Source of the DNA: Lutispora saccharofermentans
GTDB lineage: Bacteria; Bacillota; Clostridia; Lutisporales; Lutisporaceae
Assembly: GCF_024363565.1 (NCBI RefSeq)
Contig: NZ_JAJEKE010000003.1
Location: forward strand, 124,001-188,000
Length of the DNA: 64,000 bases
Direction of reading: 5' to 3'
The notes below the pieces were generated by a model. That model ran no database searches and was not told where the DNA came from. It saw only the letters and a program-made list of their open reading frames with translations. Below, one piece after another: positions 1 to 64,000 of this stretch. Each line of letters starts with the position of its first letter. Within the stretch, counting starts at the first letter, position 1. The position numbers and the translations under genes are program-made.

Positions 1-624
1 ATGAATTACTGCGGCTTTTCGGCCAAATCCGTATACACAGGCATGAGCTATCTTACGGGCAAGAAAGGACAGAAGGTTTTCGGGGATAACATAAGCATTT
101 ATGACGATAAGGATGATGAGAACACATTCAGAATTCCTTTTGACTTCGAGGGCTATGAGAGGAAGAGGCTGAACATAATCGATAAGGGCATAGCAAAAGA
201 CCTGGCCTATGACACGAAGAGCGCCTTAAGAGAGGGCGTAGAGACCACAGGACACAGCATAGGAGACTCGTCTCTGGGAGGATTCCCGGTAAATCTTGTA
301 ATGGAAAATGGGGATAAGAGCATAGAAGACATCATTAAAGAAGCCGACAATGCCATTCTTGTTACTAGGTTCCATTATATGAATATAGTAGATCCAAGAC
401 AGGCAGTTCTCACCGCCCTGACAAGGGACGGCTTGTACATGATAAAGAACGGGCGGATAAGCCATGCTGTAAAAAATATGAGATTTACGGAGAGCATGCT
501 CAAGGCTTTTAACAATGTTGCGGAAATATCCAAGGAAAGGGTAAAGGTGCCCGGATTTTTTGGAGTGGTCTATGTGCCTGCACTTAAGATAGAGAACTTC
601 CATTTTACCGGTAAAACCGAGTAA
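1..624 (+). CDS. TldD/PmbA family metalloprotease, C-terminal part (5' end outside window)
   Basis: This is the last 207 residues of a TldD/PmbA (TldE) type protein, a family of zinc-dependent proteases or accessory subunits that process small peptides. The stretch from about residue 82 (TGHSIGDSSLGGFP) through the IVDPRQAVLTALTRDG region to the final IENFHFTG is typical of the C-terminal beta-rich domain. Family members are about 440-460 aa, so roughly half is missing. The ATG at base 1 is probably an internal methionine and the true start lies upstream. The zinc-binding HExxxH helix of the TldD partner would lie outside the window, so I cannot say whether this is the TldD or the PmbA/TldE-like member. 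Confidence 0.85.
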   Translation: MNYCGFSAKSVYTGMSYLTGKKGQKVFGDNISIYDDKDDENTFRIPFDFEGYERKRLNIIDKGIAKDLAYDTKSALREGVETTGHSIGDSSLGGFPVNLVMENGDKSIEDIIKEADNAILVTRFHYMNIVDPRQAVLTALTRDGLYMIKNGRISHAVKNMRFTESMLKAFNNVAEISKERVKVPGFFGVVYVPALKIENFHFTGKTE

Positions 625-643
625 TTAAATAAAGAGGAGACGG

Positions 644-686
644 AGTAACGGAAACCACTGGTGCTTTTTTAGTGGTTTCCGTTACT
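644..686. terminator. 16-bp perfect hairpin after the TldD/PmbA gene
   Basis: The arms 644-659 and 671-686 are perfect reverse complements around an 11-nt loop that itself holds six T residues. It starts 20 bp after the stop codon of the upstream gene and probably ends its transcript. The arm sequence (ACGGAAACCACT) is the same word that recurs in the period-10 intergenic repeats near 18.6 and 21.3 kb, so the hairpin may derive from that repeat family. Confidence 0.6.
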
Positions 687-732
687 TATCCGAAGTCCTC
701 TTTCTGTCATTGTTATAAAAACCCAGCAGCCT

Positions 733-806
733 TGTCATCCTGAGGGCTATGCCCGAAGGATCTAATTTGAGATTCTTCAGTCATAGGCTCCTTCAGAATG
801 GCGGCA
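733..806. repeat. Degenerate TCATCCTGAG/GAAGGATCT interspersed repeat
   Basis: The words TGTCATCCTGAG, GAAGGATCT, AGATTCTTCAG and CCTTCAGAATG follow in the order of a dispersed hairpin repeat found in many unrelated bacterial genomes. The two ends are roughly inverted complements of each other. It lies between converging genes and carries no ORF of interest. The family assignment is from memory of the repeat, not from a search. Confidence 0.55.
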
Positions 807-856
807 TACACCTTTTTAACTGTTAATACCAACTGATTTCATGCATAACATATATT

Positions 857-2254
857 CTATATCTCTCTCAAGAAGCAGTTATATGCTCTATAAGTTTCAT
901 ATAGATCAGCCTTGCTTATAACTTCCCAAGGAGCATGCATATTTTGTACGGCAACCCCGCAATCGATTACATCCATATTATAATTCGCCATTATATAGGC
1001 TATTGTGCCTCCGCCGCCTTGATCCACCTTGCCCAGCTCAGCGGTTTGCCAGGTGACGCCGTTCTTGTTCATTATCCTTCTTATCTCTGCGATGAATTCC
1101 GGATTTGCATCATTGCAGCCGCCTTTACCTCTTGAACCTGTATACTTGTTGAAAGCGATTCCTTTGCCTAAATATGCCGTATTCATTTTATCCGATACAC
1201 TGGGATAATTCGGGTCATGGGCTGCAGATACATCACTGCTCAGCATCTTTGAGCCGGTCAAGCATCTTCTGAGCTTTATATCGCTATAGCCTTCCTTTAG
1301 GGAAATGATTTCGGCCAATGTATTTTCAAAGAACTTGGAATGCATACCACTGGCTCCGACGCTTCCTATTTCTTCTTTATCCACCAGAATGCATGCTAAG
1401 GTTTTTTTGCTGTTGTCAAGCTCTGCAATGGCTCTGAAGGATGTATAGGAGCAGACCCTGTCATCATGTCCATATGCCATTATCATGCTTCTATCCAATC
1501 CATAATCTCTGGCCTTTCCTGCCGGTACTATTTCCAGCTCTGCGGAAACAAGATCCTCTTCACAGATATTATATTTTTCATTTAAAAGCTTTAATATGTT
1601 TTTCTTGACCCTTTCTTTGGCATCCTTGTCTTTAACCGGAATGCTTCCAGCTAGAATATTTAAATCCTCACCTTCAATTCCCTCATCCATTGTTTTCTTC
1701 ATCTGATCCTTGGCAAGATGAGGCAGCAGGTCAGAAATACCGATCACAGGGTCGTTATCATCTTCACCTATAGAGACTTCTATCTTCTGCCCATTTTCCA
1801 ATATTATTACGCCATGCATGGCTAAAGGAATTGAAACCCACTGATATTTCTTTATTCCTCCGTAATAATGAGTCTTGAGCAAGGCCAGATCTGAATCCTC
1901 ATATAGGGGGTTTTGCTTTAAGTCTAACCTGGGAGAGTCTATATGAGCGCCGAGGATAGCCAATCCATTTTCAATATCCTCTTCGCCGATCACATACAGC
2001 ACTATGGCTTTATCCCTGTTGTTTGAATAAACCTTATCCCCTGCTTTCAGCCTGCCGTTGCTTTTGATTATCTCGTCCAAATTGCGGAAGCCCGAAATTT
2101 TCGCAAGGCGGATGATCTCTGCGGCGCATTTCCTTTCGGTTTTAGCCTTGGACATAAATTCCCGGTAGTCATCAGCAAACCGAAAAACCTTGTTTAAGCC
2201 CTCATCATCATATTTGTCCCAGGCTAATTGGGACTTTCTTTCTAAGTTTTCCAT
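857..2254 (-). CDS. M18 family aminopeptidase (aspartyl aminopeptidase-like)
   Basis: A 465-aa cytosolic zinc aminopeptidase of the M18 family, which trims N-terminal residues, often acidic ones, from peptides. The metal-site motifs appear in order: GAHIDSPRLDLK (about residue 90), DKEEIGSVGASG (about 300), SSDVSAAHDPNY (about 340) and, near the C-terminus, NMHAPWEV. Length fits the clostridial M18 group. I chose the ATG at 2254 because GGGAGGAG stands 7 nt in front of it; an in-frame start eight codons earlier has no ribosome binding site. It is transcribed alone, opposite to the gene on its left. It suits a peptide-fermenting cell but nothing in the sequence shows its specific substrate. 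Confidence 0.93.
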   Translation of the reverse strand: MENLERKSQLAWDKYDDEGLNKVFRFADDYREFMSKAKTERKCAAEIIRLAKISGFRNLDEIIKSNGRLKAGDKVYSNNRDKAIVLYVIGEEDIENGLAILGAHIDSPRLDLKQNPLYEDSDLALLKTHYYGGIKKYQWVSIPLAMHGVIILENGQKIEVSIGEDDNDPVIGISDLLPHLAKDQMKKTMDEGIEGEDLNILAGSIPVKDKDAKERVKKNILKLLNEKYNICEEDLVSAELEIVPAGKARDYGLDRSMIMAYGHDDRVCSYTSFRAIAELDNSKKTLACILVDKEEIGSVGASGMHSKFFENTLAEIISLKEGYSDIKLRRCLTGSKMLSSDVSAAHDPNYPSVSDKMNTAYLGKGIAFNKYTGSRGKGGCNDANPEFIAEIRRIMNKNGVTWQTAELGKVDQGGGGTIAYIMANYNMDVIDCGVAVQNMHAPWEVISKADLYETYRAYNCFLREI

Positions 2255-2407
2255 ATCAATTCTCCTCCCACTCACCAAAATATGATCACATAAATATTCT
2301 AATTCTTTTTATGCATTAAAACAATATTGGTATTAATGTATTTATTCGATAGCAGCATATTTCCTGCTGAAGCTTCATGGCCTTCGGGAGCAGCAAGTGC
2401 TCAAGCT

Positions 2408-2535
2408 TTGAACGAGACTTCATTCAGAGGGGGATTCAACCCCCACTGAATGTTAGTCGAGTCCATACTGGACTTAGCCGCTCTTGGTACCCGCCGCCTA
2501 TAGAGGCGGGGGTCTTAGAGCGGGTTAGTTCAGTG
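2408..2535 (+). repeat. Structured repeat, copy A (full length)
   Basis: This 128-bp sequence recurs at 44160-44288 (full) and 41356-41411 (short form). It begins TTGAACGAGACTTCATTCAG and ends GTTAGTTCAGTG. It can fold into an outer TGAAC/GTTCA stem, a G5/C5 hairpin, a small AGTCC/GGACT hairpin and a CCGCTCT/AGAGCGG stem closing a CCGCCT/AGGCGG hairpin. It abuts the truncated AroM fragment on its right. An open frame runs through it into that fragment, but this looks accidental. Its origin is discussed in the findings; it could be a TnpB-associated or MITE-like relic. Confidence 0.75.
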
Positions 2536-2536
2536 A

Positions 2537-2739
2537 TCGAAGCAGGAGTTGAAGTAATTGATGAGTTATCTATGGCTATTGAGAAATTAAATAAATATAA
2601 TGACATTGACGTTATAATGATGGATTGTATAGGCTATAATCAAGATATGAAAAGCAAAGTATCTATGGGAACCGGAAAGCCGGTTGTTCTTGCTAGAACT
2701 ATGATAGCAAGGGTGCTGGGAGAAATGCTTAATCAATAA
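2537..2739 (+). pseudogene. AroM family gene fragment (3' end of a lost operon copy)
   Basis: This stretch is a close duplicate of the 3' third of the intact AroM gene at 9069-9749. From about 2600 to the stop codon it is nearly identical to 9601-9749, while the left part lacks 30 bp in frame (ten codons, VVKGSPYAEE in the intact gene). The 5' two thirds are gone and are replaced by the structured repeat. There is no start codon or ribosome binding site of its own, so it is a relic rather than a short gene. Confidence 0.85.
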
Positions 2740-2752
2740 TGAGGTGATGATT

Positions 2753-2863
2753 ATGAGCAAAAAATCTGGTTATAGAATTGTGATCGAGAATTGCATGGAT
2801 GTCAAAAAAGATGAAATGGTATTAGTATTGACAGATGATAAGGGGCTTTTATCGGTAACCTAA
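2753..2863 (+). pseudogene. M29-type aminopeptidase fragment (first ~33 codons)
   Basis: The ATG, its GAGGTGATGATT leader and the first ~33 codons match the start of the intact gene at 9763 with a few substitutions. The match breaks off at about 2842, where the sequence continues into a copy of the 3' arm of the terminator that follows the intact operon (11609 onward). The reading frame stops after 36 codons. This shows an internal deletion that removed the rest of the aminopeptidase gene and the following gene from this copy. Confidence 0.85.
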
Positions 2864-2937
2864 TGTGTTAGGTAAGGAACATTTTGAACAAATGATTGAT
2901 AGATAAAGGACTCATAAGCAGGATTATGAAAGAATCT
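2842..2937 (+). repeat. Direct repeat of the operon's downstream tail (matches 11609-11703)
   Basis: The text from GGCTTTTATCGGTAACC to AGGATTATGAAAGAA here matches 11609-11703 at about nine bases in ten. The two copies are in the same orientation and flank an 8.8-kb unit containing all eight genes from the PucR-type regulator to the unknown protein. This is the expected signature of a tandem duplication whose left copy has shrunk. Confidence 0.85.
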
Positions 2938-2968
2938 ATGTAGCACATATTCAAAGAGGTGAATATGA

Positions 2969-4618
2969 ATGAATGATGATATAAAAAATATAATAGTAGA
3001 TATGAAAAAAGTTAAAACAGATTATGCTCAAGAAAGCTTATCTGTTGAAGAAGTGCTTAATCTTCCAACACTTAATGGCTATAAGTTACTGGCAGGAGGT
3101 ACAGGCCTTCAAAAAAGATGCAAAAATATGACTATACTTGAAACGCCTGAGGGTATTAGCTGGTTACAAGGGGAAGAGTTCTTAATTACCGCGGGATATG
3201 CCTTTACAAATAATGAACATTTTAAAAAAGCAATGCTGATTGATGCGAATTGCAGAGGCGTATCAGCTATTGCAATAAAAGAAAATAGATATTTTGGCGA
3301 GATTAGTCAAGAATTGATTGAGCAAGCTAATAAATTTGAAATACCCCTTATACAAATTCCTTATGATGTTATTTATACTAGCGCAATAGCTAGTTTTTAT
3401 AACATGCTTTTTTATAGAAAAAATGAATATATCCTAAAGCTGAATGATATTTATGAGAAGCTGTTGAATTTATCTTTTGAAAACAAGGATATTGACGGTA
3501 TTATATATTCTTTGTCAAATCTATCTAATTCCAATGTATTTCTATTTGATGGTTCTTTAAATCTAATGTGCTATAATATTATCAATGCCAGCAGTTTTGA
3601 TAGGCTGTCTGCCATTAGCCCATTTAATAAAAGGGGTATTGAGTTAATAAGGCATATTAAGGATTATACGTTAAATGAAGAGCTTTATGGCTCATTTGTC
3701 AGCATGTATCCAATATTAATCAGAAATAAAAATGTTGCGTATGTATATATCATTAATGATTTTAAATTAGACAAGCTTGCACAAAGCTCTATAGAGTATG
3801 GGATTTCTATTATAGCTATGAAACTGGAACTAGATCAGACTACAAGTATTGCTAAAACACGAATAAACAAAACATTGCTTGAGATTATGTTAAATAACAA
3901 TAAGCTTCCTGATGGATTCTACCAAAATGCGGAATTGAATCTAAACTGGAATTACGAAGGTTTTATTTTTGGGTTATGTATCAAACTTTATGTTAAAGAA
4001 GATAATAATATTGAGGATTGCAAGTTCATTATATACAATTGTTTAAATAATATAATTGAGAAAAACAATTATTTATCCACTGACAAAAACACTGAAATCT
4101 TTCTTTTTATTAAGATTAATTCAGGATGCTATTTAGAAGATTTTATTTCTAGCCTGGTAGAGCGCATCAAAATTTATGAAGATATATTTACTTATTCCAT
4201 AGGTGTTTCTAAACCATATAAAGATATTAGAAGCATAAAAAGACTATATGATGAAGCCTATTTAGCAATACTTTTCAGCAATTGCGATATCATTTATTAT
4301 AATACTCTTGATACAATTAAGCTGCTTTATCCTTTGAAGGAGGACAAGAAAATTCAAGAATATTACAACAGAACTATAAAGAAACTTGAGAAGTATGATG
4401 AGGAACACGGAACCAATCTATTGGAAACCATAGAGGTATATTTAAAATACAATCTAAAAAAGACAACTGTTTCCAGAAAACTATATATTCATGTTGAGAC
4501 GTTGAGGTATAGGCTCAACAGAATAGAAGAGATAACAGGTTATTCTTTAGATGACAGTGAAGGTTTATTTGCCTTGCAGCTGGGGATTAAGCTTAAAAGA
4601 TTAATAAAAGTAAATTAA
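2969..4618 (+). CDS. PucR/CdaR family transcriptional regulator
   Basis: A 549-aa regulator. An N-terminal PucR-type sensory domain (about residues 22-145, beginning SVEEVLNLPTLNG and including LQGEEFLITAGY) is followed by a GGDEF-like spacer region and a C-terminal HTH_30 domain (about 485-545, with TTVSRKLYIHVETLRYRLNRIE) that binds DNA. PucR proteins of Bacillus activate purine/ureide catabolism, and relatives control amino acid and peptide use. The start at 2969 follows AGAGGTGAAT; an ATG 4 nt earlier is immediately blocked. It stands at the head of the OPT-DUF917-DUF1177 operon and probably controls it in response to the operon's substrate, which is inference from position. Confidence 0.9.
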   Translation: MNDDIKNIIVDMKKVKTDYAQESLSVEEVLNLPTLNGYKLLAGGTGLQKRCKNMTILETPEGISWLQGEEFLITAGYAFTNNEHFKKAMLIDANCRGVSAIAIKENRYFGEISQELIEQANKFEIPLIQIPYDVIYTSAIASFYNMLFYRKNEYILKLNDIYEKLLNLSFENKDIDGIIYSLSNLSNSNVFLFDGSLNLMCYNIINASSFDRLSAISPFNKRGIELIRHIKDYTLNEELYGSFVSMYPILIRNKNVAYVYIINDFKLDKLAQSSIEYGISIIAMKLELDQTTSIAKTRINKTLLEIMLNNNKLPDGFYQNAELNLNWNYEGFIFGLCIKLYVKEDNNIEDCKFIIYNCLNNIIEKNNYLSTDKNTEIFLFIKINSGCYLEDFISSLVERIKIYEDIFTYSIGVSKPYKDIRSIKRLYDEAYLAILFSNCDIIYYNTLDTIKLLYPLKEDKKIQEYYNRTIKKLEKYDEEHGTNLLETIEVYLKYNLKKTTVSRKLYIHVETLRYRLNRIEEITGYSLDDSEGLFALQLGIKLKRLIKVN

Positions 4619-4672
4619 AAATAAGGTCTATTTATTTATGACTTCTCATAAACAAATAGACCTTATTTTTAT
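4617..4672. terminator. Bidirectional-looking terminator after the PucR-type gene
   Basis: The sequence AAAAATAAGGTCTATTT is followed by its reverse complement AAATAGACCTTATTTTT, giving a long A/T-rimmed stem with a partly paired middle. It begins at the regulator's stop codon, so the downstream operon most likely has its own promoter in 4673-4773. Confidence 0.8.
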
Positions 4673-4773
4673 GTTTTTGTCTGATTGTTAAGTAATGATT
4701 AAATCATTACAATATTCAGTAAATAAGCGGTATCGCTTTTATGCAATACCGCGATTAATAAAGGAGGATTAAC

Positions 4774-6363
4774 ATGTTAGCAAAAGACCTCAAAAAAACA
4801 ACTTATGTAAAGGGTGAAAAGGAAAGAATCAGTGCTTTTGAAGCCCCTACTTTCATCTTGGGAGTTGTATTGTCTGTTTTATCAGCAATAATTTGCATGC
4901 AAATTATTGGCAAGGTTGGGGTTACTCCAAACACCTCTCTTATAGGTGCAATCGTAGCAATGGTAATTGCTAGAATGCCAATTAAATCGTTTTTAAGATT
5001 TAGATCCTTGGAGAGGCAAAACTTGATACAAACTACGGTTTCTGCTGCAGGATTTTCTGCTGCAAACTGTGGCTTTCTTACCCTGGCAATTTTCTTTGTA
5101 ATGGGAGAGACTAATTTTATAGTTCCAATGGCTATTGGTTCATTAATTGGTGTAGTTACCTCAATATTTGTTGTAGGGAAGATATTTGATAGCAGTATAT
5201 TTCCAGCAGAAGGATCATGGCCTCCTGGAGTAGCAACTGCACAAGCTATTGAAGCTGGCGATGAGGGTGGCGAGAAAGGAAAGAGATTATTACAGGGTGT
5301 TATTTTAGGTGCAGTCGCTAGTTATTTTAAATTACCTGCTGCAGGTATTGGTATTGTATTTATTGCTAATATCTTTTCAATGGCAGCTTTGGGTATTGGA
5401 TTACTTATTAGAGGTTATTCTGGAGTTTTCTTTAGTGGTCTTGACTTAGGAAAAACATATATTCCTCATGGCATTATGATTGGTGCAGGTGTTATGGCTC
5501 TTATTCAGTCAATGAAAGTTATTCTAAAAGGTAAGAATAAAGACAAAGGTGCACCAGTAAACTATACACAATCTGATGAAGCAACTAAGAAGAACTTAGT
5601 TATGGGAATAGTTTTGTTCTTAACGGGGGCTTTAGTATTAGCTATTGCTTCGGGTATTACATCTCAACTTGGTGGTGCTAAACTTATACTTTGGTTAATC
5701 TGGGCTACATTTTCAGCTACTGCTGCTATGCTTTTAGTTGGAATGGCAGCAATGCACTCAGGATGGTTTCCTGCTTTTGCAATAACTACTATATTTATGA
5801 CAATTGGTATATTCTTTGGTTTTCCAATTGTTCCACTTGCATTACTAACTGGATATGTAAGCTCCGTTGGACCATGTTTTGCTGATATGGGATATGACCT
5901 TAAAACAGGTTGGATTTTAAGGGGCAAGGGAGAAGACAAAGAATATGAATTATATGGAAGAAAGCAACAAGTTATCATAGAGCTAATTGGTGGTGTTATT
6001 GGAATAATCGTTGTATTACTAACCATGAATCTGTATTTTGAAGCTGATTTAATACCACCGGTAAGTAGGGTATTTGCTACTACTGTTTCAGCTGGTGCGG
6101 ATACCTCACTATTAAAAACATTATTAATATGGGCTGTTCCGGGATTTCTATTACAGCTTGCTTTTGGTCCTTCAAGAATGGTAGGAGTCTTATTTGCTAC
6201 TGGTTTGCTTATAAAGAATCCAATATACGGTATAGGTGTTTTGATCGCAGTAATAGTACGTCTAATCTTTGGTACCAAATTTATGGAAATCAGAGATGCT
6301 GGTTTAATAGCAGGAGATGGCTTGTATGGATTCTTTAGTGCTTTGCTTAAAGCATTAATATAG
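4774..6363 (+). CDS. OPT family oligopeptide/metal-chelate transporter
   Basis: A 529-aa polytopic membrane protein with about 13-14 hydrophobic segments. The opening EAPTFILGVVLSVLSAII, the LERQNLIQTTVSAAGFSAANCGF segment in two parts around residue 75-100, and the EGSWPPGVATAQAIEAGDEGG stretch near 149 are typical of bacterial OPT proteins, which import small peptides or related compounds with protons. An AAAGGAGGATTAAC leader sets the start. It is the first gene of a tightly spaced operon (19 bp to the next) and probably brings in the substrate that the racemase, DUF917, DUF1177 and aminopeptidase proteins process. Confidence 0.9.
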   Translation: MLAKDLKKTTYVKGEKERISAFEAPTFILGVVLSVLSAIICMQIIGKVGVTPNTSLIGAIVAMVIARMPIKSFLRFRSLERQNLIQTTVSAAGFSAANCGFLTLAIFFVMGETNFIVPMAIGSLIGVVTSIFVVGKIFDSSIFPAEGSWPPGVATAQAIEAGDEGGEKGKRLLQGVILGAVASYFKLPAAGIGIVFIANIFSMAALGIGLLIRGYSGVFFSGLDLGKTYIPHGIMIGAGVMALIQSMKVILKGKNKDKGAPVNYTQSDEATKKNLVMGIVLFLTGALVLAIASGITSQLGGAKLILWLIWATFSATAAMLLVGMAAMHSGWFPAFAITTIFMTIGIFFGFPIVPLALLTGYVSSVGPCFADMGYDLKTGWILRGKGEDKEYELYGRKQQVIIELIGGVIGIIVVLLTMNLYFEADLIPPVSRVFATTVSAGADTSLLKTLLIWAVPGFLLQLAFGPSRMVGVLFATGLLIKNPIYGIGVLIAVIVRLIFGTKFMEIRDAGLIAGDGLYGFFSALLKALI

Positions 6364-6382
6364 AATTTCGGGAGATGAGGAA

Positions 6383-7033
6383 ATGAAAGATAGTTATAAT
6401 ATTGGGCTTATTAGAGTAGTCACATTCCCACAGGGAGATTTGCTAAACCTTCATGGCAAAATAATAGAAAGATATTATCCTATGCTTAAAGTAACTTCAA
6501 GATGTATACCGGATCAACCTTATGGAATACACGACGAAGAGACTGAATTACTTGCAGTTCCTAAAATAATTGAGCTTGCAAAGGGATGGAAGGATATTGA
6601 TGCTCTAGTAATTAGCTGCGCTGGAGATCCTGCTGTTAAGGAACTGAGACAAATATTAGATATACCGGTAATAGGTGCAGGTGAGAGCACTGCCCTGTTA
6701 GCTCTGCGATATGGACAGGTATTTGGTGTTTTAGGCATTACTAAAGAGATTCCAAATGCTTATACTAGAATCTTGGGCAACAATATAGTCGGGACTTGTG
6801 ATGTACCAGGTATTGTATCAACCATAGACTTAATGGCTAAAACAGGAAAAGAAAAGGTAATTAATAAGGCACTTGAACTTAAGTCCATGGGTGCTGAGGT
6901 AATTTCGCTTGCATGCACCGGAATGGCAACCATAGGTGTTGCTAAAGACATTGAAGATGCCTGTGGCATTCCTGTTATTGACCCTGTTATTGCTGAAGGT
7001 TTAATCACTTATTATGAATGTATAAAAAAGTAA
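6383..7033 (+). CDS. Asp/Glu/hydantoin racemase superfamily protein
   Basis: A 216-aa protein of the cofactor-independent racemase fold, which uses two cysteines to move a proton at the alpha carbon of amino acids or 5-substituted hydantoins. The first catalytic cysteine should be in ALVISCAGDPAV (about residue 80) and the second in VISLACTGMATIG (about residue 180). Their spacing and the VIGAGESTALLAL segment fit hydantoin-racemase-like members better than glutamate racemase MurI. It sits 17 bp upstream of the DUF917 gene, and in other bacteria the two families also occur near hydantoin-degrading genes, so a hydantoin or amino acid substrate is plausible but unproven. Confidence 0.85.
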   Translation: MKDSYNIGLIRVVTFPQGDLLNLHGKIIERYYPMLKVTSRCIPDQPYGIHDEETELLAVPKIIELAKGWKDIDALVISCAGDPAVKELRQILDIPVIGAGESTALLALRYGQVFGVLGITKEIPNAYTRILGNNIVGTCDVPGIVSTIDLMAKTGKEKVINKALELKSMGAEVISLACTGMATIGVAKDIEDACGIPVIDPVIAEGLITYYECIKK

Positions 7034-7050
7034 AAGAATGAGGTGATGGG

Positions 7051-8112
7051 ATGAAACTTAATAAGGAGATGCTAAAGTATGCCCTAGTAGGTGGCACCAT
7101 TCTTGGTGGAGGCGGAGGTGGTTCTAAGGAACTAGGGGAGGCTTCTGGGAGTATTGCATTAGATTATGGAGATTTAAACCTAACTGATATTTCTGAAGTT
7201 CCAGATGACACTTTGATCGTTACTACTTCAGCCGTAGGTGCACCTGCTGCAGTTGATAAGTATGTAAAACCTAGAGACTATGTGAGAACCATGGAGGTCT
7301 TACAGGAAAATACTGGTTTTAAAATTGGGGGCATTATCACTAACGAAAACGGAGGAGCAGCAACAATTAATGGATGGATACAAGCAGCTATACTAAATAT
7401 TCCACTAATAGATGCTCCGTGTAATGGAAGAGCACATCCTACTGGAACAATGGGTAGCATGGGACTTAATAATGTTTCAGGATTTATATCCTATCAGGCA
7501 TATGCTGGTGGAAACCCTAATTTAGGAAATAGGGTAGAAGGCTTTATTAGTGGGGATATATTCAAAGCTTCCACAATGGTTAGACAAGCTGCTGTTCAGG
7601 CTGGCGGATTAGTTGCTGTTGCTAGAAATATAGTAGATGCCAAGTATGTTAAAGAAAACGGAGCCATAAAAGGTATTAGCCATGCTATTGAAACAGGCAA
7701 AAGGTTTTATAAAGGATTGGAGACCTCTCCACGTGATGCTATAGAAGCTGTTGCAGAGTTTTTAAATGGAGAAATAGTTGCTGAGGGGGTAGTTTATGGA
7801 TTTGAGCTTGTTACAAAGGGTGGATTTGATGTTGGTAAAATTAACATAGATGGTATCGAGATGACATTTTGGAATGAGTATATGACACTAGAACATGGAA
7901 ATAAGAGATTATATACTTTCCCAGATCTTATTATGTCATTTGATAAGGCTTCCGGAATGCCTATTACTACTGCAGAAATTAAAAAAGGCATGAACATTGC
8001 AATTATAGGAACAAAGAAAGAAAATATAAAGCTTGGTGCTGGTATGCATGATTTAAACTTGCTTAAGGAAATAGAACCTATAGTTGATAAAGAAGTTATA
8101 AAATATCTTTAA
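7051..8112 (+). CDS. DUF917 (S-methyl-thiohydantoin desulfurase-like) family protein
   Basis: A 353-aa protein with the family's glycine-rich N-terminus (GGTILGGGGGGSKELG, about residues 14-29) and the central segments NGRAHPTGTMGSMG and GGLVAVARN. DUF917 members include an enzyme that removes sulfur from a thiohydantoin intermediate of ergothioneine breakdown; most members have no known reaction. Length is normal for the family and all domains seem intact. Start follows GAGGTGATGGG. The gene lies between the racemase-like and DUF1177 genes with 17 and 13 bp gaps, which argues for one pathway, possibly ring opening or modification of a hydantoin-like compound. Confidence 0.85.
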   Translation: MKLNKEMLKYALVGGTILGGGGGGSKELGEASGSIALDYGDLNLTDISEVPDDTLIVTTSAVGAPAAVDKYVKPRDYVRTMEVLQENTGFKIGGIITNENGGAATINGWIQAAILNIPLIDAPCNGRAHPTGTMGSMGLNNVSGFISYQAYAGGNPNLGNRVEGFISGDIFKASTMVRQAAVQAGGLVAVARNIVDAKYVKENGAIKGISHAIETGKRFYKGLETSPRDAIEAVAEFLNGEIVAEGVVYGFELVTKGGFDVGKINIDGIEMTFWNEYMTLEHGNKRLYTFPDLIMSFDKASGMPITTAEIKKGMNIAIIGTKKENIKLGAGMHDLNLLKEIEPIVDKEVIKYL

Positions 8113-8125
8113 TTGGAGGAATATT

Positions 8126-9067
8126 ATGTTATTAAAACAAATTTTAGATGTATATGAATATATTGATACTGCAACAGCTAATGGGCAAATGATGAAAAAG
8201 TATATGGAATCACTTGGTGCAAAAGATGTTGAGGTCAAGATTATCAATGGAGATAAAGGAAAGACTGATTTTATTAGAATTAGAATTCCCGGACTAAAGG
8301 GTAAGTCTAAGGGAATGGATGCTCCCACTCTTGGAGTGCTTGGCAGATTGGGAGGAATTGGAGCAAGACCCGAAATGATCGGAATGGTATCAGATGCCGA
8401 TGGTGCTGTGGTTGCTTTGGCTGTTGCAGCGAAGCTGCTTGATATGCAAAACAAGGGTGATTTCCTCGATGGAGATGTAATAATATCTACGCATATTTGT
8501 CCTGATGCTCCGACTCAACCACATAAACCAGTGCCTTTTATGGGTTCTCCTGTTGATATGGCTACAGTTAACAGGGAAGAAGTGAATGGAGAACTGGATG
8601 CCATATTATCAATCGATACAACTAAGGGCAACAATGTTATTAATCACAGAGGATTTGCCATTTCTCCTACTGTAAAGGAAGGATATATATTAAAAACAAG
8701 CAATGACTTGCTAGATATCATGCAAACTACAACGGGAAAATTACCAGTTGTATTCCCAATTACTACTCAAGATATTACTCCTTATGGTAATGATGTTTAT
8801 CATATAAACAGTATCCTACAGCCATCTACTGCAACTACTGCACCTGTTGTAGGAATTGCAATAACTGCTGAGGTTGCTGTACCGGGTTGTGCTACAGGTG
8901 CAAGTCATCCATTTGATTTGGAGCAAGCTGCCAGATTTACAGTTGAGGTTGCTAAGGCATATGGAAGAGGTAACTGTAACTTTTTTGACGAGGCGGAGTT
9001 TGCGAAATTAACTAAACTGTATGGCAGTATGCATCATATTCAAACCCTGGGAAAAGCGGAGGTATAA
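8126..9067 (+). CDS. DUF1177 family protein
   Basis: A 313-aa protein recognised as DUF1177 by its overall pattern (VLGRLGGIGARPEMIGMVSD, DGDVIISTHICPDAPTQPHKP, ITTQDITPYGNDVYHI). The family has no established reaction. Conserved histidines and aspartates in the THICPDAPTQPH segment could bind metal, which is my inference. It has no signal peptide and is probably cytosolic. The stop codon is one base before the AroM start, so the two are almost certainly co-translated. Start ATG follows TTGGAGGAATATT. Confidence 0.8.
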   Translation: MLLKQILDVYEYIDTATANGQMMKKYMESLGAKDVEVKIINGDKGKTDFIRIRIPGLKGKSKGMDAPTLGVLGRLGGIGARPEMIGMVSDADGAVVALAVAAKLLDMQNKGDFLDGDVIISTHICPDAPTQPHKPVPFMGSPVDMATVNREEVNGELDAILSIDTTKGNNVINHRGFAISPTVKEGYILKTSNDLLDIMQTTTGKLPVVFPITTQDITPYGNDVYHINSILQPSTATTAPVVGIAITAEVAVPGCATGASHPFDLEQAARFTVEVAKAYGRGNCNFFDEAEFAKLTKLYGSMHHIQTLGKAEV

Positions 9068-9068
9068 T

Positions 9069-9749
9069 ATGAAAAAAAAATTAGGTGCTATTACTATTGG
9101 TCAATCACCAAGAATCGATGTTATACCAGAGATGCTGCCATACTTGGGGGAAGATGTTGAGGTAATTCAGGCTGGAGCTTTGGATGGTCTGACATATGAG
9201 GAAATACTGCAATTTGAACCTGAAGAGAATGATTATGTATTGGTATCAAAGTTAAGAGATGGAAGAAGCGTAAGATTTGCTGAAAGATATATATTGCCAA
9301 GGCTGCAAAATTGTATTAATAAGCTAGAGGCTGAGGGCGCAGATGTGATTTTGTTTATTTGTACCGGTGTATTCCCTGATATATTTAAATCTTCAAAGCC
9401 TGTTTTGTACCCGCAGAAAATACTGCATGGAGTTGTTCCCAGACTGGTTGATAAGGGAAAGCTGGCAGTGATTACTCCTGATCAAGATCAGATAATTCAG
9501 AGCCAAAAGAAATGGAGTGAAGCTGGAGTTGAAGTAATTGTGGTAAAAGGTTCGCCCTATGCTGAGGAAGATGAGTTATCTGTAGCTATTGAGGAATTAA
9601 ATAAATATAATAGTATTGACATTATAGTGATGGATTGTATAGGCTATAATCAAGATATGAAAAGCAAAGTATCTATGGGAACCGGAAAGCCGGTTGTTCT
9701 TGCTAGAACTATGATAGCAAGGGTGCTGGGAGAAATGCTTAATCAATAA
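9069..9749 (+). CDS. AroM family protein
   Basis: A 226-aa AroM-like protein: the N-terminus GAITIGQSPRIDVIPEM and the internal FICTGVFPD segment are family hallmarks. The name comes from the aroLM region of E. coli, but no activity is known; the fold is related to Asp/Glu racemases, and a cysteine (ICTG) is kept. GCGGAGGTATAAT precedes the ATG at 9069; an upstream in-frame start would overlap DUF1177 and lacks a binding site. The 3' third is duplicated as a relic at 2537-2739. Pairing with DUF917 and a hydantoin-type racemase suggests that AroM acts on a related small molecule. Confidence 0.85.
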   Translation: MKKKLGAITIGQSPRIDVIPEMLPYLGEDVEVIQAGALDGLTYEEILQFEPEENDYVLVSKLRDGRSVRFAERYILPRLQNCINKLEAEGADVILFICTGVFPDIFKSSKPVLYPQKILHGVVPRLVDKGKLAVITPDQDQIIQSQKKWSEAGVEVIVVKGSPYAEEDELSVAIEELNKYNSIDIIVMDCIGYNQDMKSKVSMGTGKPVVLARTMIARVLGEMLNQ

Positions 9750-9762
9750 TGAGGTGATGATT

Positions 9763-10704
9763 ATGAGCAAAAAATCTGGTTATAGAATTGTGATCGAGGA
9801 TTGCATGGATGTCAAAAAAGATGAAACAGTATTAATATTGACAGATGATAAGAAGCTTGCAATTGGCAGTGCATTGTATGAGGAAGCAAAAGGATTTGCC
9901 AAAGAAGCCGTACTAATGGTAATGAAGCCTAGAAATGTCAGCGGTGAAGAGCCGCCAGAGGTTGTTGCTGAGGCCATGAGAAAGTTTGATGTGATCATAT
10001 GCCCAACTTCTACGTCAATTACACATACAAATGCAAAAATCAATGCAGTTAAAGCAGGAGCTAGATTGGCAAGTATGCCTGGAATAACAAACGAGATGTT
10101 TGAAGCAGGTGCGATTACTGCTGATTATAATGAGGTAGAAGCACTTACAATAAAGTTTACTGAACTTCTATCTAAAGCAAAAACGGCTAAGATTATAAAA
10201 GAAGGTCACATTCTTCAAATGTCATTAGAAAATAGAAAAGGAGTTCCTAGTACAGGAATATATAAAAACCCTGGTGAAGCAGGAAATCTTCCTTCCGGAG
10301 AAGCATATATAGCACCTGTTGAAGATTCTGCAAATGGCAGTATGATAATTGACGGCAGTATGGTGGGAGTTGGGAAGCTGAGTTCTCCGTTACACATAAA
10401 GGTCAAGGATGGGAAACTTGTGGAACTTGAAGGTGAAGATGCCCATAAGCTTCAAATACTCTTTGATAATGATAATAATGCTACCATAGGTGAGCTGGGA
10501 ATTGGTACAAATTCTGCAGCTAGGCTTACAGGGGTAATACTGGAAGATGAAAAAATATATGGAACTGTCCATATAGCTTTTGGCACTAATATATCCTTTG
10601 GCGGAATCAACAAAGCGAATTGCCACCTTGATGGGATTATAATCAATCCAACCTTATATTTAGATGATCAACTTGTGTTAGATAAAGGAAAGGTATTAAT
10701 ATAA
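9763..10704 (+). CDS. M29-type aminopeptidase (AmpS/aminopeptidase T-like)
   Basis: A 313-aa protein resembling the C-terminal catalytic part of the M29 metallo-aminopeptidases. The segment around residues 175-300 carries GEAYIAPVEDSANG, IGELGIGTNSAA, GTVHIAFGTN and ANCHLDGI, matching the metal-ligand region. It is shorter than classical M29 enzymes (about 400 aa), as in several small clostridial relatives. The ATG at 9763 follows GAGGTGATGATT; an alternative GTG at 9754 overlaps that site. It is 13 bp after AroM. In this operon it may open an amide bond of an imported peptide-like compound. Confidence 0.82.
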   Translation: MSKKSGYRIVIEDCMDVKKDETVLILTDDKKLAIGSALYEEAKGFAKEAVLMVMKPRNVSGEEPPEVVAEAMRKFDVIICPTSTSITHTNAKINAVKAGARLASMPGITNEMFEAGAITADYNEVEALTIKFTELLSKAKTAKIIKEGHILQMSLENRKGVPSTGIYKNPGEAGNLPSGEAYIAPVEDSANGSMIIDGSMVGVGKLSSPLHIKVKDGKLVELEGEDAHKLQILFDNDNNATIGELGIGTNSAARLTGVILEDEKIYGTVHIAFGTNISFGGINKANCHLDGIIINPTLYLDDQLVLDKGKVLI

Positions 10705-10719
10705 TTCAGGAGTGGTTTA

Positions 10720-11565
10720 ATGAAGAAGATACAAATTACACTAACTGTAGAAGAAGGCAAAGAAATAATTGCTTTAGGCATGTTAAACCATCCGGTATTA
10801 ATTAATACAATGAAAAACGGGAAGATGCTATTTAAAGGTGGAACTACTGTCTCTAAAATTACTGAAAAGTTGTTAGGAGTGCCGCTAAGGATAAGCGGCA
10901 GGATAACTTCACGAGGGACAGTGTCTACTAAGGATATAATTAAAGGGCCTCACTCCATCATTTATTATAAAGGACAGTGGACTAATATAGATGAAACAAT
11001 AGTAGGTGAGGTTTTAAAGTTTACTGATAAAGACCTTATAATATGTGGGGCAAATGCATTTGATAATAATGGGAATGCAGCAATCATGGCTGGCAGCCCA
11101 GGCGGAGGGGCTGTTGGACAATCTTTGAGTTCTTGGTATACAGAAGGTGCAAAAGTAATAATCCCTGTAGGCATAGAAAAAATAATTCCAGGCGATTTAA
11201 ACGAGATCATAAAAAGAACCGGCAGAAATGGGAAATCTCTATCTTGGGGGATGTCAGTAGGTTTGATGCCATTAAAAGGAGAATTATTTACTGAAATAGA
11301 AGCTATCAAAATATTAGCGAATGTTGATTGTTTTCCAATAGGTGCTGGTGGGCTAGGGGAGGCACACGGAAGTTCTACGCTGGAAATCTTAGCTCCAACA
11401 AATGAGGAATATGAAAAGATAGTTAAAATATTAAAGGAAGTTAAATCAAGGGATATAGAAGTCGGAGGTATAAAAGATTCTCTTGTAGAATGTGAAGCAA
11501 TATGCAATAACTGCATCAGACATATAGGATGTGGATACAAGTCTAAGAAATTGCAGCTAATGTGA
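10720..11565 (+). CDS. Conserved operon protein of unknown function, C-terminal Cys cluster
   Basis: A 281-aa protein that I do not recognise with confidence. It contains glycine-rich stretches (AGSPGGGAVGQSL, about residue 124; PIGAGGLGEAHGSS, about 207) and ends with a cysteine-rich segment, CEAICNNCIRHIGC (about 258-271), which could hold a metal or Fe-S cluster. No signal peptide or membrane segment is visible. It is the last gene of the operon, 15 bp after the aminopeptidase, with an AGGAGTGGTTTA leader, and is followed directly by a strong terminator. Intact frame and tight spacing say it belongs to the same pathway; its reaction cannot be read from the sequence. Confidence 0.75.
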   Translation: MKKIQITLTVEEGKEIIALGMLNHPVLINTMKNGKMLFKGGTTVSKITEKLLGVPLRISGRITSRGTVSTKDIIKGPHSIIYYKGQWTNIDETIVGEVLKFTDKDLIICGANAFDNNGNAAIMAGSPGGGAVGQSLSSWYTEGAKVIIPVGIEKIIPGDLNEIIKRTGRNGKSLSWGMSVGLMPLKGELFTEIEAIKILANVDCFPIGAGGLGEAHGSSTLEILAPTNEEYEKIVKILKEVKSRDIEVGGIKDSLVECEAICNNCIRHIGCGYKSKKLQLM

Positions 11566-11584
11566 ATAATTCCATGAGTTAGTG

Positions 11585-11618
11585 AAAAGCTCCTTTCTGG
11601 CAACAGAAAGGAGCTTTT
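11585..11618 (+). terminator. Rho-independent terminator of the OPT-DUF917 operon
   Basis: A perfect 15-bp stem (AAAAGCTCCTTTCTG with its complement) around the tetraloop GCAA ends in TTTT. It starts 20 bp after the last operon gene. The right arm is also present at the left relic (about 2842-2852), marking where the internal deletion of the lost copy ended. Confidence 0.9.
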
Positions 11619-11663
11619 ATTGGTAACCTAATGTGTTAGATAAGGAACATTTTGAACAAATGA

Positions 11664-11855
11664 GTGATAGATAAAGGACTCATAAGCAGGGTTATGAAAG
11701 AAGATCCTAAAGATTTGACGGATAACTTCGTTGAAATATATGGAGGTTATTTTGCCGCTGAGGCAATCATGGGTTCAGAGGATCTTGAGGCACAATTAAT
11801 GCTTCGTAAATTCAAAAGTAAAGCATATGAACATATGAAAATGAGAAGGAGGTAA
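11664..11855 (+). CDS. Small ORF or gene remnant of unknown function
   Basis: A 63-codon frame beginning GTG and ending with a basic tail (YEHMKMRRR). It has no convincing ribosome binding site and I do not recognise it. Its first 13 codons lie inside the tail that is repeated at 2842-2937, where the frame ends after a few further codons. It stops 2 bp before the start of the broken zinc-finger gene, whose ribosome binding site overlaps its end, so it may be the 3' remnant of a gene that was once co-transcribed with it. Confidence 0.3.
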   Translation: MIDKGLISRVMKEDPKDLTDNFVEIYGGYFAAEAIMGSEDLEAQLMLRKFKSKAYEHMKMRRR

Positions 11856-11857
11856 CT

Positions 11858-12372
11858 ATGAATAGGGAAAATAAAAGAATCAAGTGCTATTATTGCGGCG
11901 ATGTTTTCGGCAAAGTCGCCATTAAGAGGCATTTGGAGAAATGTAAGGTTAGGGAAGAAAAGAAGAAACCGGGAGAAGAGAAGTACTTTTGGATACAAGT
12001 TTAGAGTTATTATCAGAAAGAATATTGCATGTATTTGGACATATCCGCCAATGCCTCTCTGAAGGACTTGAATTTGTACACGAATATGATTTTGGTTCTA
12101 CAACTGTATTAAAGTTAAAGGTACTGGCTATTCATACAGGAGCTAAACGAAAAGAAAAAGTAATATTAATGGCTCGGAATCTGCCGCCTGTCTTTGCTTG
12201 CGTGGAATGCGGGAAACAGGCAACACAATTATGCGGTTGTTGTATTTACGAAGAAGAAGCATTTTATTGTGATGAATGCGGCGCAGAACATGAATGCGGG
12301 GAGGATATGATGCTTCCTGTGGTAAATTCTCCTAGGATGGGGGTATGTGGGTATTGCGGTGAAGATGCGTGA
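11858..12372 (+). pseudogene. IS1096-passenger TnpR-like (PRiA4_ORF3) gene, internally deleted and frameshifted
   Basis: The start (AAGGAGGTAACT before ATG 11858) encodes a zinc-finger-like CYYCGDVFGKVAIKRHLEKC, but this frame ends at about 12004. A second frame (11989-12372) then continues with EYDFGSTTVLKLKVL, two CxxC pairs (CVECGK, CDECGAEHEC) and the typical ending LLPVVNSPRMGVCGYCG. Both pieces belong to one protein type associated with mobile elements and plasmids. The middle, which normally carries the LRDIWLECCGHLS-type region, is missing. I read this as one broken gene rather than two small ones. Confidence 0.7.
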
Positions 12373-12385
12373 TTAATACCACACA

Positions 12386-12583
12386 TCTAACGAACTTAAG
12401 AGAAGAAAGGAAATACAATTACTTCTTCCTCTTTTTTTGCAAAGCAAAGACATTGCAGATTTAGCTTTAGTAGTTGATAAAGCTGAATATTCATATATAG
12501 GAAAGACGATTTTAACATTAGAATGGGCTTATGTAAATTCTCGAAGAATTGTAAGACCTGATGTCGATTGGTTAAAAATATAA
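12386..12583 (+). pseudogene. Unidentified coding remnant
   Basis: A frame of about 65 codons without a start codon reads smoothly as protein (KEIQLLLPLFLQSKDIADLA ... TILTLEWAYVNSRRIV) and ends at TAA 12581-12583. It follows the broken zinc-finger gene by 14 bp. I could not assign it to a family. It is best seen as debris in a decayed 1.3-kb segment between the OPT operon and the UroD-like gene. Confidence 0.3.
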
Positions 12584-12716
12584 AACCGTGTTGACTTACT
12601 TATTGAAATTAGATATACTAATATCACATACTATAAAACATTTATTTTTACTATATTTAAAAAGTAATTTAGCAAAGTTTAGATTTACAAAGTATTACTA
12701 AGACTATATAAGAATT

Positions 12717-12743
12717 AAGGACTACCTAATGGTAGTCCTTATT
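12717..12743 (+). terminator. Short stem-loop terminator
   Basis: AAGGACTACC, loop TAAT, GGTAGTCCTT, then ATTATTTA. It closes the decayed segment. The remaining bases to 12906 hold only short frames in a more GC-rich stretch (12800-12890), which I could not identify. Confidence 0.6.
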
Positions 12744-12906
12744 ATTTATAAAGCGTCTAATAAGTCAGTAGTGCCGGAAAGCATGAACTATGTGGCACTG
12801 ACAGCGTTGGTCACGCCGAGGAGATATCGGGAGGACGCGCCTTTGCTATTGAAAACGGCTGCTATGTGACCCACCCGCCCAGTACGGAGTGAAGCCGAAA
12901 TTCCAG

Positions 12907-13617
12907 TTAAAATGAAAAATCTTCTACAGTTTTTCTAAAAACCTTAAGTTCTTCATCATGAGTTCTTATGGAAAGAGAGCAATCTGGTGTAAATATAAAT
13001 GGGATTGATTTGTTTTTCTCTAAAGTTTCTCTGGATTTTATATATATAGTTTCAGTTGCACCTGTTCCAAATAGTCTTTCATCTAATCCGCCCATGGGAG
13101 TCTTGTCTTTAATCCACTTTTTGCAATCATCTATTTGTGGATTGCCTGGAGCACTGGGAGCCCAATGAATAGAACTAATAGGATAATCTACAAAACGTTG
13201 CGGATTGCTGAATATGCCGCAAGTATGAAGGAGAACCATATGATCATTAACATTCTTAAGTACCATAATATCATAGGGTTCAACAAATTCTTTCCACTCA
13301 TCCATAGTAAGATATCCTTCTCTAGCAAAGCCTATTATCGCATAAAACAATCCATCAGCACCAGACTCAATTACTTTAGCTGCATAATCTCCAATTGTTA
13401 AAGCGATTGCTTCAAGAGCTTTGTGTACCGCTTCCTTGTCTTTTTTTATAAAGTCCCAATCATATTTGTTTTGAAAATCCAGCATTGCTTCTGCTAAATC
13501 CTTTGTATTATGCTCTTTTTCAACAAAATGCCTCCATGATGAAATTGGTGGTCTATCAGGAAGTTCACCTCGTAGTACAGCTTCTAGTCGTTCTCTTTTT
13601 GTCCAAATTTTTTCCAT
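12907..13617 (-). CDS. UroD/methyltransferase-like protein, shortened (probable internal deletion)
   Basis: A 236-aa protein of the uroporphyrinogen decarboxylase-like superfamily, which includes corrinoid methyltransferases. It starts like the family (RERLEAVLRGELPDRPPISSWRHF) and ends like it (LLHTCGIFSNPQRFVDYPISSIHW, then MGGLDERLFGTG). After DWDFIK at about residue 59 it jumps to KEAVHKALEAI, skipping about 90-100 residues that full-length relatives (about 340 aa) have there. The frame stays open across the gap. It may be a decaying gene or a shortened variant; function is doubtful. The ATG at 13617 follows GGGTGAT; a GTG five codons earlier overlaps that site. Confidence 0.7.
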   Translation of the reverse strand: MEKIWTKRERLEAVLRGELPDRPPISSWRHFVEKEHNTKDLAEAMLDFQNKYDWDFIKKDKEAVHKALEAIALTIGDYAAKVIESGADGLFYAIIGFAREGYLTMDEWKEFVEPYDIMVLKNVNDHMVLLHTCGIFSNPQRFVDYPISSIHWAPSAPGNPQIDDCKKWIKDKTPMGGLDERLFGTGATETIYIKSRETLEKNKSIPFIFTPDCSLSIRTHDEELKVFRKTVEDFSF

Positions 13618-13696
13618 TGTATTATATATCACCCTTTTATCTTTTTAATTTCACTAAGTATAATGAATGGCTAATACTTATTTTGCTGAATGATTT

Positions 13697-15106
13697 TTAA
13701 AACGGTCCATAATTAATTGCAATAGCTATCCAAACAAAAATTATTTGAAATACGAATAGTATACCAAACAGAGGAACATACCATTTGTAGTATTTTTCCA
13801 GAGGGACTTTAGCTATAGCACATGCTATAAGAACTAACATCGGCCATAAGTTATTTGAGTACCCATCACCAAAATGAAATATCAAGGTGGTAATCTGTCT
13901 ATTCATCCCTATTAAATCAGATATAGGAGCGAGTATGGGCATAGTAACTGCTGCTTGTCCGCTGGCAGATGGAATAAAGAAGTTAAGCAAAGTCTGAAAA
14001 ATTAGCATGATAACACTGCTAATATACAAGTTAAATTTACCAAGTACAGATGTTACGCTATGAATAATAGTATCAATAATATGACCGTTTTCAAAAATAA
14101 CTACGCTTGCTCTGCCAAAACCAACTATAATGGCAGGCAATGCACCTCTTTGAAGGCCTTCTACAAAAGAGTTTGAAATGGTATTTAAAGGTAGACGATT
14201 GATCAATCCGATTATGATACCTAGAGCTAAGAATATTGCAGAAATTTGATCAAGTCCCCATTTGAGCTTTGTAAGGCCGTATACTAATAGTAAAATACCT
14301 AATAAGAATATAAACAAAGAAACTTTACGCGGACTTGTCATTTCCGTATTGAGACGTTCTTCATCAACACTGAAAGAGTCAAATTTTATATCGGCTAATA
14401 AACTCTTAGACGGATCTTTTTTAATTTTTCTTGCGTACCATAAAACATAAGCAATTGTTACTGCCGACATAACAACTAAAACAACAATTCTATATCCTAA
14501 TCCTGAAAACATTGGCAAACCAGTAACTGAATGAGCAACACCAATACTATAAGGATTAATTGTTCCAGAGGCATATCCTGTACCTATAATAGTAAAAGTC
14601 ATACCTATTGCAACTAAGGCATCAAAACCCATACTATTACATAATAGAACAAACATGGGTATGAAAGGAAATACTTGTGAGTGAGAAAAAGTTCCAGTGG
14701 ATGACCAAGCTGCAAAGAATATCATAATAAGCGCCATAACAAAATATACTGATTTTTCACTTTTGCCCATTTTACGAATTGATGCAGCCATGGCAGCATC
14801 AATGCTTCCTGTTTTTTCTATAATGGCTATTGCACCAAATGTAATAAATACTAAGAAAGTAATTCCTGCTCCGCCTGTAAGTCCTTTAGGTATTGCTAAT
14901 AACATTGAAAAAGGGCCAACTGGGGTTTTAGCGATATACTTGAAAGAATCTGGATCTACTAAAGTTCTTCCTGTAGCTTTATCTACTACTTTGTCGTATT
15001 GACCTGCTGGGATAATCCATGTCATAAGAGCAGCAACGATAATAACTATAAATACAATTACTAACATATTCGGAAATGCTCTTTTTTGTCTTAAGTTTTT
15101 CTCCAT
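13697..15106 (-). CDS. YfcC/DcuC-family carrier (C4-dicarboxylate or amino acid transport)
   Basis: A 469-aa membrane protein with about 11-12 hydrophobic segments. It starts with a basic cytoplasmic tail and MTWIIPAGQYDKVVDKATGR, and contains ITFGAIAIIEKTGSIDAAM, SSTGTFSHSQVFPFIP and NFFIPSASGQAAVTMPI, the pattern of the YfcC-type branch of the anaerobic C4-dicarboxylate carrier family. Substrates of this branch are poorly known and may be amino acids or acyl-amino acids. It lies between the AbgB-like hydrolase (118 bp upstream) and the UroD-like gene, all on the same strand. By analogy with AbgT-AbgB I infer that it imports the hydrolase's substrate. Confidence 0.88.
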   Translation of the reverse strand: MEKNLRQKRAFPNMLVIVFIVIIVAALMTWIIPAGQYDKVVDKATGRTLVDPDSFKYIAKTPVGPFSMLLAIPKGLTGGAGITFLVFITFGAIAIIEKTGSIDAAMAASIRKMGKSEKSVYFVMALIMIFFAAWSSTGTFSHSQVFPFIPMFVLLCNSMGFDALVAIGMTFTIIGTGYASGTINPYSIGVAHSVTGLPMFSGLGYRIVVLVVMSAVTIAYVLWYARKIKKDPSKSLLADIKFDSFSVDEERLNTEMTSPRKVSLFIFLLGILLLVYGLTKLKWGLDQISAIFLALGIIIGLINRLPLNTISNSFVEGLQRGALPAIIVGFGRASVVIFENGHIIDTIIHSVTSVLGKFNLYISSVIMLIFQTLLNFFIPSASGQAAVTMPILAPISDLIGMNRQITTLIFHFGDGYSNNLWPMLVLIACAIAKVPLEKYYKWYVPLFGILFVFQIIFVWIAIAINYGPF

Positions 15107-15224
15107 ATTTATCCTATCCTTTCTATTATTTATTTTATAATATATCTGCTGGAAGAATACAAACTCCCCCCTTTCAGTTCTTTCAATAGATATATTATAG
15201 TTAATACTTAAGATTATTTAGCTT

Positions 15225-16616
15225 TTATCTCAGATCTTCTGGTATAGCAGATTCATAACGCTTACCTTCTGTTTTCAAATTAAATTCTTTTTTTGCTTTT
15301 TCTAATATACTAGGGTTTATTAATAGCTTGTACCCAGTTAGTGCAAAGGTTTTAGCTGCTGCAAGTACACCTTTATGAGCAAGACTTGATCCACTGCATG
15401 CTGTTTTTACCCAAGTGTGTGCCTGAGTCCCCATAACAGATGTGGCATATCTGAACTGTGCTAATGGTGCTATTTGGCTTACATCCCCGACATCTGATGA
15501 TCCTGCCATTACAAGCCCTCTTTCAGGAAAGCCATTGTATACAAAATCATGCAGGCCAATTTCAAAATTCTCTCTTCTAATCCCATACTTTTGAGATATT
15601 ATATCTATAGAGCTATCTGATATATTTTTCATCATCCCTTTAGCAAATTGTCTATCCTCTTCATCCCAAGCCGGAGCTCCTATCTCTAACATAGCCTCGA
15701 GAAGAACTTCTTCTAAAACTGTATTGGGCAATATTTCGCGGCAAGCACTTATTAATTCTACATCAAAAGTTGTTTCAGTCATAAGAGCAGCCCCTTTTGC
15801 AATGTTTAATAGTCTTTCATACAATTCTGTAACTTGATGCTTCTTAGGTGAACGAATTGCATATTGCACTTCAGCAAATTCTGGAATAATACTAACTGCA
15901 TCGCCGCCTTTAGTAATTATGTAATGAATTTTTGCGTCACTAATCATATGCTCCCTAAGATAATTAGCTCCTACGTTCATTAACTCCACAGCATCTAAAG
16001 CACTCCTTCCATCATAAGGTGCTATAGCAGCGTGAGAAGATTTCCCATGAAATTTAAATTTAAGTCCTAGGAAGGAATTCGTACTGTACGATACAACACA
16101 ATTAATATCTCCAGAATGCCAAGTCAAAATAACATCGCTATTATTGAAAACTCCTGCTGATGCCATATTTTGTTTTGCAAAAGGTCCTTCTTCGGCAGGA
16201 CAGCCATAAAATACTATAGTCCCTGGTATATTCTTTTTTATCATTTCTTCCTTTAGTCCTATAACTCCACCAAGAACTCCTGCCGCAATAGAATTATGTC
16301 CACAGCCATGACCTGGTCCACCCTTTGTTATCGGCTCCTTATATGTTTTTACTTTTTGGGAAAGGCCAGGTAATGCATCGTATTCTGCCAAAACTCCTAT
16401 CTCAGGCTTTCCAACCCCAAATTTTGCTACAAAAGCAGTGTCGATTCCAGCGACAGGTTTTTCTACTTTAAATCCATTTTCCGTAAGGATGTTTGCTAAA
16501 TATGCTGATGTTTTATACTCTTCTAAACTAATTCCTGAGTACTGCCATATTATGTCATTTGCCTCAATAATTAAGTCTTTATTTTCTTCAATCCATTTGA
16601 ATCCATGATATATCAT
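15225..16616 (-). CDS. M20 family amidohydrolase, AbgB-like (p-aminobenzoyl-glutamate hydrolase subunit B type)
   Basis: A 463-aa cytosolic metallo-amidohydrolase. Metal-binding motifs are LAEYDALPGL (about residue 78), GPGHGCGHNS (about 102), PAEEGPFAKQ (about 140) and the late SSDVGDVSQIAP region. A dimerisation domain is inserted around SSHAAIAPYDGRSALDAVEL. Overall it matches AbgB, which releases p-aminobenzoate from folate breakdown products, though relatives cleave other N-acyl amino acids. An AAGGAGGAAAATTGT leader marks the ATG at 16616. It is divergent from a MarR regulator and shares with it a palindromic operator, so expression is probably controlled by that regulator. Confidence 0.9.
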   Translation of the reverse strand: MIYHGFKWIEENKDLIIEANDIIWQYSGISLEEYKTSAYLANILTENGFKVEKPVAGIDTAFVAKFGVGKPEIGVLAEYDALPGLSQKVKTYKEPITKGGPGHGCGHNSIAAGVLGGVIGLKEEMIKKNIPGTIVFYGCPAEEGPFAKQNMASAGVFNNSDVILTWHSGDINCVVSYSTNSFLGLKFKFHGKSSHAAIAPYDGRSALDAVELMNVGANYLREHMISDAKIHYIITKGGDAVSIIPEFAEVQYAIRSPKKHQVTELYERLLNIAKGAALMTETTFDVELISACREILPNTVLEEVLLEAMLEIGAPAWDEEDRQFAKGMMKNISDSSIDIISQKYGIRRENFEIGLHDFVYNGFPERGLVMAGSSDVGDVSQIAPLAQFRYATSVMGTQAHTWVKTACSGSSLAHKGVLAAAKTFALTGYKLLINPSILEKAKKEFNLKTEGKRYESAIPEDLR

Positions 16617-16717
16617 ACAATTTTCCTCCTTGTGATTTTATTTTTGAAATTAAGTATCAAATATATTGTGTAAATTCTATAATGCTCTATTTAAGAAAGT
16701 AGGAAAATACCTAAAAG

Positions 16718-16743
16718 AATATACTTGATTTTTCAAGTATATT
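16718..16743. promoter_or_regulatory. Palindromic operator between abgB-like and marR-like genes
   Basis: AATATACTTGA, TTTT, TCAAGTATATT: 11-bp perfect arms with a 4-nt spacer, in the 225-bp space between divergent genes. Size, symmetry and position next to a MarR-family gene make it the likely binding site of that regulator. Confidence 0.7.
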
Positions 16744-16841
16744 AATAAAAAATATGTTTGCTTAATAATATTAAATACCTAGCAGTTTTATAAAATTATG
16801 TTATCCATGTCAAGTAAAATAAATTTTTTAGGGGGCTAATT

Positions 16842-17288
16842 ATGAACTATAATCTATCAAAAGAAATTATTGCTAAAATAACATCTATATATAGGGCAAT
16901 AACATATATAAATAAAGTTAGACTGCAAAACGAAAAATACCAAGGTAATCAATTGCCTTTTATTACTAGAATTCATGATAATCCTGGAATATCACAGGAA
17001 GAACTTTCTGTATTGTTAAAAATAGATAGAACTACTATTTCAAAAGCCATAAAAAAACTAGAAGACCAAGGAGCAGTTATCAGAAAAAAACCCCGTGATG
17101 ATAAAAGAGTATGGCAATTATATGTATCTGATGAGCTGTTAAATGATTATCAGGACATTATTGATTATCTTAGATATTTATATTCCATAACAAATTGTCT
17201 TACAAAAGAAGAAATGGAAGTTTTATATATGTTACTTAACAAGGTTGAAAAAGAAGCAAGTATAATGTGGAGTAGATTTTCGGATTAA
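16842..17288 (+). CDS. MarR family transcriptional regulator
   Basis: A 148-aa winged-helix regulator. The DNA-binding part (about residues 43-105) reads NPGISQEELSVLLKIDRTTI followed by a basic wing, RKKPRDDKRVWQLY; flanking helices would form the dimer interface. It is transcribed away from the AbgB-like gene and its upstream region carries the 26-bp inverted repeat at 16718-16743, which fits autoregulation and control of the hydrolase and carrier. A GGGGG sequence 7 nt before the ATG serves as ribosome binding site. Ligand unknown. Confidence 0.9.
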   Translation: MNYNLSKEIIAKITSIYRAITYINKVRLQNEKYQGNQLPFITRIHDNPGISQEELSVLLKIDRTTISKAIKKLEDQGAVIRKKPRDDKRVWQLYVSDELLNDYQDIIDYLRYLYSITNCLTKEEMEVLYMLLNKVEKEASIMWSRFSD

Positions 17289-17381
17289 ACTAGTAAAATA
17301 TCTCATTTTAAGATAGACGATAATGACTTTAAGAGCATCAAATAATAAAAAACCTATATTGATCTCATGTATCACATTCAC

Positions 17382-17434
17382 AAAGCACCTCTTATCTTCA
17401 TACTATGAATAATATGAAGAAAGGCAGGTGCTTT
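17382..17434 (+). promoter_or_regulatory. Leader hairpin that encloses the ribosome binding site of the guanylyltransferase gene
   Basis: An outer stem AAAGCACCT/AGGTGCTTT encloses an inner stem TCTTCATA/TATGAAGA. The outer 3' arm contains the AGGTG that should act as Shine-Dalgarno and is followed at once by TTTTATG, the start of the next gene. The structure can work as a terminator-like end for the upstream MarR transcript or hide the binding site and limit translation. Confidence 0.5.
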
Positions 17435-17435
17435 T

Positions 17436-18512
17436 ATGAACTATGCATTGATAATGTGCGGTGGTTCGGGAAGCCGGTTTTGGCCAAAGAGCAGGAAAGC
17501 TTATCCAAAGCAGTTTTTGAATCCCTTGGGTCCTGACACCATGCTGCAGTCCACGTTTTCACGCATAAGAAATCTTATACCCATTGAAAATATATATGTA
17601 GTAACAAATAAAAATTATGTGGACATAATACGTGAGCAGCTTCCGGAGTTGGGAGAGGATAATCTCATCGTTGAGCCAATGCAAAAGGAGACTGCTACCT
17701 GCATAGGACATTCTGCAGTAAGACTGATGAAAAAAGATTCCGAAGCGGTGATGGTTGTGCTGCCGTCAGATCACCACATAGAAAATGAAAATGCTTTTAT
17801 CACCACCTTGCAGCAAGGCATGCTCATAGCGGAAAACAGCAAGCATCTAATTACCATCGGGGTAAAACCGACGCGGCCGGAAACCGCTTATGGATATATC
17901 CAGATCGGAAAAAAGATAGACGAAGAATGGCCTATTGATACTTATAAAGTGAGAAGGTTTACTGAAAAGCCCAATAAGGAGAAGGCGGCGGAATTCATTG
18001 AAGACGGCAGATATCTTTGGAACAGCGGCATGTTTATATGGAAGGCCTCTTCTCTGTTAAAACAATACAAGAAACATTTGCCTGAAATTTACGAATCTCT
18101 GAAAGCGATAAGGGACGGCTTGGGCACTGATAATGAGTTTTCCATCCTTGAAGAAGAATATGAAAAGATTGAAGGCATATCTATAGATTACGGCATCATG
18201 GAAAAATCTAAAGATGTATATGTTATTGAATGCAATTTCGGCTGGGATGATATAGGAAATTGGACAGCTATGGAGAGGTATATGGAAAGAGATGAATGGG
18301 GCAATCAGACTAAAGGGATATTCTTCCAAATGGATTCGCGAGACTGCATAGTTTGCGGAGAGAAGAGGCTTATAGCCGCTATAGGAGTAAATGATCTGAT
18401 AATAGTGGATACGGATGACGTGCTGCTGATATGCAGGCGGGAGAGAGATCAGGACATAAAGGAGCTGCTGAGCAAGCTGGGTGAAAACGTGGAATTGAAG
18501 GATTATATATAG
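17436..18512 (+). CDS. Mannose-1-phosphate guanylyltransferase
   Basis: A 358-aa nucleotidyltransferase that makes GDP-mannose from GTP and mannose-1-phosphate. The nucleotide-binding signature CGGSGSRFWPKSRKAYPKQF is at residues 8-27, followed by EPMQKETATCIGHSA (about 80), VLPSDHHI (about 108), FTEKPNKEKAAEF (about 174) and WNSGMFIW (about 192). The length fits the single-domain enzyme; there is no C-terminal phosphomannose isomerase domain. GDP-mannose would feed polysaccharide or glycan synthesis, perhaps of the spore surface given the glycosyltransferases and coat genes downstream, which is inference. It is preceded by a hairpin that covers its ribosome binding site. Confidence 0.93.
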   Translation: MNYALIMCGGSGSRFWPKSRKAYPKQFLNPLGPDTMLQSTFSRIRNLIPIENIYVVTNKNYVDIIREQLPELGEDNLIVEPMQKETATCIGHSAVRLMKKDSEAVMVVLPSDHHIENENAFITTLQQGMLIAENSKHLITIGVKPTRPETAYGYIQIGKKIDEEWPIDTYKVRRFTEKPNKEKAAEFIEDGRYLWNSGMFIWKASSLLKQYKKHLPEIYESLKAIRDGLGTDNEFSILEEEYEKIEGISIDYGIMEKSKDVYVIECNFGWDDIGNWTAMERYMERDEWGNQTKGIFFQMDSRDCIVCGEKRLIAAIGVNDLIIVDTDDVLLICRRERDQDIKELLSKLGENVELKDYI

Positions 18513-18690
18513 GGATCAGCCGCTGGCCACTGGCTTCTGGCCGCTGGCTTTGGGTATTCCTTTGGGGTTCTGGGGGACGGGGAACACGGATTAACACGGA
18601 GGGTTACGGATTTTCACTGAGAGATGGGATAATATGAGAACGGAAACCACTAAAAGACACTAAAGGCCACAAAAAACACGAAGAGAATTT
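18513..18690. repeat. Composite periodic repeat, copy 1 (7-nt block, GGTATTCCT core, 10-nt block)
   Basis: A run of 7-nt units (CCGCTGG, CCACTGG, CTTCTGG, CCGCTGG) is followed by the core GGTATTCCT (18553-18561) and then by units of about 10 nt built on ACACGGATTA and, further on, ACCACTAAAAG and ACACTAAAGG. The same order, inverted, is found at 18893-19052. It contains no gene and forms the left flank of the small toxin gene. Confidence 0.7.
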
Positions 18691-18718
18691 AATGAAAATA
18701 ATGATTTGAGGTGAGGCT

Positions 18719-18808
18719 ATGATGAATACATATCAGACTATAAGCTTGATGCTTATGTTCGGGATGTTAGTTATAGCTTTGCTAAGTTTTCACGAAAAGA
18801 AAAAGTAG
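18719..18808 (+). CDS. Putative holin-like toxin (small membrane peptide, type I toxin-like)
   Basis: A 29-aa peptide: a short N-terminus MMNTYQTISLM, one hydrophobic segment of about 14 residues (LMFGMLVIALLSF) and a basic end HEKKK. This is the layout of the putative holin-like toxin family of Firmicutes (relatives of TxpA/Fst-type peptides), which insert in the membrane and are usually silenced by an antisense RNA. GAGGTGAGGCT gives a good ribosome binding site. A 12-bp terminator hairpin follows 9 bp after the stop. I cannot show an antisense RNA; one would be expected on the minus strand overlapping the 3' part. Composite inverted repeats bracket the locus. Confidence 0.75.
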   Translation: MMNTYQTISLMLMFGMLVIALLSFHEKKK

Positions 18809-18817
18809 CTAAAAGAT

Positions 18818-18855
18818 AACCACCCTGCACTTGCACTGCAGAGTGGTTAATTAAA
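18818..18855 (+). terminator. Terminator of the holin-like toxin transcript
   Basis: AACCACCCTGCA and TGCAGAGTGGTT pair with one mismatch around a 7-nt loop, followed by TTAATTAAATTTT. It is 9 bp behind the toxin stop codon, as is usual for type I toxin mRNAs. Confidence 0.75.
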
Positions 18856-18892
18856 TTTTACTAAAAGGGAACCATTATAAATTCTTATCTTG

Positions 18893-19052
18893 CCGTGTTA
18901 TTCCGTGTAAAATTCCGTGCTTTTCCGTGTTCGCCACCCTTTAGACCCAATAGGAATACCTTAATGCCAGAAGCCAGTAGCCAGCGGCTAGCAGCTGGCC
19001 AGTAAGGAATACCCTCATCCTGAGCTCTGAGCTCTGAGTTCTGAACCCTGAA
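18893..19052. repeat. Composite periodic repeat, copy 2 (inverted relative to copy 1)
   Basis: Reading left to right: CCGTG-type units spaced about 10 nt, a linker with AGGAATACC (18952-18960), 7-nt units (GAAGCCA, GTAGCCA, GCGGCTA, GCAGCTG), a second AGGAATACC (19005-19013), then another 7-nt run (TGAGCTC, TGAGCTC, TGAGTTC, TGAACCC, TGAATCC). It ends where the stop codon of the lipoprotein gene begins. Confidence 0.7.
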
Positions 19053-19054
19053 TC

Positions 19055-21277
19055 CTATCTCATAAACTCCGGCTTCTCCCCTATGCCGAGGCGGGTATTG
19101 TATGCATATTTTTCATTAAAGCAAAGATATATGGTTGGATCGGGCATCCTGCTTAAGGCATTGTATTTGCAATCTATGTATTTATAGCCATACTCATCCC
19201 TTATGACCACATAAGAAGAGTTCTCGCTTATTGCAACCCATGTTTCATCCGACTTGCCGAACAAGCCGGTATAAAGCCCGTAAGCCAGCAAGGCTTTATC
19301 CATGGCCCCTCCTTTTTTAGATTTAAGGCATGCTTCAGGATGAAGAAAAAAATCCACGGCCTTTTCTTCAATTTTTATTGTTGACAACACGCTCAAAATC
19401 CCTTCTATCTTGTCTTCTCTTTCCCTATTGGAGGAACCTATTTCAGAAGCCTTTACCTTCACTGCCGCCGACTCCCGGGCCGCTTCGGCATAGGCTTCCG
19501 GTTTTTCCACGAAGGCCAGGCCTCCGCTGTAGCGGCTGTAATCATATTGGCTCCCCGGATATTTACCTGCAAGATTTAGGATATACTTTCTGCACTTTAG
19601 GGACAGCAGCTCTCCCATGGCCATTCTCAAGGCATCCTTTGCCTCGCTCAGGGAAGACATGGAATTAGTATATTGAAAGTATGAAGTGTTATTTTGAAGC
19701 TTTTCATATATATCAAGCGTGTTAAAGGGCAGGAAATTAGTTGCTAATTCCTCGTTTTGAGCGAAGCTTTTTCTTACGATCCTGCTTGGCAGCAGCTCTT
19801 TTTTTAAGCTTAGGACTTTATTTATAGCATTTATGCTGTTTATTATATCTTCCTTAGGCATATTCGTGGAATTATCCTTGAGATTCAAGTAGTATCCGTC
19901 ATTTTCAATGGATTTCAGCTCCTCTAAGGCATACTGCCGGTTTACTCCATGTATGAAGAGCATATTAGGATCAAGAGCATATCCGTCATCTATATTTGCA
20001 AATATGACAGAAGCATCTTCTCCCTCAAGGCTGAAAACCTCATCTCCATGAAAACCCGCTAAGCGCAAGAGTGCTGTTACGGATGGGATGTCCATATCCT
20101 TAGCAAGCATTAAAGCGGAGTCCAGAACCCCTGCATCTGCACTGGGAGGCAGTTGAAAAGCTTTTGTGCAGACATCCTTGTTCATGAAATATGAGGATAT
20201 GATTCCCATACGAATGGCCTGAGATTGTTTTTTAGCGGCAGGATCAATAGAAAAGGCTTCCTTATAGTCTTTCCTGTCATTATTTGATATGTTTTTTTCT
20301 ATCAAATGTATATTATCTTTTTCCAAAGCAATCTCATCGGATATCAGCTTTATATTATACTCAACCACATCCTGTGCCCTGGCTAAGGTTTCTTCAGCCT
20401 TATTGTGATCAAGAGTTGTGAGGGTCGTCAATTCTAGAAGCTCGGCTTTACGTATTTCGTTATCCTGTATGAGATAGACCCCGGGCTCCATATAGCTGTT
20501 CTCGGTCAGATACTGGGCCATAAAGCTTATAGCGGCTTTGGCCCCTTGCAGAGAACTGCTTTGAATAACTATGGCATGTCTGTAGTTTTCTGCGTTGGGT
20601 ATTACCTGAACTATGCCCAGATCGCTCCCGGGATAATTCTCTGTTACCTTTATATAAGTTGAATTTTGCTTCTCCATCTCCAATATGGATGCATTATCGT
20701 AGGCGGTGCCCAGCAGTATTATATCACCCGAGTTCTGGAGATGATCGATATCTAAAAAAAGCTTAGAATTCAAAGCTTTTGCCATGCCTTGGGCATTGGC
20801 AAAGAGAAGGCTGCTGTTTCCCACTACCACAGAGGGCCGGCTGTAAGCATGAAAATAGTAATCTTTGATCTTCCAGGCGTCATCTTCTTTGGAAAAATAG
20901 ATGCTTCTGGTCTGTTCGCCGGACTTCTTCTTGCCGTTCAGCGACATTTCCCACTGAGTATTTACTATTGCCTCCAAACCCTCTCCATATCTTTTCAAGC
21001 CTTGAATACTGATGGAAAAGTTTTTGAATTTTATGTTCTGAGCCTTTACTGAGAGGATATTCTCATTTATTTTATTCAAGAAAGCGCAGTCGGGAGAAAA
21101 GCAAGACATATAACCCTCTATATCCATAGACAGGACAGAACCTGCCAGAGTATCGAGGGTCTTTTGTACTTCAGCCCCTTCCGGCAATTCATATACGGTT
21201 ACGTTATCAGATTTAAAGCGGCATCCAAACAGAAAGACGGATGCCAAAGCAAGCATAAGCAATAATATTTTCTTCAT
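19055..21277 (-). CDS. Large putative lipoprotein of unknown function
   Basis: A 740-aa protein with a lipoprotein signal peptide: KKILLLMLALASVFLFGC, lipobox cysteine at about residue 19. It is therefore probably exported and anchored to the outer face of the membrane. Residues about 42-145 look like an NTF2/SnoaL-type domain (VLSMDIEGYMSCFSPDC ... WKIKDYYFHA). The middle is helical and low in recognisable motifs. The last 110 residues (KGGAMDKALLAYGLYTGLFG ... YGYKYIDCKYNAL) resemble the end of a transglutaminase-like fold, where such domains assess loading or processing of an exported protein; this is a weak resemblance. It stands alone between repeat-rich spacers, upstream (on its strand) of nothing obvious. 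No enzyme activity can be claimed. Confidence 0.75.
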   Translation of the reverse strand: MKKILLLMLALASVFLFGCRFKSDNVTVYELPEGAEVQKTLDTLAGSVLSMDIEGYMSCFSPDCAFLNKINENILSVKAQNIKFKNFSISIQGLKRYGEGLEAIVNTQWEMSLNGKKKSGEQTRSIYFSKEDDAWKIKDYYFHAYSRPSVVVGNSSLLFANAQGMAKALNSKLFLDIDHLQNSGDIILLGTAYDNASILEMEKQNSTYIKVTENYPGSDLGIVQVIPNAENYRHAIVIQSSSLQGAKAAISFMAQYLTENSYMEPGVYLIQDNEIRKAELLELTTLTTLDHNKAEETLARAQDVVEYNIKLISDEIALEKDNIHLIEKNISNNDRKDYKEAFSIDPAAKKQSQAIRMGIISSYFMNKDVCTKAFQLPPSADAGVLDSALMLAKDMDIPSVTALLRLAGFHGDEVFSLEGEDASVIFANIDDGYALDPNMLFIHGVNRQYALEELKSIENDGYYLNLKDNSTNMPKEDIINSINAINKVLSLKKELLPSRIVRKSFAQNEELATNFLPFNTLDIYEKLQNNTSYFQYTNSMSSLSEAKDALRMAMGELLSLKCRKYILNLAGKYPGSQYDYSRYSGGLAFVEKPEAYAEAARESAAVKVKASEIGSSNREREDKIEGILSVLSTIKIEEKAVDFFLHPEACLKSKKGGAMDKALLAYGLYTGLFGKSDETWVAISENSSYVVIRDEYGYKYIDCKYNALSRMPDPTIYLCFNEKYAYNTRLGIGEKPEFMR

Positions 21278-21605
21278 TTGTCCACCTATAAATATTAATA
21301 TTTAAATTCTTAATATGAAGCAAATGCGACAAAAGAGGAGACGGAAACCACTGAAAGACACGGAATTTTTCACGAAAAAACACAGAAGGATTTTTTATTT
21401 ATTAATCGCTAATCTCTAGCTTTTACTACTGATTCTATCATTTGAGTATTCCGCTAGAGTTTAAATTAATAATTTCATGCAACTTTAATATTATAAAATT
21501 TTAGTGATTCTCTGTGCAGTTTCAGTGACTTTTCGTGTTCCCCGTTCCCCATTTGCTTGTTGCACATTTTTTATATATTAATAATATAGCCAGATTGAAA
21601 CAAAT
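21278..21605. repeat. Intergenic spacer with two period-10 repeat blocks
   Basis: Blocks at 21338-21392 (GACGGAAACCACTG, AAGACACGG, TTCACGAAAAAACAC) and 21510-21548 (CTGTGCAGTTTCAGTG, TTTTCGTGTTCCCCG) are built on the same words as the composite repeats around 18.6 and 18.9 kb and are roughly inverted to each other. The AT-rich DNA between them has no supported gene. Confidence 0.55.
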
Positions 21606-22730
21606 TCAATACATGGCTATAGCTTCCTCATAAACCTTAACGGTTTCCAGAGCTGTTTTTCTCCAGGAAAATTGATATGCTCTCTTCATCCCTTTCAGTG
21701 AAAGCTCTTGACTCAAGCTTGTATTTGTCAGCACCTCATACATGGAATTTGTCAGCTCATCCGGATCATAGGGATTCACCAGGATGGCTCCTCCGTCAAC
21801 GATTTCAGGGATCGAGGTTACATTTGATGTGATAACGGGTGTGCCGCAGGTCATCGCTTCAAGGGGAGGAAGGCCGAACCCCTCATAAAAAGACGGGTAT
21901 ACGAAAAGGCTTGCACAATTATAAAACAATGGCAGATGCTCATAAGGTATATAGCCGGTGAAGACGACCCTATCTTCTATCCCCAGTGCATAAACCTTCT
22001 TTTTCATTTCATAATGATCATCCTTGGAGGCTCCCAGAATCATCAGATCATAACGTCCGGGCAATTCCTTATAAATAGCCTTATAAGCATGGAGCAATCC
22101 ATCTACATTCTTTCTTGGGCTAAAGCCTCCTACGTACAGTATATAATCTGTGGAGTAGTTATACTTGTGCTTCAGCAAATCCCAGGCTGTATCCTTATCC
22201 ATATGCCTGAATATGCTGTCTGCCGCCAGATAAGTTACCTTTATCTTTTCCTGAGGCACATCGAAATACTTTATGATATCATCCTTGGAGTATTGAGACA
22301 CAGTTATAATAAGGTCGGATTTATCCAAAATGAACGGCATCTCTGTGGTGAACTTATCCAAGTAGCTTTTACCGCAGGTTTCAGGCATTGTGTATGGTAT
22401 GAGATCATGTACTGTGACCACATATTTGGAATATTTCCTGACAGGAAGACCAAGACCATTTTGAGGAAGATGAAAAACATCAGGCTTCAATTGCTTTAAT
22501 CTTTTGGGCAAATAACACTCATCCCAAAACTTTTTGTTTCTCTCGCCAAAAAGGATCACTTGAATATTTTTCTTGGTTGCAAAGCTTTCGTAGCCCCCGT
22601 TGGGCCAGAAAAAGCTGTAATGATTGTCACTATCTATGGCTTGGATGTTTTCCATCAGTCTCATGGTATACGTTCCTATGCCTGTGCCGGCATAAAGCTT
22701 TGCCCCTCTTATATCTATACAAGCGTGCAT
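21606..22730 (-). CDS. GT4-type glycosyltransferase
   Basis: A 374-aa glycosyltransferase family 1/4 (GT-B fold) enzyme that moves a sugar from a nucleotide donor. The N-terminal domain starts RGAKLYAGTGIGTYTMRLM; the C-terminal donor domain has LYVGGFSPRKNVDGLLHAY (about 205) and the E-x7-E motif in YEGFGLPPLEAMTCGTPVI (about 275). No signal peptide; it would act at the cytoplasmic face. The GAGGTGAGCAC leader defines the start. It is about 55% similar by eye to the enzyme at 35034-36155 (same GTGIGTY start). Both lie next to CotS-type coat genes, so a role in spore-surface polysaccharide is likely but inferred. Confidence 0.9.
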   Translation of the reverse strand: MHACIDIRGAKLYAGTGIGTYTMRLMENIQAIDSDNHYSFFWPNGGYESFATKKNIQVILFGERNKKFWDECYLPKRLKQLKPDVFHLPQNGLGLPVRKYSKYVVTVHDLIPYTMPETCGKSYLDKFTTEMPFILDKSDLIITVSQYSKDDIIKYFDVPQEKIKVTYLAADSIFRHMDKDTAWDLLKHKYNYSTDYILYVGGFSPRKNVDGLLHAYKAIYKELPGRYDLMILGASKDDHYEMKKKVYALGIEDRVVFTGYIPYEHLPLFYNCASLFVYPSFYEGFGLPPLEAMTCGTPVITSNVTSIPEIVDGGAILVNPYDPDELTNSMYEVLTNTSLSQELSLKGMKRAYQFSWRKTALETVKVYEEAIAMY

Positions 22731-22849
22731 GTGCTCACCTCGTTTTTAAATCTTAGGCCTCAATTATATATACAGCAAGACATAATATATTATAATCATT
22801 ACTCATCATTTTTGTGACAGCTGAGGTGCCATGCACGCCTATTATTGTC

Positions 22850-23116
22850 TTAGCATAGTTTCATGTAAGACCTTGCGACTTCTTTAAATCCGTTTTCCAT
22901 TAAAACATGATATACGATACCCCTGATTTCATATGTAGAAGTATGGGCATTGCCTTTTGAAACATCTGTCAATATCTTATTGACTTGTGTGGAAAGCGCG
23001 TTGATGTCTCCTTCAGTCATATAACAATCATCGCTGCACAAGCAGTTATTAACGCTTGTCCTAATTTTTTCGATATTAAATTCCTGCAATGAACAATTCT
23101 TTTTTACGACCAACAT
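22850..23116 (-). CDS. Stand-alone ATP-cone domain protein
   Basis: An 88-aa protein consisting of little more than one ATP-cone domain, the nucleotide-sensing module of NrdR and of ribonucleotide reductases. The features are VVKKNCSLQEFNIEKIRTSV at the start (an ATP-cone opening), EIRGIVYHVLMENGFKEVAR near the end. NrdR's zinc ribbon is absent, so it is not a complete NrdR. Start ATG 23116 follows GGAGGGATTAATC; a longer in-frame start has no binding site. It may bind ATP/dATP as a regulator, but its partner is unknown. It is transcribed divergently from the coat operon. Confidence 0.75.
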   Translation of the reverse strand: MLVVKKNCSLQEFNIEKIRTSVNNCLCSDDCYMTEGDINALSTQVNKILTDVSKGNAHTSTYEIRGIVYHVLMENGFKEVARSYMKLC

Positions 23117-23237
23117 GATTAATCCCTCCATAATATTTATTCGATGTCCAAGACCACTAAAATCCATCCTCTGATAATATCAGTTTACTAAATATTTCAC
23201 GAAGGTACAATAGCCAGCCCCGGGCTCTTATATATGT

Positions 23238-23266
23238 AACAGCGCCGGCGTTCTGAACATATAATG
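23238..23266 (+). promoter_or_regulatory. Candidate sigma-K promoter of the coat operon
   Basis: AACA at 23238-23241, a 16-bp spacer, and CATATAATG at 23258-23266 match the sigma-K pattern (ACm, 16, CATAnnnTA) except for the last base. It lies 30 bp before the CotS start, in the right place for a late mother-cell promoter of a spore-coat gene. Confidence 0.5.
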
Positions 23267-23295
23267 ATATATATCAACTTTAGGAGGGCACAAGC

Positions 23296-24282
23296 ATGAA
23301 ATGGGAAGATATAGAGAAGGCATACGGCTTTAAAATAATGAGTGAAGAAAAAATAAGGAAGATCTCAAAATTGAATACGAGCCAGGGAGCAAAATGCTTC
23401 AAAAGAGCCCACACCAGGCGAAGCTACTTCCTTTTTGTATTTGCTGCGGTAAAACACCTCATAGAGAATGGATTTACCCGTGCTATAGCCTATGATATGA
23501 CCTTGGATGGTGACATATGTATGGAAGATGGGGAATATATATATTATGCCCTACCCTGGATTGAAAGCAGGCAGTGTAAATTTAAGAAAGAAGATGATCT
23601 GGCGGAGATCATAAAGCTTTCTGCAGAACTGCATGAGGCATCGGCAGGCTTCATACCCCCCGAAGCTTCAAAGCCCAGGGTCTACTATGGAAAATGGCCC
23701 GAGCATTTTGAGAAAAGGCTAAAAGAACTTCAAGCCTTTAAAGCCATGATCGAGGAGAAAAAAATAACAGACGAGTTTGATAAAGCTTATTATCCTCTTA
23801 TAGATTTTTTTGCGGATCAGGGCAATGGAGCCATAGACCTGTTAAAAGAAAGCAGCTATTATGATATCTCCGAAAAAGCGGGAAAAAGGGGAGAGTTTTG
23901 TCATCATGACATGGCGGAGCATAATTTCATCATCACTGCTGACCGGGAGATGAAGATCATTGATTTCGACTATTGCATTATGGATACCAGGCTACATGAT
24001 ATAGCAAGCCTGGTCATCAGAAATATGAAGCACGGCACATGGGATATAGCTAAAGCATACTTCATCCTGAACGAGTATTCAAAATATTCGGCCATCAACA
24101 AAGAAGAAATGGAAGTCATAAAATATTTTGCCATATTCCCTCAGGATTTCTGGCAGGTAGGACTTCAATATTATGTGGAAAAGCAGCCCTGGGATATGCA
24201 AAACTTCATGTCAAGGCTTAATAAGGTAAGAGATGACTTTAGCTTAAGACAGAAGTTTCTCGAGGAATTTCTTATGCTATAA
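23296..24282 (+). CDS. CotS family spore-coat kinase-like protein (copy 1)
   Basis: A 328-aa member of the CotS/YutH group, aminoglycoside-phosphotransferase-fold proteins of the spore coat made in the mother cell. Catalytic-loop residues are intact: FCHHDMAEHNFII (about residue 205) and, as magnesium site, KIIDFDYC (about 221). The tail has the family's FPQDFWQVGLQYYVEKQPW. A TTTAGGAGGGCACAAGC leader precedes the ATG and a candidate sigma-K promoter stands just upstream. It opens an operon of four genes (small coiled-coil protein, two more CotS-like proteins). The phosphorylated substrate is unknown; CotH-type kinases phosphorylate coat proteins, but that is a different family. Confidence 0.9.
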   Translation: MKWEDIEKAYGFKIMSEEKIRKISKLNTSQGAKCFKRAHTRRSYFLFVFAAVKHLIENGFTRAIAYDMTLDGDICMEDGEYIYYALPWIESRQCKFKKEDDLAEIIKLSAELHEASAGFIPPEASKPRVYYGKWPEHFEKRLKELQAFKAMIEEKKITDEFDKAYYPLIDFFADQGNGAIDLLKESSYYDISEKAGKRGEFCHHDMAEHNFIITADREMKIIDFDYCIMDTRLHDIASLVIRNMKHGTWDIAKAYFILNEYSKYSAINKEEMEVIKYFAIFPQDFWQVGLQYYVEKQPWDMQNFMSRLNKVRDDFSLRQKFLEEFLML

Positions 24283-24321
24283 CAAGCTCATTCATAAAAG
24301 CTATTGCAAGGGGTGATTTAT

Positions 24322-24546
24322 ATGGGTAAAGGCAGTAACTATTACAAAAAAACGCTGTCGGAGGAAGAAAAATGTTATTCGGAGCCTTCTTCCAAGAATG
24401 TAGACTTTTATAAGAAAAGGATAGATGAATTGGAAGATGAAATAAAAATGTTGAAGAAGCTTATCAAGAAGAGAGAGAAATATGAAGAACTTCTAAAAGA
24501 AAAAGAAAAATTAGTGAATAGGCGCCCTAAGGGGAGAAAGAGGTGA
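24322..24546 (+). CDS. Small basic coiled-coil protein in the coat operon
   Basis: A 74-aa, highly charged protein. Residues about 27-65 (FYKKRIDELEDEIKMLKKL onward) have a regular heptad pattern and should form a coiled coil; the C-terminus RRPKGRKR is strongly basic. It has no signal peptide or membrane segment. The ATG at 24322 follows AGGGGTGATTTAT; a TTG six codons earlier overlaps that site. It lies 39 bp after CotS copy 1 and 4 bp before CotS copy 2, so it is co-transcribed and is probably a spore-coat component or assembly factor. I know no named family for it. Confidence 0.7.
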   Translation: MGKGSNYYKKTLSEEEKCYSEPSSKNVDFYKKRIDELEDEIKMLKKLIKKREKYEELLKEKEKLVNRRPKGRKR

Positions 24547-24550
24547 TACG

Positions 24551-25570
24551 GTGTCCGGAAAGCATGGGAAGTTTAAAAGGCGCGATATCAGAGAGCTCAT
24601 ACAAGGAGAATATGGCCTTAAGATTTACAACATGCACGAGGGAGACAAAGGTGTTTTAGTGTATACGGATTGCGGGGACAAATTCTTTAAGAAGATAAAA
24701 AAGGATGAGTCTCAGATACTTTTCATTGCTTCAGCCTATAACCATGTAAAGGATAGGGGCTTTGAAAATGTTTCGGCCATGTGTAAAACTAAGGATGACA
24801 GATATTACTCAAGATATGATGGAAACCTGTATATACTCGAGGATAGCATGAGAGGAAAATATTTTTCTATAAATTCCGAGGAAGACGGGAGAAAAATCGG
24901 AGAGGAAATGGCAAGGTTTCATGTGGCAGCAGACCGTTTCATACCTGCTCCGGGAAGCAGGGCAAAGGTAGACTGGGGCAGGTGGATAGATAAGCTTAAG
25001 GTCCAATGCGTGCGCCTCAATAAATTCAAGGAAATAGCAGAAGCCAAGAGCATTAAAACCAGATTTGACAAGATGTTTTTGAAGCATGCAGATGAGTATT
25101 GCCAAAAATCTGAGGAAGCTTACAGAATATTAAGGAATAATGGTTATATGGCAAAGGTTTATAAATCTATGCAGACAAACCAGCTATGTCATAAGACCTT
25201 TAAAAAGCATTCCATTTTTACGGTTGATAATGGCGATATATTCCTGACAGGCATGGAGAACTGCAGCTATGACATCATAGAGACGGATTTAGTATCCCTT
25301 TTTGAAAGCTGCATCGGAAGCAGAGGCCTGCCCTATCTGGAAAGCGTTATTTCCGGCTATTCCTGCATAAGACCACTGGATACTGACTCGATGAACATAA
25401 TAAAGGCGCTGCTTCTTCAGCCCGGAAGGTTCTATAAGGTGGCAAACGTATATTATGGGAAGAGAAAGAATTATAACGAATATGAGCTGACGAAGAAGCT
25501 GGAAAGAAGCATAAGAAAAGAAGGAAGAAGATATGAAATAGTAAAAAAGCTTGGGGAAGTGATGGAATGA
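24551..25570 (+). CDS. CotS-like protein with lost catalytic residues (pseudokinase, copy 2)
   Basis: A 339-aa protein with the CotS architecture (VLVYTDCGDKFFKKIKKDE at the start; FIPAPGSRAKVDWGRW near 137). The catalytic loop CHHDxxxHN of its neighbours reads CHKTFKKHS here, and the magnesium-binding IDFDYC reads LTGMENC, so both catalytic aspartates are gone. It should be an inactive kinase fold, perhaps a scaffold or an activator of the active paralogue next to it. It starts with GTG (24551) 8 nt after AAAGAGGTGATAC-type sequence and overlaps the next gene by 4 bp (ATGA). Confidence 0.82.
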   Translation: MSGKHGKFKRRDIRELIQGEYGLKIYNMHEGDKGVLVYTDCGDKFFKKIKKDESQILFIASAYNHVKDRGFENVSAMCKTKDDRYYSRYDGNLYILEDSMRGKYFSINSEEDGRKIGEEMARFHVAADRFIPAPGSRAKVDWGRWIDKLKVQCVRLNKFKEIAEAKSIKTRFDKMFLKHADEYCQKSEEAYRILRNNGYMAKVYKSMQTNQLCHKTFKKHSIFTVDNGDIFLTGMENCSYDIIETDLVSLFESCIGSRGLPYLESVISGYSCIRPLDTDSMNIIKALLLQPGRFYKVANVYYGKRKNYNEYELTKKLERSIRKEGRRYEIVKKLGEVME

Positions 25571-26619
25571 CCATTGATACCTTTACCATGGAAAACAAGT
25601 ATAGGGACAGAGATATCCTATCCGATTACAACCTGAACCTTGAGCTTTTCAATATCATGGGTCTTGATGTGCAGGATATAGCTCCTGTAAGAAACGTTTT
25701 CCGCATAACCACCCAAAAAGGCATGTTCTCACTTAAGAGGGTAATATACGAAAAGGCAGAGATAGATTTTATTATGTCGGCAGTGGAGCATCTGAAGCAA
25801 AAAGGCTTCCAGAATGTCATGGAATATGTGCCGCGGGAAGACGGAAGCCTTTTTTATGAATATGACAGGGAAAAATATTACCTCACTAAATGGGTGGATG
25901 GCAGGGAGCTTGATTATCTCAATCCCATAGATCTGCAAGCTGCGGCAAAGCTGCTGGCTCAACTGCATATAGCTTCGCAGGGCTTTGATACCTCTGCTGT
26001 ACCTATCTCAAGGAATTTGCTGGGGATGTGGCCTAAGAATTTCAAAGAGCGGATATTGGAAATGAAAGAGATGAAGTTCAAGGCATTGCTGAAAAGAGCC
26101 AGAGAAAGCTTTGACAGGATATTTCTTGACTTTGTTGATATGTGCCTGGAGGATGGGAACAGGGCACTAAAGCTTCTTTCCGATTCACCCTACGATGCTC
26201 TGGTGGATAAAGCGGAGGAAGAAAAGGGCTTTATACATCATGATTACGCACATCATAATCTTATACAATCTTTTGACGGAAAGCTGTATGTTCTGGATTT
26301 TGATTACTGCGCCATTGATGTGAGGATACATGATTTGGGAAGCTTGATAATCAGGAATATGAAAAAGACCGGCTGGGACATAGACAGAGCACTGTATATA
26401 ATTGAGGGCTATAATGAAGTAAGTGCCGTCAGCAATGATGAGCTAAAGGTTTTGGTGCCCTTTTTTCTCTTCCCTCAGGATTTCTGGCAGATATCCAAGC
26501 AGTATTATGTAGAAAAGAAAGATTGGGGAGATAGGGACTACTTAGACAAAATGAATACCAAATCTCAGTATACCATATCACGGCGCCAATTCATCGAAGA
26601 ATTTGAGAAGAGGCTTTGA
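25567..26619 (+). CDS. CotS family spore-coat kinase-like protein (copy 3)
   Basis: A 350-aa CotS-type protein with an intact catalytic loop FIHHDYAHHNLIQ (about residue 224) and magnesium site YVLDFDYCAID (about 241), followed by RIHDLGSLIIRNMKKTGWD, nearly the same words as in copy 1. The family ending FPQDFWQISKQYYVEKKDW is also kept. The start overlaps the stop of the pseudokinase gene (ATGA), which means translational coupling. Last gene of the coat operon, followed by a terminator-like hairpin at 26658-26699. Expected in the outer layers of the forespore; substrate unknown. Confidence 0.9.
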   Translation: MTIDTFTMENKYRDRDILSDYNLNLELFNIMGLDVQDIAPVRNVFRITTQKGMFSLKRVIYEKAEIDFIMSAVEHLKQKGFQNVMEYVPREDGSLFYEYDREKYYLTKWVDGRELDYLNPIDLQAAAKLLAQLHIASQGFDTSAVPISRNLLGMWPKNFKERILEMKEMKFKALLKRARESFDRIFLDFVDMCLEDGNRALKLLSDSPYDALVDKAEEEKGFIHHDYAHHNLIQSFDGKLYVLDFDYCAIDVRIHDLGSLIIRNMKKTGWDIDRALYIIEGYNEVSAVSNDELKVLVPFFLFPQDFWQISKQYYVEKKDWGDRDYLDKMNTKSQYTISRRQFIEEFEKRL

Positions 26620-26657
26620 GCGGGGCATATGCTTCGATGGTATGTATATTAATCAAT

Positions 26658-26699
26658 AAGGCCATGATGGAAGCCATTGACTTAAAACTTCATGGCCTT
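26658..26699 (+). terminator. Terminator-like hairpin after the coat operon
   Basis: AAGGCCATGA pairs with TCATGGCCTT across a 22-nt loop, and TTAAGTTT follows. It separates the sporulation operon from the TetR-controlled efflux operon. Confidence 0.55.
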
Positions 26700-26744
26700 T
26701 AAGTTTGGATGCCCCCGAACCTGATATCTCATTGATATTCTCCA

Positions 26745-26773
26745 TTGACTGATGCCAGTCAGTAGTATATAAT
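26745..26773 (+). promoter_or_regulatory. Near-consensus sigma-A promoter of the tetR-efflux operon
   Basis: TTGACT at 26745-26750, a 17-bp spacer, TATAAT at 26768-26773. The -35 element lies inside the first operator half site and the -10 element touches the second operator, so repressor bound at either site would block polymerase. Confidence 0.85.
26746..26761. promoter_or_regulatory. Operator site 1 (TGACTG-ATGC-CAGTCA)
   Basis: A 16-bp inverted repeat covering the -35 element. Its half sites are identical to the core of the larger palindrome at 26770-26803; the centres are 33 bp apart, about three helical turns, so two repressor dimers could sit on the same face of the DNA. Confidence 0.75.
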
Positions 26774-26803
26774 TGTATTGACTGATATCAGTCAATACAA
26801 TTA
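26770..26803. promoter_or_regulatory. Operator site 2, 34-bp perfect palindrome
   Basis: A perfect palindrome centred between 26786 and 26787 (core TTGACTGATATCAGTCAA). It starts in the -10 element and ends 17 bp before the tetR start codon. This is the expected autoregulatory site of the TetR-family protein encoded next to it. Confidence 0.85.
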
Positions 26804-26820
26804 AGCAGGGGAGAAAACAA

Positions 26821-27471
26821 ATGACTAGAATAAGCAAGGATCCTGAAGAGAGAAGGCTCGAAATAATAAAAGCGGCTGAAAAGCTGTTCAATGAGAAAGG
26901 CTTCAGCAACACAGCCGTCAGTGATATTGTAAAGAGCATCGGTGTTGCACAAGGCACCTTTTATTACTATTTCAAATCCAAAGATGATGTATTTAACGCA
27001 ATTGTCGAGGAATTTCTTGAAGAATCTATGGCTGGGATCGCTGAGATAGCGAGAGATGAAAAGCTAGGCACAAGAGAAAAGATAGAGCTGGCTTTAGAAA
27101 AAGGCCTAGAATTGATTGAAAACAATGAAGGTGTGCTTTCCTACCTTCATACAAAGGACAACATGGACCTGCACGAGAAAGTCGAAAAAAAATTCGTTGA
27201 GTATGCATCTCCTCTGGTTGTAAATGTTGTCAAGCAAGGGATTCAAGAAAAGCTGTTTGACCTTGAATACCCTGATGAGGTTGTTGAGTTTCTGATGACC
27301 GGTTCTCATTACCTGGGAGACGTAAATATCTATTTGGAGGATAAGGAAGAGTATCTAAAAAGGGTACGCGGGGTTCAATTTGTCATTCAAAGGGTGTTGG
27401 GTGTAGATAGCAATATAATGGAATGCCTGACAAGCAAGTTTATTTCGAAGCTGACAAGTCTGCTGAATTAA
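26821..27471 (+). CDS. TetR family transcriptional repressor
   Basis: A 216-aa repressor. The N-terminal helix-turn-helix (about residues 10-55) reads RRLEIIKAAEKLFNEKGF, then VSDIVKSIGVAQGTFYYYF, a standard TetR pattern; the rest is the helical ligand and dimer domain. It is the first gene of an operon with an ABC ATPase, an FtsX-type permease and a MacA-like protein (13 to 27 bp gaps). Two matching operators and a near-consensus promoter lie in front, so it very probably represses its own operon until a toxic ligand, perhaps a drug or host peptide, binds. GCAGGGGAGAAAACAA leads the ATG. Confidence 0.93.
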   Translation: MTRISKDPEERRLEIIKAAEKLFNEKGFSNTAVSDIVKSIGVAQGTFYYYFKSKDDVFNAIVEEFLEESMAGIAEIARDEKLGTREKIELALEKGLELIENNEGVLSYLHTKDNMDLHEKVEKKFVEYASPLVVNVVKQGIQEKLFDLEYPDEVVEFLMTGSHYLGDVNIYLEDKEEYLKRVRGVQFVIQRVLGVDSNIMECLTSKFISKLTSLLN

Positions 27472-27490
27472 TTATTTTGGGGGTATGCTC

Positions 27491-28201
27491 ATGGTTAACG
27501 ATGCAATATTCCATCTGGAAAATGTATCGAAAAGCTATAAAATGGGTGAGGTTGAGGTTAAAGCACTAAAGGAAGCAGTGTTTGATATAAAGTGCGGGGA
27601 ATTGGTAGTGGTTTTGGGGCCAAGCGGTTCCGGTAAAAGTACTCTCCTCAATATTTTGGGGGGCATGGATGTTGCCACCTCAGGACAGATGTTTTTCCAG
27701 GGAGCCGATATAAGCCGATATAACGAAAATCAGCTTACCTTTTTCCGGAGGAAGAGCATAGGCTTCATTTTTCAGTTTTATAATCTTATGCCTAATCTTA
27801 CTGCTCGAGAGAATGTGGAGCTGGCTGCTGAGATATCTGAAAATCCCTTAAATGTTGAGTCTGTACTTGAAAATGTGGGATTAAGGGATAGAATGGAGCA
27901 CTTTCCGTCTCAAATGAGTGGAGGAGAACAGCAGAGAGTTGCAATAGCCAGGGCAGTAGCCAAAAATCCGGATGTGCTTCTTTGTGATGAGCCAACCGGA
28001 GCCCTTGACTATACCACAGGCAAGCTTGTGCTAAAGCTGCTGCAAGACATAAATAAAAACACAGGTAAGACGGTGATAATTATTACCCATAACCAGCCTA
28101 TAGCAGCTATGGCACGGCGGGTCATAAAAATGAGAAGCGGCGAGATTGTAGAAAACTACATAAACAGTAATCCTGCAGATGCTGATTTGATTGAGTGGTG
28201 A
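27491..28201 (+). CDS. ABC transporter ATP-binding protein (MacB/LolD-like)
   Basis: A 236-aa ATPase subunit. Walker A GPSGSGKST (about residue 43), the Q-loop in FIFQFYNLMPNLT, signature MSGGEQQRVAIARA (about 142), Walker B VLLCDEPTGALD (about 161) and the switch histidine in IIITHNQPIA are all intact. It is of the MacB/LolD/FtsE class that works with FtsX-type permeases in mechanotransmission or efflux. The ATG at 27491 suits the GGGGG site; an ATG at 27485 is too close to it. Its stop codon is 4 bp before the permease start. Confidence 0.93.
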   Translation: MVNDAIFHLENVSKSYKMGEVEVKALKEAVFDIKCGELVVVLGPSGSGKSTLLNILGGMDVATSGQMFFQGADISRYNENQLTFFRRKSIGFIFQFYNLMPNLTARENVELAAEISENPLNVESVLENVGLRDRMEHFPSQMSGGEQQRVAIARAVAKNPDVLLCDEPTGALDYTTGKLVLKLLQDINKNTGKTVIIITHNQPIAAMARRVIKMRSGEIVENYINSNPADADLIEW

Positions 28202-28205
28202 TTTC

Positions 28206-30572
28206 ATGAAAAAGCTTAATAGGATGCTCTTGAGGGAAATAATGAAATCAAAAGGACAGTTTATCGCTGCTGCAGCGGTAGTGTTTGCAGGAATAGCCAT
28301 GTTTTCAGCCTCCTATATGTCATACCAGAATCTCAAGAACTCTGTTGAAGGATATTATGAGAAATATAGCTTTTTAGACTATTATGCTAAGGTACAAAAC
28401 ATTTCTTCGGCAGGGATAAGCCAAGTAAAAGATGAAAAAGGATTAAGGTATGCAATTGGAAGGATTTCTATAGACGTGGGAGCTGATATGGGAAATGACA
28501 AAAGAGTTACTATAAGGCTCATTTCTCTGCCGGATGAGGCCCAGCCCTCCATAAACAAATTGGTTTTTAAGTCGGGAGGCTATTTTAATAAAAATGATCA
28601 AAACTCCTGCCTGGTAAATAGAAAATTTGCAGATTTTTATAGATTGGGAAAGGGCAGTAAAGTAAAGGCAATAATCAATTTTAAAATCTATGAGTTCAAC
28701 GTTGATGGTGTTGTAGATAGTCCGGAATTTATATATGCAATGAAATCCTCCACAGAGGTATCTCCGTCCCCGGAGAGATTCGGCGTTGTATACATAAAGG
28801 AATCTGCAGCGGCAAGCATATTGGGCATGGGAAATATGTATAATGAGGTCCATGTTGTATTTAAAGAGGGGGTAGAGGCAGAGCCGGTCATAGACAAGCT
28901 GGAGGATGCCCTTAAACCTTACGGCTTTATTGCCGGAATGAAAAGAAAGGATCAGCTGAGTTGTGCAATGGTGGACAACGAGTTGTCCGAACTGGAGAAA
29001 ATTGCGTTTATGTTTCCGGCACTCTTTCTCACGGTGGCGGCTACAATTATTTATATAATGCAAAGAAGAATAATAAGCAATCAAAGGACTCTCATAGGAG
29101 TGATGAAAGCAATAGGATATACAAACTCAAGGATACTCCTCCATTATATACTGTACTCTCTATTGATTGCATTGGTTGGAGCCATACCCGGTGTTTTTAC
29201 CGGTATTTTTATAGGCACCAGATTGACCCGTATCTATAATCAGATATTTAGTATTCCTGTGATGGAGATAAAAATATACTGGAATCTGTTGATTATTGGG
29301 GTGCTCTTAAGTGTAAGCTTCTGTTTGCTGGCAGGCTACGGCTCTGCCAAACGGGTGCTTAGCATAGAGCCTGCGGAGGCAATGAGGTCGGAAGCTCCTA
29401 AAATTGGAAAGCGCATCTTGCTTGAGAAAGTGAGCTTCATGTGGAAAAGACTGCATTTCGGATGGAAGATGAGTATAAGAAATATATTCAGAAGCCGCAC
29501 AAGGACGTTATTCACTGTTGCCGGAATGATGGCAACAATTATGTTTTTCATGGTATCCCTCTTCTCCATGGACAGCATAAAGTATATACTGCATCAAAGT
29601 TTTTTTGTATTTCAAAAACAAGATTATAAAGTTATGTTTTCCCGGCCTTCCTCTTACTATGATGCTCTTGAACTGCAGAACTTAGAAGGTGTGCGTAAGG
29701 TGGAACCGATTCTGGAGATACCTATTGACATAAATAACGGCTGGAAGAAAGAAGACAGCATTGCAGTTGGTATTATGAAAGAAAACAGCTTCTGTCATCT
29801 CATAGATGATACAGAAGCACCGGCAAAGGTGCCGGAAAGCGGCTTGCTGGTAGCGCACTCCATAGCTGAAAAGCTGGACATCAAGACCGGTGATACTGTA
29901 AAAGTTAAGCTGCACTTGAAAAGTATACAGGAGAAGGACATTCAGGTTGCAGGAGTAGTCAAGCAATATGCAGGGTTTAACTGCTATATGAATATAGAAG
30001 AGCTTGGAAGGCTTACAGAAGAAGGAATATTTGCCACAGGTGCACTTATGAGTGTAAAGGCCGGGGACAAAGAAGCAATTTTAAAGGAGCTTTTTGATAT
30101 GCCCGGTGTAGAAACGGTGGATTCAAGAGTAGACGGATACAATGATTTTACGGAGTTCTTGGATCTAATGTATACTTTTGTAGGCTTTATGATTTTCTTT
30201 GGCACAATTATGGGCTTTTCTATTATTTTTAATACAACGGTTATAAATATTATGGAAAGAAGAAGGGAGCTGGCTTCCCTCAAAGTATTAGGGTATACGG
30301 AGAGAGAGATAGAAAGCATAATATTCAGAGAAAACATGATGGTAGGTATCATATCGCTCATTCCCGGCATGCTGTTTGGAAGAGTCATGTGCAATTTTCT
30401 GGCTCAACTGTTCAGTAATGAGCTGTTTGCACTTGAAGTTATAATCAGTCCAAGAACATATTCAATAACCTGCCTGAGTGTTTTTGTATTCACAGTTCTT
30501 GCACTAAATGCCAACAAGAATAACGTATCCGGCCTGGATATGGTGGAAGTGCTGAAAAATAGAGAAAGCTGA
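28206..30572 (+). CDS. ABC transporter permease with two FtsX domains
   Basis: A 788-aa membrane protein. A first membrane segment (about residues 18-40) is followed by a large extracytoplasmic domain, three membrane segments (about 275-385), one further membrane segment (about 435) with a second extracytoplasmic domain, and three final segments (about 650-780). Two FtsX-like units are thus joined in one chain, as in BceB-like and other Gram-positive exporters. Start at 28206 after GTGGTGATTTC. It forms a transporter with the preceding ATPase and the following MacA-like protein, probably for export of a hydrophobic compound or peptide. Confidence 0.9.
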   Translation: MKKLNRMLLREIMKSKGQFIAAAAVVFAGIAMFSASYMSYQNLKNSVEGYYEKYSFLDYYAKVQNISSAGISQVKDEKGLRYAIGRISIDVGADMGNDKRVTIRLISLPDEAQPSINKLVFKSGGYFNKNDQNSCLVNRKFADFYRLGKGSKVKAIINFKIYEFNVDGVVDSPEFIYAMKSSTEVSPSPERFGVVYIKESAAASILGMGNMYNEVHVVFKEGVEAEPVIDKLEDALKPYGFIAGMKRKDQLSCAMVDNELSELEKIAFMFPALFLTVAATIIYIMQRRIISNQRTLIGVMKAIGYTNSRILLHYILYSLLIALVGAIPGVFTGIFIGTRLTRIYNQIFSIPVMEIKIYWNLLIIGVLLSVSFCLLAGYGSAKRVLSIEPAEAMRSEAPKIGKRILLEKVSFMWKRLHFGWKMSIRNIFRSRTRTLFTVAGMMATIMFFMVSLFSMDSIKYILHQSFFVFQKQDYKVMFSRPSSYYDALELQNLEGVRKVEPILEIPIDINNGWKKEDSIAVGIMKENSFCHLIDDTEAPAKVPESGLLVAHSIAEKLDIKTGDTVKVKLHLKSIQEKDIQVAGVVKQYAGFNCYMNIEELGRLTEEGIFATGALMSVKAGDKEAILKELFDMPGVETVDSRVDGYNDFTEFLDLMYTFVGFMIFFGTIMGFSIIFNTTVINIMERRRELASLKVLGYTEREIESIIFRENMMVGIISLIPGMLFGRVMCNFLAQLFSNELFALEVIISPRTYSITCLSVFVFTVLALNANKNNVSGLDMVEVLKNRES

Positions 30573-30599
30573 GCTAATGCTATTTTAGGGGGTATATAT

Positions 30600-31892
30600 A
30601 TGCCGAATAAGATTACTAATAAAAGAAATATTCTAAAATGGCTGTTCATTTCTTCTGCAGGAATAATTGCAGTGATTGCCGTTATCGGCATGAACGCAGC
30701 AGAGGTAAGGATTGAAGCTGTACGGAAAGGGAACTTGAAAGAGATTATAGAATTGCAAGGTAAAGTGGAGGTGGAAAATAGCGCCGAAGTATATGGCAAA
30801 CTGCAAGGCTTCATTGATGAAATCAATGCGGAAGAAGGAGATATGGTTAAGGAGGGTTCGGTGCTTCTGAGGCTTTCTGCAGAGGATATAAATTATGCAA
30901 TAAGAAAAGCGGAAGCCATGTACAATGCTTCCAATGCACAGCTTCAAAGCCTCAGGAGCAGTATAAAGCCTGAGCATGTGAAGATGGCTGAGGCGGAATT
31001 AAAGCAAGCACAGGCGGTTATGGAAGCAGCCTTGCAGGATTACAAAAACAAGCAGGATAGCTGTGAAAAGCTTAAAGTATTGTACGATAACGGAGGTGCT
31101 GCAGAAAAGGATATAAAAGACGCCGGAGCAATCCTGGCTGCTTCAGAAGGGGAGCTCATCAAGGCTGAACAAGCTGTGCATATAGCTCAGTATAGTCTGG
31201 ATATATTGAATCAGGGAGTGTCCCAAGATGATATTCATGCTCTGGAATCAAATTCCGCTGCAGCTAAAGCTGAACTGGATGAGCTTGTGAACAATAAGGG
31301 TAAGGCAAGTATTTACTCTCCTATAAATGGCATCGTATTCGGCAAATATGTAAAAAAAGGTCAGGCCGTTCAGCCTGGTACCTTGCTGTACGAGATTGGT
31401 GACTATGGCTCCGCATATATTAAGGTTGACGTTTTGGTTGATGATATAAGCAAAATAAAAGAAGGACAGGAAGCCATTATGTCCGGCGATGTTTTGGGTG
31501 ATAAAGAGATACGGGGAGAGGTATATTTTATAGCGCCTAAAGCAGAGAACAGATTGTCGACCCTGGGAGTGGAACAGCAAAGAGTTGAGGTGAGGATAGG
31601 ATTTGACAATACCGCTCTTAAGCTTAAACCCGGATATACGCTGGATGTAGATATTATAACTAAACAAAAAGCAGACAGCATATATATACCTGATAAATCA
31701 GTTTTTGATTTGGATGGAAAAGACTCAGTGTTCATTGTGCAAAACAATAAGCTGGAGCTTAGAACCATAGAATGTGGTATTGAGAATGATGATTTCATAG
31801 AAGTACTTTCCGGCCTCGATGAAGGTGAAAAAGTTGTTGTTGACCCTGAAAGCGGACTCAAGCCGGGGAGAAGAGTAAAGCAGAAATCATAA
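30600..31892 (+). CDS. HlyD/MacA-type membrane-fusion (adaptor) protein
   Basis: A 430-aa adaptor. One N-terminal membrane anchor (about residues 14-32), a first half of a lipoyl-like barrel (VEVENSAEVYGKLQGFID, about 55-72), a helical hairpin with alanine/glutamate-rich heptads (about 100-215), the second lipoyl half (ASIYSPINGIVFGKYVKKGQ, about 233-252) and beta-barrel domains to the end. In a one-membrane cell it would stand on the outer membrane face and couple with the permease encoded upstream. TAGGGGGTATATAT precedes the ATG. No terminator is obvious before the next promoter region. Confidence 0.9.
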   Translation: MPNKITNKRNILKWLFISSAGIIAVIAVIGMNAAEVRIEAVRKGNLKEIIELQGKVEVENSAEVYGKLQGFIDEINAEEGDMVKEGSVLLRLSAEDINYAIRKAEAMYNASNAQLQSLRSSIKPEHVKMAEAELKQAQAVMEAALQDYKNKQDSCEKLKVLYDNGGAAEKDIKDAGAILAASEGELIKAEQAVHIAQYSLDILNQGVSQDDIHALESNSAAAKAELDELVNNKGKASIYSPINGIVFGKYVKKGQAVQPGTLLYEIGDYGSAYIKVDVLVDDISKIKEGQEAIMSGDVLGDKEIRGEVYFIAPKAENRLSTLGVEQQRVEVRIGFDNTALKLKPGYTLDVDIITKQKADSIYIPDKSVFDLDGKDSVFIVQNNKLELRTIECGIENDDFIEVLSGLDEGEKVVVDPESGLKPGRRVKQKS

Positions 31893-31983
31893 TGCTGACA
31901 TATCAGCTTAGCAAACTGCTGTGCTCAAGGGAATATTGCTATTGACAAAATAGCTTTATAGGATTATCATTAAATCAATATAT

Positions 31984-32003
31984 TTCGATATACGAAGTAT
32001 TCG
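31984..32003. promoter_or_regulatory. Candidate MarR operator 1 (TTCG-N5-CGAA-N3-TTCG)
   Basis: TTCGATATACGAAGTATTCG lies 12 bp before the MarR start codon and overlaps the ribosome binding region. The same 20-bp architecture recurs at 32535-32554 in front of the ArsA-like gene, with CGAARTATTCG conserved. A MarR dimer repressing both genes is the simplest reading. Confidence 0.65.
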
Positions 32004-32015
32004 GAGGATGAATTA

Positions 32016-32498
32016 ATGTTTGATCTAGAGGATATAGTTGATCTATTAATAGAAAATCTGAAAAAGCTATTCTTTCCTGAAGAATGGATTGAGCTGGATC
32101 TGAAATTTTCAAAATTCGAGATTTTTGCCATGCTGCTCCTATATAAAAGCAGTGAGGTAACAATGACGGAATTAGTGGAGTACATTAATGTTCCAATGAG
32201 CACAGCCACGGGAATAGTCGACAGGCTTGTGAAGAAGGGATATATAGCGAGAGAAAGAAGCGAGGCCGACAGAAGAATAGTGGTGCTCAAACTCACGGAG
32301 GAGGGCTCTAACCTGGTAAAGAATCTCAAAGACTTGATCTGCAAATACCTGAATATGATACTGCAGGATCTTACAGAGGAAGAGAAACAATCTATGGCCC
32401 ATATAGCGATGAAGATAATGAACAAGCTGCAGAGGGGATTGAGTTTCAATGACTCTGCAGAGCAGAAGAATGATATCAAAAAAATAAGCATTGAATAG
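32016..32498 (+). CDS. MarR family transcriptional regulator
   Basis: A 160-aa winged-helix protein. The recognition region (about residues 46-100) reads SEVTMTELVEYINVPMSTAT, GIVDRLVKKGYIARERSEAD and the wing RRIVVLKLTEEG. The N-terminal 25 residues and the C-terminal helices form the dimer interface. The start codon has CGGAGGATGAATTA in front. The 20-bp motif before it recurs before the ArsA-like gene, so it probably controls itself and that ATPase. A short GCCCAT/ATGGGC hairpin with TTTT follows its stop codon. Confidence 0.9.
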   Translation: MFDLEDIVDLLIENLKKLFFPEEWIELDLKFSKFEIFAMLLLYKSSEVTMTELVEYINVPMSTATGIVDRLVKKGYIARERSEADRRIVVLKLTEEGSNLVKNLKDLICKYLNMILQDLTEEEKQSMAHIAMKIMNKLQRGLSFNDSAEQKNDIKKISIE

Positions 32499-32500
32499 CT

Positions 32501-32520
32501 GCCCATGGAAATGGGCTTTT
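32501..32520 (+). terminator. Short terminator after the MarR gene
   Basis: GCCCAT, GGAA, ATGGGC, TTTT, 2 bp after the stop codon. The stem is only 6 bp, so termination may be incomplete and some read-through into the ArsA-like gene is possible. Confidence 0.5.
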
Positions 32521-32534
32521 AAAAAACCAAATAG

Positions 32535-32554
32535 TTCGCATCTCGAAATATTCG
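32535..32554. promoter_or_regulatory. Candidate MarR operator 2 (TTCG-N5-CGAA-N3-TTCG)
   Basis: TTCGCATCTCGAAATATTCG matches operator 1 in spacing and in all twelve positions of the three TTCG/CGAA boxes. It lies 113 bp before the ArsA-like start codon, upstream of or within that gene's promoter region. Confidence 0.65.
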
Positions 32555-32667
32555 TAAAAAGGAATATATAACTATATCATCTGATGGCTGATAGTTTGTG
32601 GAAGCAGCTCAAGCTATACAGGTGAATTCTTATTCAATATTGCTGATTAAAAAAGGAGGCTGAACCT

Positions 32668-33843
32668 ATGAGAATAATATTATATACAGGAAAAGGCGGA
32701 GTGGGAAAGACCAGTATAGCCGCAGCAACAGCAGTGAAAAGCGCAGAGCAGGGGAATAAGACGTTGGTTGTCAGCACTGATCCCGCTCACAGCCTGGGAG
32801 ATTCCTTTGATGTGAAACTGGGCAGCGAGCCGGTAAAAATCAATGAAAGGCTTTGGGCACAGGAGATAGACGCCATACATGAGGTAGAAGAAGGCTGGGG
32901 CAAGGTACAGAAATATTTCACAGAGCTTTTCACCTCCAAAGCTGTTAAGGATATAACAACTGAGGAGTTGACTGTTTTCCCCGGTATGGAGGATTTGCTC
33001 AGCCTCCTCAGGGTGCTGAAATATTATAAGGAAGAAAGGTTTGATGTGATCATCATCGATTGTGCACCAACAGGGGAAACGCTGGCACTGCTAAGCTTCC
33101 CTGAAATGCTCAGATGGTGGATGGAAAAGCTTTTCCCCATCAAGAAAAAGGCTATTAAGATTGCAGGGCCTGTCGCAGAATCCCTGTTGAAGATTCCCAT
33201 GCCCTCCGGCCAGGTATTGGACGAGATCGACAACATGTATTATCAGCTGGACGAGATGAAGAAGATTTTTTCCGACAGGGCCGTTACAAGCATCAGAATA
33301 GTAGTCAATCCGGAGAAGATGGTTATAAAAGAGGCGCAGCGAAGCTTTACTTATCTGAATATATATGATTTTAATGTAGACGCCATAGTGGTAAACAGAG
33401 TGATCCCAGAGAACGTTCAAGATGATTACTTTAAGGTATGGAAGGATATACAGAGGAAGTATAAGGATGAGATAATCCAAAGCTTCGAGCCAATACCTAT
33501 ATACTATGCGCCGCTCTTTGAAACCGAAGTTTTGGGGATAAAGATGCTTCATAGAATGGCCGGAGAAATATTTAAGGGCGAAGACCCCACTACAATAAAA
33601 TTCAATGGGAGGGCCCAGAGGGTAGATAAGGACGGAGAGGATTATGTGATGACGATTGAGATGCCTTTTATAGATAAAGAGGATCTTTCACTCAATCAAA
33701 AGGGAGACCAGTTGATAATAAAAGCGGGAAGCATCAAAAGGAACATAACACTCCCCAGGACTTTGCTGGATCTCAGCATAAGAAAAGCAAAATTTGAGGA
33801 GGAGAAACTTAAGATATGGTTCGGAGGTGAAAAGAATGAATGA
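32668..33843 (+). CDS. ArsA/GET3-type ATPase with C-terminal HSP20-like domain
   Basis: A 391-aa P-loop ATPase of the ArsA/Get3 group. The deviant Walker A GKGGVGKTS is at residues 7-15; STDPAHSLGDSF (switch, about 37) and IIDCAPTGETL (Walker B region, about 130) follow. Residues about 310-388 (DYVMTIEMPFIDKEDLSLNQ, IKRNITLPRTLLDLSIRKAK) resemble an alpha-crystallin/HSP20 domain, known as a tail in one ArsA subfamily. There is no ArsB pump or ArsR gene nearby, so arsenite export is unlikely; protein targeting or a chaperone role is more likely. A strong AAAAGGAGGCTGAACCT leader sets the start. Confidence 0.9.
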   Translation: MRIILYTGKGGVGKTSIAAATAVKSAEQGNKTLVVSTDPAHSLGDSFDVKLGSEPVKINERLWAQEIDAIHEVEEGWGKVQKYFTELFTSKAVKDITTEELTVFPGMEDLLSLLRVLKYYKEERFDVIIIDCAPTGETLALLSFPEMLRWWMEKLFPIKKKAIKIAGPVAESLLKIPMPSGQVLDEIDNMYYQLDEMKKIFSDRAVTSIRIVVNPEKMVIKEAQRSFTYLNIYDFNVDAIVVNRVIPENVQDDYFKVWKDIQRKYKDEIIQSFEPIPIYYAPLFETEVLGIKMLHRMAGEIFKGEDPTTIKFNGRAQRVDKDGEDYVMTIEMPFIDKEDLSLNQKGDQLIIKAGSIKRNITLPRTLLDLSIRKAKFEEEKLKIWFGGEKNE

Positions 33844-34048
33844 AGCATTGATAAAAGAACTTATAAAATACAAGCTGAATGCGGCAAATGCGATAGTGAA
33901 TTCAATGCCTCCCAAAGCAGCCGAAGAAATCAGAAGTTTCAGCAGAATTATTATGGAAGGAATTGAGGAAGGCTGCAAAGCTATGAATGAAAAGAATACC
34001 TTAAACTCAAAAAAATCCAATAAGCTTGATAAAATCGATATAGAATAA
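33836..34048 (+). CDS. Small protein translationally coupled to the ArsA-like ATPase
   Basis: A 70-aa protein (MNEALIKELIKYKLNAANAI at the start, then SMPPKAAEEIRSFSRIIMEG) that overlaps the end of the ATPase gene by 8 bp. Its own GGAGGTGAAAAGA site lies inside that gene and fits the ATG at 33836 precisely. It should be almost wholly helical, without a membrane segment. I do not recognise the family; the coupling suggests a partner or client adaptor of the ATPase. Confidence 0.7.
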   Translation: MNEALIKELIKYKLNAANAIVNSMPPKAAEEIRSFSRIIMEGIEEGCKAMNEKNTLNSKKSNKLDKIDIE

Positions 34049-34138
34049 AGCCTGTATTAGGATATAATTAAGATATCATATTTTTTTATCACTGATAGAT
34101 TTGAAATTTTTTATGTAAAGTATTAAGGAGGTTTTGCT

Positions 34139-34558
34139 TTGAAAAAGGGCAAGAAAATGATTCTGCTATGCTTGGCAGTCCTATTTCTCCTATATATTTG
34201 CGAGTCCGTATATATCGGGGCAAAAGTTTTTGCAATGGTAAAAGGTAGCTATGCTACATATGGCGGCGACAACACCTATGCAGATATGGTTTCTGATGAG
34301 ATATATAGAAAAATGTGTTATCGTAACGGATATTTAATTTCTTCTCAGGGAAATACTTCCGTCAAAGAGATAAACAGACTGCTCTTTCCATTGGCGTGCC
34401 ATTGGATCACTGGAGGCAAGGCAACCTACTGGTATACATATGAGATTTATGATGATAGCAACGAACTTGTTGGTGGAAGCTGGAACATTCCCGTTACAAT
34501 TACGGTGGAATTCAGTGGCAGCAGACTAATAGTTACTGATTACTACGAAGCTCCATGA
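34139..34558 (+). CDS. Hypothetical membrane-anchored exported protein
   Basis: A 139-aa protein starting with TTG after AAGGAGGTTTTGCT. Residues about 4-30 (KKMILLCLAVLFLLYICESV within) form a signal anchor, so the rest (about 110 residues, rich in Tyr/Thr/Gly) lies outside the membrane. No lipobox fit: the Cys at 21 lies within the hydrophobic core rather than after a typical L-x-G/A box. Function unknown. Its stop codon overlaps the start of the AraC remnant (ATGA), implying that both were once co-expressed. Confidence 0.65.
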   Translation: MKKGKKMILLCLAVLFLLYICESVYIGAKVFAMVKGSYATYGGDNTYADMVSDEIYRKMCYRNGYLISSQGNTSVKEINRLLFPLACHWITGGKATYWYTYEIYDDSNELVGGSWNIPVTITVEFSGSRLIVTDYYEAP

Positions 34559-34925
34559 AAGAGAATATATTTTATGGCAATAATGTGAATATGATAAAGA
34601 GAGAAGAAGATTGTACCGTTTATAGAATGAAAGATCTGGCAGGAGAAGGTATCTTGACCTTGTACAAGGTGTTTCCCGGTATTGATTTGATGTACAATGA
34701 TTTTCATATGCAAAGCTGCTTTTCAAAGCTATTTATGGGACCTCCGTCTATGCATACATGCGTTCCTACCGTATGCATGCTGCGGCTTTGATGCTGCGCA
34801 AGACCAAGGATAATATTACGACCATTGCGGGCAGGGTAGGCTACAATAATCCAAGCAAATTTGCCGCTGCTTTCAAAGAATTGATAGGCATGTCCCCTGG
34901 CAAATATAGAAAAAATTTTGCTTGA
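34555..34925 (+). pseudogene. AraC family regulator pseudogene
   Basis: The first ~55 codons read like the start of an AraC-type protein (EGILTLYKVFPGIDLMYNDFHMQSC). Near 34720 the frame shifts and continues directly in the C-terminal DNA-binding domain: AIYGTSVYAYMRSYRMHAAA, LRKTKDNITTIAGRVGYNNP and FAAAFKELIGMSPGKYRKN, ending at TGA 34923-34925. About 150 residues in the middle and the frame are lost, so no working regulator can be made. Confidence 0.8.
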
Positions 34926-35033
34926 CCGGGGGGAGGTTCCGGTATGATGTCAGATCCGGCTTTCCCCCGAATTTAAGTTCTGCGCTTAATAGCTTCAGAG
35001 TCATGCTCAAGGCCAGCGGCCGGAATCTAGTAT

Positions 35034-36155
35034 CTACAGACTAACCCTCCTATATACCTCCAACGTTTCCTTCACTGTTTTATCCCAGGAATACATAGCC
35101 GCTCTCTCCAGTGCTCTTCTGCTCATATCTGCATATAGCTCCTCGTCCTCAATCAGGCGCAGCAGATTAGAACCGATAGCTTCATAATCCTTTGGAGAGA
35201 CTGTGATAGCCCCTTCTCCGGCTACTTCGGGCAATGAAGTTATGTTTGAGGTTATTACGGGAGTTCCGCAGGCCATCGACTCTACTACAGGGAGGCCAAA
35301 GCCTTCGTACAATGAAGGGTAAACAAAAACAGAAGCGGCACTGTAAAACCACGGCATATCATTCACAGGTATGAAGCCTGTGAATATGCAGCAGTCACTG
35401 ATCTTCAGCTCATCGCAAAGCTTGACCAAATCCTCATAGGAACGCCCGGCTTTGCCTAAAATCACAACCTTATAGTTCTTTTTCAGCTTTTCTTTAATAT
35501 GAGCATAGGCTAAAAGCAAGGATTGTATGTTTTTTCTGGGATTAAATCCACCCACATACAGGAAGAATTCGTCCTCAATGCCATATTTCTGCTTTATGTA
35601 AGCCTTTGCCGCATTTTTATTTATTGGAGTATAAATATCCTCTGCCGCTAATCTGCTTACAAATACCTTGTCACCTGGTATGCCCAGCTCTCTGCAGATG
35701 TCAGCCTTTGAAAACTCGGATACTGTAAGTATTGCATCACTATTCTCCAATATTTCGGGGATGCTATCCAAAAACTTCTTGCAATAATAGGGCCCGACTG
35801 TCTCAGGCATAGTTATCGGTATTACGTCATGAAGGGTAACAACAAAGGGACATATCTTCTTTTTGGGCATGCCTATGCCGTTCTGAGGTATATGATATAA
35901 GTCCACCCTTCTATCCAGGAGCACCTCCGTTATCTGAAGCTCTTCCCAGAACTTATCCTTTCTGAGGTTATCCACAGGTGTTTTGTGAAAATTATCTCCC
36001 CAAATAAAGCTGTATTCAGATTCCTGGGGTATTAAAACATAATAATGATTATATCTGTCTAATTGGCTTTGCTTGTTGATGAGCTGGTATACATAAGTGC
36101 CGATACCCGTTCCGCGGTACCAAAATGCAGCTCTGCCGTCTATACCTATTATCAT
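35034..36155 (-). CDS. GT4-type glycosyltransferase (second coat-associated copy)
   Basis: A 373-aa GT-B fold glycosyltransferase, clearly a paralogue of the one at 21606-22730: GRAAFWYRGTGIGTYVYQL at the start, DVIPITMPETVGPYY (about 113), LYVGGFNPRKNIQSLLLAY (about 205) and the donor-site YEGFGLPVVESMACGTPVI (about 278). The start has TTAGGAGGTGACCAAACCTAA in front (21 nt apart in total; core AGGAGGTGA). It is divergent from the CotS/yabG genes across a spacer that holds four DnaA boxes. A role in glycan synthesis for the spore surface is inferred from two independent placements beside CotS genes. Confidence 0.9.
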   Translation of the reverse strand: MIIGIDGRAAFWYRGTGIGTYVYQLINKQSQLDRYNHYYVLIPQESEYSFIWGDNFHKTPVDNLRKDKFWEELQITEVLLDRRVDLYHIPQNGIGMPKKKICPFVVTLHDVIPITMPETVGPYYCKKFLDSIPEILENSDAILTVSEFSKADICRELGIPGDKVFVSRLAAEDIYTPINKNAAKAYIKQKYGIEDEFFLYVGGFNPRKNIQSLLLAYAHIKEKLKKNYKVVILGKAGRSYEDLVKLCDELKISDCCIFTGFIPVNDMPWFYSAASVFVYPSLYEGFGLPVVESMACGTPVITSNITSLPEVAGEGAITVSPKDYEAIGSNLLRLIEDEELYADMSRRALERAAMYSWDKTVKETLEVYRRVSL

Positions 36156-36256
36156 TTAGGTTTGGTCACCTCCTAAATCTTCTAGTGAATGAATAACTAC
36201 TTTATCATATGAATATTTTAGATTTTATTGCTATGATTTTAAAAATTTGGCTTAAA

Positions 36257-36361
36257 TTATCCACAGCTTGTTAACAAAGACAAACTATTGAGCCTCAATA
36301 CATAAGAATTTCCTTCTAGGGCTTTTGGCTTATTCACAATATGTGGATAGCCTGTGCATAA
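36257..36361. promoter_or_regulatory. Cluster of four DnaA boxes in an AT-rich spacer
   Basis: Consensus TTATNCACA boxes: TTATCCACA at 36257-36265 (+), TTATTCACA at 36330-36338 (+), TTATGCACA at 36353-36361 (-) and, with one mismatch, CTATCCACA at 36342-36350 (-). Three exact 9-mers and one near match in 105 bp is far above chance. The 359-bp spacer between the glycosyltransferase and CotS copy 4 contains no gene and is otherwise AT-rich. Since no dnaA/dnaN is present, I call it a DnaA-box cluster rather than oriC. Confidence 0.7.
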
Positions 36362-36459
36362 CTTGTTAGAAATTATAGGTAATTTGTTAATAATGGAGGG
36401 CATATAGTCATATTATTAAAGGATGATTCTAATGCAAAACTTTATTTAAAAGACCTGAA

Positions 36460-36504
36460 AGGAATACATTCACCCTGAGCTCTGAATTCTGAGCTCTATT
36501 CTAA
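36460..36504. repeat. Period-7 repeat with AGGAATAC core
   Basis: AGGAATACA is followed by CATTCACCC and 7-nt units TGAGCTC, TGAATTC, TGAGCTC. The same arrangement occurs at 19005-19052 and, inverted, at 44104-44151. It ends directly before the Shine-Dalgarno of CotS copy 4. Confidence 0.65.
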
Positions 36505-36514
36505 GGAGGTTTAT

Positions 36515-37507
36515 ATGGATATTGAAGCTATTGCATCAAGATTTAACATAAAGGTTAAAGGGATAAAGCCCTTAAGAGGAGTATACATGGCTTATACGGA
36601 CAAGGGGATCAAGATTATCAAAGAATCAAAAAAAGATCCAGAGAAGCTTCTATATATACATGGTATGAAAGAATATATATATAGGAGGGGCTTTCATAAT
36701 CTGGACAGATTTTTGATTTCCAATCAAGGGCTGCCTTTTGTCGCTGATGAAGGAAGAATATTCATCATGGAGGATTTTATATCGGGAAGAGAATGCAGCT
36801 TCTCAAATCCTTATGACCGTTCTGCGGCCATGAGAACCCTTGCTCAATTGCATATATACGGGCAGGGATACATAACCCCGGTAGGTGCAGCAGAGAGAAA
36901 CGATATAGGAAAGTGGGAGAACAACTATACAAAGAGAATAAACAATATGCTGGATTCGAAAAAAGCTGTGATTCAAAAGAAGGACAAGGATGAATTCGAT
37001 AAAATGTTTTTAGAAGATGTTGATTTCTTCGTAGAGATGGCCTGGAGAGCCTATGATACATTGAAAAGCTCTAGATACAAAGAGCTGTGCAAAGCGGCGG
37101 AGGCGTTAAAGCCCATATGCCATCATGATTATACATACCACAACATTATAATAGGGAAGCAGGGCAGAGTGGACATAATAGACTTTGACTACAGCTGCCA
37201 CGAGCTGTCCTGCTATGATGTGGCTGCGGTCATGCAGAGGGTGATGCGCAGGTTCTCCTTTGATATAGATATAGCCATGGATATGCTGACAGATTATGAC
37301 ATGGTAAAGCCTATCACTGATGACGAACTACTGTTGATATTATCCCTGTCGGAATTCCCTCAGAGGTTTTGGCGGATCACGGAGAGGTACTACAGTGGGA
37401 AAAGAGAGTGGTCCAAGAAAAAGTTCATCAAAAAATATTATGAGACGGTGGATGATAAAGCATTCATGATGGATTTTGTAAATGATTTTAGAAATATAAT
37501 AACATGA
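36515..37507 (+). CDS. CotS family spore-coat kinase-like protein (copy 4)
   Basis: A 330-aa CotS-type protein with intact catalytic residues: ICHHDYTYHNIII (about residue 203) and VDIIDFDYSCHE (about 220). The C-terminal signature FPQRFWRITERYYSGKREW corresponds to FPQDFWQ in the copies at 23-26 kb, to which it is less similar than they are to each other. CTAAGGAGGTTTAT precedes the ATG. It lies 82 bp upstream of yabG but a sigma-K-like promoter stands between, so the two are probably separate late-sporulation units. Confidence 0.88.
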   Translation: MDIEAIASRFNIKVKGIKPLRGVYMAYTDKGIKIIKESKKDPEKLLYIHGMKEYIYRRGFHNLDRFLISNQGLPFVADEGRIFIMEDFISGRECSFSNPYDRSAAMRTLAQLHIYGQGYITPVGAAERNDIGKWENNYTKRINNMLDSKKAVIQKKDKDEFDKMFLEDVDFFVEMAWRAYDTLKSSRYKELCKAAEALKPICHHDYTYHNIIIGKQGRVDIIDFDYSCHELSCYDVAAVMQRVMRRFSFDIDIAMDMLTDYDMVKPITDDELLLILSLSEFPQRFWRITERYYSGKREWSKKKFIKKYYETVDDKAFMMDFVNDFRNIIT

Positions 37508-37524
37508 GTCAAAAAAACTCCTGT

Positions 37525-37553
37525 CACCCCATATATAGGGACTACATAGTATA
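37525..37553 (+). promoter_or_regulatory. Candidate sigma-K promoter of yabG
   Basis: CACC at 37525-37528, a 16-bp spacer and CATAGTATA at 37545-37553 match the sigma-K pattern in full (ACm, 16, CATAnnnTA). In Bacillus subtilis yabG is a sigma-K gene, so the position and the expected regulation agree. Confidence 0.7.
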
Positions 37554-37589
37554 TAGTATAACTTCCAATAGTTTAGGGGTGATGGCGCA

Positions 37590-38465
37590 GTGGTGATTAA
37601 GCCTGGTGATATTGTGGGAAGAAAATCCTATGGCTGCGATGTAGTTTTCAAAGTGTGCAATATAGTAGAAAACAGGGATAAGGGTAAAACTGTTCTACTG
37701 AAGGGCGTGAACGTAAGGCTCCTGGCAGATTCGCCGGAAGCAGATTTGATACCCATGTCCGAAGAAGATGTAGACAGAGATAGAGAAGTTTTTGCAAGGA
37801 AGATCAGTGAATCCGGCAAAAGCAAGACAAACAAAAAAAGGGGAAGTCAAGAGAGACAAGAAGCCAATGTGTTTAAGAAGCCTGGCCGGGTTCTTCATTT
37901 GGATGGTGATGGTGAATATCTGAAGCTTTGTTTGAATGAATATGAAAATATGGGCATAGAGGCCTTTGGATATGAGTTGAGAGAAGAAGAACAGCCGAAG
38001 CATATTAAAGAGCTGTTAAAAGAAGTGAAGCCGGATATTTTAGTTGTAACGGGACATGACGGCTTACTCAAGGATAGCAAGGACTTATCGGATATTAACA
38101 GCTACAGAAATTCAAGCAGCTTTATACAATCTGTAAAGGAAGCTAGGATGTTTCAGCCTTCTTTGGATGAGCTTGTGATCATTGCCGGCGCCTGCCAATC
38201 TCATTATGAGGCGATCCTTGAGGCTGGAGCAAACTTTGCCAGCTCTCCCGATAGGATATTGATACACGCATTGGATCCTGTTAAAGCATGTTCAAAGGTG
38301 GCTTTAGCTCCTATAGACAAGATAGTATCCTCCGAGGAGATTTCCCAAATCACCGTATCGGGAATAAACGGAATAGGAGGGCTTCAGACCAGAGGCAAAT
38401 ATAGAGACGGTGCTCCAAAACCCCGCTATAAATATAAGCAGGGGGGAGACGGAAATGCAATGTAA
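37590..38465 (+). CDS. yabG: Sporulation-specific cysteine protease YabG
   Basis: A 291-aa YabG protein, which in the mother cell cleaves coat proteins and prepares them for cross-linking. It starts MVIKPGDIVGRKSYGCDVVF, has the Lys/Arg-rich linker near residue 75-90 and the conserved segment LVVTGHDGLLKDSKD (about 150) with the probable catalytic histidine, and VIIAGACQSHYEAILEAGAN (about 195), which carries the likely catalytic cysteine. It ends with the family's GGLQTRGKYRDGAPKP. It begins with GTG codons (37590, 37593) after AGGGGTGATGG. A sigma-K-like promoter lies upstream and the SpoIID-like gene overlaps its end by 11 bp. Confidence 0.95.
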   Translation: MVIKPGDIVGRKSYGCDVVFKVCNIVENRDKGKTVLLKGVNVRLLADSPEADLIPMSEEDVDRDREVFARKISESGKSKTNKKRGSQERQEANVFKKPGRVLHLDGDGEYLKLCLNEYENMGIEAFGYELREEEQPKHIKELLKEVKPDILVVTGHDGLLKDSKDLSDINSYRNSSSFIQSVKEARMFQPSLDELVIIAGACQSHYEAILEAGANFASSPDRILIHALDPVKACSKVALAPIDKIVSSEEISQITVSGINGIGGLQTRGKYRDGAPKPRYKYKQGGDGNAM

Positions 38466-39846
38466 TATATTTGATTGGGAAAGCTCTACAGAGTATTCCG
38501 TCCCCATGTGGGAATTGATAGGCAGGATGGCTGCTTTCAATATCAAGGAAACCTCTCATCAGGAAGCTGCAAAATGCTTTGCGATCATTGCCAGGACGGA
38601 GCTGGCGAGAAAGCTTCATATATATGGCGGGTCCGGCTGTGAAAAGCACAAAGGCTGCGAGCTTTGCACCGAGCCCGGCCACTGCCTTGAATTGGGTCTG
38701 CCTAAGATCAACATCAGTGAAAGGGTAAGGGCGGCGGTAAGGGACACAGGAAACCTGATCATAACCTTTGACGGAAAGCCTATAAAGCCATACTGCCACT
38801 ACAGATGCGGCGGGGCTACGGAAAATTCGGAAAATGTGATAGGAAACCGTATCACTTACCTTAGGAAGGTTTTCTGCGAATACTGCCGCACGGTTGATGA
38901 TGAAGGGAAGGATAAGTTTTTCTCCCTTGAGGAGCTGGAGAGGCTTTTAAATATCAAGATCGAAAAGCCTAAAGATGTCTACTATGATATAAAGGGTATT
39001 TTTGAGAACCTGGATATAGATGAACAAGGCAGAATAAAGTCTTTGAACATAGGAGGCAAGTTTTTTAAAGGCACTGAGATAGTAGAAAGATTAGGCCTGA
39101 ACTCCACCAGATTCAACTATATGCCTGTACGATTCCTCATAAGCTGCATAGGGATCGGCCATGGTCTGGGCCTTTGCATCACCGGAGCCGAAGAAATGGC
39201 CAGAAGAGGAATGAGCTATGAAGACATTTTGTACTATTATTATACAGGCATAAAGCTTGAAGAGATGGAGATGCCGGAAGAAGATAAGCCCTTGAAGGGC
39301 AAGACAATTGCATTGGATGCGGCTTCCGGAGAGGATGACAGCTATGAAGGCAAAGGCCCCGGAGGTCTCAGGGAGGGTGAGGCAAACCTGAAAATAGTGC
39401 TGGAGTTAGAAATGCTGCTGAAAGAGGCTGGAGCCAAGGTTTTTCTCACCAGAACAGGGAAGAAGCATATTAATCTCTCAGAACGGGCTGAGATTGCAAA
39501 CGGGATGAAGCCTGACTTTTTCATATCTATCTGTCAAAGCGTTTTTCCCAACGGAAGTGCCTCAGGCACTGAAGCTTACCATTATAGAGAAGATAAAGAG
39601 GCTGCTAAGCTGGGCAGTATGATCCTGGAAGAAATCAGCCCGGAGATGAAATGCAGAAACAGGGGCTTGAGGACGGCAGATCTTTATATCCTCAAAGAGG
39701 TCAAATGCAGCACCCTCCAGCTGAATATACTGTATATCACAAATCCGGAGGATGAAAAGAAGCTTGCTGACCCGGATATGAGGAGAAAAGCAGCAAGGGC
39801 TATTGAGAGAGGCATAATAAGGTATTATGGGCAAATGGGCAAATAG
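38455..39846 (+). CDS. SpoIID-type lytic protein fused to a degenerate amidase_3 domain
   Basis: A 463-aa fusion. Residues about 5-265 match SpoIID/LytB: HQEAAKCFAIIARTELARKL corresponds to the EALKAQAVAARTYAL helix, followed by YCHYRCGGATENSENV (about 108) and GIGHGLGLCITGAEEMARRG (about 231). Residues about 283-463 match N-acetylmuramoyl-L-alanine amidase type 3, but the zinc motif DPGHGG reads DAASGE and the second histidine motif SIHAN reads SICQS. So the amidase half should not bind zinc or cut, while the SpoIID half appears complete. The ATG at 38455 follows GGGGGGAGACGGAA inside yabG. No signal peptide or membrane segment is seen, unlike true SpoIID; coupling to yabG suggests a late mother-cell role. 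Confidence 0.82.
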   Translation: MQCNIFDWESSTEYSVPMWELIGRMAAFNIKETSHQEAAKCFAIIARTELARKLHIYGGSGCEKHKGCELCTEPGHCLELGLPKINISERVRAAVRDTGNLIITFDGKPIKPYCHYRCGGATENSENVIGNRITYLRKVFCEYCRTVDDEGKDKFFSLEELERLLNIKIEKPKDVYYDIKGIFENLDIDEQGRIKSLNIGGKFFKGTEIVERLGLNSTRFNYMPVRFLISCIGIGHGLGLCITGAEEMARRGMSYEDILYYYYTGIKLEEMEMPEEDKPLKGKTIALDAASGEDDSYEGKGPGGLREGEANLKIVLELEMLLKEAGAKVFLTRTGKKHINLSERAEIANGMKPDFFISICQSVFPNGSASGTEAYHYREDKEAAKLGSMILEEISPEMKCRNRGLRTADLYILKEVKCSTLQLNILYITNPEDEKKLADPDMRRKAARAIERGIIRYYGQMGK

Positions 39847-39871
39847 TTAATAGCCAAAAACCAGAGGCAAT

Positions 39872-39906
39872 AAAAAAATTCAGTGGCAGGACCACTGAAT
39901 TTTTTT
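39872..39906. terminator. Bidirectional terminator between converging genes
   Basis: AAAAAAATTCAGTGG, loop CAGGA, CCACTGAATTTTTTT: a 15-bp perfect stem with A-run and T-run on either side. It can end both the SpoIID-like transcript (+) and the NCS1 permease transcript (-). Confidence 0.92.
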
Positions 39907-39908
39907 AT

Positions 39909-41207
39909 CTATGCATTAACCTTGTGATTATCATTCTTCATTACTGCATTCATAACCGGAACCATAAGAGCTGCCGCAATAATGCCCTGGAGAGGAGGAA
40001 TGCCTATACCGAACTTGTTGGTCAAATAAGCAACAAGTGTTCCGATGAGGTAAGCAGCAAGGTTAGCCACTCGAACGGACTTGAACTCGACCTTATTTAT
40101 ATTTGGAATATTTCCCTTCCAAACGAAAAGGTAATCGCCTATGATGGTACCGCCGAGCGGAGGAATAAATATTCCAAGCGCAACCAAAAAGGGTATGAAG
40201 AAGTTGTATACTCCTGTTACTGCAAGGACTGTTGCTATGGCAACACCCCCTATTATAAAAGGCTTCTTGTCGCTCTTGTTGAAAAATTCTGATCCTGCCA
40301 CACCAAAGGCATATGCTGCTGCATCGTTGGTAGTCCAGATATTGATTGTCAATATTACTAAAGCAAAGAAAACGATGCCCATCTGCATAAATACTTCTAC
40401 TATATCAGGAAGCTGGAAAGCTATAGCACCGATACCGCCGGCAAATATCATAAGGCCGTTGCCGAAGAAAAAGGCCAGCAATGCTGCTATGAAGCTGACT
40501 TTTGCACTCTTCGCAAATCTGGACCAGTTAGCTACCTGTGTACCGGCTGATGCAAAGGTGCCCACTATGATTGTAAGGGCTGTGGTCATAGCCATTGGCT
40601 CTCCTGAGGGTGCTATTGCAGCTAGGGCTGCCCAGGAACCTGCTTTTTGAATACCGAGGATGGGTGTCCATATAGTAAGTATGAGTATGAGAGGTATTGC
40701 AATATAGGATACTATTTCCATAGCTTTAAACCCGTATACTGCAGTTATGCCCATGACTATACACCAGAACAATGTCCAAAATATAAAGGAATTAGGCATA
40801 TTGAGAGCTTTAACAAATATCTCTGCAACATATGCGGCAGAAACAGCGTACCAGCCCAGCTGGGTTCCTCCCAATAAAAAGCTGGCCCATTTAGAACCTG
40901 CTGTTCCAAGGGTATAACGAGAGAGAAGAACCGAAGTCAAACCTGATTTTGTACCGATAACAGACATAATTGCTACATAGAGACCAAGAATCAGATTCCC
41001 TATAACCATAGCCTGCAAGAATTTGTTCAGACCGAATGAGGCAGCTACTTGCCCGCCTGCAACCATTGTAGGGCTAAAGAAGGTTAGTCCTAACAAAACG
41101 GCTGAGAGAGGAAGAAGGCCGACTCTAGCGCTTTGAGGCACGTGGTCTAATGGATAATCCTTGTCGATGTTTTGATCCTGGTTTTGGTTTTTGTTTTGTC
41201 CCATCAT
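39909..41207 (-). CDS. NCS1 family nucleobase:cation symporter (CodB-like), copy 1
   Basis: A 432-aa transporter with 12 predicted membrane segments, of the cytosine permease branch of NCS1. A hydrophilic Gln/Asn-rich N-terminus leads to DYPLDHVPQSARVGLLPLSA, and the substrate-site segments TFFSPTMVAGGQVAASFG (about 42), GGTQLGWYAVSAAYVAEIF (about 113) and TINIWTTNDAAAYAFG (about 280) are conserved. It imports cytosine, or a similar nucleobase or hydantoin, with Na+ or H+. It is about 85% identical by eye to copy 2 downstream at 41660-42970, a tandem duplication. GGAGG lies 4 or 7 nt before two adjacent ATG codons. A palindrome shared with copy 2 and the deaminase gene sits just in front. Confidence 0.92.
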   Translation of the reverse strand: MMGQNKNQNQDQNIDKDYPLDHVPQSARVGLLPLSAVLLGLTFFSPTMVAGGQVAASFGLNKFLQAMVIGNLILGLYVAIMSVIGTKSGLTSVLLSRYTLGTAGSKWASFLLGGTQLGWYAVSAAYVAEIFVKALNMPNSFIFWTLFWCIVMGITAVYGFKAMEIVSYIAIPLILILTIWTPILGIQKAGSWAALAAIAPSGEPMAMTTALTIIVGTFASAGTQVANWSRFAKSAKVSFIAALLAFFFGNGLMIFAGGIGAIAFQLPDIVEVFMQMGIVFFALVILTINIWTTNDAAAYAFGVAGSEFFNKSDKKPFIIGGVAIATVLAVTGVYNFFIPFLVALGIFIPPLGGTIIGDYLFVWKGNIPNINKVEFKSVRVANLAAYLIGTLVAYLTNKFGIGIPPLQGIIAAALMVPVMNAVMKNDNHKVNA

Positions 41208-41220
41208 TAAACCTCCTAAA

Positions 41221-41235
41221 TTTCGTCATATGAAA
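41221..41235. promoter_or_regulatory. Shared nucleobase-regulon palindrome, site 1
   Basis: TTTCGTCATATGAAA has the TTTC-N7-GAAA form found also at 42984-42998 and 44413-44427. It lies 14 bp from the permease start, next to the ribosome binding site, where a bound repressor would stop transcription. Confidence 0.6.
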
Positions 41236-41355
41236 CTATGATTTATTAATATGAAATTGATATATATATTCTATATTTTTTTAAAATATCCTTTTTTCCA
41301 ACATAAATTTTTATCATTTTTTTAACCCATAAAAAATATAAATTTGCCTTGCAAT

Positions 41356-41411
41356 TTGAACGAGACTTCATTCAGAGGGGGATTCAACCCCCACTGAATG
41401 TTAGTTCAGTG
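41356..41411 (+). repeat. Structured repeat, copy B (short form)
   Basis: Identical in its first 48 bp to copy A (2408), then missing 72 bp between two GTTAGT words, one in the middle and one at the end of the full form. Loss by recombination between these 6-bp direct repeats explains the short form. It keeps the outer TGAAC/GTTCA pair and the first hairpin. It lies between the two tandem permease genes. Confidence 0.75.
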
Positions 41412-41480
41412 ATAAACTTTCAAGTTTCTGGGAAGGCTTCTAATGGAAGCCGCATTTGCCGATACAGCAGCTATAAGTAG

Positions 41481-41518
41481 AATGGTATGCATATCTGTAC
41501 ACGGATATGCATACCATT
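41481..41518. repeat. Perfect 15-bp inverted repeat (hairpin 1)
   Basis: AATGGTATGCATATC and its exact complement GATATGCATACCATT are separated by 8 nt. There is no T-run, so it is not a standard terminator. A second hairpin of the same size follows 21 bp later. Confidence 0.75.
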
Positions 41519-41539
41519 TATATATTCCGCTATAGTAAA

Positions 41540-41584
41540 ATAGCATCCATGTATATACTATACGTGACTATACATGGATGCTAT
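41540..41584. repeat. Perfect 16-bp inverted repeat (hairpin 2)
   Basis: ATAGCATCCATGTATA and TATACATGGATGCTAT around a 13-nt loop. Together with hairpin 1 and the terminator at 41618 it gives three hairpins in 170 bp between the tandem permease genes. Origin unknown; ends of a small mobile sequence are possible. Confidence 0.75.
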
Positions 41585-41617
41585 TGCTTATGAAGCCTCG
41601 ATCAACGAGCAATAAAA

Positions 41618-41647
41618 AAGCAATGGCAGTTTGATTTGCCATTGCTT
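41618..41647 (-). terminator. Terminator of NCS1 permease copy 2
   Basis: AAGCAATGGCA/TGCCATTGCTT stem with an 8-nt loop; on the minus strand it ends in a run of six T. It lies 12 bp behind the permease stop codon. Confidence 0.85.
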
Positions 41648-41659
41648 ATCGAAACTTGA

Positions 41660-42970
41660 TTATGCTTGAATCGTGCTATTACCCTTAACCTTGTGGTTGT
41701 CATTCTTTATTACTGCATTCATAACAGGGACCATAAGTGCTGCTACAATGATGCCCTGGAGAGGAGGAACGCCTATGCCGAATTTGTTTCCTAAATAAGC
41801 GGCGAGAGTTCCTAATAAATAAGCAACTATGTTGGAAATTCTGACACTTTTAAACTCCACATCTTTCATGTTCGGTATATTCCTCTTCCATGTGAAGATA
41901 TAATCGCCTATGATGGTACCGCCAAGTGGAGGGATGAATATTCCGAGTGCGACCAAAAAGGGTATAAGGAAGTTATATGCTCCTGTTATTGCAAGGACTG
42001 TTGCTATGGCAACACCCCCTATTATAAAAGGCTTCTTGTCGCTCTTGTTGAAAAATTCTGAGCCTGCCACACCGAAGGCGTATGCCGCCGCATCGTTGGT
42101 AGTCCAGATATTGATCGTCAATATTATCATGGCAAAGAAAACGATACCCATCTGCATGAATACTTCAACCATGTCGGGCTGCTGAAAAGCTATCGCTCCC
42201 ATGCCGCCGGCAAATACCATAAGGCCGTTGCCGAAGAAGAAGGCCAGCAAAGCTGCTATGAAGCTGACTTTTGCATTCTTGGCAAATCTGGACCAGTTGG
42301 TGACCTGTGTACCTGCCGATGCAAAAGTGCCCACTATGATTGTAAGAGCTGTGGTCATAGCCATTGGCTCTCCTGAAGGTGCTATTGCAGCTAAAGCTGC
42401 CCAAGAACCTGCTTTTTGGACACCTAATACCGGTACCCAAACGGTAAGTATCAGTATCAGCGGTATAGCTATATAAGATACTATCTCCATAGCTTTGAAG
42501 CCGTATACAGCGGTAATTCCCATTACTACGCACCAGAATATGGCCCAGAATATATATGAGTTGGGCATGTTGAGAGCCTTTACAAAAATTTCTGCAACAT
42601 ATGCGGCAGAAACGGCGTACCAGCCCAGCTGCGTGCCGCCCAGCAAGAAGCTGGCCCATTTGGAACCGCCAGTTCCAAGAGTATAACGAGATAATAGAAC
42701 TGAAGTCAAACCTGTTTTAGTACCGATAACAGACATAATTGCAACATAGAGACCAAGGACCAAGTTTCCCAGAATCATGGCAGTCATGAATTTGTTCAGA
42801 CCGAATGAGGCAGCTACTTGCCCGCCTGCAACCATTGTAGGGCTGAAGAAGGTTAGTCCTAACAAAACGGCTGAGAGAGAAAGAAGGCCGACTCTAGCGC
42901 TTTGAGGCACATGATCTAATGGATAATCCTTATCATGGTTTTGATTCTGATTTTTGTTTTCACCCATCAT
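41660..42970 (-). CDS. NCS1 family nucleobase:cation symporter (CodB-like), copy 2
   Basis: A 436-aa paralogue of the transporter at 39909-41207, with the same 12-segment plan and the same substrate-site words (VAGGQVAASFGLNKF, GTQLGWYAVSAAYVAEIFVK, INIWTTNDAAAYAFGVAGSE). Differences cluster in the N-terminal tail, a few membrane residues and the C-terminal HKVKGNSTIQA. Both genes have their own promoter region with a conserved TATAGAATATA word and the TTTC-N7-GAAA palindrome, so they were duplicated together with their control region. Two copies may differ in affinity or substrate. The Met at 42970 follows GAGGAGGTTTA. Confidence 0.92.
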   Translation of the reverse strand: MMGENKNQNQNHDKDYPLDHVPQSARVGLLSLSAVLLGLTFFSPTMVAGGQVAASFGLNKFMTAMILGNLVLGLYVAIMSVIGTKTGLTSVLLSRYTLGTGGSKWASFLLGGTQLGWYAVSAAYVAEIFVKALNMPNSYIFWAIFWCVVMGITAVYGFKAMEIVSYIAIPLILILTVWVPVLGVQKAGSWAALAAIAPSGEPMAMTTALTIIVGTFASAGTQVTNWSRFAKNAKVSFIAALLAFFFGNGLMVFAGGMGAIAFQQPDMVEVFMQMGIVFFAMIILTINIWTTNDAAAYAFGVAGSEFFNKSDKKPFIIGGVAIATVLAITGAYNFLIPFLVALGIFIPPLGGTIIGDYIFTWKRNIPNMKDVEFKSVRISNIVAYLLGTLAAYLGNKFGIGVPPLQGIIVAALMVPVMNAVIKNDNHKVKGNSTIQA

Positions 42971-42983
42971 TAAACCTCCTCGT

Positions 42984-42998
42984 TTTCATAATATGAAA
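42984..42998. promoter_or_regulatory. Shared nucleobase-regulon palindrome, site 2
   Basis: TTTCATAATATGAAA, the most symmetrical of the three sites, 14 bp from the start of permease copy 2. Confidence 0.65.
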
Positions 42999-43343
42999 GT
43001 ATATTTGTGGGATATGAAATTAATTTATATATTCTATATTTTCGTAAAATTTCCTCTTTTTTTGTGAAAAATTTTTATAATATTTTACTGCATATATTGA
43101 TTAACTTTTATTGAATATTTATGATAGTATAGTAATGATGTAATTCTTTTCAGTCTGTGAAATGGTAATTCGTGACTAAGAATTCAACCGCTCAGATAGA
43201 TCGGTACGCATGGTGCAGATAAGCTTGTTGTGACCGCTTATGCTGATTTGCATTGCAGAGGGCTATGCAGTTTTAGCAATAGAAATGTGCCGGCACAACG
43301 AATGAAGTTTCGTTTAATATTGTTGATGAGAGGAGAAAAATCG

Positions 43344-44105
43344 ATGACAAACAAAGCTGGCAACGGAGGCAGCGGGTTGATAAAATCTGTGCAAAAAAGC
43401 TTGAAGATACTTAAATATATAATAGATGCAGATGATGAGGTAAATCTTTCAGACATAGAAAAAGCATTGGGCTATAATGTAAGCACCGTTCATCATTTGT
43501 TGAAGACTTTGATGGAAGAAGGCTTTGTAAGCCAAAATAAGATCACCAGAAAATACGATATCGGTCCGGAGATATTTTTTGCATGGCTGGGAGGAAGAAA
43601 ACCGGAAAATTATTTCTCCAGGGTGACTCCTATACTTGAGGAGTGTGTGCAGGAAACGGGGGAAACGACGAATCTGTTTATCAGAGATGATAATGAAGCA
43701 GTATGCATAACGGGTTGTGAATCCAAATATACTCTCAGGGCATTTCTTAAGATAGGAAGAAGGATTCCTCTTACCAGCACTGCTGCAGGTAAAGCTTTTT
43801 TAGTAAATTTGAGGCCCGAAGATCTTAAAAAATATCTTCCTAATACCTCAAAGGACCTGGAGAGGCTTTCAAAGGAACTGGAAGACTCAAGGGTAAGAGG
43901 CTATACTTTGGAGATTGAGGAATTTGAAGATATGATCACTGCTATAGGAGTCCCTGTAATTGATCATAACGGAAGAGTCATATGTGCCTTGTCTACAATT
44001 GCACCCAGTGTGAGAATAGATAAAGAAAAAATTGATCTCATATCAAAAGCATTGATCAATGCTTCTAATAGAATTACGGAAATAATGGAAGGAGTATTCT
44101 ATTAG
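43344..44105 (+). CDS. IclR family transcriptional regulator
   Basis: A 253-aa regulator of normal IclR length. The N-terminal winged helix (about residues 10-75) reads IKSVQKSLKILKYIIDADDE, VNLSDIEKALGYNVSTVHHL and a wing; the effector domain (about 85-250) includes RIPLTSTAAGKAFL and ending ASNRITEIM. The ATG at 43344 follows GAGAGGAGAAAAATCG; an upstream in-frame start has none. It lies between the permeases and the deaminase/xanthine dehydrogenase genes, and is the best candidate for binding the palindrome shared by those three promoters. A terminator follows at 44291. Confidence 0.9.
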   Translation: MTNKAGNGGSGLIKSVQKSLKILKYIIDADDEVNLSDIEKALGYNVSTVHHLLKTLMEEGFVSQNKITRKYDIGPEIFFAWLGGRKPENYFSRVTPILEECVQETGETTNLFIRDDNEAVCITGCESKYTLRAFLKIGRRIPLTSTAAGKAFLVNLRPEDLKKYLPNTSKDLERLSKELEDSRVRGYTLEIEEFEDMITAIGVPVIDHNGRVICALSTIAPSVRIDKEKIDLISKALINASNRITEIMEGVFY

Positions 44106-44158
44106 GGCTCAGGATTCAGAACTCAGAACTCAGGAATGCTAGGGTATTCCTAAGCGAT
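44104..44158. repeat. Period-7 repeat with GGTATTCCT core (inverted form)
   Basis: Reading the minus strand: AGGAATACCCTAGCATTCC followed by 7-nt units TGAGTTC, TGAGTTC, TGAATCC, TGAGCCC. It has the same order as the blocks at 19005-19052 and 36460-36504. It abuts copy C of the structured repeat. Confidence 0.65.
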
Positions 44159-44159
44159 A

Positions 44160-44288
44160 TTGAACGAGACTTCATTCAGTGGGGGATTCAACCCCCACTG
44201 AATGTTAGTCGAGTCCATACTGGACTTAGCCGCCCTTTGGCACCCGCCGCCTATAGAGGCGGGGGACTTAGGGCGGGTTAGTTCAGTG
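44160..44288 (+). repeat. Structured repeat, copy C (full length)
   Basis: A 129-bp copy of the element at 2408-2535. Hairpin 1 is a perfect 13-bp stem here (CATTCAGTGGGGG). The inner stem reads CCGCCCT/AGGGCGG instead of CCGCTCT/AGAGCGG in copy A, a compensatory change (44234 with 44272, against 2482 with 2519) that keeps the pair. It lies between the IclR stop codon and that gene's terminator. Confidence 0.8.
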
Positions 44289-44290
44289 TT

Positions 44291-44328
44291 AAAAATCCCT
44301 TATTGGTTTTGCCGATAAGGGATTTTTT
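44291..44328 (+). terminator. Terminator of the IclR gene
   Basis: AAAATCCCTTAT and ATAAGGGATTTT pair with a small internal bulge around GGTTTTGCC, ending in TTTTTT. Confidence 0.85.
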
Positions 44329-44411
44329 AATAAAATATTTATAGATTAAAGCAGGATTTTTTTTAATCGGTATAGAATATAAAAAATAATATTTCGCGAT
44401 GTAATATATAA

Positions 44412-44428
44412 ATTTCATATAATGAAAT
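44412..44428. promoter_or_regulatory. Shared nucleobase-regulon palindrome, site 3
   Basis: ATTTCATATAATGAAAT, a 17-bp near-perfect palindrome immediately before GGAGG of the deaminase gene. A TATAGAATATA word about 45 bp upstream also recurs in front of both permeases. Confidence 0.65.
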
Positions 44429-44441
44429 GGAGGTTAAAAAA

Positions 44442-45677
44442 TTGGATCTAATTATCCGAAATGCAAAGCTCAGAAATAAAGAAGGCTTATGGGATATAGG
44501 TGTAGAAAAAGGAAAGATCAAAGCCATAGCCAACCATTTGGAAGCAAAGGCTGCAGAGGAAATAGACGCAAACGGAAAACTTACGGTGCCATCATTTATT
44601 GATCCGCATATACATCTGGATAAGGTCAATATTGTTGAGGTAGTAAGACCTAATGTTACAGGCACCTTGAAGGAAGCCATAGAGATCATCTGGGACAAAA
44701 AAGCCAGATACACCATAGAGGATATTGTGGAAAGAGCCGGAGATGTTATTAGAAGAGGCGTTTTAAACGGTACCACAAGGATGAGGACCCACGTGGATGT
44801 GGACACGATAGGCGGACTAAAGCCATTAGAAGGCGTAATAGCTGCCAAGAATAAGTTTAAAGACATAATGGATATCGAAACTATAGCTTTCCCCCAGGAG
44901 GGAATAATCAAGGATCCGGGCTGCGAAAAGCTTATGTGGGAAGCTATGGGGATGGGAGCGGACATTGTAGGCGGTATGCCTGCCAATGAAAATACGCCGG
45001 ACGACAGCAGAAAACACGTAGAGATATGCTTTGATATAGCAGAGAAATACAATGCAGATGTTGATATGCACGTTGATGAAACCGATGATCCATTCTACAG
45101 AACTTTGGAAATCCTTGCAGATGAGACGATAAAAAGAGGCTGGCAGGGAAGGGTTACAGCAGGCCATACCTGTGCTCTTGCAGCCTATGACGATCACTAT
45201 GCCGGCTATGTTATAGAAAAGGTCAAAAAAGCAGGCATCAACATGATCACAAACCCGGTAACAAACTTGGTTCTCCAGGGCAGGAACGATAAGCAGCCCA
45301 TAAGGCGCGGTATCACCAGAGTGAAAGAACTTCTGGCAGCAGGCGTGACAGTAAGCTTTGGGCAGGATTGCGTCAAGGATACCTTCTATCCTTTCGGAAG
45401 CGCAGACATGCTTCAGGTTGCATTGGTAACGGCGCACGCAGCCCAAATGACTCTGCCTCATGAAATCGAGAAGGTGTTTGACATGATAACCTGTGATGCA
45501 GCCAAGATATTGAGGCTGGAAAACTACGGCCTGGAAGAAGGCAAAGATGCAGACATAGTCATACTTGATGCTCTGACAATAAATGATGCAATAAGACTTC
45601 AACCGTCAAGATTATATGTGATCAAAGGCGGAAAAGTTATAGCTAAAAATGAATACAAAAGGGAATTAACTATATAA
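44442..45677 (+). CDS. Cytosine deaminase-like amidohydrolase
   Basis: A 411-aa metal-dependent hydrolase of the amidohydrolase superfamily, cytosine deaminase branch. The metal ligands appear as PSFIDPHIHLDKV (about 52), DMHVDETDDPFY (about 208), GHTCALAAYDDHY (about 238) and FGQDCVKDTFYPFG (about 308), matching CodA-type motifs with some changes. It would turn cytosine into uracil and ammonia, or deaminate a related ring. The most likely start is TTG 44442, 8 nt after GGAGG; an in-frame ATG at 44427 overlaps that site. Neighbouring permeases, the shared palindrome and the xanthine dehydrogenase genes downstream place it in nucleobase use. Confidence 0.85.
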   Translation: MDLIIRNAKLRNKEGLWDIGVEKGKIKAIANHLEAKAAEEIDANGKLTVPSFIDPHIHLDKVNIVEVVRPNVTGTLKEAIEIIWDKKARYTIEDIVERAGDVIRRGVLNGTTRMRTHVDVDTIGGLKPLEGVIAAKNKFKDIMDIETIAFPQEGIIKDPGCEKLMWEAMGMGADIVGGMPANENTPDDSRKHVEICFDIAEKYNADVDMHVDETDDPFYRTLEILADETIKRGWQGRVTAGHTCALAAYDDHYAGYVIEKVKKAGINMITNPVTNLVLQGRNDKQPIRRGITRVKELLAAGVTVSFGQDCVKDTFYPFGSADMLQVALVTAHAAQMTLPHEIEKVFDMITCDAAKILRLENYGLEEGKDADIVILDALTINDAIRLQPSRLYVIKGGKVIAKNEYKRELTI

Positions 45678-45705
45678 AAAGAATGCGATAAATGAAAGTA
45701 ATGGA

Positions 45706-45738
45706 ACGGAAAACACGGATTTAATCAGTGTTTTCCGT
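45706..45738. repeat. Hairpin between deaminase and xanthine dehydrogenase genes
   Basis: ACGGAAAACAC pairs with GTGTTTTCCGT around 11 nt. It uses the CACGGA words of the period-10 repeats. There is no T-run, so it may attenuate or protect mRNA rather than terminate it; the genes on both sides could still form one transcript. Confidence 0.5.
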
Positions 45739-45792
45739 CCCCATATTTTATTTGAAGCGATGTGCTTTTGTACAAATTTTGGAGGTGAAGAA

Positions 45793-48105
45793 ATGACATT
45801 TAGGTCTATAGGCAAAAATTGCACCAGAAACGACGGAGTAGAAAAAACTACAGGAAGGGCCATATTTGTAGCAGACATGAAATTCCCCGGGATGCTTCAT
45901 GCCAAGGTGCTTCGTTCACCTTATGCCCACGCGAACATCAAGGGTATAGACATAAGTGAGGCATTAAAACAACCGGGGGTATTTGCTGTATTGACAGGAG
46001 AGGATGTACCGGGTCCTTTTGGAGGCGCTATCGCCGATCAATATCCCATTGCAAAAGGCAAGGTTAGGTTCGCCGGGGAACCGGTAGCTGTGGCGGTAGC
46101 TGTCAGCGAGAGAGTTGCCCATGAAGCCTTGAAGCTTGTAAAAGTCGATTATGAGCCCCTGCCCTTCGCGATATATCCCAAGGATGCGATAGCAGAAGGG
46201 GCGCCTATCATTCATGAAAAGCTCATGGAATATCGAGTTGCACCTTATGTAAACCCGGTTGGCAAAAACATATACCAGCATTTTAAGATCAGAAAAGGAG
46301 AAGTGGAAGAAGCCTTTAAAAATGCGGATGCAGTAGTAGAAGGAGAAACATGGTTTCCATATATCCACCATGTTCAGCTGGAGCCCCACTGCGCAGTAGC
46401 TCAGTATAATTTAGACGGCTCCATGACAATGTATTCGACTACCCAGGCTCCTTTCGTAGTTCAAAACTGCATCAGAGAACTTCATGAGCTTCCCCTGAGC
46501 AAGATCCAGGTAATAGCTCCTTATATAGGCGGAGGCTTTGGAGGCAAATCAGACATAACCATTGAGGCTCTTGTCTCTTGTTTGGCAAAGGCTGTGCCAG
46601 GGAGATTCGTAAGATTGCTGCTCACCAGAGAGGAAATGTTTATAGGAACTAACCTGGGAAGAGGAGGCTACTGCAAATATAAGGTGGCAGTTTCCAAAGA
46701 GGGAAAAATACTGGGCATGACAGGCGAAAGCTATCTCGGCAGCGGCGGAAACGCAGAATATGCCGTAAACGTGGTCACCGGCATGGGACTTGCGGGAACA
46801 GGGCCTTACGAGGTGCCGAACCTCAAGCTGGATGTATATGGTGTATATACCAATGTTCCTCCTATCGGAGCTTCAAGAGGTTATGGACATCCGGAAGTGC
46901 ATCTGGCTGTAGAAAGACTGCTTGAAAAGGCAGCTCAAAAGATAGGTATGGATCCTGTAGAATTCAGGCTCAAGAATCTTTTGGGAGAAGGCAAGGTCAA
47001 TGGAATAGGCCAGGTGATGAAGCATCACAACGGCAATGTTGTTCTTTGCGCACAAAAGGTGGCTGAGGAGCTATATAAAAATCCTAAGCCGGATAAGGGT
47101 GAGAATATACTGGTGGGAAGAGGCTTCACAGCCTATATGAAAACTCCCTGCATGCCAAGCAACGTGCAATCCAGTGTTCTCATAAAGCTCAATTCCGACG
47201 GGACTGTAACTCTTGCTACAGGCGCAATAGAAATGGGACAGGGAACTTATACTACTTTAGCGCAAATCACTGCTGAAGCTTTAAATATACCTTTTGAAAA
47301 AGTTAATGTGACAAATAAGGTTGATACTCTGATATCGCCCTACGAATGGCAAACAGTTGCCAGCCACGGCACCTGGGGCACAGGCAATGCCATACTTCTT
47401 GCCGCAGAAGATCTAAAAAGAAAGCTGAAAGAATCGGCGGCAACAGTGTTTGGTACAAAAGCTGAGAACATCACATTGGATGAAGATAAGCTTATTTACA
47501 ATGGTAAGATCCTGAAATGGAGCGATTTAGCCCTGGGCTATAAGAATCCGGACGGCTCTGCACTTACAACCCCTGTAATGGGTGAGGGCCACTTCGTGGC
47601 AAAAGGCGTACAGAATCCGGATCCTGAGACAGGACAAGGAAATGCAGCCGCCGACTGGACCTTCGGCTCTGTAGGAGTTGAGCTGGGCATAGATAAAACC
47701 ACGGGAGAGGTCCATCTATACAGGCTTCTGAATACCATAGATGCAGGCACAATAATCAATCCCCAAATGGCTCGAGATCAGGTTCTGGGTGCAATGACCA
47801 TGGTATTGGGCTCAAGCCTGACGGAAGGTCTGGTATTCTCCGAAGACAAGGGGAAAATAAGAAATAACAATCTGGTAGACTATAAGATAATGGGAATAGA
47901 AGATATGCCTGATGAAATATTGATAGACTTTGTTCAGACCCCGGAGGAATCAGGCCCGTACGGAGCAAAGGGACTCGGAGAACATGGCACTGTATCGGTA
48001 GCACCGGCGATTTTAAATGCCGTATATGATGCTACAGGCAAGGACTTCTATGAGCTTCCCGTAACTGCGGAAAAAATCCTCAAGGCATTGGAAGGGGGAG
48101 AATAA
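45793..48105 (+). CDS. Xanthine dehydrogenase-type molybdopterin-binding subunit
   Basis: A 770-aa catalytic subunit of the xanthine oxidase family, which hydroxylates purines or other aza-aromatics at a molybdenum centre. Key segments: DGVEKTTGRAIFVADM (about 14), PYIGGGFGGKSDITIE (about 240), GASRGYGHPEVHLAVERLLE (about 355), GAIEMGQGTYTTLAQI (about 478) and, close to the C-terminus, GPYGAKGLGEHGTVSVAPAI with the expected catalytic glutamate (GLGEHG). GGAGGTGAAGAA precedes the ATG. It heads an operon in the order Mo, FAD, Fe-S. Together with the deaminase and permeases upstream it points to purine or pyrimidine oxidation; the exact substrate cannot be read. Confidence 0.92.
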   Translation: MTFRSIGKNCTRNDGVEKTTGRAIFVADMKFPGMLHAKVLRSPYAHANIKGIDISEALKQPGVFAVLTGEDVPGPFGGAIADQYPIAKGKVRFAGEPVAVAVAVSERVAHEALKLVKVDYEPLPFAIYPKDAIAEGAPIIHEKLMEYRVAPYVNPVGKNIYQHFKIRKGEVEEAFKNADAVVEGETWFPYIHHVQLEPHCAVAQYNLDGSMTMYSTTQAPFVVQNCIRELHELPLSKIQVIAPYIGGGFGGKSDITIEALVSCLAKAVPGRFVRLLLTREEMFIGTNLGRGGYCKYKVAVSKEGKILGMTGESYLGSGGNAEYAVNVVTGMGLAGTGPYEVPNLKLDVYGVYTNVPPIGASRGYGHPEVHLAVERLLEKAAQKIGMDPVEFRLKNLLGEGKVNGIGQVMKHHNGNVVLCAQKVAEELYKNPKPDKGENILVGRGFTAYMKTPCMPSNVQSSVLIKLNSDGTVTLATGAIEMGQGTYTTLAQITAEALNIPFEKVNVTNKVDTLISPYEWQTVASHGTWGTGNAILLAAEDLKRKLKESAATVFGTKAENITLDEDKLIYNGKILKWSDLALGYKNPDGSALTTPVMGEGHFVAKGVQNPDPETGQGNAAADWTFGSVGVELGIDKTTGEVHLYRLLNTIDAGTIINPQMARDQVLGAMTMVLGSSLTEGLVFSEDKGKIRNNNLVDYKIMGIEDMPDEILIDFVQTPEESGPYGAKGLGEHGTVSVAPAILNAVYDATGKDFYELPVTAEKILKALEGGE

Positions 48106-48106
48106 T

Positions 48107-48976
48107 ATGATACCTAATGTTGAATATATAAAACCGAAAACCTTGGAAGAAGCCTTCCCACTGTTGGGAAAGGAAGGAACGGTAGCCTTAGCCGGAGGTA
48201 CGGATGTGGTTGTAAACCTCAGAGAGGAAAAGCTCCACCCTCAGCTTCTGGTGGATCTTAAAGGTCTTAAAGAATTAAAGGGCATAAGGGAGATTCCTGA
48301 AGGTATCTGGATCGGTGCCTTGGAGCCTGTTCAAAAAGCAGTAGAGCATCCCCTGATAGCTCCTTATACAGCATTGGTAGAGGGAGGAGGCTCTATAGGC
48401 TGCCTGGAAATCCGCTACAGGGCAACAATAGGAGGCAACATCTGCAACGGCTCGCCCAGTGCGGATTCGGTGCCCGGACTTCTGCTCTATGATGCTAAGG
48501 TAATAATAGCCTCTAAGACCGGTGAAAGAACAGCAAGCCTGGAATCCATCCTTTTGGGACCGGGCAAGGTGGATCTGAAAAAAGGCGAGATATTGAAGGG
48601 AGTAATCCTTCCTAAAGCGAAGGAAGGCTCTAAGAGCAAATACTTCAGAAGAACAAGGGTAAAAGGTATGGACCTTTCGGGAGTAAGCGTGGCAGTATAT
48701 ACCGAAAGCCCGGGCATAGAAGGCAAAAGCGATATAAGGATAGCTCTGGGTGCGGTGATGCCTACAGTTGCAAGAGGAAGAAAGGGAGAAGCGATATTAG
48801 CCGGCAAGAAGTTGACCGATGAGCTCCTTGAAGAAGCAATAAATGAAATATTAAAGGACGTAAACCCGAGAAAGGGAAGCCTGAGAGCCGAGCCCGAATA
48901 CAAAAAGAAAATGGTAGCTGTGCTAATCAAAAAAGCCTTATCTGAAATGAATGGGGGTGCCTTCTGTGAAGCATAG
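48107..48976 (+). CDS. Xanthine dehydrogenase-type FAD-binding subunit
   Basis: A 289-aa FAD subunit that passes electrons from the Fe-S clusters to NAD or another acceptor. FAD contacts are in VALAGGTDVVVNLREEKLHP (about 26) and ATIGGNICNGSPSADSVPGL (about 105-124), followed by the CO-dehydrogenase flavoprotein C-terminal domain (about 180-285). It starts 1 bp after the molybdenum subunit's stop codon and overlaps the Fe-S subunit gene by 11 bp. Confidence 0.92.
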   Translation: MIPNVEYIKPKTLEEAFPLLGKEGTVALAGGTDVVVNLREEKLHPQLLVDLKGLKELKGIREIPEGIWIGALEPVQKAVEHPLIAPYTALVEGGGSIGCLEIRYRATIGGNICNGSPSADSVPGLLLYDAKVIIASKTGERTASLESILLGPGKVDLKKGEILKGVILPKAKEGSKSKYFRRTRVKGMDLSGVSVAVYTESPGIEGKSDIRIALGAVMPTVARGRKGEAILAGKKLTDELLEEAINEILKDVNPRKGSLRAEPEYKKKMVAVLIKKALSEMNGGAFCEA

Positions 48977-49433
48977 CATAAAAGTAAAAATAAACGGTCA
49001 GCTGTATCTGGAGGAAGTAGAGACAGGCATGACTCTCCTGCAGTTTATAAGGGATGAGATTGGATATACGGGAACAAAGACAGGCTGTGAAAACGGCGAA
49101 TGCGGGGCCTGCACTGTCATAATGGACGGAGACCCGGTAAGAGCCTGCCTCATACTGGCTGTTGAAGCAGACGGCGCTGATATAACCACGGTTGAAGGAT
49201 TATCGGAAAAGGATAAGCTCCACCCGTTGCAGCAAAGCTTCATAGAGACCGGAGCTGCTCAATGCGGCTTCTGTACGCCGGGCATGCTTATGGCGGGCAA
49301 AGCGCTGCTGGACAAAAAATCAAATCCCAGCGATAAGGACATAATGGATGCATTAGGCGGACATCTATGCAGATGCACAGGCTATAAATCCATCAGCAAG
49401 GCTGTAGAAATAGCAATCGAAAAGAATAAATAA
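48966..49433 (+). CDS. Xanthine dehydrogenase-type 2Fe-2S subunit
   Basis: A 155-aa protein with two [2Fe-2S] clusters. The plant-ferredoxin-like cluster is held by GCENGECGACTV and the later RACL cysteine (about residues 42-64); the second, helical domain has CGFCTPGM (about 103) and CRCTGY (about 138). The best start is GTG 48966, 6 nt after GGGGGTG; the ATG at 48951 overlaps that site. Last gene of the operon, ended by the hairpin at 49457-49492. Confidence 0.92.
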   Translation: MKHSIKVKINGQLYLEEVETGMTLLQFIRDEIGYTGTKTGCENGECGACTVIMDGDPVRACLILAVEADGADITTVEGLSEKDKLHPLQQSFIETGAAQCGFCTPGMLMAGKALLDKKSNPSDKDIMDALGGHLCRCTGYKSISKAVEIAIEKNK

Positions 49434-49456
49434 TGGTATAAAACTGAATAAGATAG

Positions 49457-49492
49457 AATAGGACAAAAGACCTGGCTTCTTTTGTCCTATTT
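49457..49492 (+). terminator. Terminator of the first xanthine dehydrogenase-type operon
   Basis: AATAGGACAAAAGA, loop CCTGGCT, TCTTTTGTCCTATT, then TT. A 14-bp perfect stem 23 bp after the stop codon. Confidence 0.85.
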
Positions 49493-49536
49493 TGCGTTTT
49501 ATACGGCTATGCTCCAAAATTCAAGAAAGATTATGT

Positions 49537-49566
49537 TTGACTTTAGAATAGACCTTCTGATATAAT
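49537..49566 (+). promoter_or_regulatory. Sigma-A-type promoter of veg
   Basis: TTGACT at 49537-49542, an 18-bp spacer and TATAAT at 49561-49566. veg is transcribed from a strong vegetative promoter in Bacillus, so a good match here is expected. Confidence 0.7.
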
Positions 49567-49639
49567 ATTTTCCCCCAATTTGACACATCATATAATATAT
49601 GATAAAATATTAGATGTTGGGAAGGAAGGTGATTTTTTT

Positions 49640-49912
49640 ATGGCCTCAAAAAACAGCCTATCCCTCATCAAAAGGAACGTTGACATACATGTAGGGGAAA
49701 GAGTGGTGCTTAAAGCCAATAAGGGTCGAAAGAGAATATCTGTTAGGGAAGGAATCATTGAAAAAACTTATCCTAGCATATTCGTGGTTCGAATAGATGG
49801 TGATGTTACCGAAGACGCAGGCAGAGCGGTTTCCTATAGTTATTGCGACATTCTTACTAATTCGATTGAAGTTTTCCTTCACAAGGACAATATGAAAATA
49901 GGATGTATGTAA
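49640..49912 (+). CDS. veg: Veg family protein
   Basis: A 90-aa protein matching Veg, a small basic SH3-like protein conserved in Firmicutes that stimulates biofilm formation in Bacillus subtilis and is also linked to spore outgrowth. Typical segments are RNVDIHVGERVVLKANKGRK (about 11-30), REGIIEKTYPSIFVV and YSYCDILTNSIEV near the end. GGAAGGAAGGTGATTTTTTT leads the ATG at 49640; a longer frame upstream has no binding site. It is monocistronic, between a strong promoter and a terminator at 49919-49946. In Bacillus veg sits next to yabG near the origin; here they are 11 kb apart. Confidence 0.95.
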   Translation: MASKNSLSLIKRNVDIHVGERVVLKANKGRKRISVREGIIEKTYPSIFVVRIDGDVTEDAGRAVSYSYCDILTNSIEVFLHKDNMKIGCM

Positions 49913-49918
49913 ATAAAC

Positions 49919-49946
49919 GACTCCAGCAGGAGTCTTTTATTTTTTT
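49919..49946 (+). terminator. Terminator of veg
   Basis: GACTCC, AGCA, GGAGTC and a long T-rich run (TTTTATTTTTTT), 6 bp after the stop codon. Confidence 0.9.
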
Positions 49947-50023
49947 GAACGGCCATATATTGAATATGATCTGCAATATATAATATAATGAAACTATAAT
50001 TTTTGATTGGAAGAAGGGCTAAC

Positions 50024-51688
50024 ATGCCTTATGAAATACCGATAGATATCAAAAAGGAAATAGAAGACATATTTTATCCAATGGTAAAAATCCGCAGCGA
50101 TACTAACACGGCTCATGAAAAGAAGATGGAATATTTTTTTATGAATTTTTTCGAACAGCTGGAGTATTTTAAGAATAATAAAGAGCACTACGGCACTTAT
50201 CCTATAAAAGGAGACAGCTTGAATAGATCCGTCTCCTGGGGACTTGTAAAAGGCTATGGAGCCGATACAATAGTGCTTATAAACCATAATGATGTGGTGG
50301 ATATTGAAGATTTCAAAACACTCAAGGACTATGCCTATTCGCCCGGAGAATTGGAGGTTGAGCTCCAAAAAATAAGAGGCAAATTTTCTGCTGAAGTTCG
50401 AGAAGATCTTGAGAGCGGGCAATACATATTCGGTAGGGGCACCGCGGATATGAAAGCGGGAGCCTCGATCCAGCTTTCACTGCTAAAAAGATACTCATCA
50501 ACGAAAAACTTAAAAGGCAATATACTATTCCTATCCGTACCCGATGAAGAAAATATCTCGGCAGGCATGCGCAGCGCTGTCGAATTATTGGACAACCTGA
50601 AGCAGAATTTTCATCTCCATTATGTGATAACCATAAATTCTGAACCGCACCAAAGGATTGATAAAGATACCGGCATAATTTATGAAGGCTCTGTGGGAAA
50701 GCTGATGCCTTTTATTTACGTCCGCGGTTCTTTGTCCCACGCAGGAAAAGTATTTGAGGGCTTCAATCCCGTGAGCCTTTTAGCGCTCATCATCAATAAA
50801 ACAAATCTCAATCTCGAGTTATCCGATTCCATATCGGGCGAAGCTTCTCCTCCTCCTACCTGGCTTAGCATCAGGGACAGCAAAACCCACTATGATGTAT
50901 CCATGCCCCTTAGTGCGTATGGCTATTTGAGCGTGCTCACCCTAAACAAGGAGCCCTCTGAAGTTTTGAAAAAAATAAAGGAAATATGCCATGAAGCTTT
51001 TGCTGAATTGATAGAAGATATGAACGTGAAATATAAAATATTTGCTGAAAGAAAAAATAAAAGCTTTGCCATGCTGCCATGGGAGGCAAAGGTTGTTACA
51101 TATAAAGAGCTTTATGATGAAGCTTATGATAACTATGGCGGCAAGTTTTTAAAGGATTATAAATCCATTCTGGAGGAAGCGGAGAGAAAGGTCAAAGCCG
51201 GAGAAAGCTCTATAGCTGATGTAAATTTTTATTTGGTTGAAGAGATATATAATTATATAAATGATCTGGCTCCAAGGATTGTTATCGGTCTTGCTCCCCC
51301 ATATTACCCGAATGTATCAAATATGAATATTAAAAATTTAGAGGATAGATGCAAGAATCTTTCCCGGAAAATCAGGGATTTTTCTCTGGAGAGCTTTGGA
51401 CAGCCCTATATAAAGGAAAATTATTTTACGGGCATTTCCGATTTGAGCTATACCTATATAGAAAATGCGGATGCTGTAGCCCATAGTCTGGAAGGTAATA
51501 TGCCTCTTTACGGAACTTTATACAGCATTCCCTTGGATAAGATTCAAAACATATCCATGCCTTGCCTCAACATCGGTCCCTGGGGTAAGGATTTACACAA
51601 GCTTACGGAAAGAGTGCTGAAGGAAGATCTGTTTTATAAGACCCCCAGGATACTGCACTATGTGATATCTTTATTGCTGGAATGGTAG
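50024..51688 (+). CDS. RocB-like M20 family peptidase
   Basis: A 554-aa protein of the M20 metallopeptidase family, RocB branch, named for its place in Bacillus arginine catabolism. Metal-site segments are TIVLINHNDVVDIEDF (about 83), YIFGRGTADMKAGASIQLSL (about 135) and LFLSVPDEENISAGMRSAVE (about 170); the C-terminal third has the late histidine region. RocB's reaction is not established; it is thought to hydrolyse a peptide or acyl-arginine compound. The ATG at 50024 follows AGAAGGGCTAAC. It precedes a sigma-54 activator and an amidinotransferase-family gene, which supports a link with arginine or guanidino compounds. Confidence 0.88.
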   Translation: MPYEIPIDIKKEIEDIFYPMVKIRSDTNTAHEKKMEYFFMNFFEQLEYFKNNKEHYGTYPIKGDSLNRSVSWGLVKGYGADTIVLINHNDVVDIEDFKTLKDYAYSPGELEVELQKIRGKFSAEVREDLESGQYIFGRGTADMKAGASIQLSLLKRYSSTKNLKGNILFLSVPDEENISAGMRSAVELLDNLKQNFHLHYVITINSEPHQRIDKDTGIIYEGSVGKLMPFIYVRGSLSHAGKVFEGFNPVSLLALIINKTNLNLELSDSISGEASPPPTWLSIRDSKTHYDVSMPLSAYGYLSVLTLNKEPSEVLKKIKEICHEAFAELIEDMNVKYKIFAERKNKSFAMLPWEAKVVTYKELYDEAYDNYGGKFLKDYKSILEEAERKVKAGESSIADVNFYLVEEIYNYINDLAPRIVIGLAPPYYPNVSNMNIKNLEDRCKNLSRKIRDFSLESFGQPYIKENYFTGISDLSYTYIENADAVAHSLEGNMPLYGTLYSIPLDKIQNISMPCLNIGPWGKDLHKLTERVLKEDLFYKTPRILHYVISLLLEW

Positions 51689-51758
51689 AGGAATTATTGA
51701 TGCTGTGTTGAATCCTATAATTGAATCATTAATAAAAGCATGAACGAGGTTGGTTGAA

Positions 51759-53126
51759 TTGCTGAGAAGATATGTTGAGCAGATTTTAGGCATTTATAAT
51801 TATATCGACGGTTTGGTCGTTGCAAACAAAAAAGGTATAATAGAATATTTTATTACATACAGGCCCGATGTAAATAAGCTTAAGGAGGAAGATGTAGTAG
51901 GAAAGCATATTTTGGATGTCTACCCTGAGCTTACGCCCGAAACGAGCAGCATAATGAGAGTCCTAAAGGATGGGAAGCCTATATTTAATGAAATGCAGCA
52001 TTTGACAACCAATAAGGGTCAATCTTTTTACGCAGTCAATTCAACGATGCCCATAGTCTCTGGCGAGGATATCATTGGTGTTGTTGATGTATCAAGATAT
52101 CTGGAACCTGAAGCTCAAAGACAAAATATAACGATAGCATTTAAGGATAACGCGTTAACCAAGGGCAAAGATGAACTCTATTGCCTGGACGATATAATTA
52201 CAAATGATAATATGATGCTTGAGATAAAGGACAAAATTTTAAAGATATCTAAAACTAATTCCTCCGTACTTGTGTATGGAGCAACAGGCACGGGTAAAGA
52301 ACTTGTAGCTCAGTCTATTCACAGGCATAGTGATAGATGCGATATGCCCTTTGTATCACAAAACTGTGCTGCTATACCGTCTACGCTGTTAGAGAGCATA
52401 CTGTTTGGTACGGTAAAAGGAAGCTATACAGGAGCAGAAAACAAAACAGGCTTATTTGAAGTGGCTCATGGCGGAACTCTTTTCCTGGATGAGATAAATT
52501 CTATGGAAATAAGTGTGCAAGCTAAAATTTTAAAAGCTATAGAAGAGAAAAAAATACGGAGAGTAGGCGGGCTTGACTATATTAATATAGATGTAAGAAT
52601 AGTATCCGCAGTAAATGAAGATCCTCATAAAGCTATTAAAGAAGGCCGGCTCAGGGAAGACCTATTCTATAGGCTTGGTGTTGTGCAGATTAATCTCCCA
52701 AGTCTGAAGGATAGAAGAAGAGATGTAAAGCTGCTGACAGGATATTTTATTGATAAGTACAATAGACAGATGGGCCGCAGAATAATTGGTATAAGTGAAA
52801 AAGCTGAGGAAATATTTAATAGTTATTCCTGGCCGGGCAATGTGAGAGAGTTAAAAAACGTTATTGAAGGCGCTTTTAATCTGACCTCTGGAAATCTGAT
52901 ACAAGAAAAAGACTTGCCGGATTATTTGCTGAACAGAGATAAGGAATATGAAGGAAGGATCGAAGGCGTGCTGGGCAAAGTTCCTCTGAATAGTATGGTA
53001 GAAGATTTTGAAAAGAAAATTATCGAAATAGCTTTGGGAAAGACAAATAGCATGGTTGAAGCTGCTAAGCTTCTTAGAATATCAAAACAGCTTTTGAAAT
53101 ATAAAATAGATAAGTATGGATTATAG
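51759..53126 (+). CDS. Sigma-54-dependent transcriptional activator with PAS domain (RocR-like)
   Basis: A 455-aa activator. An N-terminal PAS sensor (about residues 5-115), an AAA+ domain (about 140-375) with Walker A YGATGTGKELVAQ, the sigma-54 contact loop GSYTGA (GAFTGA in most relatives), Walker B GGTLFLDEIN and arginine finger region REDLFYRLGV, and a C-terminal Fis-type helix-turn-helix (MVEAAKLLRISKQLLKYKID). TTG at 51759 lies 9 nt after GAGG; a TTG at 51750 is in frame but too close. A matching -24/-12 promoter is found 160 bp after its stop codon, in front of the amidinotransferase-family gene, its obvious target. Confidence 0.93.
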   Translation: MLRRYVEQILGIYNYIDGLVVANKKGIIEYFITYRPDVNKLKEEDVVGKHILDVYPELTPETSSIMRVLKDGKPIFNEMQHLTTNKGQSFYAVNSTMPIVSGEDIIGVVDVSRYLEPEAQRQNITIAFKDNALTKGKDELYCLDDIITNDNMMLEIKDKILKISKTNSSVLVYGATGTGKELVAQSIHRHSDRCDMPFVSQNCAAIPSTLLESILFGTVKGSYTGAENKTGLFEVAHGGTLFLDEINSMEISVQAKILKAIEEKKIRRVGGLDYINIDVRIVSAVNEDPHKAIKEGRLREDLFYRLGVVQINLPSLKDRRRDVKLLTGYFIDKYNRQMGRRIIGISEKAEEIFNSYSWPGNVRELKNVIEGAFNLTSGNLIQEKDLPDYLLNRDKEYEGRIEGVLGKVPLNSMVEDFEKKIIEIALGKTNSMVEAAKLLRISKQLLKYKIDKYGL

Positions 53127-53148
53127 CTTATGGTTGTTACTTGAGTAA

Positions 53149-53204
53149 AAAATTGGAGTAAAATAAATTTTACTAATGTGTAAAATTTATTTTACTCCAA
53201 TTTT
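53149..53204 (+). terminator. 25-bp perfect hairpin after the sigma-54 activator gene
   Basis: Arms 53149-53173 and 53180-53204 are exact reverse complements with a TAATGT loop and end in TTTT. It ends the activator transcript and isolates the sigma-54 promoter that follows. The unusual length could also make it a regulator binding site. Confidence 0.85.
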
Positions 53205-53287
53205 CTGTATAAAAGAAAGCTATTCGATAAAAAAACTGTAAATGAGTAAAATCAGGGCACTAGCAGAATGGAGAATATTCAGACGAT

Positions 53288-53304
53288 TTGGCATGGATGT
53301 TGCT
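53288..53304 (+). promoter_or_regulatory. Sigma-54 (-24/-12) promoter
   Basis: TTGGCATGGATGTTGCT fits the sigma-54 consensus TTGGCACNNNNNTTGCW: GG at 53290-53291 and GC at 53302-53303 are exactly 12 bp apart. Transcription should begin near 53314, leaving a leader of about 48 nt before the ATG at 53362. It is the only such site I found in the window and lies just downstream of a sigma-54 activator gene. Confidence 0.85.
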
Positions 53305-53361
53305 TTAAATATTTATAAAGACTATTCTACTAAATATTTGATTATCAGAGGAGGAATTGAT

Positions 53362-54312
53362 ATGAGTCCATGTGCCAAGAAATTTGATATTGATGCCATC
53401 CCAGGAGAGAGATGGTTTCCAAAGGAGACATCCTTTGAAGAGGATATGCAGCTTTACTGGGGTGATTGGGGAGTAGCCTCGGAGGTTGATGATTTAAAAG
53501 CAGTTTTGATGAGAAGACCCGGCAAGGAAATCGAGAATTTTGACTATAAGGAGGTTAGGTTCAAGGAGCCAATCAATGTAGAAAAGTTCAGACAGCAGCA
53601 TGATAATTTAGCTCAAATTTACAGAGATCATGGAGTTAAAGTATATTATGTTGAAAACCAAAGGGAGGACAGGCCCAATGCTCTATTTATGAGAGATTTG
53701 ATCTTTATGACTCCCGAAGGAGCCATAGTGACCAGGCCTGCAATGGCTGCAAGGAGAGGCGAAGAGAGATATGTGGCGGAAGCACTAGCTAAGATTGGAG
53801 TACCCATCGTAAGGACCATAAATGGCGGCGGAACCTTTGAAGGCGCCATGGGCATGTGGGTAGACAGGCATACGGTTATTTTAGCTACAGGCTGCAGGAC
53901 AAACAGGGACGGTTATGAACAGGTAGAATATGAATTAAGAAGAATGGGCGTTACTGATATCATCCCTATGCAAATTCCTTACGGACATGCCCATATAGAT
54001 GGATTGCTTAATTTAGCAAGCCATGATACAGCTATGATACATGCTTCCCAGGTTCCTTATGATGTATGTGATGCTTTGAAGAAAAAAGGGATAAAACTTC
54101 TTGAGGCACCTTCCCAGACTGAAGCAAAAGAGACTTTAGGGGTTAATTTTGTAGCTGTCAAACCTGGTCTGGTAATACAACCTGAAGGGAATCCCAGATG
54201 CAAGGAATTGCTGGAGAAGAACGGCATAGAAGTAATTTCTATAGATTTTTCCGAGATATTAAAGGGCTGGGGAGCCATTCACTGCACTACAGTATTTTTG
54301 AAGAGAGGGTAA
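53362..54312 (+). CDS. Amidinotransferase/arginine deiminase superfamily hydrolase (DDAH-like)
   Basis: A 316-aa enzyme of the guanidine-modifying superfamily (arginine deiminase, DDAH, amidinotransferases). Superfamily landmarks: KAVLMRRPGKEIENF (about 47), NALFMRDLIFMTPEGAIVTR (about 106), GGGTFEGAMGMWVD (about 154), a catalytic-histidine segment PYGHAHIDGLLNL (about 207) and the catalytic cysteine near the end, AIHCTTVFL (about 308). In the EGGD/EGAD motif the acid is a methionine here (EGAM), so the substrate contact may differ. ATG 53362 follows GAGGAGGAATTGAT. A sigma-54 promoter precedes it; it likely degrades arginine or a guanidino compound on demand. Confidence 0.85.
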   Translation: MSPCAKKFDIDAIPGERWFPKETSFEEDMQLYWGDWGVASEVDDLKAVLMRRPGKEIENFDYKEVRFKEPINVEKFRQQHDNLAQIYRDHGVKVYYVENQREDRPNALFMRDLIFMTPEGAIVTRPAMAARRGEERYVAEALAKIGVPIVRTINGGGTFEGAMGMWVDRHTVILATGCRTNRDGYEQVEYELRRMGVTDIIPMQIPYGHAHIDGLLNLASHDTAMIHASQVPYDVCDALKKKGIKLLEAPSQTEAKETLGVNFVAVKPGLVIQPEGNPRCKELLEKNGIEVISIDFSEILKGWGAIHCTTVFLKRG

Positions 54313-54362
54313 TATATACACTGCAGCATTTTCAACAATAAGTTAATAAGGAGGGATTGAGC

Positions 54363-56129
54363 ATGTACAATGTAGAAGCCGGTATTTTAAAAGATATATC
54401 TTATGAAAAAGTGTATGAACATTTGGACTTTCTTGTAAACGATATTGGCGAAAGACAATCGGGCACTGAAAAGCTTAAGAAAGCAGCGCAGTATATAAAT
54501 CGTGAATTGGAATCTTATGGACTGAAATCAAGAATAGATAAGTTCCCAATGTATAATAGCTATCCTGTAAAAGCTGAATTGAAGGTATTGTATCCTGAAG
54601 ACAAAATCATTGCAGCTGAGCCTGTATGCCACATTACTTCAACATTACAAGAAGGCGTTGAGGGAGAACTGATTTATGCGGAAAACGGCGGCTATGAGGA
54701 TTATAAGCATAAAGACATCAGAGGTAAGATTATTTTGACTGATATGACCTGGAGTCCCGGCAGACCGGAAAAAGCAAGAATAGCTTATGAACTGGGTGCT
54801 AAAGCTTTAATCATAATGAACTGGGGCCCTAAAGAAGATAATCCGGTTATACAGATGGGAGGGGTTAAATCCCAATGGGGAAACCCTACACCGGATACAA
54901 TAAAGGAGATGCCTCTTATACCGGTTCTTAGCATCACCCGTCAGGCAGGAGAATACTTGAGAGAATTATGCATAAATAAGGATGCCGTTAAGGTTTGGTT
55001 TAGAGCAGAAGCTACAAGGGAATGGGTTGAAGCTAATCAACCCATGGGGGTTCTGAACAGCGAAAAAGAAACAGATGAATTCATTTTGATAGGCAGCCAC
55101 ATTGACGCCTGGGGTAAAGCGGCAATATGTAATTCATCCGGAAATGCGTTGCTTCTTGAGCTTGCAAGAGTATTTTCACTTCATAGAAGCTATTTAAAAA
55201 GAAATATTATTTTTGCGTTTTGGGATGGCCATGAAGTTGCTGAATGCGGAGGTTCCGCCTGGTTTGTTGACAATTATTGGGATAAAATAGTCAATAAATG
55301 CGTGGCTTATATAAATGTAGATAATATAGCCATTAAAGGCACTTCTGTTCCGGGAGTGGAGAGTGTAAGCGAAGTAAGAAGATTTACTTTGGATATTATC
55401 AAAGAAATCTGGAAGGTTGACGGAAAATGGAATTGGGCATACAAAGGCGGTGGAGATTCTTCTTTCTTCGGCATTGGCGTGCCATACATATCTTTTGCTA
55501 CGGAATATACGGAAGAAAAATTAAAAGATTTAAATTATGCCTTTTATAGCCCTTGGCTCCACAGCAATGAAGATACTATCGACAAGATAGATAAAGATTT
55601 ATATATCAAGCATTTTGAATTCTTTGCAGCCTTGCTTATCAGGCTCTGCAATCAAAACATAATTCCTTATAACATTGTTGATATTGCAAATGAGGTTAAA
55701 GAAAAATTAGACAAGGTCATAGGATTGGGCGGTAAAGCAGCAGATGCGGAATTGGAAAAGCTAAAAGAAATTTCTATGGATTTTTATGACAGTGCCCTGG
55801 AGTTTTCCAAAGTGCAACCGTATATGGAACCTCAAATGATGAGAAGGTATAATGAAGCCTTGCTGAAAGTAACCGGGAAAATTTCTCCTGCCATAAGGTC
55901 CTATTCCGGAAGATATGGACAAGACCCGTGTTGCTACGTAATAGCGGAATACCCAATTCCTTGCTTATATTTTCCCATAAAGAAAATTTTAGAAGCCAAA
56001 GAAAACAATTCAATACATGAATATAATCTTTGGAAAACAAAGCTGCTAAAGGAAAAAAACAGAGTATATGATTCGATCAATGAAAGCATTGAGATAATTA
56101 ATTCATTTGTTAGTGAGTATAAAAAATAA
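54363..56129 (+). CDS. M28 family metallopeptidase with PA domain
   Basis: A 588-aa peptidase. An N-terminal lid, a protease-associated (PA) insert (about residues 95-200, YENGGYEDYKH-like start and GAKALIIMNWG), and an M28 zinc domain with FILIGSHIDAWGKAAICNSSG (about 240; HID ligand), FAFWDGHEVAECGGSAWF (about 285), KGGGDSSFFGIGVPYISF (about 360) and a final histidine in PWLHSNEDTID (about 397). No signal peptide, so it is cytosolic or surface-released by another route. AAGGAGGGATTGAGC precedes the ATG at 54363. It follows the amidinotransferase-family gene by 50 bp and probably shares its sigma-54 promoter; it would free amino acids from small peptides. Confidence 0.9.
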   Translation: MYNVEAGILKDISYEKVYEHLDFLVNDIGERQSGTEKLKKAAQYINRELESYGLKSRIDKFPMYNSYPVKAELKVLYPEDKIIAAEPVCHITSTLQEGVEGELIYAENGGYEDYKHKDIRGKIILTDMTWSPGRPEKARIAYELGAKALIIMNWGPKEDNPVIQMGGVKSQWGNPTPDTIKEMPLIPVLSITRQAGEYLRELCINKDAVKVWFRAEATREWVEANQPMGVLNSEKETDEFILIGSHIDAWGKAAICNSSGNALLLELARVFSLHRSYLKRNIIFAFWDGHEVAECGGSAWFVDNYWDKIVNKCVAYINVDNIAIKGTSVPGVESVSEVRRFTLDIIKEIWKVDGKWNWAYKGGGDSSFFGIGVPYISFATEYTEEKLKDLNYAFYSPWLHSNEDTIDKIDKDLYIKHFEFFAALLIRLCNQNIIPYNIVDIANEVKEKLDKVIGLGGKAADAELEKLKEISMDFYDSALEFSKVQPYMEPQMMRRYNEALLKVTGKISPAIRSYSGRYGQDPCCYVIAEYPIPCLYFPIKKILEAKENNSIHEYNLWKTKLLKEKNRVYDSINESIEIINSFVSEYKK

Positions 56130-56144
56130 AATGGGGGTACGGCA

Positions 56145-57833
56145 ATGAATAAAAGAACTAATTTTATAATTATGTTGTTTTTATTGACTGCGATGTTGAT
56201 CATAACACCGGCTTTCGCAGACGGCGAAAGCGATCCCAATTATGGCATATTGACATTAGTTCCTGCCATCTTGATAATTGCATTGGCCTTTACAACGAGA
56301 AATGTGGTTTTATCGCTATTTATCGGCATTTTAACCGGCTCGGTTATAATGAATAAAGGAAATATATTTCATGCGTTTTTAAGGGTTTGCGATACTTACA
56401 TATTGGGTGAAGCGACCGATTCATGGAACGCGGCTTTGATTATTTTCATATTCGGAATAGGCGGATTAGTTTCATTGATGATGAAAATGGGGGGCATGCA
56501 AGCCATTGCCGAATCATTATCAAAAAAGGCAAATAGCGCTAAAGGAACTTTATTTATTACCTGGTTATTGTGTTTGATAATATTCTTTGAGGATATTGCA
56601 AGCAACTTGATTGTTGGACCTACTATGAGACCTTTAGCCGAAAAAACAAAAGTATCTACGGAAAAGTTGTCCTTTGTTCTCGATTCAACAGCTGCTCCGG
56701 TATCTGACATTGCTTTCATATCGACATGGATAGCATATGAAATAAGCATGATAAAGATGTCATTTGAAGCACTGAGCTTAGAAGTCAATGCCTATGATTT
56801 ATTCGTAAAAAGCGTGCCTTATAGATTTTATAATCTTTTAGCTATAGCTTTCGTGTTGATACTTATTTTTATGAGAAGAGATTATGGACCTATGTATGAA
56901 GCGGAAAGAAGGGCAAGAAAAACAGGTAAAACAGTAGCTGATGGTGGCCATCCTATGATGTCCGAGGATAATGAATCAGTAAGCCCAAAAGAAGGGTCAA
57001 AGCTAAGCCCTTATAATGCAATAATCCCAATATTAGTTTTATTGACAGCGGTTGTGGCCGGACTTTGGTATAATGGCGGAGGTTTAAATGAGCCTTTTAC
57101 TATAAATGGAATCAGAAATGCTTTTGGTAACGCAGATTCCTCAGTGGTAATTCTTTGGTCTGTAATGTTTACCACTGTCTTAACAGCCGTTATGGCAGTC
57201 GGCCAAAAAATCGCTACCATTAATGAAGCGATTGATATATGGCTAAGCGGTGCAAAAGGAATGTTTTTGACCAATACCATATTGATTTTGGCTTGGTCTT
57301 CGGGAGCGATTATGGGTGATCTGGGAACAGCCAAGTATATAATAGGGTTTGTAGGCGGTTCCATACCGGCTATGTTATTGCCGCTAATCCTATTTGGATT
57401 TGCATGTTTTTTGGCATTTGCTACAGGAACATCGTTCGGCACAACAGGTATTATGATGCCTATAGCAATCCCTTTAGTCATGTCATATACGAATATGGAA
57501 GTGAATCATTTGGTTATAGCCGTGATCGGGGCAGTTACCTCAGGAGCTGTGTTCGGAGATCATTGCTCTCCTATTTCAGATACTACTATAATGTCTTCGA
57601 TGGGAGCGGGTGCTGATCATATAGAACATGTCAGAACCCAACTGCCGTATGCATTTACTGTCGCAGCTGTTGCCGCTTTAGCAGGCTGCACTGTTGCAGG
57701 CTTCAATGGCCATCCCATAATATCGTATGTCATCGGGATAGCTGCACTCATAGCTATAGTGAGGTTTATCGGTAAGCCTGTAGATGAGGTGGAGGTTTAT
57801 AACAGCGGCAAAATCAAAGAAGATGTAGTGTAA
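56145..57833 (+). CDS. NhaC family Na+/H+ antiporter-type transporter
   Basis: A 562-aa membrane protein with about 12-13 hydrophobic segments. The first one, ending in ALA/AFA-like TPAFADGES (about residue 25), looks like a cleavable or signal-anchor sequence. Family landmarks are VLSLFIGILTGSVIMNKGN, FGIGGLVSLMMKMGGMQAI, FEDIASNLIVGPTMRPL and, late, GAVFGDHCSPISDTTIMSS. NhaC relatives exchange sodium for protons, or organic substrates such as amino acids for each other. It starts 15 bp after the peptidase and is the last gene of that operon, so transport of the operon's substrate or product (for example ornithine) is possible. Confidence 0.88.
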   Translation: MNKRTNFIIMLFLLTAMLIITPAFADGESDPNYGILTLVPAILIIALAFTTRNVVLSLFIGILTGSVIMNKGNIFHAFLRVCDTYILGEATDSWNAALIIFIFGIGGLVSLMMKMGGMQAIAESLSKKANSAKGTLFITWLLCLIIFFEDIASNLIVGPTMRPLAEKTKVSTEKLSFVLDSTAAPVSDIAFISTWIAYEISMIKMSFEALSLEVNAYDLFVKSVPYRFYNLLAIAFVLILIFMRRDYGPMYEAERRARKTGKTVADGGHPMMSEDNESVSPKEGSKLSPYNAIIPILVLLTAVVAGLWYNGGGLNEPFTINGIRNAFGNADSSVVILWSVMFTTVLTAVMAVGQKIATINEAIDIWLSGAKGMFLTNTILILAWSSGAIMGDLGTAKYIIGFVGGSIPAMLLPLILFGFACFLAFATGTSFGTTGIMMPIAIPLVMSYTNMEVNHLVIAVIGAVTSGAVFGDHCSPISDTTIMSSMGAGADHIEHVRTQLPYAFTVAAVAALAGCTVAGFNGHPIISYVIGIAALIAIVRFIGKPVDEVEVYNSGKIKEDVV

Positions 57834-57892
57834 GAAATACTGAATGGCTATATTGTTAAGAGATATAGGTTTTTAAATAAGAGTCATTTCAT

Positions 57893-57930
57893 ATGGGCGA
57901 TTGCCTGAAAGGCTATACGCCCATTTTGTT
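57893..57930 (+). terminator. Terminator after the NhaC-type gene
   Basis: ATGGGCG and CGCCCAT enclose an inner GCCT/AGGC pairing, followed by TTTTGTTTTT. The rest of the spacer to 58294 holds a promoter at 58160-58188 and no supported gene. Confidence 0.8.
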
Positions 57931-58159
57931 TTTATATAAAAGTCCATATAACAACGGTTCTTGAGGAAGAATTACATAAAAATTTTTATTCTTCACAATA
58001 AATTATTATACACTAAATGCATAAAGACTCTGATTGCTGGATCGGATAATGCATATAAAGACAAGGAGCATATTGATAAACTTTTCTCAATAAAGTTCGG
58101 ACAAAGGGGGACCTCAAATAAATATACAGAAGGTTACATATAATAACGCCAAATACAAT

Positions 58160-58188
58160 TTGTGTAAATTGCCCATGCTTGTTATAAT
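58160..58188 (+). promoter_or_regulatory. Sigma-A-type promoter of the arginine deiminase gene
   Basis: TTGTGT at 58160-58165, a 17-bp spacer, TATAAT at 58183-58188, about 107 bp before the ATG. The leader is AT-rich with an ACTTAATATTAAAAGT inverted word (58204-58223) that could be a regulator site. Confidence 0.55.
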
Positions 58189-58294
58189 ATATTTTAGAGT
58201 ATATACTTAATATTAAAAGTATTCTAAGTTCTGAAACTCCACAGATAATATTAAGCATACCGGTCATAAAGTAGTATAGAAAGGAGTAGATTAA

Positions 58295-59533
58295 ATGGGT
58301 GATGACATAGACAGAGGCCTTTTGAATGTAACTTCTGAAATAGGAAAGTTAAAGGCCGTACTTCTTCATAAACCTGGCAAAGAGCTGGAAAGGCTTACAC
58401 CTGAATATTTGAGACAGCTGTTGTTTGATGACATACCCTGGTTGAAGCAAATGAGAATCGAGCATGATGAATTTGCAGAGGTCCTTAGAAAAAGAGGTGC
58501 GCAGGTTCTTTATGTGGAAGATTTGCTGGCGGAGATTTTCGAAAATAAGCAAGTAAAGAAAAATTTTATCCATGACATGCTTAAACAGTGCAAAATCGAT
58601 AATCCGGAGCTTCACCAGATAATATTTGACAACCTGAATGATAGAACTCCTGAAGAATTGGTTGAAGCGGCTATCGGAGGCTTGCAGAAAAAAGAAATAG
58701 AGGTTTCCGACAGGGAGTATAGCCTTACAGATTATATAGAGGCCCAGTATCCTTTGTACATCAATCCGCTTCCTAATCTATACTTTATGAGAGACCCCGC
58801 AGCAGTAATGGGAAATGGTATAAGCATAAACTCAATGTATACGGATGCGAGACGAAGAGAACCGATGCTCATAAAATACATATATGACAATCATCCTTTA
58901 TTCAACAAAGATGAATCTCCCCTATGGTATGATCATACCATACCCCATAGCCTGGAGGGCGGAGACATGCTGGTGCTGAGCAAGGAAGTTGTAGCCATAG
59001 GCTGCAGTGAAAGAACTTCAGCCCAGGGCATAGAAATGCTGGCCAGAAATCTTTTCTCCGGCATGAAGGAGCTGAAGGAGGTTGTAGTGGTCAGAATACC
59101 GCCTTTGAGAGCCTTCATGCATCTTGATACGGTATTTACAATGGTGGATTACGACAAATTCACCATATATCCCGGAATCCAGGACAGAGTAGAGGTCTAC
59201 AGCCTTGTCAGAGGTAAAAGCGGCAGGATTAACGTGATACCTGAAGCCGACTTGGTAGATACCTTGAAGAGATCCCTGGGAATTCCGTCCATAAAGCTTA
59301 TAGAAAGCGGCGGAGGGGATGCCATAACCGCTGCAAGAGAACAATGGAACGACAGTACAAACACATTGGCCATAGCACCGGGAGTAGTCGTGACCTACAG
59401 CAGGAACGAAGCCTCCAATGAAGTGCTGAGGAAAAATGGCATAGAAGTTGTTGAAATAGACGGTTCCGAACTGGTAAGAGGGAGAGGCGGTCCAAGATGC
59501 ATGAGCATGCCGCTGGCAAGAGAGGAAATATAA
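58295..59533 (+). CDS. arcA: Arginine deiminase
   Basis: A 412-aa enzyme that splits arginine into citrulline and ammonia, the first step of the ADI pathway. Landmarks in order: TSEIGKLKAVLLHKPGKELE (about 10), NPLPNLYFMRDPAAVMGNGI (about 157), HSLEGGDMLVLSKEVVAIG (about 213), the catalytic histidine in RAFMHLDTVFTMVD (about 270) and the catalytic cysteine near the end in RGGPRCMSMPLAREEI (about 402). All active-site residues are present and length is standard. GAAAGGAGTAGATTAA leads the ATG. Ornithine carbamoyltransferase and carbamate kinase follow, giving the complete pathway with ATP yield. Confidence 0.97.
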   Translation: MGDDIDRGLLNVTSEIGKLKAVLLHKPGKELERLTPEYLRQLLFDDIPWLKQMRIEHDEFAEVLRKRGAQVLYVEDLLAEIFENKQVKKNFIHDMLKQCKIDNPELHQIIFDNLNDRTPEELVEAAIGGLQKKEIEVSDREYSLTDYIEAQYPLYINPLPNLYFMRDPAAVMGNGISINSMYTDARRREPMLIKYIYDNHPLFNKDESPLWYDHTIPHSLEGGDMLVLSKEVVAIGCSERTSAQGIEMLARNLFSGMKELKEVVVVRIPPLRAFMHLDTVFTMVDYDKFTIYPGIQDRVEVYSLVRGKSGRINVIPEADLVDTLKRSLGIPSIKLIESGGGDAITAAREQWNDSTNTLAIAPGVVVTYSRNEASNEVLRKNGIEVVEIDGSELVRGRGGPRCMSMPLAREEI

Positions 59534-59639
59534 AATTAGGGTGTGCCGCTGGAGCTTTAGGGGAGCAGAAACCACATTTTGCAAATCTTTATGAAGCCCT
59601 GTGAGGTTTTGTGAAGCCACGTGAAGCTTTCAGGTTACT

Positions 59640-59765
59640 ATAACCATAGACTACAGAGAAGAACTAAAACCGCGTGCCACGTATTAGGACCCAATAGTAA
59701 TACCTAACAAAATACCAGAAGCTAGAAGCTAGAGGCCAGCGGCTGACCCAAGAGGAATACCATAT
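59640..59765. repeat. Composite periodic repeat, copy 3
   Basis: CGTGCCACG-type words, GGACCCAATAGTAATACCTA (compare 18943-18963), 7-nt units (GAAGCTA, GAAGCTA, GAGGCCA, GCGGCTG) and AGGAATACC at 59753-59761. The order and orientation are those of copy 2. The stretch 59560-59640 before it also shows loose GTGAAGC units. It separates the arginine deiminase and carbamoyltransferase genes. Confidence 0.65.
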
Positions 59766-59790
59766 AGATACATAAAAGGAGGAATATAAA

Positions 59791-60780
59791 ATGGCGGTTA
59801 ATTTAAAAGGCAGAAGTTTTTTAACTTTAATGGACTTTACTCCATCGGAAATCAGGTATATGCTGGATTTGGCCCATGATCTGAAAGCCAAAAAGAGGGC
59901 AGGCATATATAACTACCTTCTCAAGGGCAAAAATATAGTTCTTCTATTCGAGAAGACTTCAACCAGGACCAGATGCGCCTTTGAAGTTGCAGCTTTGGAA
60001 GAAGGAGCCCATGTTACGTATCTGGATCAAAACAGCTCTCAGATGGGTAAAAAGGAATCCTTGGAGGATACGGCGAAAGTATTGGGCAGATTCTATGACG
60101 GTATTGAATACAGAGGCTATAAGCAATCAGTAGTGGAAGATCTGGCTAAATATTCAGGAGTTCCGGTATGGAACGGCCTTACCGACATAGACCATCCGAC
60201 TCAGATACTTGCGGATATGCTTACGATTGAAGAACACATCGCAAAACCCCTTAACAAAGTAAAGGTGGTATTTGTTGGAGATACAAGAAATAATATGTCC
60301 TATGCCTGGATGTATGGCTGTGCCAAGATGGGCATGCACTTTGTGGCGTTAGGACCAAAGGAATTATGGCCCAGTGAAGAAATGATGAAACAAGTAACAG
60401 AAGTTGCAAAAGAAACAGGCGCCGTCATCGAAGTTTCCGATGATGTGGATTTTGCAGTGAAAAATGCAGATGTGATATACACCGATGTATGGGCTTCCAT
60501 GGGAGAAGAAGACAAGATACCGGAAAGAGTTAAGCTTCTTTCCCATTATCAGATAACCATGGATATGATAAATAAGACAAGCAATCCGGATGTTATTTTC
60601 ATGCATTGTTTGCCGGCCTTCCATGATTTTGAGACCAAGATGGCTAAAGAAATGATGGACAAGGGCTACGATATCAGAGAAGTCACCGATGAAGTATTTC
60701 GCAGCAGGCATTCTGTAGTATTTGACGAAGCTGAAAATAGAATGCACACTATAAAGGCAGTCATCGTAGCGACATTGTAG
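59791..60780 (+). CDS. argF: Ornithine carbamoyltransferase (catabolic)
   Basis: A 329-aa enzyme that converts citrulline and phosphate to ornithine and carbamoyl phosphate in the ADI pathway. Carbamoyl-phosphate site [16 protein letters not shown] (about 52-67), [12 protein letters not shown] (about 132), ornithine-loop region and the catalytic HCLPAFHD (about 271) are complete. Its place between arginine deiminase and carbamate kinase indicates the catabolic direction (arcB-type role). AAAGGAGGAATATAAA precedes the ATG. A repeat-rich spacer of 257 bp separates it from the arginine deiminase gene, so it may have its own promoter. Confidence 0.96.
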
Positions 60781-60918
60781 TTAAATAATAAAGTATTTAT
60801 TATATATGCACACTTTTTTATTAATAGTTCACAAAGGTAAAAGAGCTTCCTATATAGAATATGACTCTAATGTATTCTAAGGGTATATATTCAATATTTT
60901 TAGCGAGGAGAGAAAAAC

Positions 60919-61863
60919 ATGGGCGCAACAAAAGTTGTGATAGCATTAGGGGGAAATGCCCTCCAGGAAGCTGGGACTCCGGCAACGGCCGAAGCTCAAT
61001 TTGAAGTAGTAAAAAAGACAGCAGGATATATAGCGGAAATAAGTGAAAAAGGTTATGAAGTAGCAATAGCTCACGGAAATGGCCCTCAGGTAGGAAGGAT
61101 ACTTCTTGCTTCTGAGACTGCATCCTCCGTCACACCGGCAATGCCTTTCGATGTATGCGGAGCCATGAGTCAGGGCTATATAGGATACCATATACAACAA
61201 GCATTGAAGCATGAGCTTGCCAAAAAAGGAAAGGATATTCCCGTAGTAACTTTGGTTACTCAGGTTGTAGTCGATAAAGACGACCCGGGATTCAAAAATC
61301 CGACAAAACCAATCGGTCCTTTCTACAGCGAAGAAGAAGCAAAAAAAATTGCGGCCGAGAAGGGCTATGTAATGAAGGAAGATGCCGGGAGAGGCTGGAG
61401 AAGAGTAGTTGCTTCGCCTGTCCCTGTAAAAATCGTTGAGCTGGATTCGGTAAAGAGGCTTTGGGATTCTACAATAGTGGTCACTGTCGGCGGCGGCGGG
61501 ATTCCGGTTATAGAAAAGGAAGACGGATCTTTGGAAGGAGTTGCAGCGGTTATTGACAAGGATTTAGCTGCGGAAAGATTGGCTGAAGATGTTGACGCCG
61601 ATGTTCTCATGATCCTTACAGAGGTTGAAAAGGTTTCTATAAACTACAAAAAACCAAATCAGCAGGATTTGGATTCCATAACCGTAGACGAAGCTTATAA
61701 ACTCATTGAAGAAGGACATTTTGCACCGGGCAGCATGCTTCCGAAGGTAATGGCGGCCGTTAACTTCGCAAAGTCCAAACCAGGCAAAAAAGCAATAATA
61801 ACTTCCCTATACAATGCAGTTGATGCTTTGGAAGGGAAAGCCGGTACAGCAGTGACAATGTAA
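60919..61863 (+). CDS. arcC: Carbamate kinase
   Basis: A 314-aa kinase that moves the phosphate of carbamoyl phosphate to ADP, giving ATP, CO2 and ammonia. Landmarks: [20 protein letters not shown] (about 4-23), [17 protein letters not shown] (about 50), [13 protein letters not shown] (about 155), [12 protein letters not shown] (about 190) and [15 protein letters not shown] (about 272). Complete and of standard length. GCGAGGAGAGAAAAAC leads the ATG. It ends the pathway and is followed by a strong terminator. The same enzyme could also serve purine and ureide fermentation, where carbamoyl phosphate is again the energy-rich product. Confidence 0.97.
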
Positions 61864-61890
61864 TGAACTGCAACAAGTAAACATATATTA

Positions 61891-61950
61891 GAGGCCCCAT
61901 ACCGCAGCAAGGAATGCCCTTGCAGCAGCGGTATGGGGCCTTGTTTCTTA
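61891..61950 (+). terminator. Terminator after carbamate kinase
   Basis: AGGCCCCATACCGC and GCGGTATGGGGCCT form a 14-bp stem over a partly paired loop, followed by TGTTTCTT. The further bases to 62195 are AT-rich and hold only the promoter region of the next operon, with two TTTCGTTT words at 62145 and 62166. Confidence 0.9.
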
Positions 61951-62195
61951 TTATCGCCTCTCTTGCTTATGCTAATTTTTTATAGCAAAACATATAAATA
62001 GGATATACCTGAAGAAAAAGTTATTATATAATATAACCAATAAGAAATCTTTCTTTAACATACTTTTTTGGGTATTTTATACAAAGGTAAATTCACTATT
62101 TTGTAGAAGTTTAATAATATTCAAAAAATTATGATATTCAGACATTTCGTTTCATTGCATTGGGTTTTCGTTTAAATCATTGGAGGTGGATGATT

Positions 62196-63044
62196 TTGAA
62201 GAAGTTCGAGTATGTTAAACCATCAACGCTGGAAGAGATGGCCGATATACTTCAGCAATACGGAGATGGGGCCAAAATACTAAATGGTGGCACTGACCTT
62301 CTGGTCAGGATGAGGGATAATCTCATAAAACCTGAGGTTGTAGTAGATATAAAAGGAATATCCGAGATGAAAAAGCTTGAGCTTACAGAAGAAGGCTTGC
62401 TTATTGGTGCTGCAGTTACTATGAATGAAGTTATCTGCAGCAATGTTGTCTTGGAGAAGTATAGAATACTGGCAGAAGCGGCTCATGAGGTGGGTTCCTA
62501 TCAGCTGAGAAATAGAGCCACCATAGCGGGCAATGTATGCAATGCTTCACCTTCCGGAGACACTATAGCTCCCTTATATGTGCTTTCCGCAAAGGTAAAA
62601 ATCTATAGCAAAGACGGTATAAGGGTAGCTCCTATCGAAGATTTCATCCGGGGCGTAAGAAAGATTGACCTAAAGCCGGCCGAAATCGTTATGGGCATAT
62701 TGCTTCCCAAGATAGAGGGCAAAAATGGAGGCTCATACTACAAGCATGCAAGAAGAAAAGATGTTGACCTTGCTACGGTTGGAGCTGCAGCCTTCTGCAA
62801 TGAGGGCCGGTGGAAGATTGCATATGCGGCAGTAGCGCCTACCATATTGAGGGGGCATAAAGCCGAAGCTATATTGAATGACTTGAAAGAAATAAATGGA
62901 GACACTTTAGTGCCGGCTATGGATGCGGCGGCATCCGAGATATCGCCCATAAGCGACGTGAGAGCCGGCAGGGAATACAGGCTCGATATGATCAGGATAA
63001 GCCTCAAGAGATCCGTATTAGCTGCACTTCTGCAGTATCAATAG
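62196..63044 (+). CDS. Xanthine dehydrogenase-type FAD-binding subunit (second operon)
   Basis: A 282-aa FAD subunit homologous to the one at 48107. FAD contacts are in ILNGGTDLLVRMRDNLIKPE (about 27) and ATIAGNVCNASPSGDTIAPL (about 105-124), followed by the C-terminal CO-dehydrogenase flavoprotein domain. The likely start is TTG 62196, 9 nt after GGAGG; an ATG at 62190 is only 3 nt from it. It opens a second three-subunit operon with the order FAD, Fe-S, Mo, different from the first operon (Mo, FAD, Fe-S). Confidence 0.9.
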   Translation: MKKFEYVKPSTLEEMADILQQYGDGAKILNGGTDLLVRMRDNLIKPEVVVDIKGISEMKKLELTEEGLLIGAAVTMNEVICSNVVLEKYRILAEAAHEVGSYQLRNRATIAGNVCNASPSGDTIAPLYVLSAKVKIYSKDGIRVAPIEDFIRGVRKIDLKPAEIVMGILLPKIEGKNGGSYYKHARRKDVDLATVGAAAFCNEGRWKIAYAAVAPTILRGHKAEAILNDLKEINGDTLVPAMDAAASEISPISDVRAGREYRLDMIRISLKRSVLAALLQYQ

Positions 63045-63065
63045 GAATTGGGAGGGATGGTTGAG

Positions 63066-63533
63066 ATGAAACATGATATATCCTTTACTATAAATGGAGA
63101 GCAGGTTCATCTTGAAGTGGAGCCTAACAAAACGCTTCTCAAGATGCTGAGAGAAGACTTGAACCTCACCGGTGCCAAGGAAGGCTGCGGTGCAGGCGAA
63201 TGCGGCTCATGCACGGTCATAGTCGACGGCAAGGCCGTGAATTCCTGCATGATGCTTGCTGTTGAAGCAAACGGCAAGGATATAATAACCGTAGAAGGAC
63301 TCGCAAAGAATGGGGTGCTGGATCCCCTGCAGGAAACCTTTATAAAAAATGCCGCTCTGCAATGCGGCTACTGTACACCTGGAATGCTTATGTCCGCTAA
63401 GGCTCTTCTCATGAGGAACCCTAACCCCAGTGAAGATGATATAAAAGAGGCCATAGGCGGAAATCTCTGCCGCTGTACCGGCTACAAGATGATAATTGAC
63501 GCGATAAAAGAAGCAGCCGGCCAAATCAATTGA
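63066..63533 (+). CDS. Xanthine dehydrogenase-type 2Fe-2S subunit (second operon)
   Basis: A 155-aa protein with two [2Fe-2S] clusters: GCGAGECGSCTV (about 42-53) and the following NSCMML cysteine, then CGYCTPGM (about 103) and CRCTGY (about 138). About two thirds identical by eye to the subunit at 48966. ATG 63066 follows GGGAGGGATGGTTGAG; an earlier in-frame ATG at 63057 lies inside that site. Confidence 0.92.
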   Translation: MKHDISFTINGEQVHLEVEPNKTLLKMLREDLNLTGAKEGCGAGECGSCTVIVDGKAVNSCMMLAVEANGKDIITVEGLAKNGVLDPLQETFIKNAALQCGYCTPGMLMSAKALLMRNPNPSEDDIKEAIGGNLCRCTGYKMIIDAIKEAAGQIN

Positions 63534-63547
63534 TGGGAGGGTGGAAG

Positions 63548-64000
63548 ATGTACAAATATGTAGGTCATGATATCAAAAGAGTAGACGGCCTTGAAAAGGT
63601 CACCGGCTATGCAAAATATGTAGATGATATAAAAATGGCAGGAATGCTTTATGCAAAGATAAAGAAAAGCCCATACGCCCATGCAAAAATTTTAAAGGTA
63701 GATGTATCCAAAGCCATGGCGCTGGAAGGAGTCAAGGCTGTAATAACGGGAGCGGACGTGCCTAACAGGGTGGGTCTTTACCTGGAGGACAAGACCTTCC
63801 TGGCCACGGACAAGGTCAGGTTTGTCGGAGAAGCTGTAGCGGCTGTGGCTGCCATCAGCGAAGAGATTGCGGAAGAAGCAATCGAATTGATAGAAGTAGA
63901 ATATGAAGAATTGCCTGGGGTATTCAATGCCATGGATGCCATAAAACATGATGCACCTCTTATACACGAAGATTTGGGAAGCTATAAATATGGTCCTATC
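63548..64000 (+). CDS. Xanthine dehydrogenase-type molybdopterin subunit, N-terminal part (runs off the window)
   Basis: The first 151 residues of a molybdopterin-binding subunit. The pattern KRVDGLEKVTGYAKYVDDIK (about 10-29), KKSPYAHAKILKVDVSKA and DKVRFVGEAVAAVAAISEE matches the first domain of the subunit at 45793 and of the xanthine oxidase family. GGGAGGGTGGAAG precedes the ATG. The gene is cut by the window end, so the molybdenum-site motifs cannot be checked. Confidence 0.92.
   Translation, partial: MYKYVGHDIKRVDGLEKVTGYAKYVDDIKMAGMLYAKIKKSPYAHAKILKVDVSKAMALEGVKAVITGADVPNRVGLYLEDKTFLATDKVRFVGEAVAAVAAISEEIAEEAIELIEVEYEELPGVFNAMDAIKHDAPLIHEDLGSYKYGPI

Follow-up and report, generated by a model that had tools for sequence, protein, structure and literature searches.

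A conserved PucR-associated operon encoding DUF1177, AroM, and DUF917 proteins with a possible role in the catabolism of small recalcitrant peptides

Organization of the operon

The window, i.e., the whole 64-kb stretch of Lutispora saccharofermentans DNA analyzed here, contains eight plus-strand open reading frames (ORFs) that encode, in this order, a PucR regulator, an OPT transporter, a racemase-like protein, a DUF917 protein, a DUF1177 protein, an AroM protein, an M29-like enzyme, and an unnamed protein carrying a cysteine cluster. From the OPT gene to the last gene, consecutive ORFs are separated by 19, 17, 13, 1, 4 or 13, and 15 bp, and the PucR and OPT genes lie 155 bp apart. A sequence-only reading of this DNA had described eight genes with six gaps of 1 to 19 bp, and all ORFs and gaps were recovered at the same coordinates. 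Its assignment of seven of the products to the OPT, racemase-like, DUF917, DUF1177, AroM, M29-like, and PucR families was supported by Pfam, and the cysteine cluster that it had pointed out in the last protein is conserved in aligned relatives. A strong plus-strand hairpin or terminator at 4612-4682 (MFE -26.2, z -8.3) follows the PucR gene, and another strong one at 11572-11632 (MFE -25.8, z -5.7) follows the final gene of the operon. An Rfam search of the 64-kb window returned no matches.

A decayed remnant of a second operon copy, made up of OPT, AroM/M29, and 3′ flank pieces, occupies positions 2322-2934 of the plus strand. According to blastn comparisons within the window, positions 2322-2412 are 78% identical to the OPT region at 5162-5253, positions 2560-2848 are 95% identical to the AroM/M29 region at 9570-9858, and positions 2840-2934 are 95% identical to the 3′ flank at 11608-11702. 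An AroM Pfam match falls on positions 2377-2739.

Conserved features of the encoded proteins

The PucR-family transcriptional regulator (2969-4618, plus strand, 549 residues) forms its own unit and matches PF07905 (81 bits) and PF13556 (HTH_30, 70 bits). The product of the next gene (4774-6363, plus strand, 529 residues) is a divergent member of the OPT family of oligopeptide-type transporters, which passes the Pfam cut-off of PF03169 (67 versus 25.8 bits).

Two proteins of the operon are racemase-like. The first (6383-7033, plus strand) belongs to the Asp/Glu/hydantoin-racemase superfamily (PF01177, 97 bits versus a cut-off of 31), with 2eq5 as its nearest solved structure (236 bits), and its two putative catalytic cysteines, C79 and C178, are invariant in 47/47 sequences. 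The second is the AroM-family protein (9069-9749, plus strand, with 9069 as the likely start), which scores above both the Pfam (PF07302, 262 versus 23.8 bits) and the NCBIfam (NF007788, 227 versus 198 bits) cut-offs. Its cysteine pair, C98/C190, is likewise invariant (75/75 sequences), and a query of PDB sequences gave no match.

The DUF917, or S-Me-THD-like, protein (7051-8112, plus strand) matches PF20906 and PF06032, has an unannotated structural relative (2o3i), and is presumed to be a cyclic-amide hydrolase. It belongs to the same superfamily as the thiohydantoin and S-methyl thiohydantoin desulfurases and matches their models over the full length, but falls below both NCBIfam equivalog cut-offs (NF058529, 275 versus 440 bits; NF058532, 272 versus 450 bits). 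The window operon also differs from desulfurase systems in having no ring-opening and carbamoylase partners.

The DUF1177 protein (8126-9067, plus strand) exceeds the Pfam cut-off of its family (PF06675, 467 versus 25 bits), and a query of PDB sequences found no match for it. Its AlphaFold2 model (pLDDT 84, pTM 0.89) is predicted to adopt the zinc-peptidase-type fold of M42 (TET), M28, M17, and M20 metallopeptidases, with an altered site. The model aligned to 5ds0 with a VIA-align Z score of 17.6 (228 aligned residues, 3.2 Å; Z of 17 over about 230 residues for these families), and its best Foldseek E value was 7e-9. In contrast to this likeness in fold, a profile-profile comparison with the M42 proteins of the same genome detected no sequence similarity, and the invariant residues of DUF1177 (R74, D90, D92, H123, C125, H133, D164, and H226) differ from those of the metallopeptidases. 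Judged by the order of structural elements, without a sequence alignment, two Asp positions among the five metal ligands of M42/M28-type dimetal aminopeptidases seem to be kept, and the first His ligand and the catalytic Glu-Glu motif seem to be replaced. Since the classical first His and the Glu-Glu motif could not be recognized and no sequence similarity to M42 proteins was found, DUF1177 may not hydrolyze peptides.

The M29/NicX-like metallohydrolase (9763-10704, plus strand, 313 residues, with an alternative GTG start at 9754) matches Peptidase_M29 (PF02073, 45 bits) over its C-terminal part only. It retains the Glu, Glu, His, and His-x-Asp metal ligand set that it shares with the M29 aminopeptidases AmpS, AmpT, and PepS and with NicX: aligned to 2ayi and 7cn3, residues E180, E244, H270, H288, and D290 each occur in at least 93% of 46 sequences. 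It differs from the aminopeptidases in its length and its divergent N-terminal part and is closer in sequence to the dioxygenase NicX, its best profile match (7cn3, 1e-22, versus 2e-11 for PepS).

The last gene (10720-11565, plus strand) encodes a 281-residue protein that matches no Pfam or NCBIfam family and no PDB sequence. Its C-terminal C-x6-C-x2-H-x2-C cluster is well conserved (C258 in 15/15, C265 in 14/15, and C271 in 15/15 sequences, and H268 in at least 93%). The preceding part is tentatively predicted to have an RpiA/eIF2B/CoA-transferase-like fold (VIA-align Z of 10.1 over residues 8-214 at 4-5 Å; Foldseek E value of 5.6e-3), based on a model built from a seven-sequence alignment. 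A LUD domain, guessed from motif likeness, was unsupported by Pfam and was discarded.

Recurrence of the gene set across genomes

Co-occurrence was evaluated in 398 sampled genomes of the phylum, and gene neighborhoods were evaluated in the same-strand runs around 119 DUF1177 loci. DUF1177 is present in 46 and AroM in 41 of the 398 genomes, and 36 genomes carry both, compared to 4.7 expected (P = 1.3e-36); the absence of conserved co-occurrence, on which the sequence-only reading would have fallen, was thus refuted. Within the DUF1177 runs, we found AroM at 71 of the 119 loci, followed by DUF917 (46), M29-like (44), racemase (42), OPT (39), PucR (36), M20 (31), and the Dpp substrate-binding protein (20). 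Gene density within the runs exceeded that outside about 50-fold for AroM and about 9-fold for OPT. The full partner set of OPT, racemase, DUF917, AroM, and M29 genes occurs at 27 loci, one of which is from Thermococcus, and none of the labelled partners is found at 23 loci (about one-fifth), indicating that DUF1177 functions in other contexts, too. The eight-gene set is therefore real rather than a chance assembly and is found again in many bacteria and in some archaea. The genes might still merely share a peptide-rich niche without forming a single pathway, as the variable partners and the limited number of loci with all five would allow; we consider this highly improbable given the DUF1177-AroM co-occurrence (P of about 1e-36), the adjacency and gene order kept from Clostridia to Thermococcus, and the gaps of 1 to 19 bp.

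The Cys-cluster protein is found in 13 of the 119 runs, and its long form accompanies DUF1177 in 15 of 17 cases (P = 1e-13, 398 genomes). It was nonetheless rejected as a hallmark of the operon: the family, including shorter paralogues, is present in 108/398 genomes, and the long form also occurs in DUF917/racemase clusters that have no DUF1177.

The same core, here as a set of OPT, DUF1177, AroM, PepE, and racemase genes, is found in enterobacteria on a Klebsiella plasmid, on a Sodalis plasmid, and in Serratia. Compared to the window operon, the dipeptidase PepE takes the M29 slot, the regulator is of the IclR type, and the DUF917 and Cys-cluster genes are missing; as a set, it is also uncharacterized.

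Candidate substrates and proposed pathway

Across the 119 loci, DUF1177 is usually accompanied by peptidases and peptide transporters. In an alternative form of the cluster, a Dpp/Opp peptide ABC transporter replaces OPT (OPT only at 38 loci, ABC only at 19, and both at 1). On the tree of DUF1177, the transporter was exchanged no fewer than six times, and Dpp is used in the clusters of close homologs (77-82% identity to the DUF1177 protein of the window). The peptidase slot is also variable, being filled by M29-like, ArgE/DapE-like (17 loci), PepV-like (7 loci; 541 bits versus a cut-off of 435 for the L120 copy), PepE (3 loci; 327 versus 156 bits), or M24 enzymes. On balance, we lean towards a PucR-controlled operon for the catabolism of small peptides that resist ordinary peptidases, probably either cyclic dipeptides (2,5-diketopiperazines) or dipeptides whose residues are in the D form or otherwise altered. 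As a special case, the substrates could be D-residue peptides, for instance from peptidoglycan, with racemases converting D-Glu, D-Asp, or D-Ala, dipeptidases cutting, and no cyclic compound involved. The two racemase-fold proteins, the PepV and ArgE/DapE genes, and an alanine racemase and M55 D-aminopeptidase that adjoin DUF1177 at locus L103 are consistent with this restricted version. It is unlikely, however, as LD-carboxypeptidase, AE-epimerase-like, and NlpC/P60 genes were not found among the labelled neighbors, and it gives no role to DUF917 and leaves the cyclodipeptide oxidase link described below unexplained.

The sequence-only reading had emphasized hydantoins or thiohydantoins. In a pathway of this kind, a 5-substituted compound would be imported, racemized, opened by DUF917, and stripped of its carbamoyl group. 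The relationship of DUF917 to thiohydantoin desulfurases (275 bits) and the resemblance of the PF01177 protein to hydantoin racemase 2eq5 fit such a pathway, as does locus L046, where a gene for an N-carbamoyl/allantoate amidohydrolase (521 bits) comes after the cluster and the surrounding genes resemble ones for purine/pyrimidine catabolism. We regard it as quite unlikely because carbamoylase (1/119 loci) and HyuA/HyuB (2/119), both missing from the window operon, are rare and the desulfurase cut-offs are missed widely; moreover, it does not account for the peptide ABC transporters and dipeptidases. Hydantoin or thiohydantoin catabolism was thus set aside as the general reading, and what stands of the earlier proposal is a conserved set for probable import and breakdown with a presumed racemization step.

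A link to cyclic dipeptides comes from cyclodipeptide oxidase genes (nitroreductase plus PF19585), which lie immediately 3′ of the DUF1177 set, in one run, at loci L046, L092, and L101. In 11 further genomes, most oxidase loci contain genes for Dpp, DUF917, M29/M20, racemase, or PucR proteins. Our literature search on DUF1177, AroM, and diketopiperazine catabolism found a single relevant account, a 2024 paper that reports an enrichment of PF01177, DUF917, AroM, and OPT genes, as well as of genes for dipeptide ABC transporters and peptidases, around CDPS-free cyclodipeptide oxidases (PMC11055893). Those clusters thus share the racemase, DUF917, AroM, transporter, and peptidase families with the window operon and likewise have no established substrate; the available text of the paper names neither DUF1177 nor the Cys-cluster protein (PMC11055893). 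A role in making or tailoring a secondary metabolite derived from a peptide, which is one suggestion for the CDPS-free oxidase clusters (PMC11055893), is very improbable here, since no synthetase, CDPS, or ligase was recognized in the DUF1177 runs, importers of the peptide type and regulators of the PucR/IclR type predominate, and the module is present in many lineages, archaea included. A search for PF19585 (CDOB subunit), which does detect the subunit in oxidase-carrying genomes, gave no match in the window's own genome, and genome-level co-occurrence of the oxidase with DUF1177 was not significant (3/10, P = 0.10). The oxidase was consequently rejected as a required partner, and the link to cyclic dipeptides is better seen as a common toolkit than as a dependency.

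If small recalcitrant peptides are indeed the substrates, the compound would be imported by OPT or, in related clusters, by the Dpp/Opp ABC transporter. The PF01177 and AroM products, both cofactor-independent two-cysteine proteins of the racemase fold, could then adjust the configuration at one or two alpha-carbons, hydrolysis of the amide and ring opening may fall to DUF917 and/or DUF1177, and the M29-like metalloenzyme, or elsewhere ArgE/DapE, PepV, PepE, or M24 enzymes, would release the amino acids. The Cys-cluster protein may be an optional auxiliary and is assigned no step. We infer the substrate class, the order of the steps, and each reaction.

Cyclic dipeptides commonly occur in foods, in heated protein, and in cultures of microbes, and several of them serve as signals. 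Our literature search found neither a dedicated widespread pathway for their breakdown nor a characterized pathway using the eight-gene set, in agreement with the earlier statement that no single known pathway uses these genes. The description of the set as an undescribed system holds for the set itself, for which no account was found, but needs tempering since the available text of PMC11055893 already reports most of the families, DUF1177 being unnamed there, around cyclodipeptide oxidases. Several proteins of the operon have never been characterized, and the conserved module gives DUF1177, AroM, the Cys-cluster protein, and the present DUF917 group, which have no assigned reactions, one shared testable substrate class. 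It is possible, if doubtful, that DUF1177 represents a new class of amidohydrolases for cyclic dipeptides (diketopiperazines) or D-peptides within the zinc-peptidase fold and that DUF1177-AroM with OPT or Dpp constitutes a widespread undescribed catabolic module in bacteria, including gut Blautia, and archaea. Carriers of the gene set include gut lineages, thermophilic lineages, and plasmids.

Operon architecture

The eight genes singled out by the sequence-only reading have the coordinates and spacing that it gave. A PucR gene (2969-4618), with a strong hairpin at its 3′ end, precedes a seven-gene operon (4774-11565; gaps of 1-19 bp) encoding, in order, OPT, racemase (PF01177), DUF917, DUF1177, AroM, M29-like (NicX-like metallohydrolase) and Cys-cluster proteins; a second strong hairpin, 3′ of the Cys-cluster gene, closes it. 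Pieces of a decayed second copy lie upstream of the PucR gene (2322-2934), matching OPT at 78% and both the AroM/M29 junction and the operon's own 3′ flank at 95%. These fragments are arranged as in the operon, which suggests that a tandem duplication or rearrangement once took place. The remnant includes a repeat of ~130 bp (2407-2535) that folds into a G+C-rich hairpin, had no match in Rfam, and recurs at 44160-44288 (95%); 51 bp of it are also repeated exactly at 41355-41405. Just upstream, 1-2278 carries a truncated TldD/PmbA-like protein and a minus-strand M18 aminopeptidase. A purine/pyrimidine module (39909-48105) comprises two similar cytosine permeases in tandem, an IclR regulator, a cytosine-deaminase-like amidohydrolase and a xanthine-dehydrogenase-like subunit.

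Distribution and co-occurrence

DUF1177 was present in 46 of 398 sampled genomes of the phylum and at no fewer than 574 places in a collection with one genome per species, carriers among the matches listed being Clostridia, Bacilli, Streptomyces, Serratia, Spirochaetes, Synergistales, Thermococcus and Bathyarchaeota. Of these 398 genomes, 41 had strong AroM matches and 36 had both families, versus 4.7 expected (hypergeometric p = 1.3e-36, which overstates independence because the species are related). Partners were counted in the same-strand run around DUF1177 at the 119 loci where that gene could be called: AroM in 71, DUF917 in 46, M29-like in 44, racemase in 42, OPT in 39, PucR in 36, M20 peptidase in 31 and Dpp substrate-binding protein in 20; since the 80 named loci are the query's closest relatives, these fractions describe the window's relatives more than the whole family, and the simple longest-ORF rule used for gene calling makes the counts slight underestimates. 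Per gene, the run was enriched over the remainder of these loci ~50-fold for AroM, 9-fold for OPT and 8-fold for the racemase. The full set (OPT, racemase, DUF917, DUF1177, AroM and M29) was found in 27 of the 119, including Thermococcus (L113).

On a conjugative Klebsiella pneumoniae plasmid (L071, 7559-12966), IclR-OPT-DUF1177-AroM-PepE-racemase is flanked by transposase genes; the module can therefore be mobile. On a 44.7-kb Paenibacillus plasmid (L074, 2021-20933), a Dpp-M20-DUF1177-AroM cluster occurs together with phage tail genes; this is possibly a phage-plasmid with a catabolic module. In L171-L177, PucR, racemases, DUF917, the long Cys-cluster protein and M29 form a sister arrangement that lacks DUF1177.

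Transporter exchange and substrate class

Across the 119 loci, the run's transporter was OPT in 38 and a Dpp/Opp-type ABC system in 19, the two meeting only in L108, which carries two DUF1177 genes. DUF917 accompanies OPT in 34 loci and never the ABC form alone; M20 peptidase accompanies the ABC form in 17. At least six transporter changes, via well-supported branches, map onto the DUF1177 tree, and Dpp is used by loci whose DUF1177 is 77-82% identical to the window's. Repeated swapping of two unrelated peptide-type importers before the same enzymes points to a peptide-like cargo, which OPT, or the ABC system in the alternative form, would import. The hydrolase slot varies too, being filled by M29-like, ArgE/DapE, PepV (541 bits; cut-off 435), PepE (327; cut-off 156) or M24 proteins and, in L103 (10001-13110), by an alanine racemase plus an M55 D-aminopeptidase beside DUF1177. 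In L085 (9932-16754), DUF1177 adjoins an amidohydrolase and other genes resembling histidine degradation.

The sequence-only reading had proposed import and stepwise opening of a hydantoin- or thiohydantoin-like or modified-peptide compound, the amino acid set free then being racemised. Its gene set is confirmed and its interpretation partly supported, but the hydantoin emphasis is not supported: carbamoylase was found in one and HyuA/HyuB in two of the 119 loci, and the DUF917 protein scores under both desulfurase cut-offs. Transporter exchange, varied hydrolases and scarce carbamoylase and HyuA/HyuB favour peptides over hydantoins, which are an unlikely candidate substrate. The best explanation, which we hold with modest confidence for the class as a whole, is that the operon would take up and degrade small recalcitrant dipeptides that are cyclic or contain D-residues. 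Restriction to D-residue peptides, which overlaps this class, seems rather unlikely.

Racemase-fold proteins and cyclodipeptide oxidases

The cysteine pair of the PF01177 racemase (C79/C178) is kept in 47/47 sequences and that of AroM (C98/C190) in 75/75. Two racemase-fold proteins with fully conserved pairs would imply stereochemical correction, a step that both may perform; the predicted racemase fold of AroM rests on its pair and on PMC11055893 rather than on a model. In three loci (L046, L092 and L101), cyclodipeptide oxidase subunits (nitroreductase and PF19585) lie directly downstream, and most oxidase loci in other genomes contain Dpp, DUF917, M29/M20, racemase or PucR, with DUF1177 missing. 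According to that survey, PF01177, DUF917, AroM, OPT, dipeptide ABC transporters and peptidases surround oxidases, and every oxidase characterised to date uses cyclic dipeptides as substrates (PMC11055893). PF19585 was not found in the window's own genome and genome-level oxidase-DUF1177 co-occurrence was not significant (p = 0.10), so the link reflects a shared toolkit, not a dependency.

DUF1177, M29-like and Cys-cluster proteins

An AlphaFold2 model of DUF1177 (pLDDT 84, pTM 0.89) has a predicted M42/M28/M17/M20 metallopeptidase fold (Z 17.6), and no sequence similarity to M42 was detected. Judged by order of secondary-structure elements rather than coordinates, D90/D92 and D164 would occupy the positions of two metal-binding Asp in M42, while invariant R74 may replace its first His and H123-x-C125 its Glu-Glu pair. 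The M29-like protein retains 5/5 M29 ligand positions, and NicX is its nearest profile match.

For the Cys-cluster protein, moderate evidence supports a predicted RpiA/eIF2B/CoA-transferase-like fold; its C-terminal tail bears a conserved C-x6-C-x2-H-x2-C. The long form also occurs in racemase/DUF917 clusters lacking DUF1177, making it an optional auxiliary. The window's protein had no Pfam match, nor did the wider family to which it belongs. This unnamed, widespread family was found in 108 of the 398 genomes, mostly as shorter paralogues (~250-270 aa, C-terminal cysteines; L161-L170).
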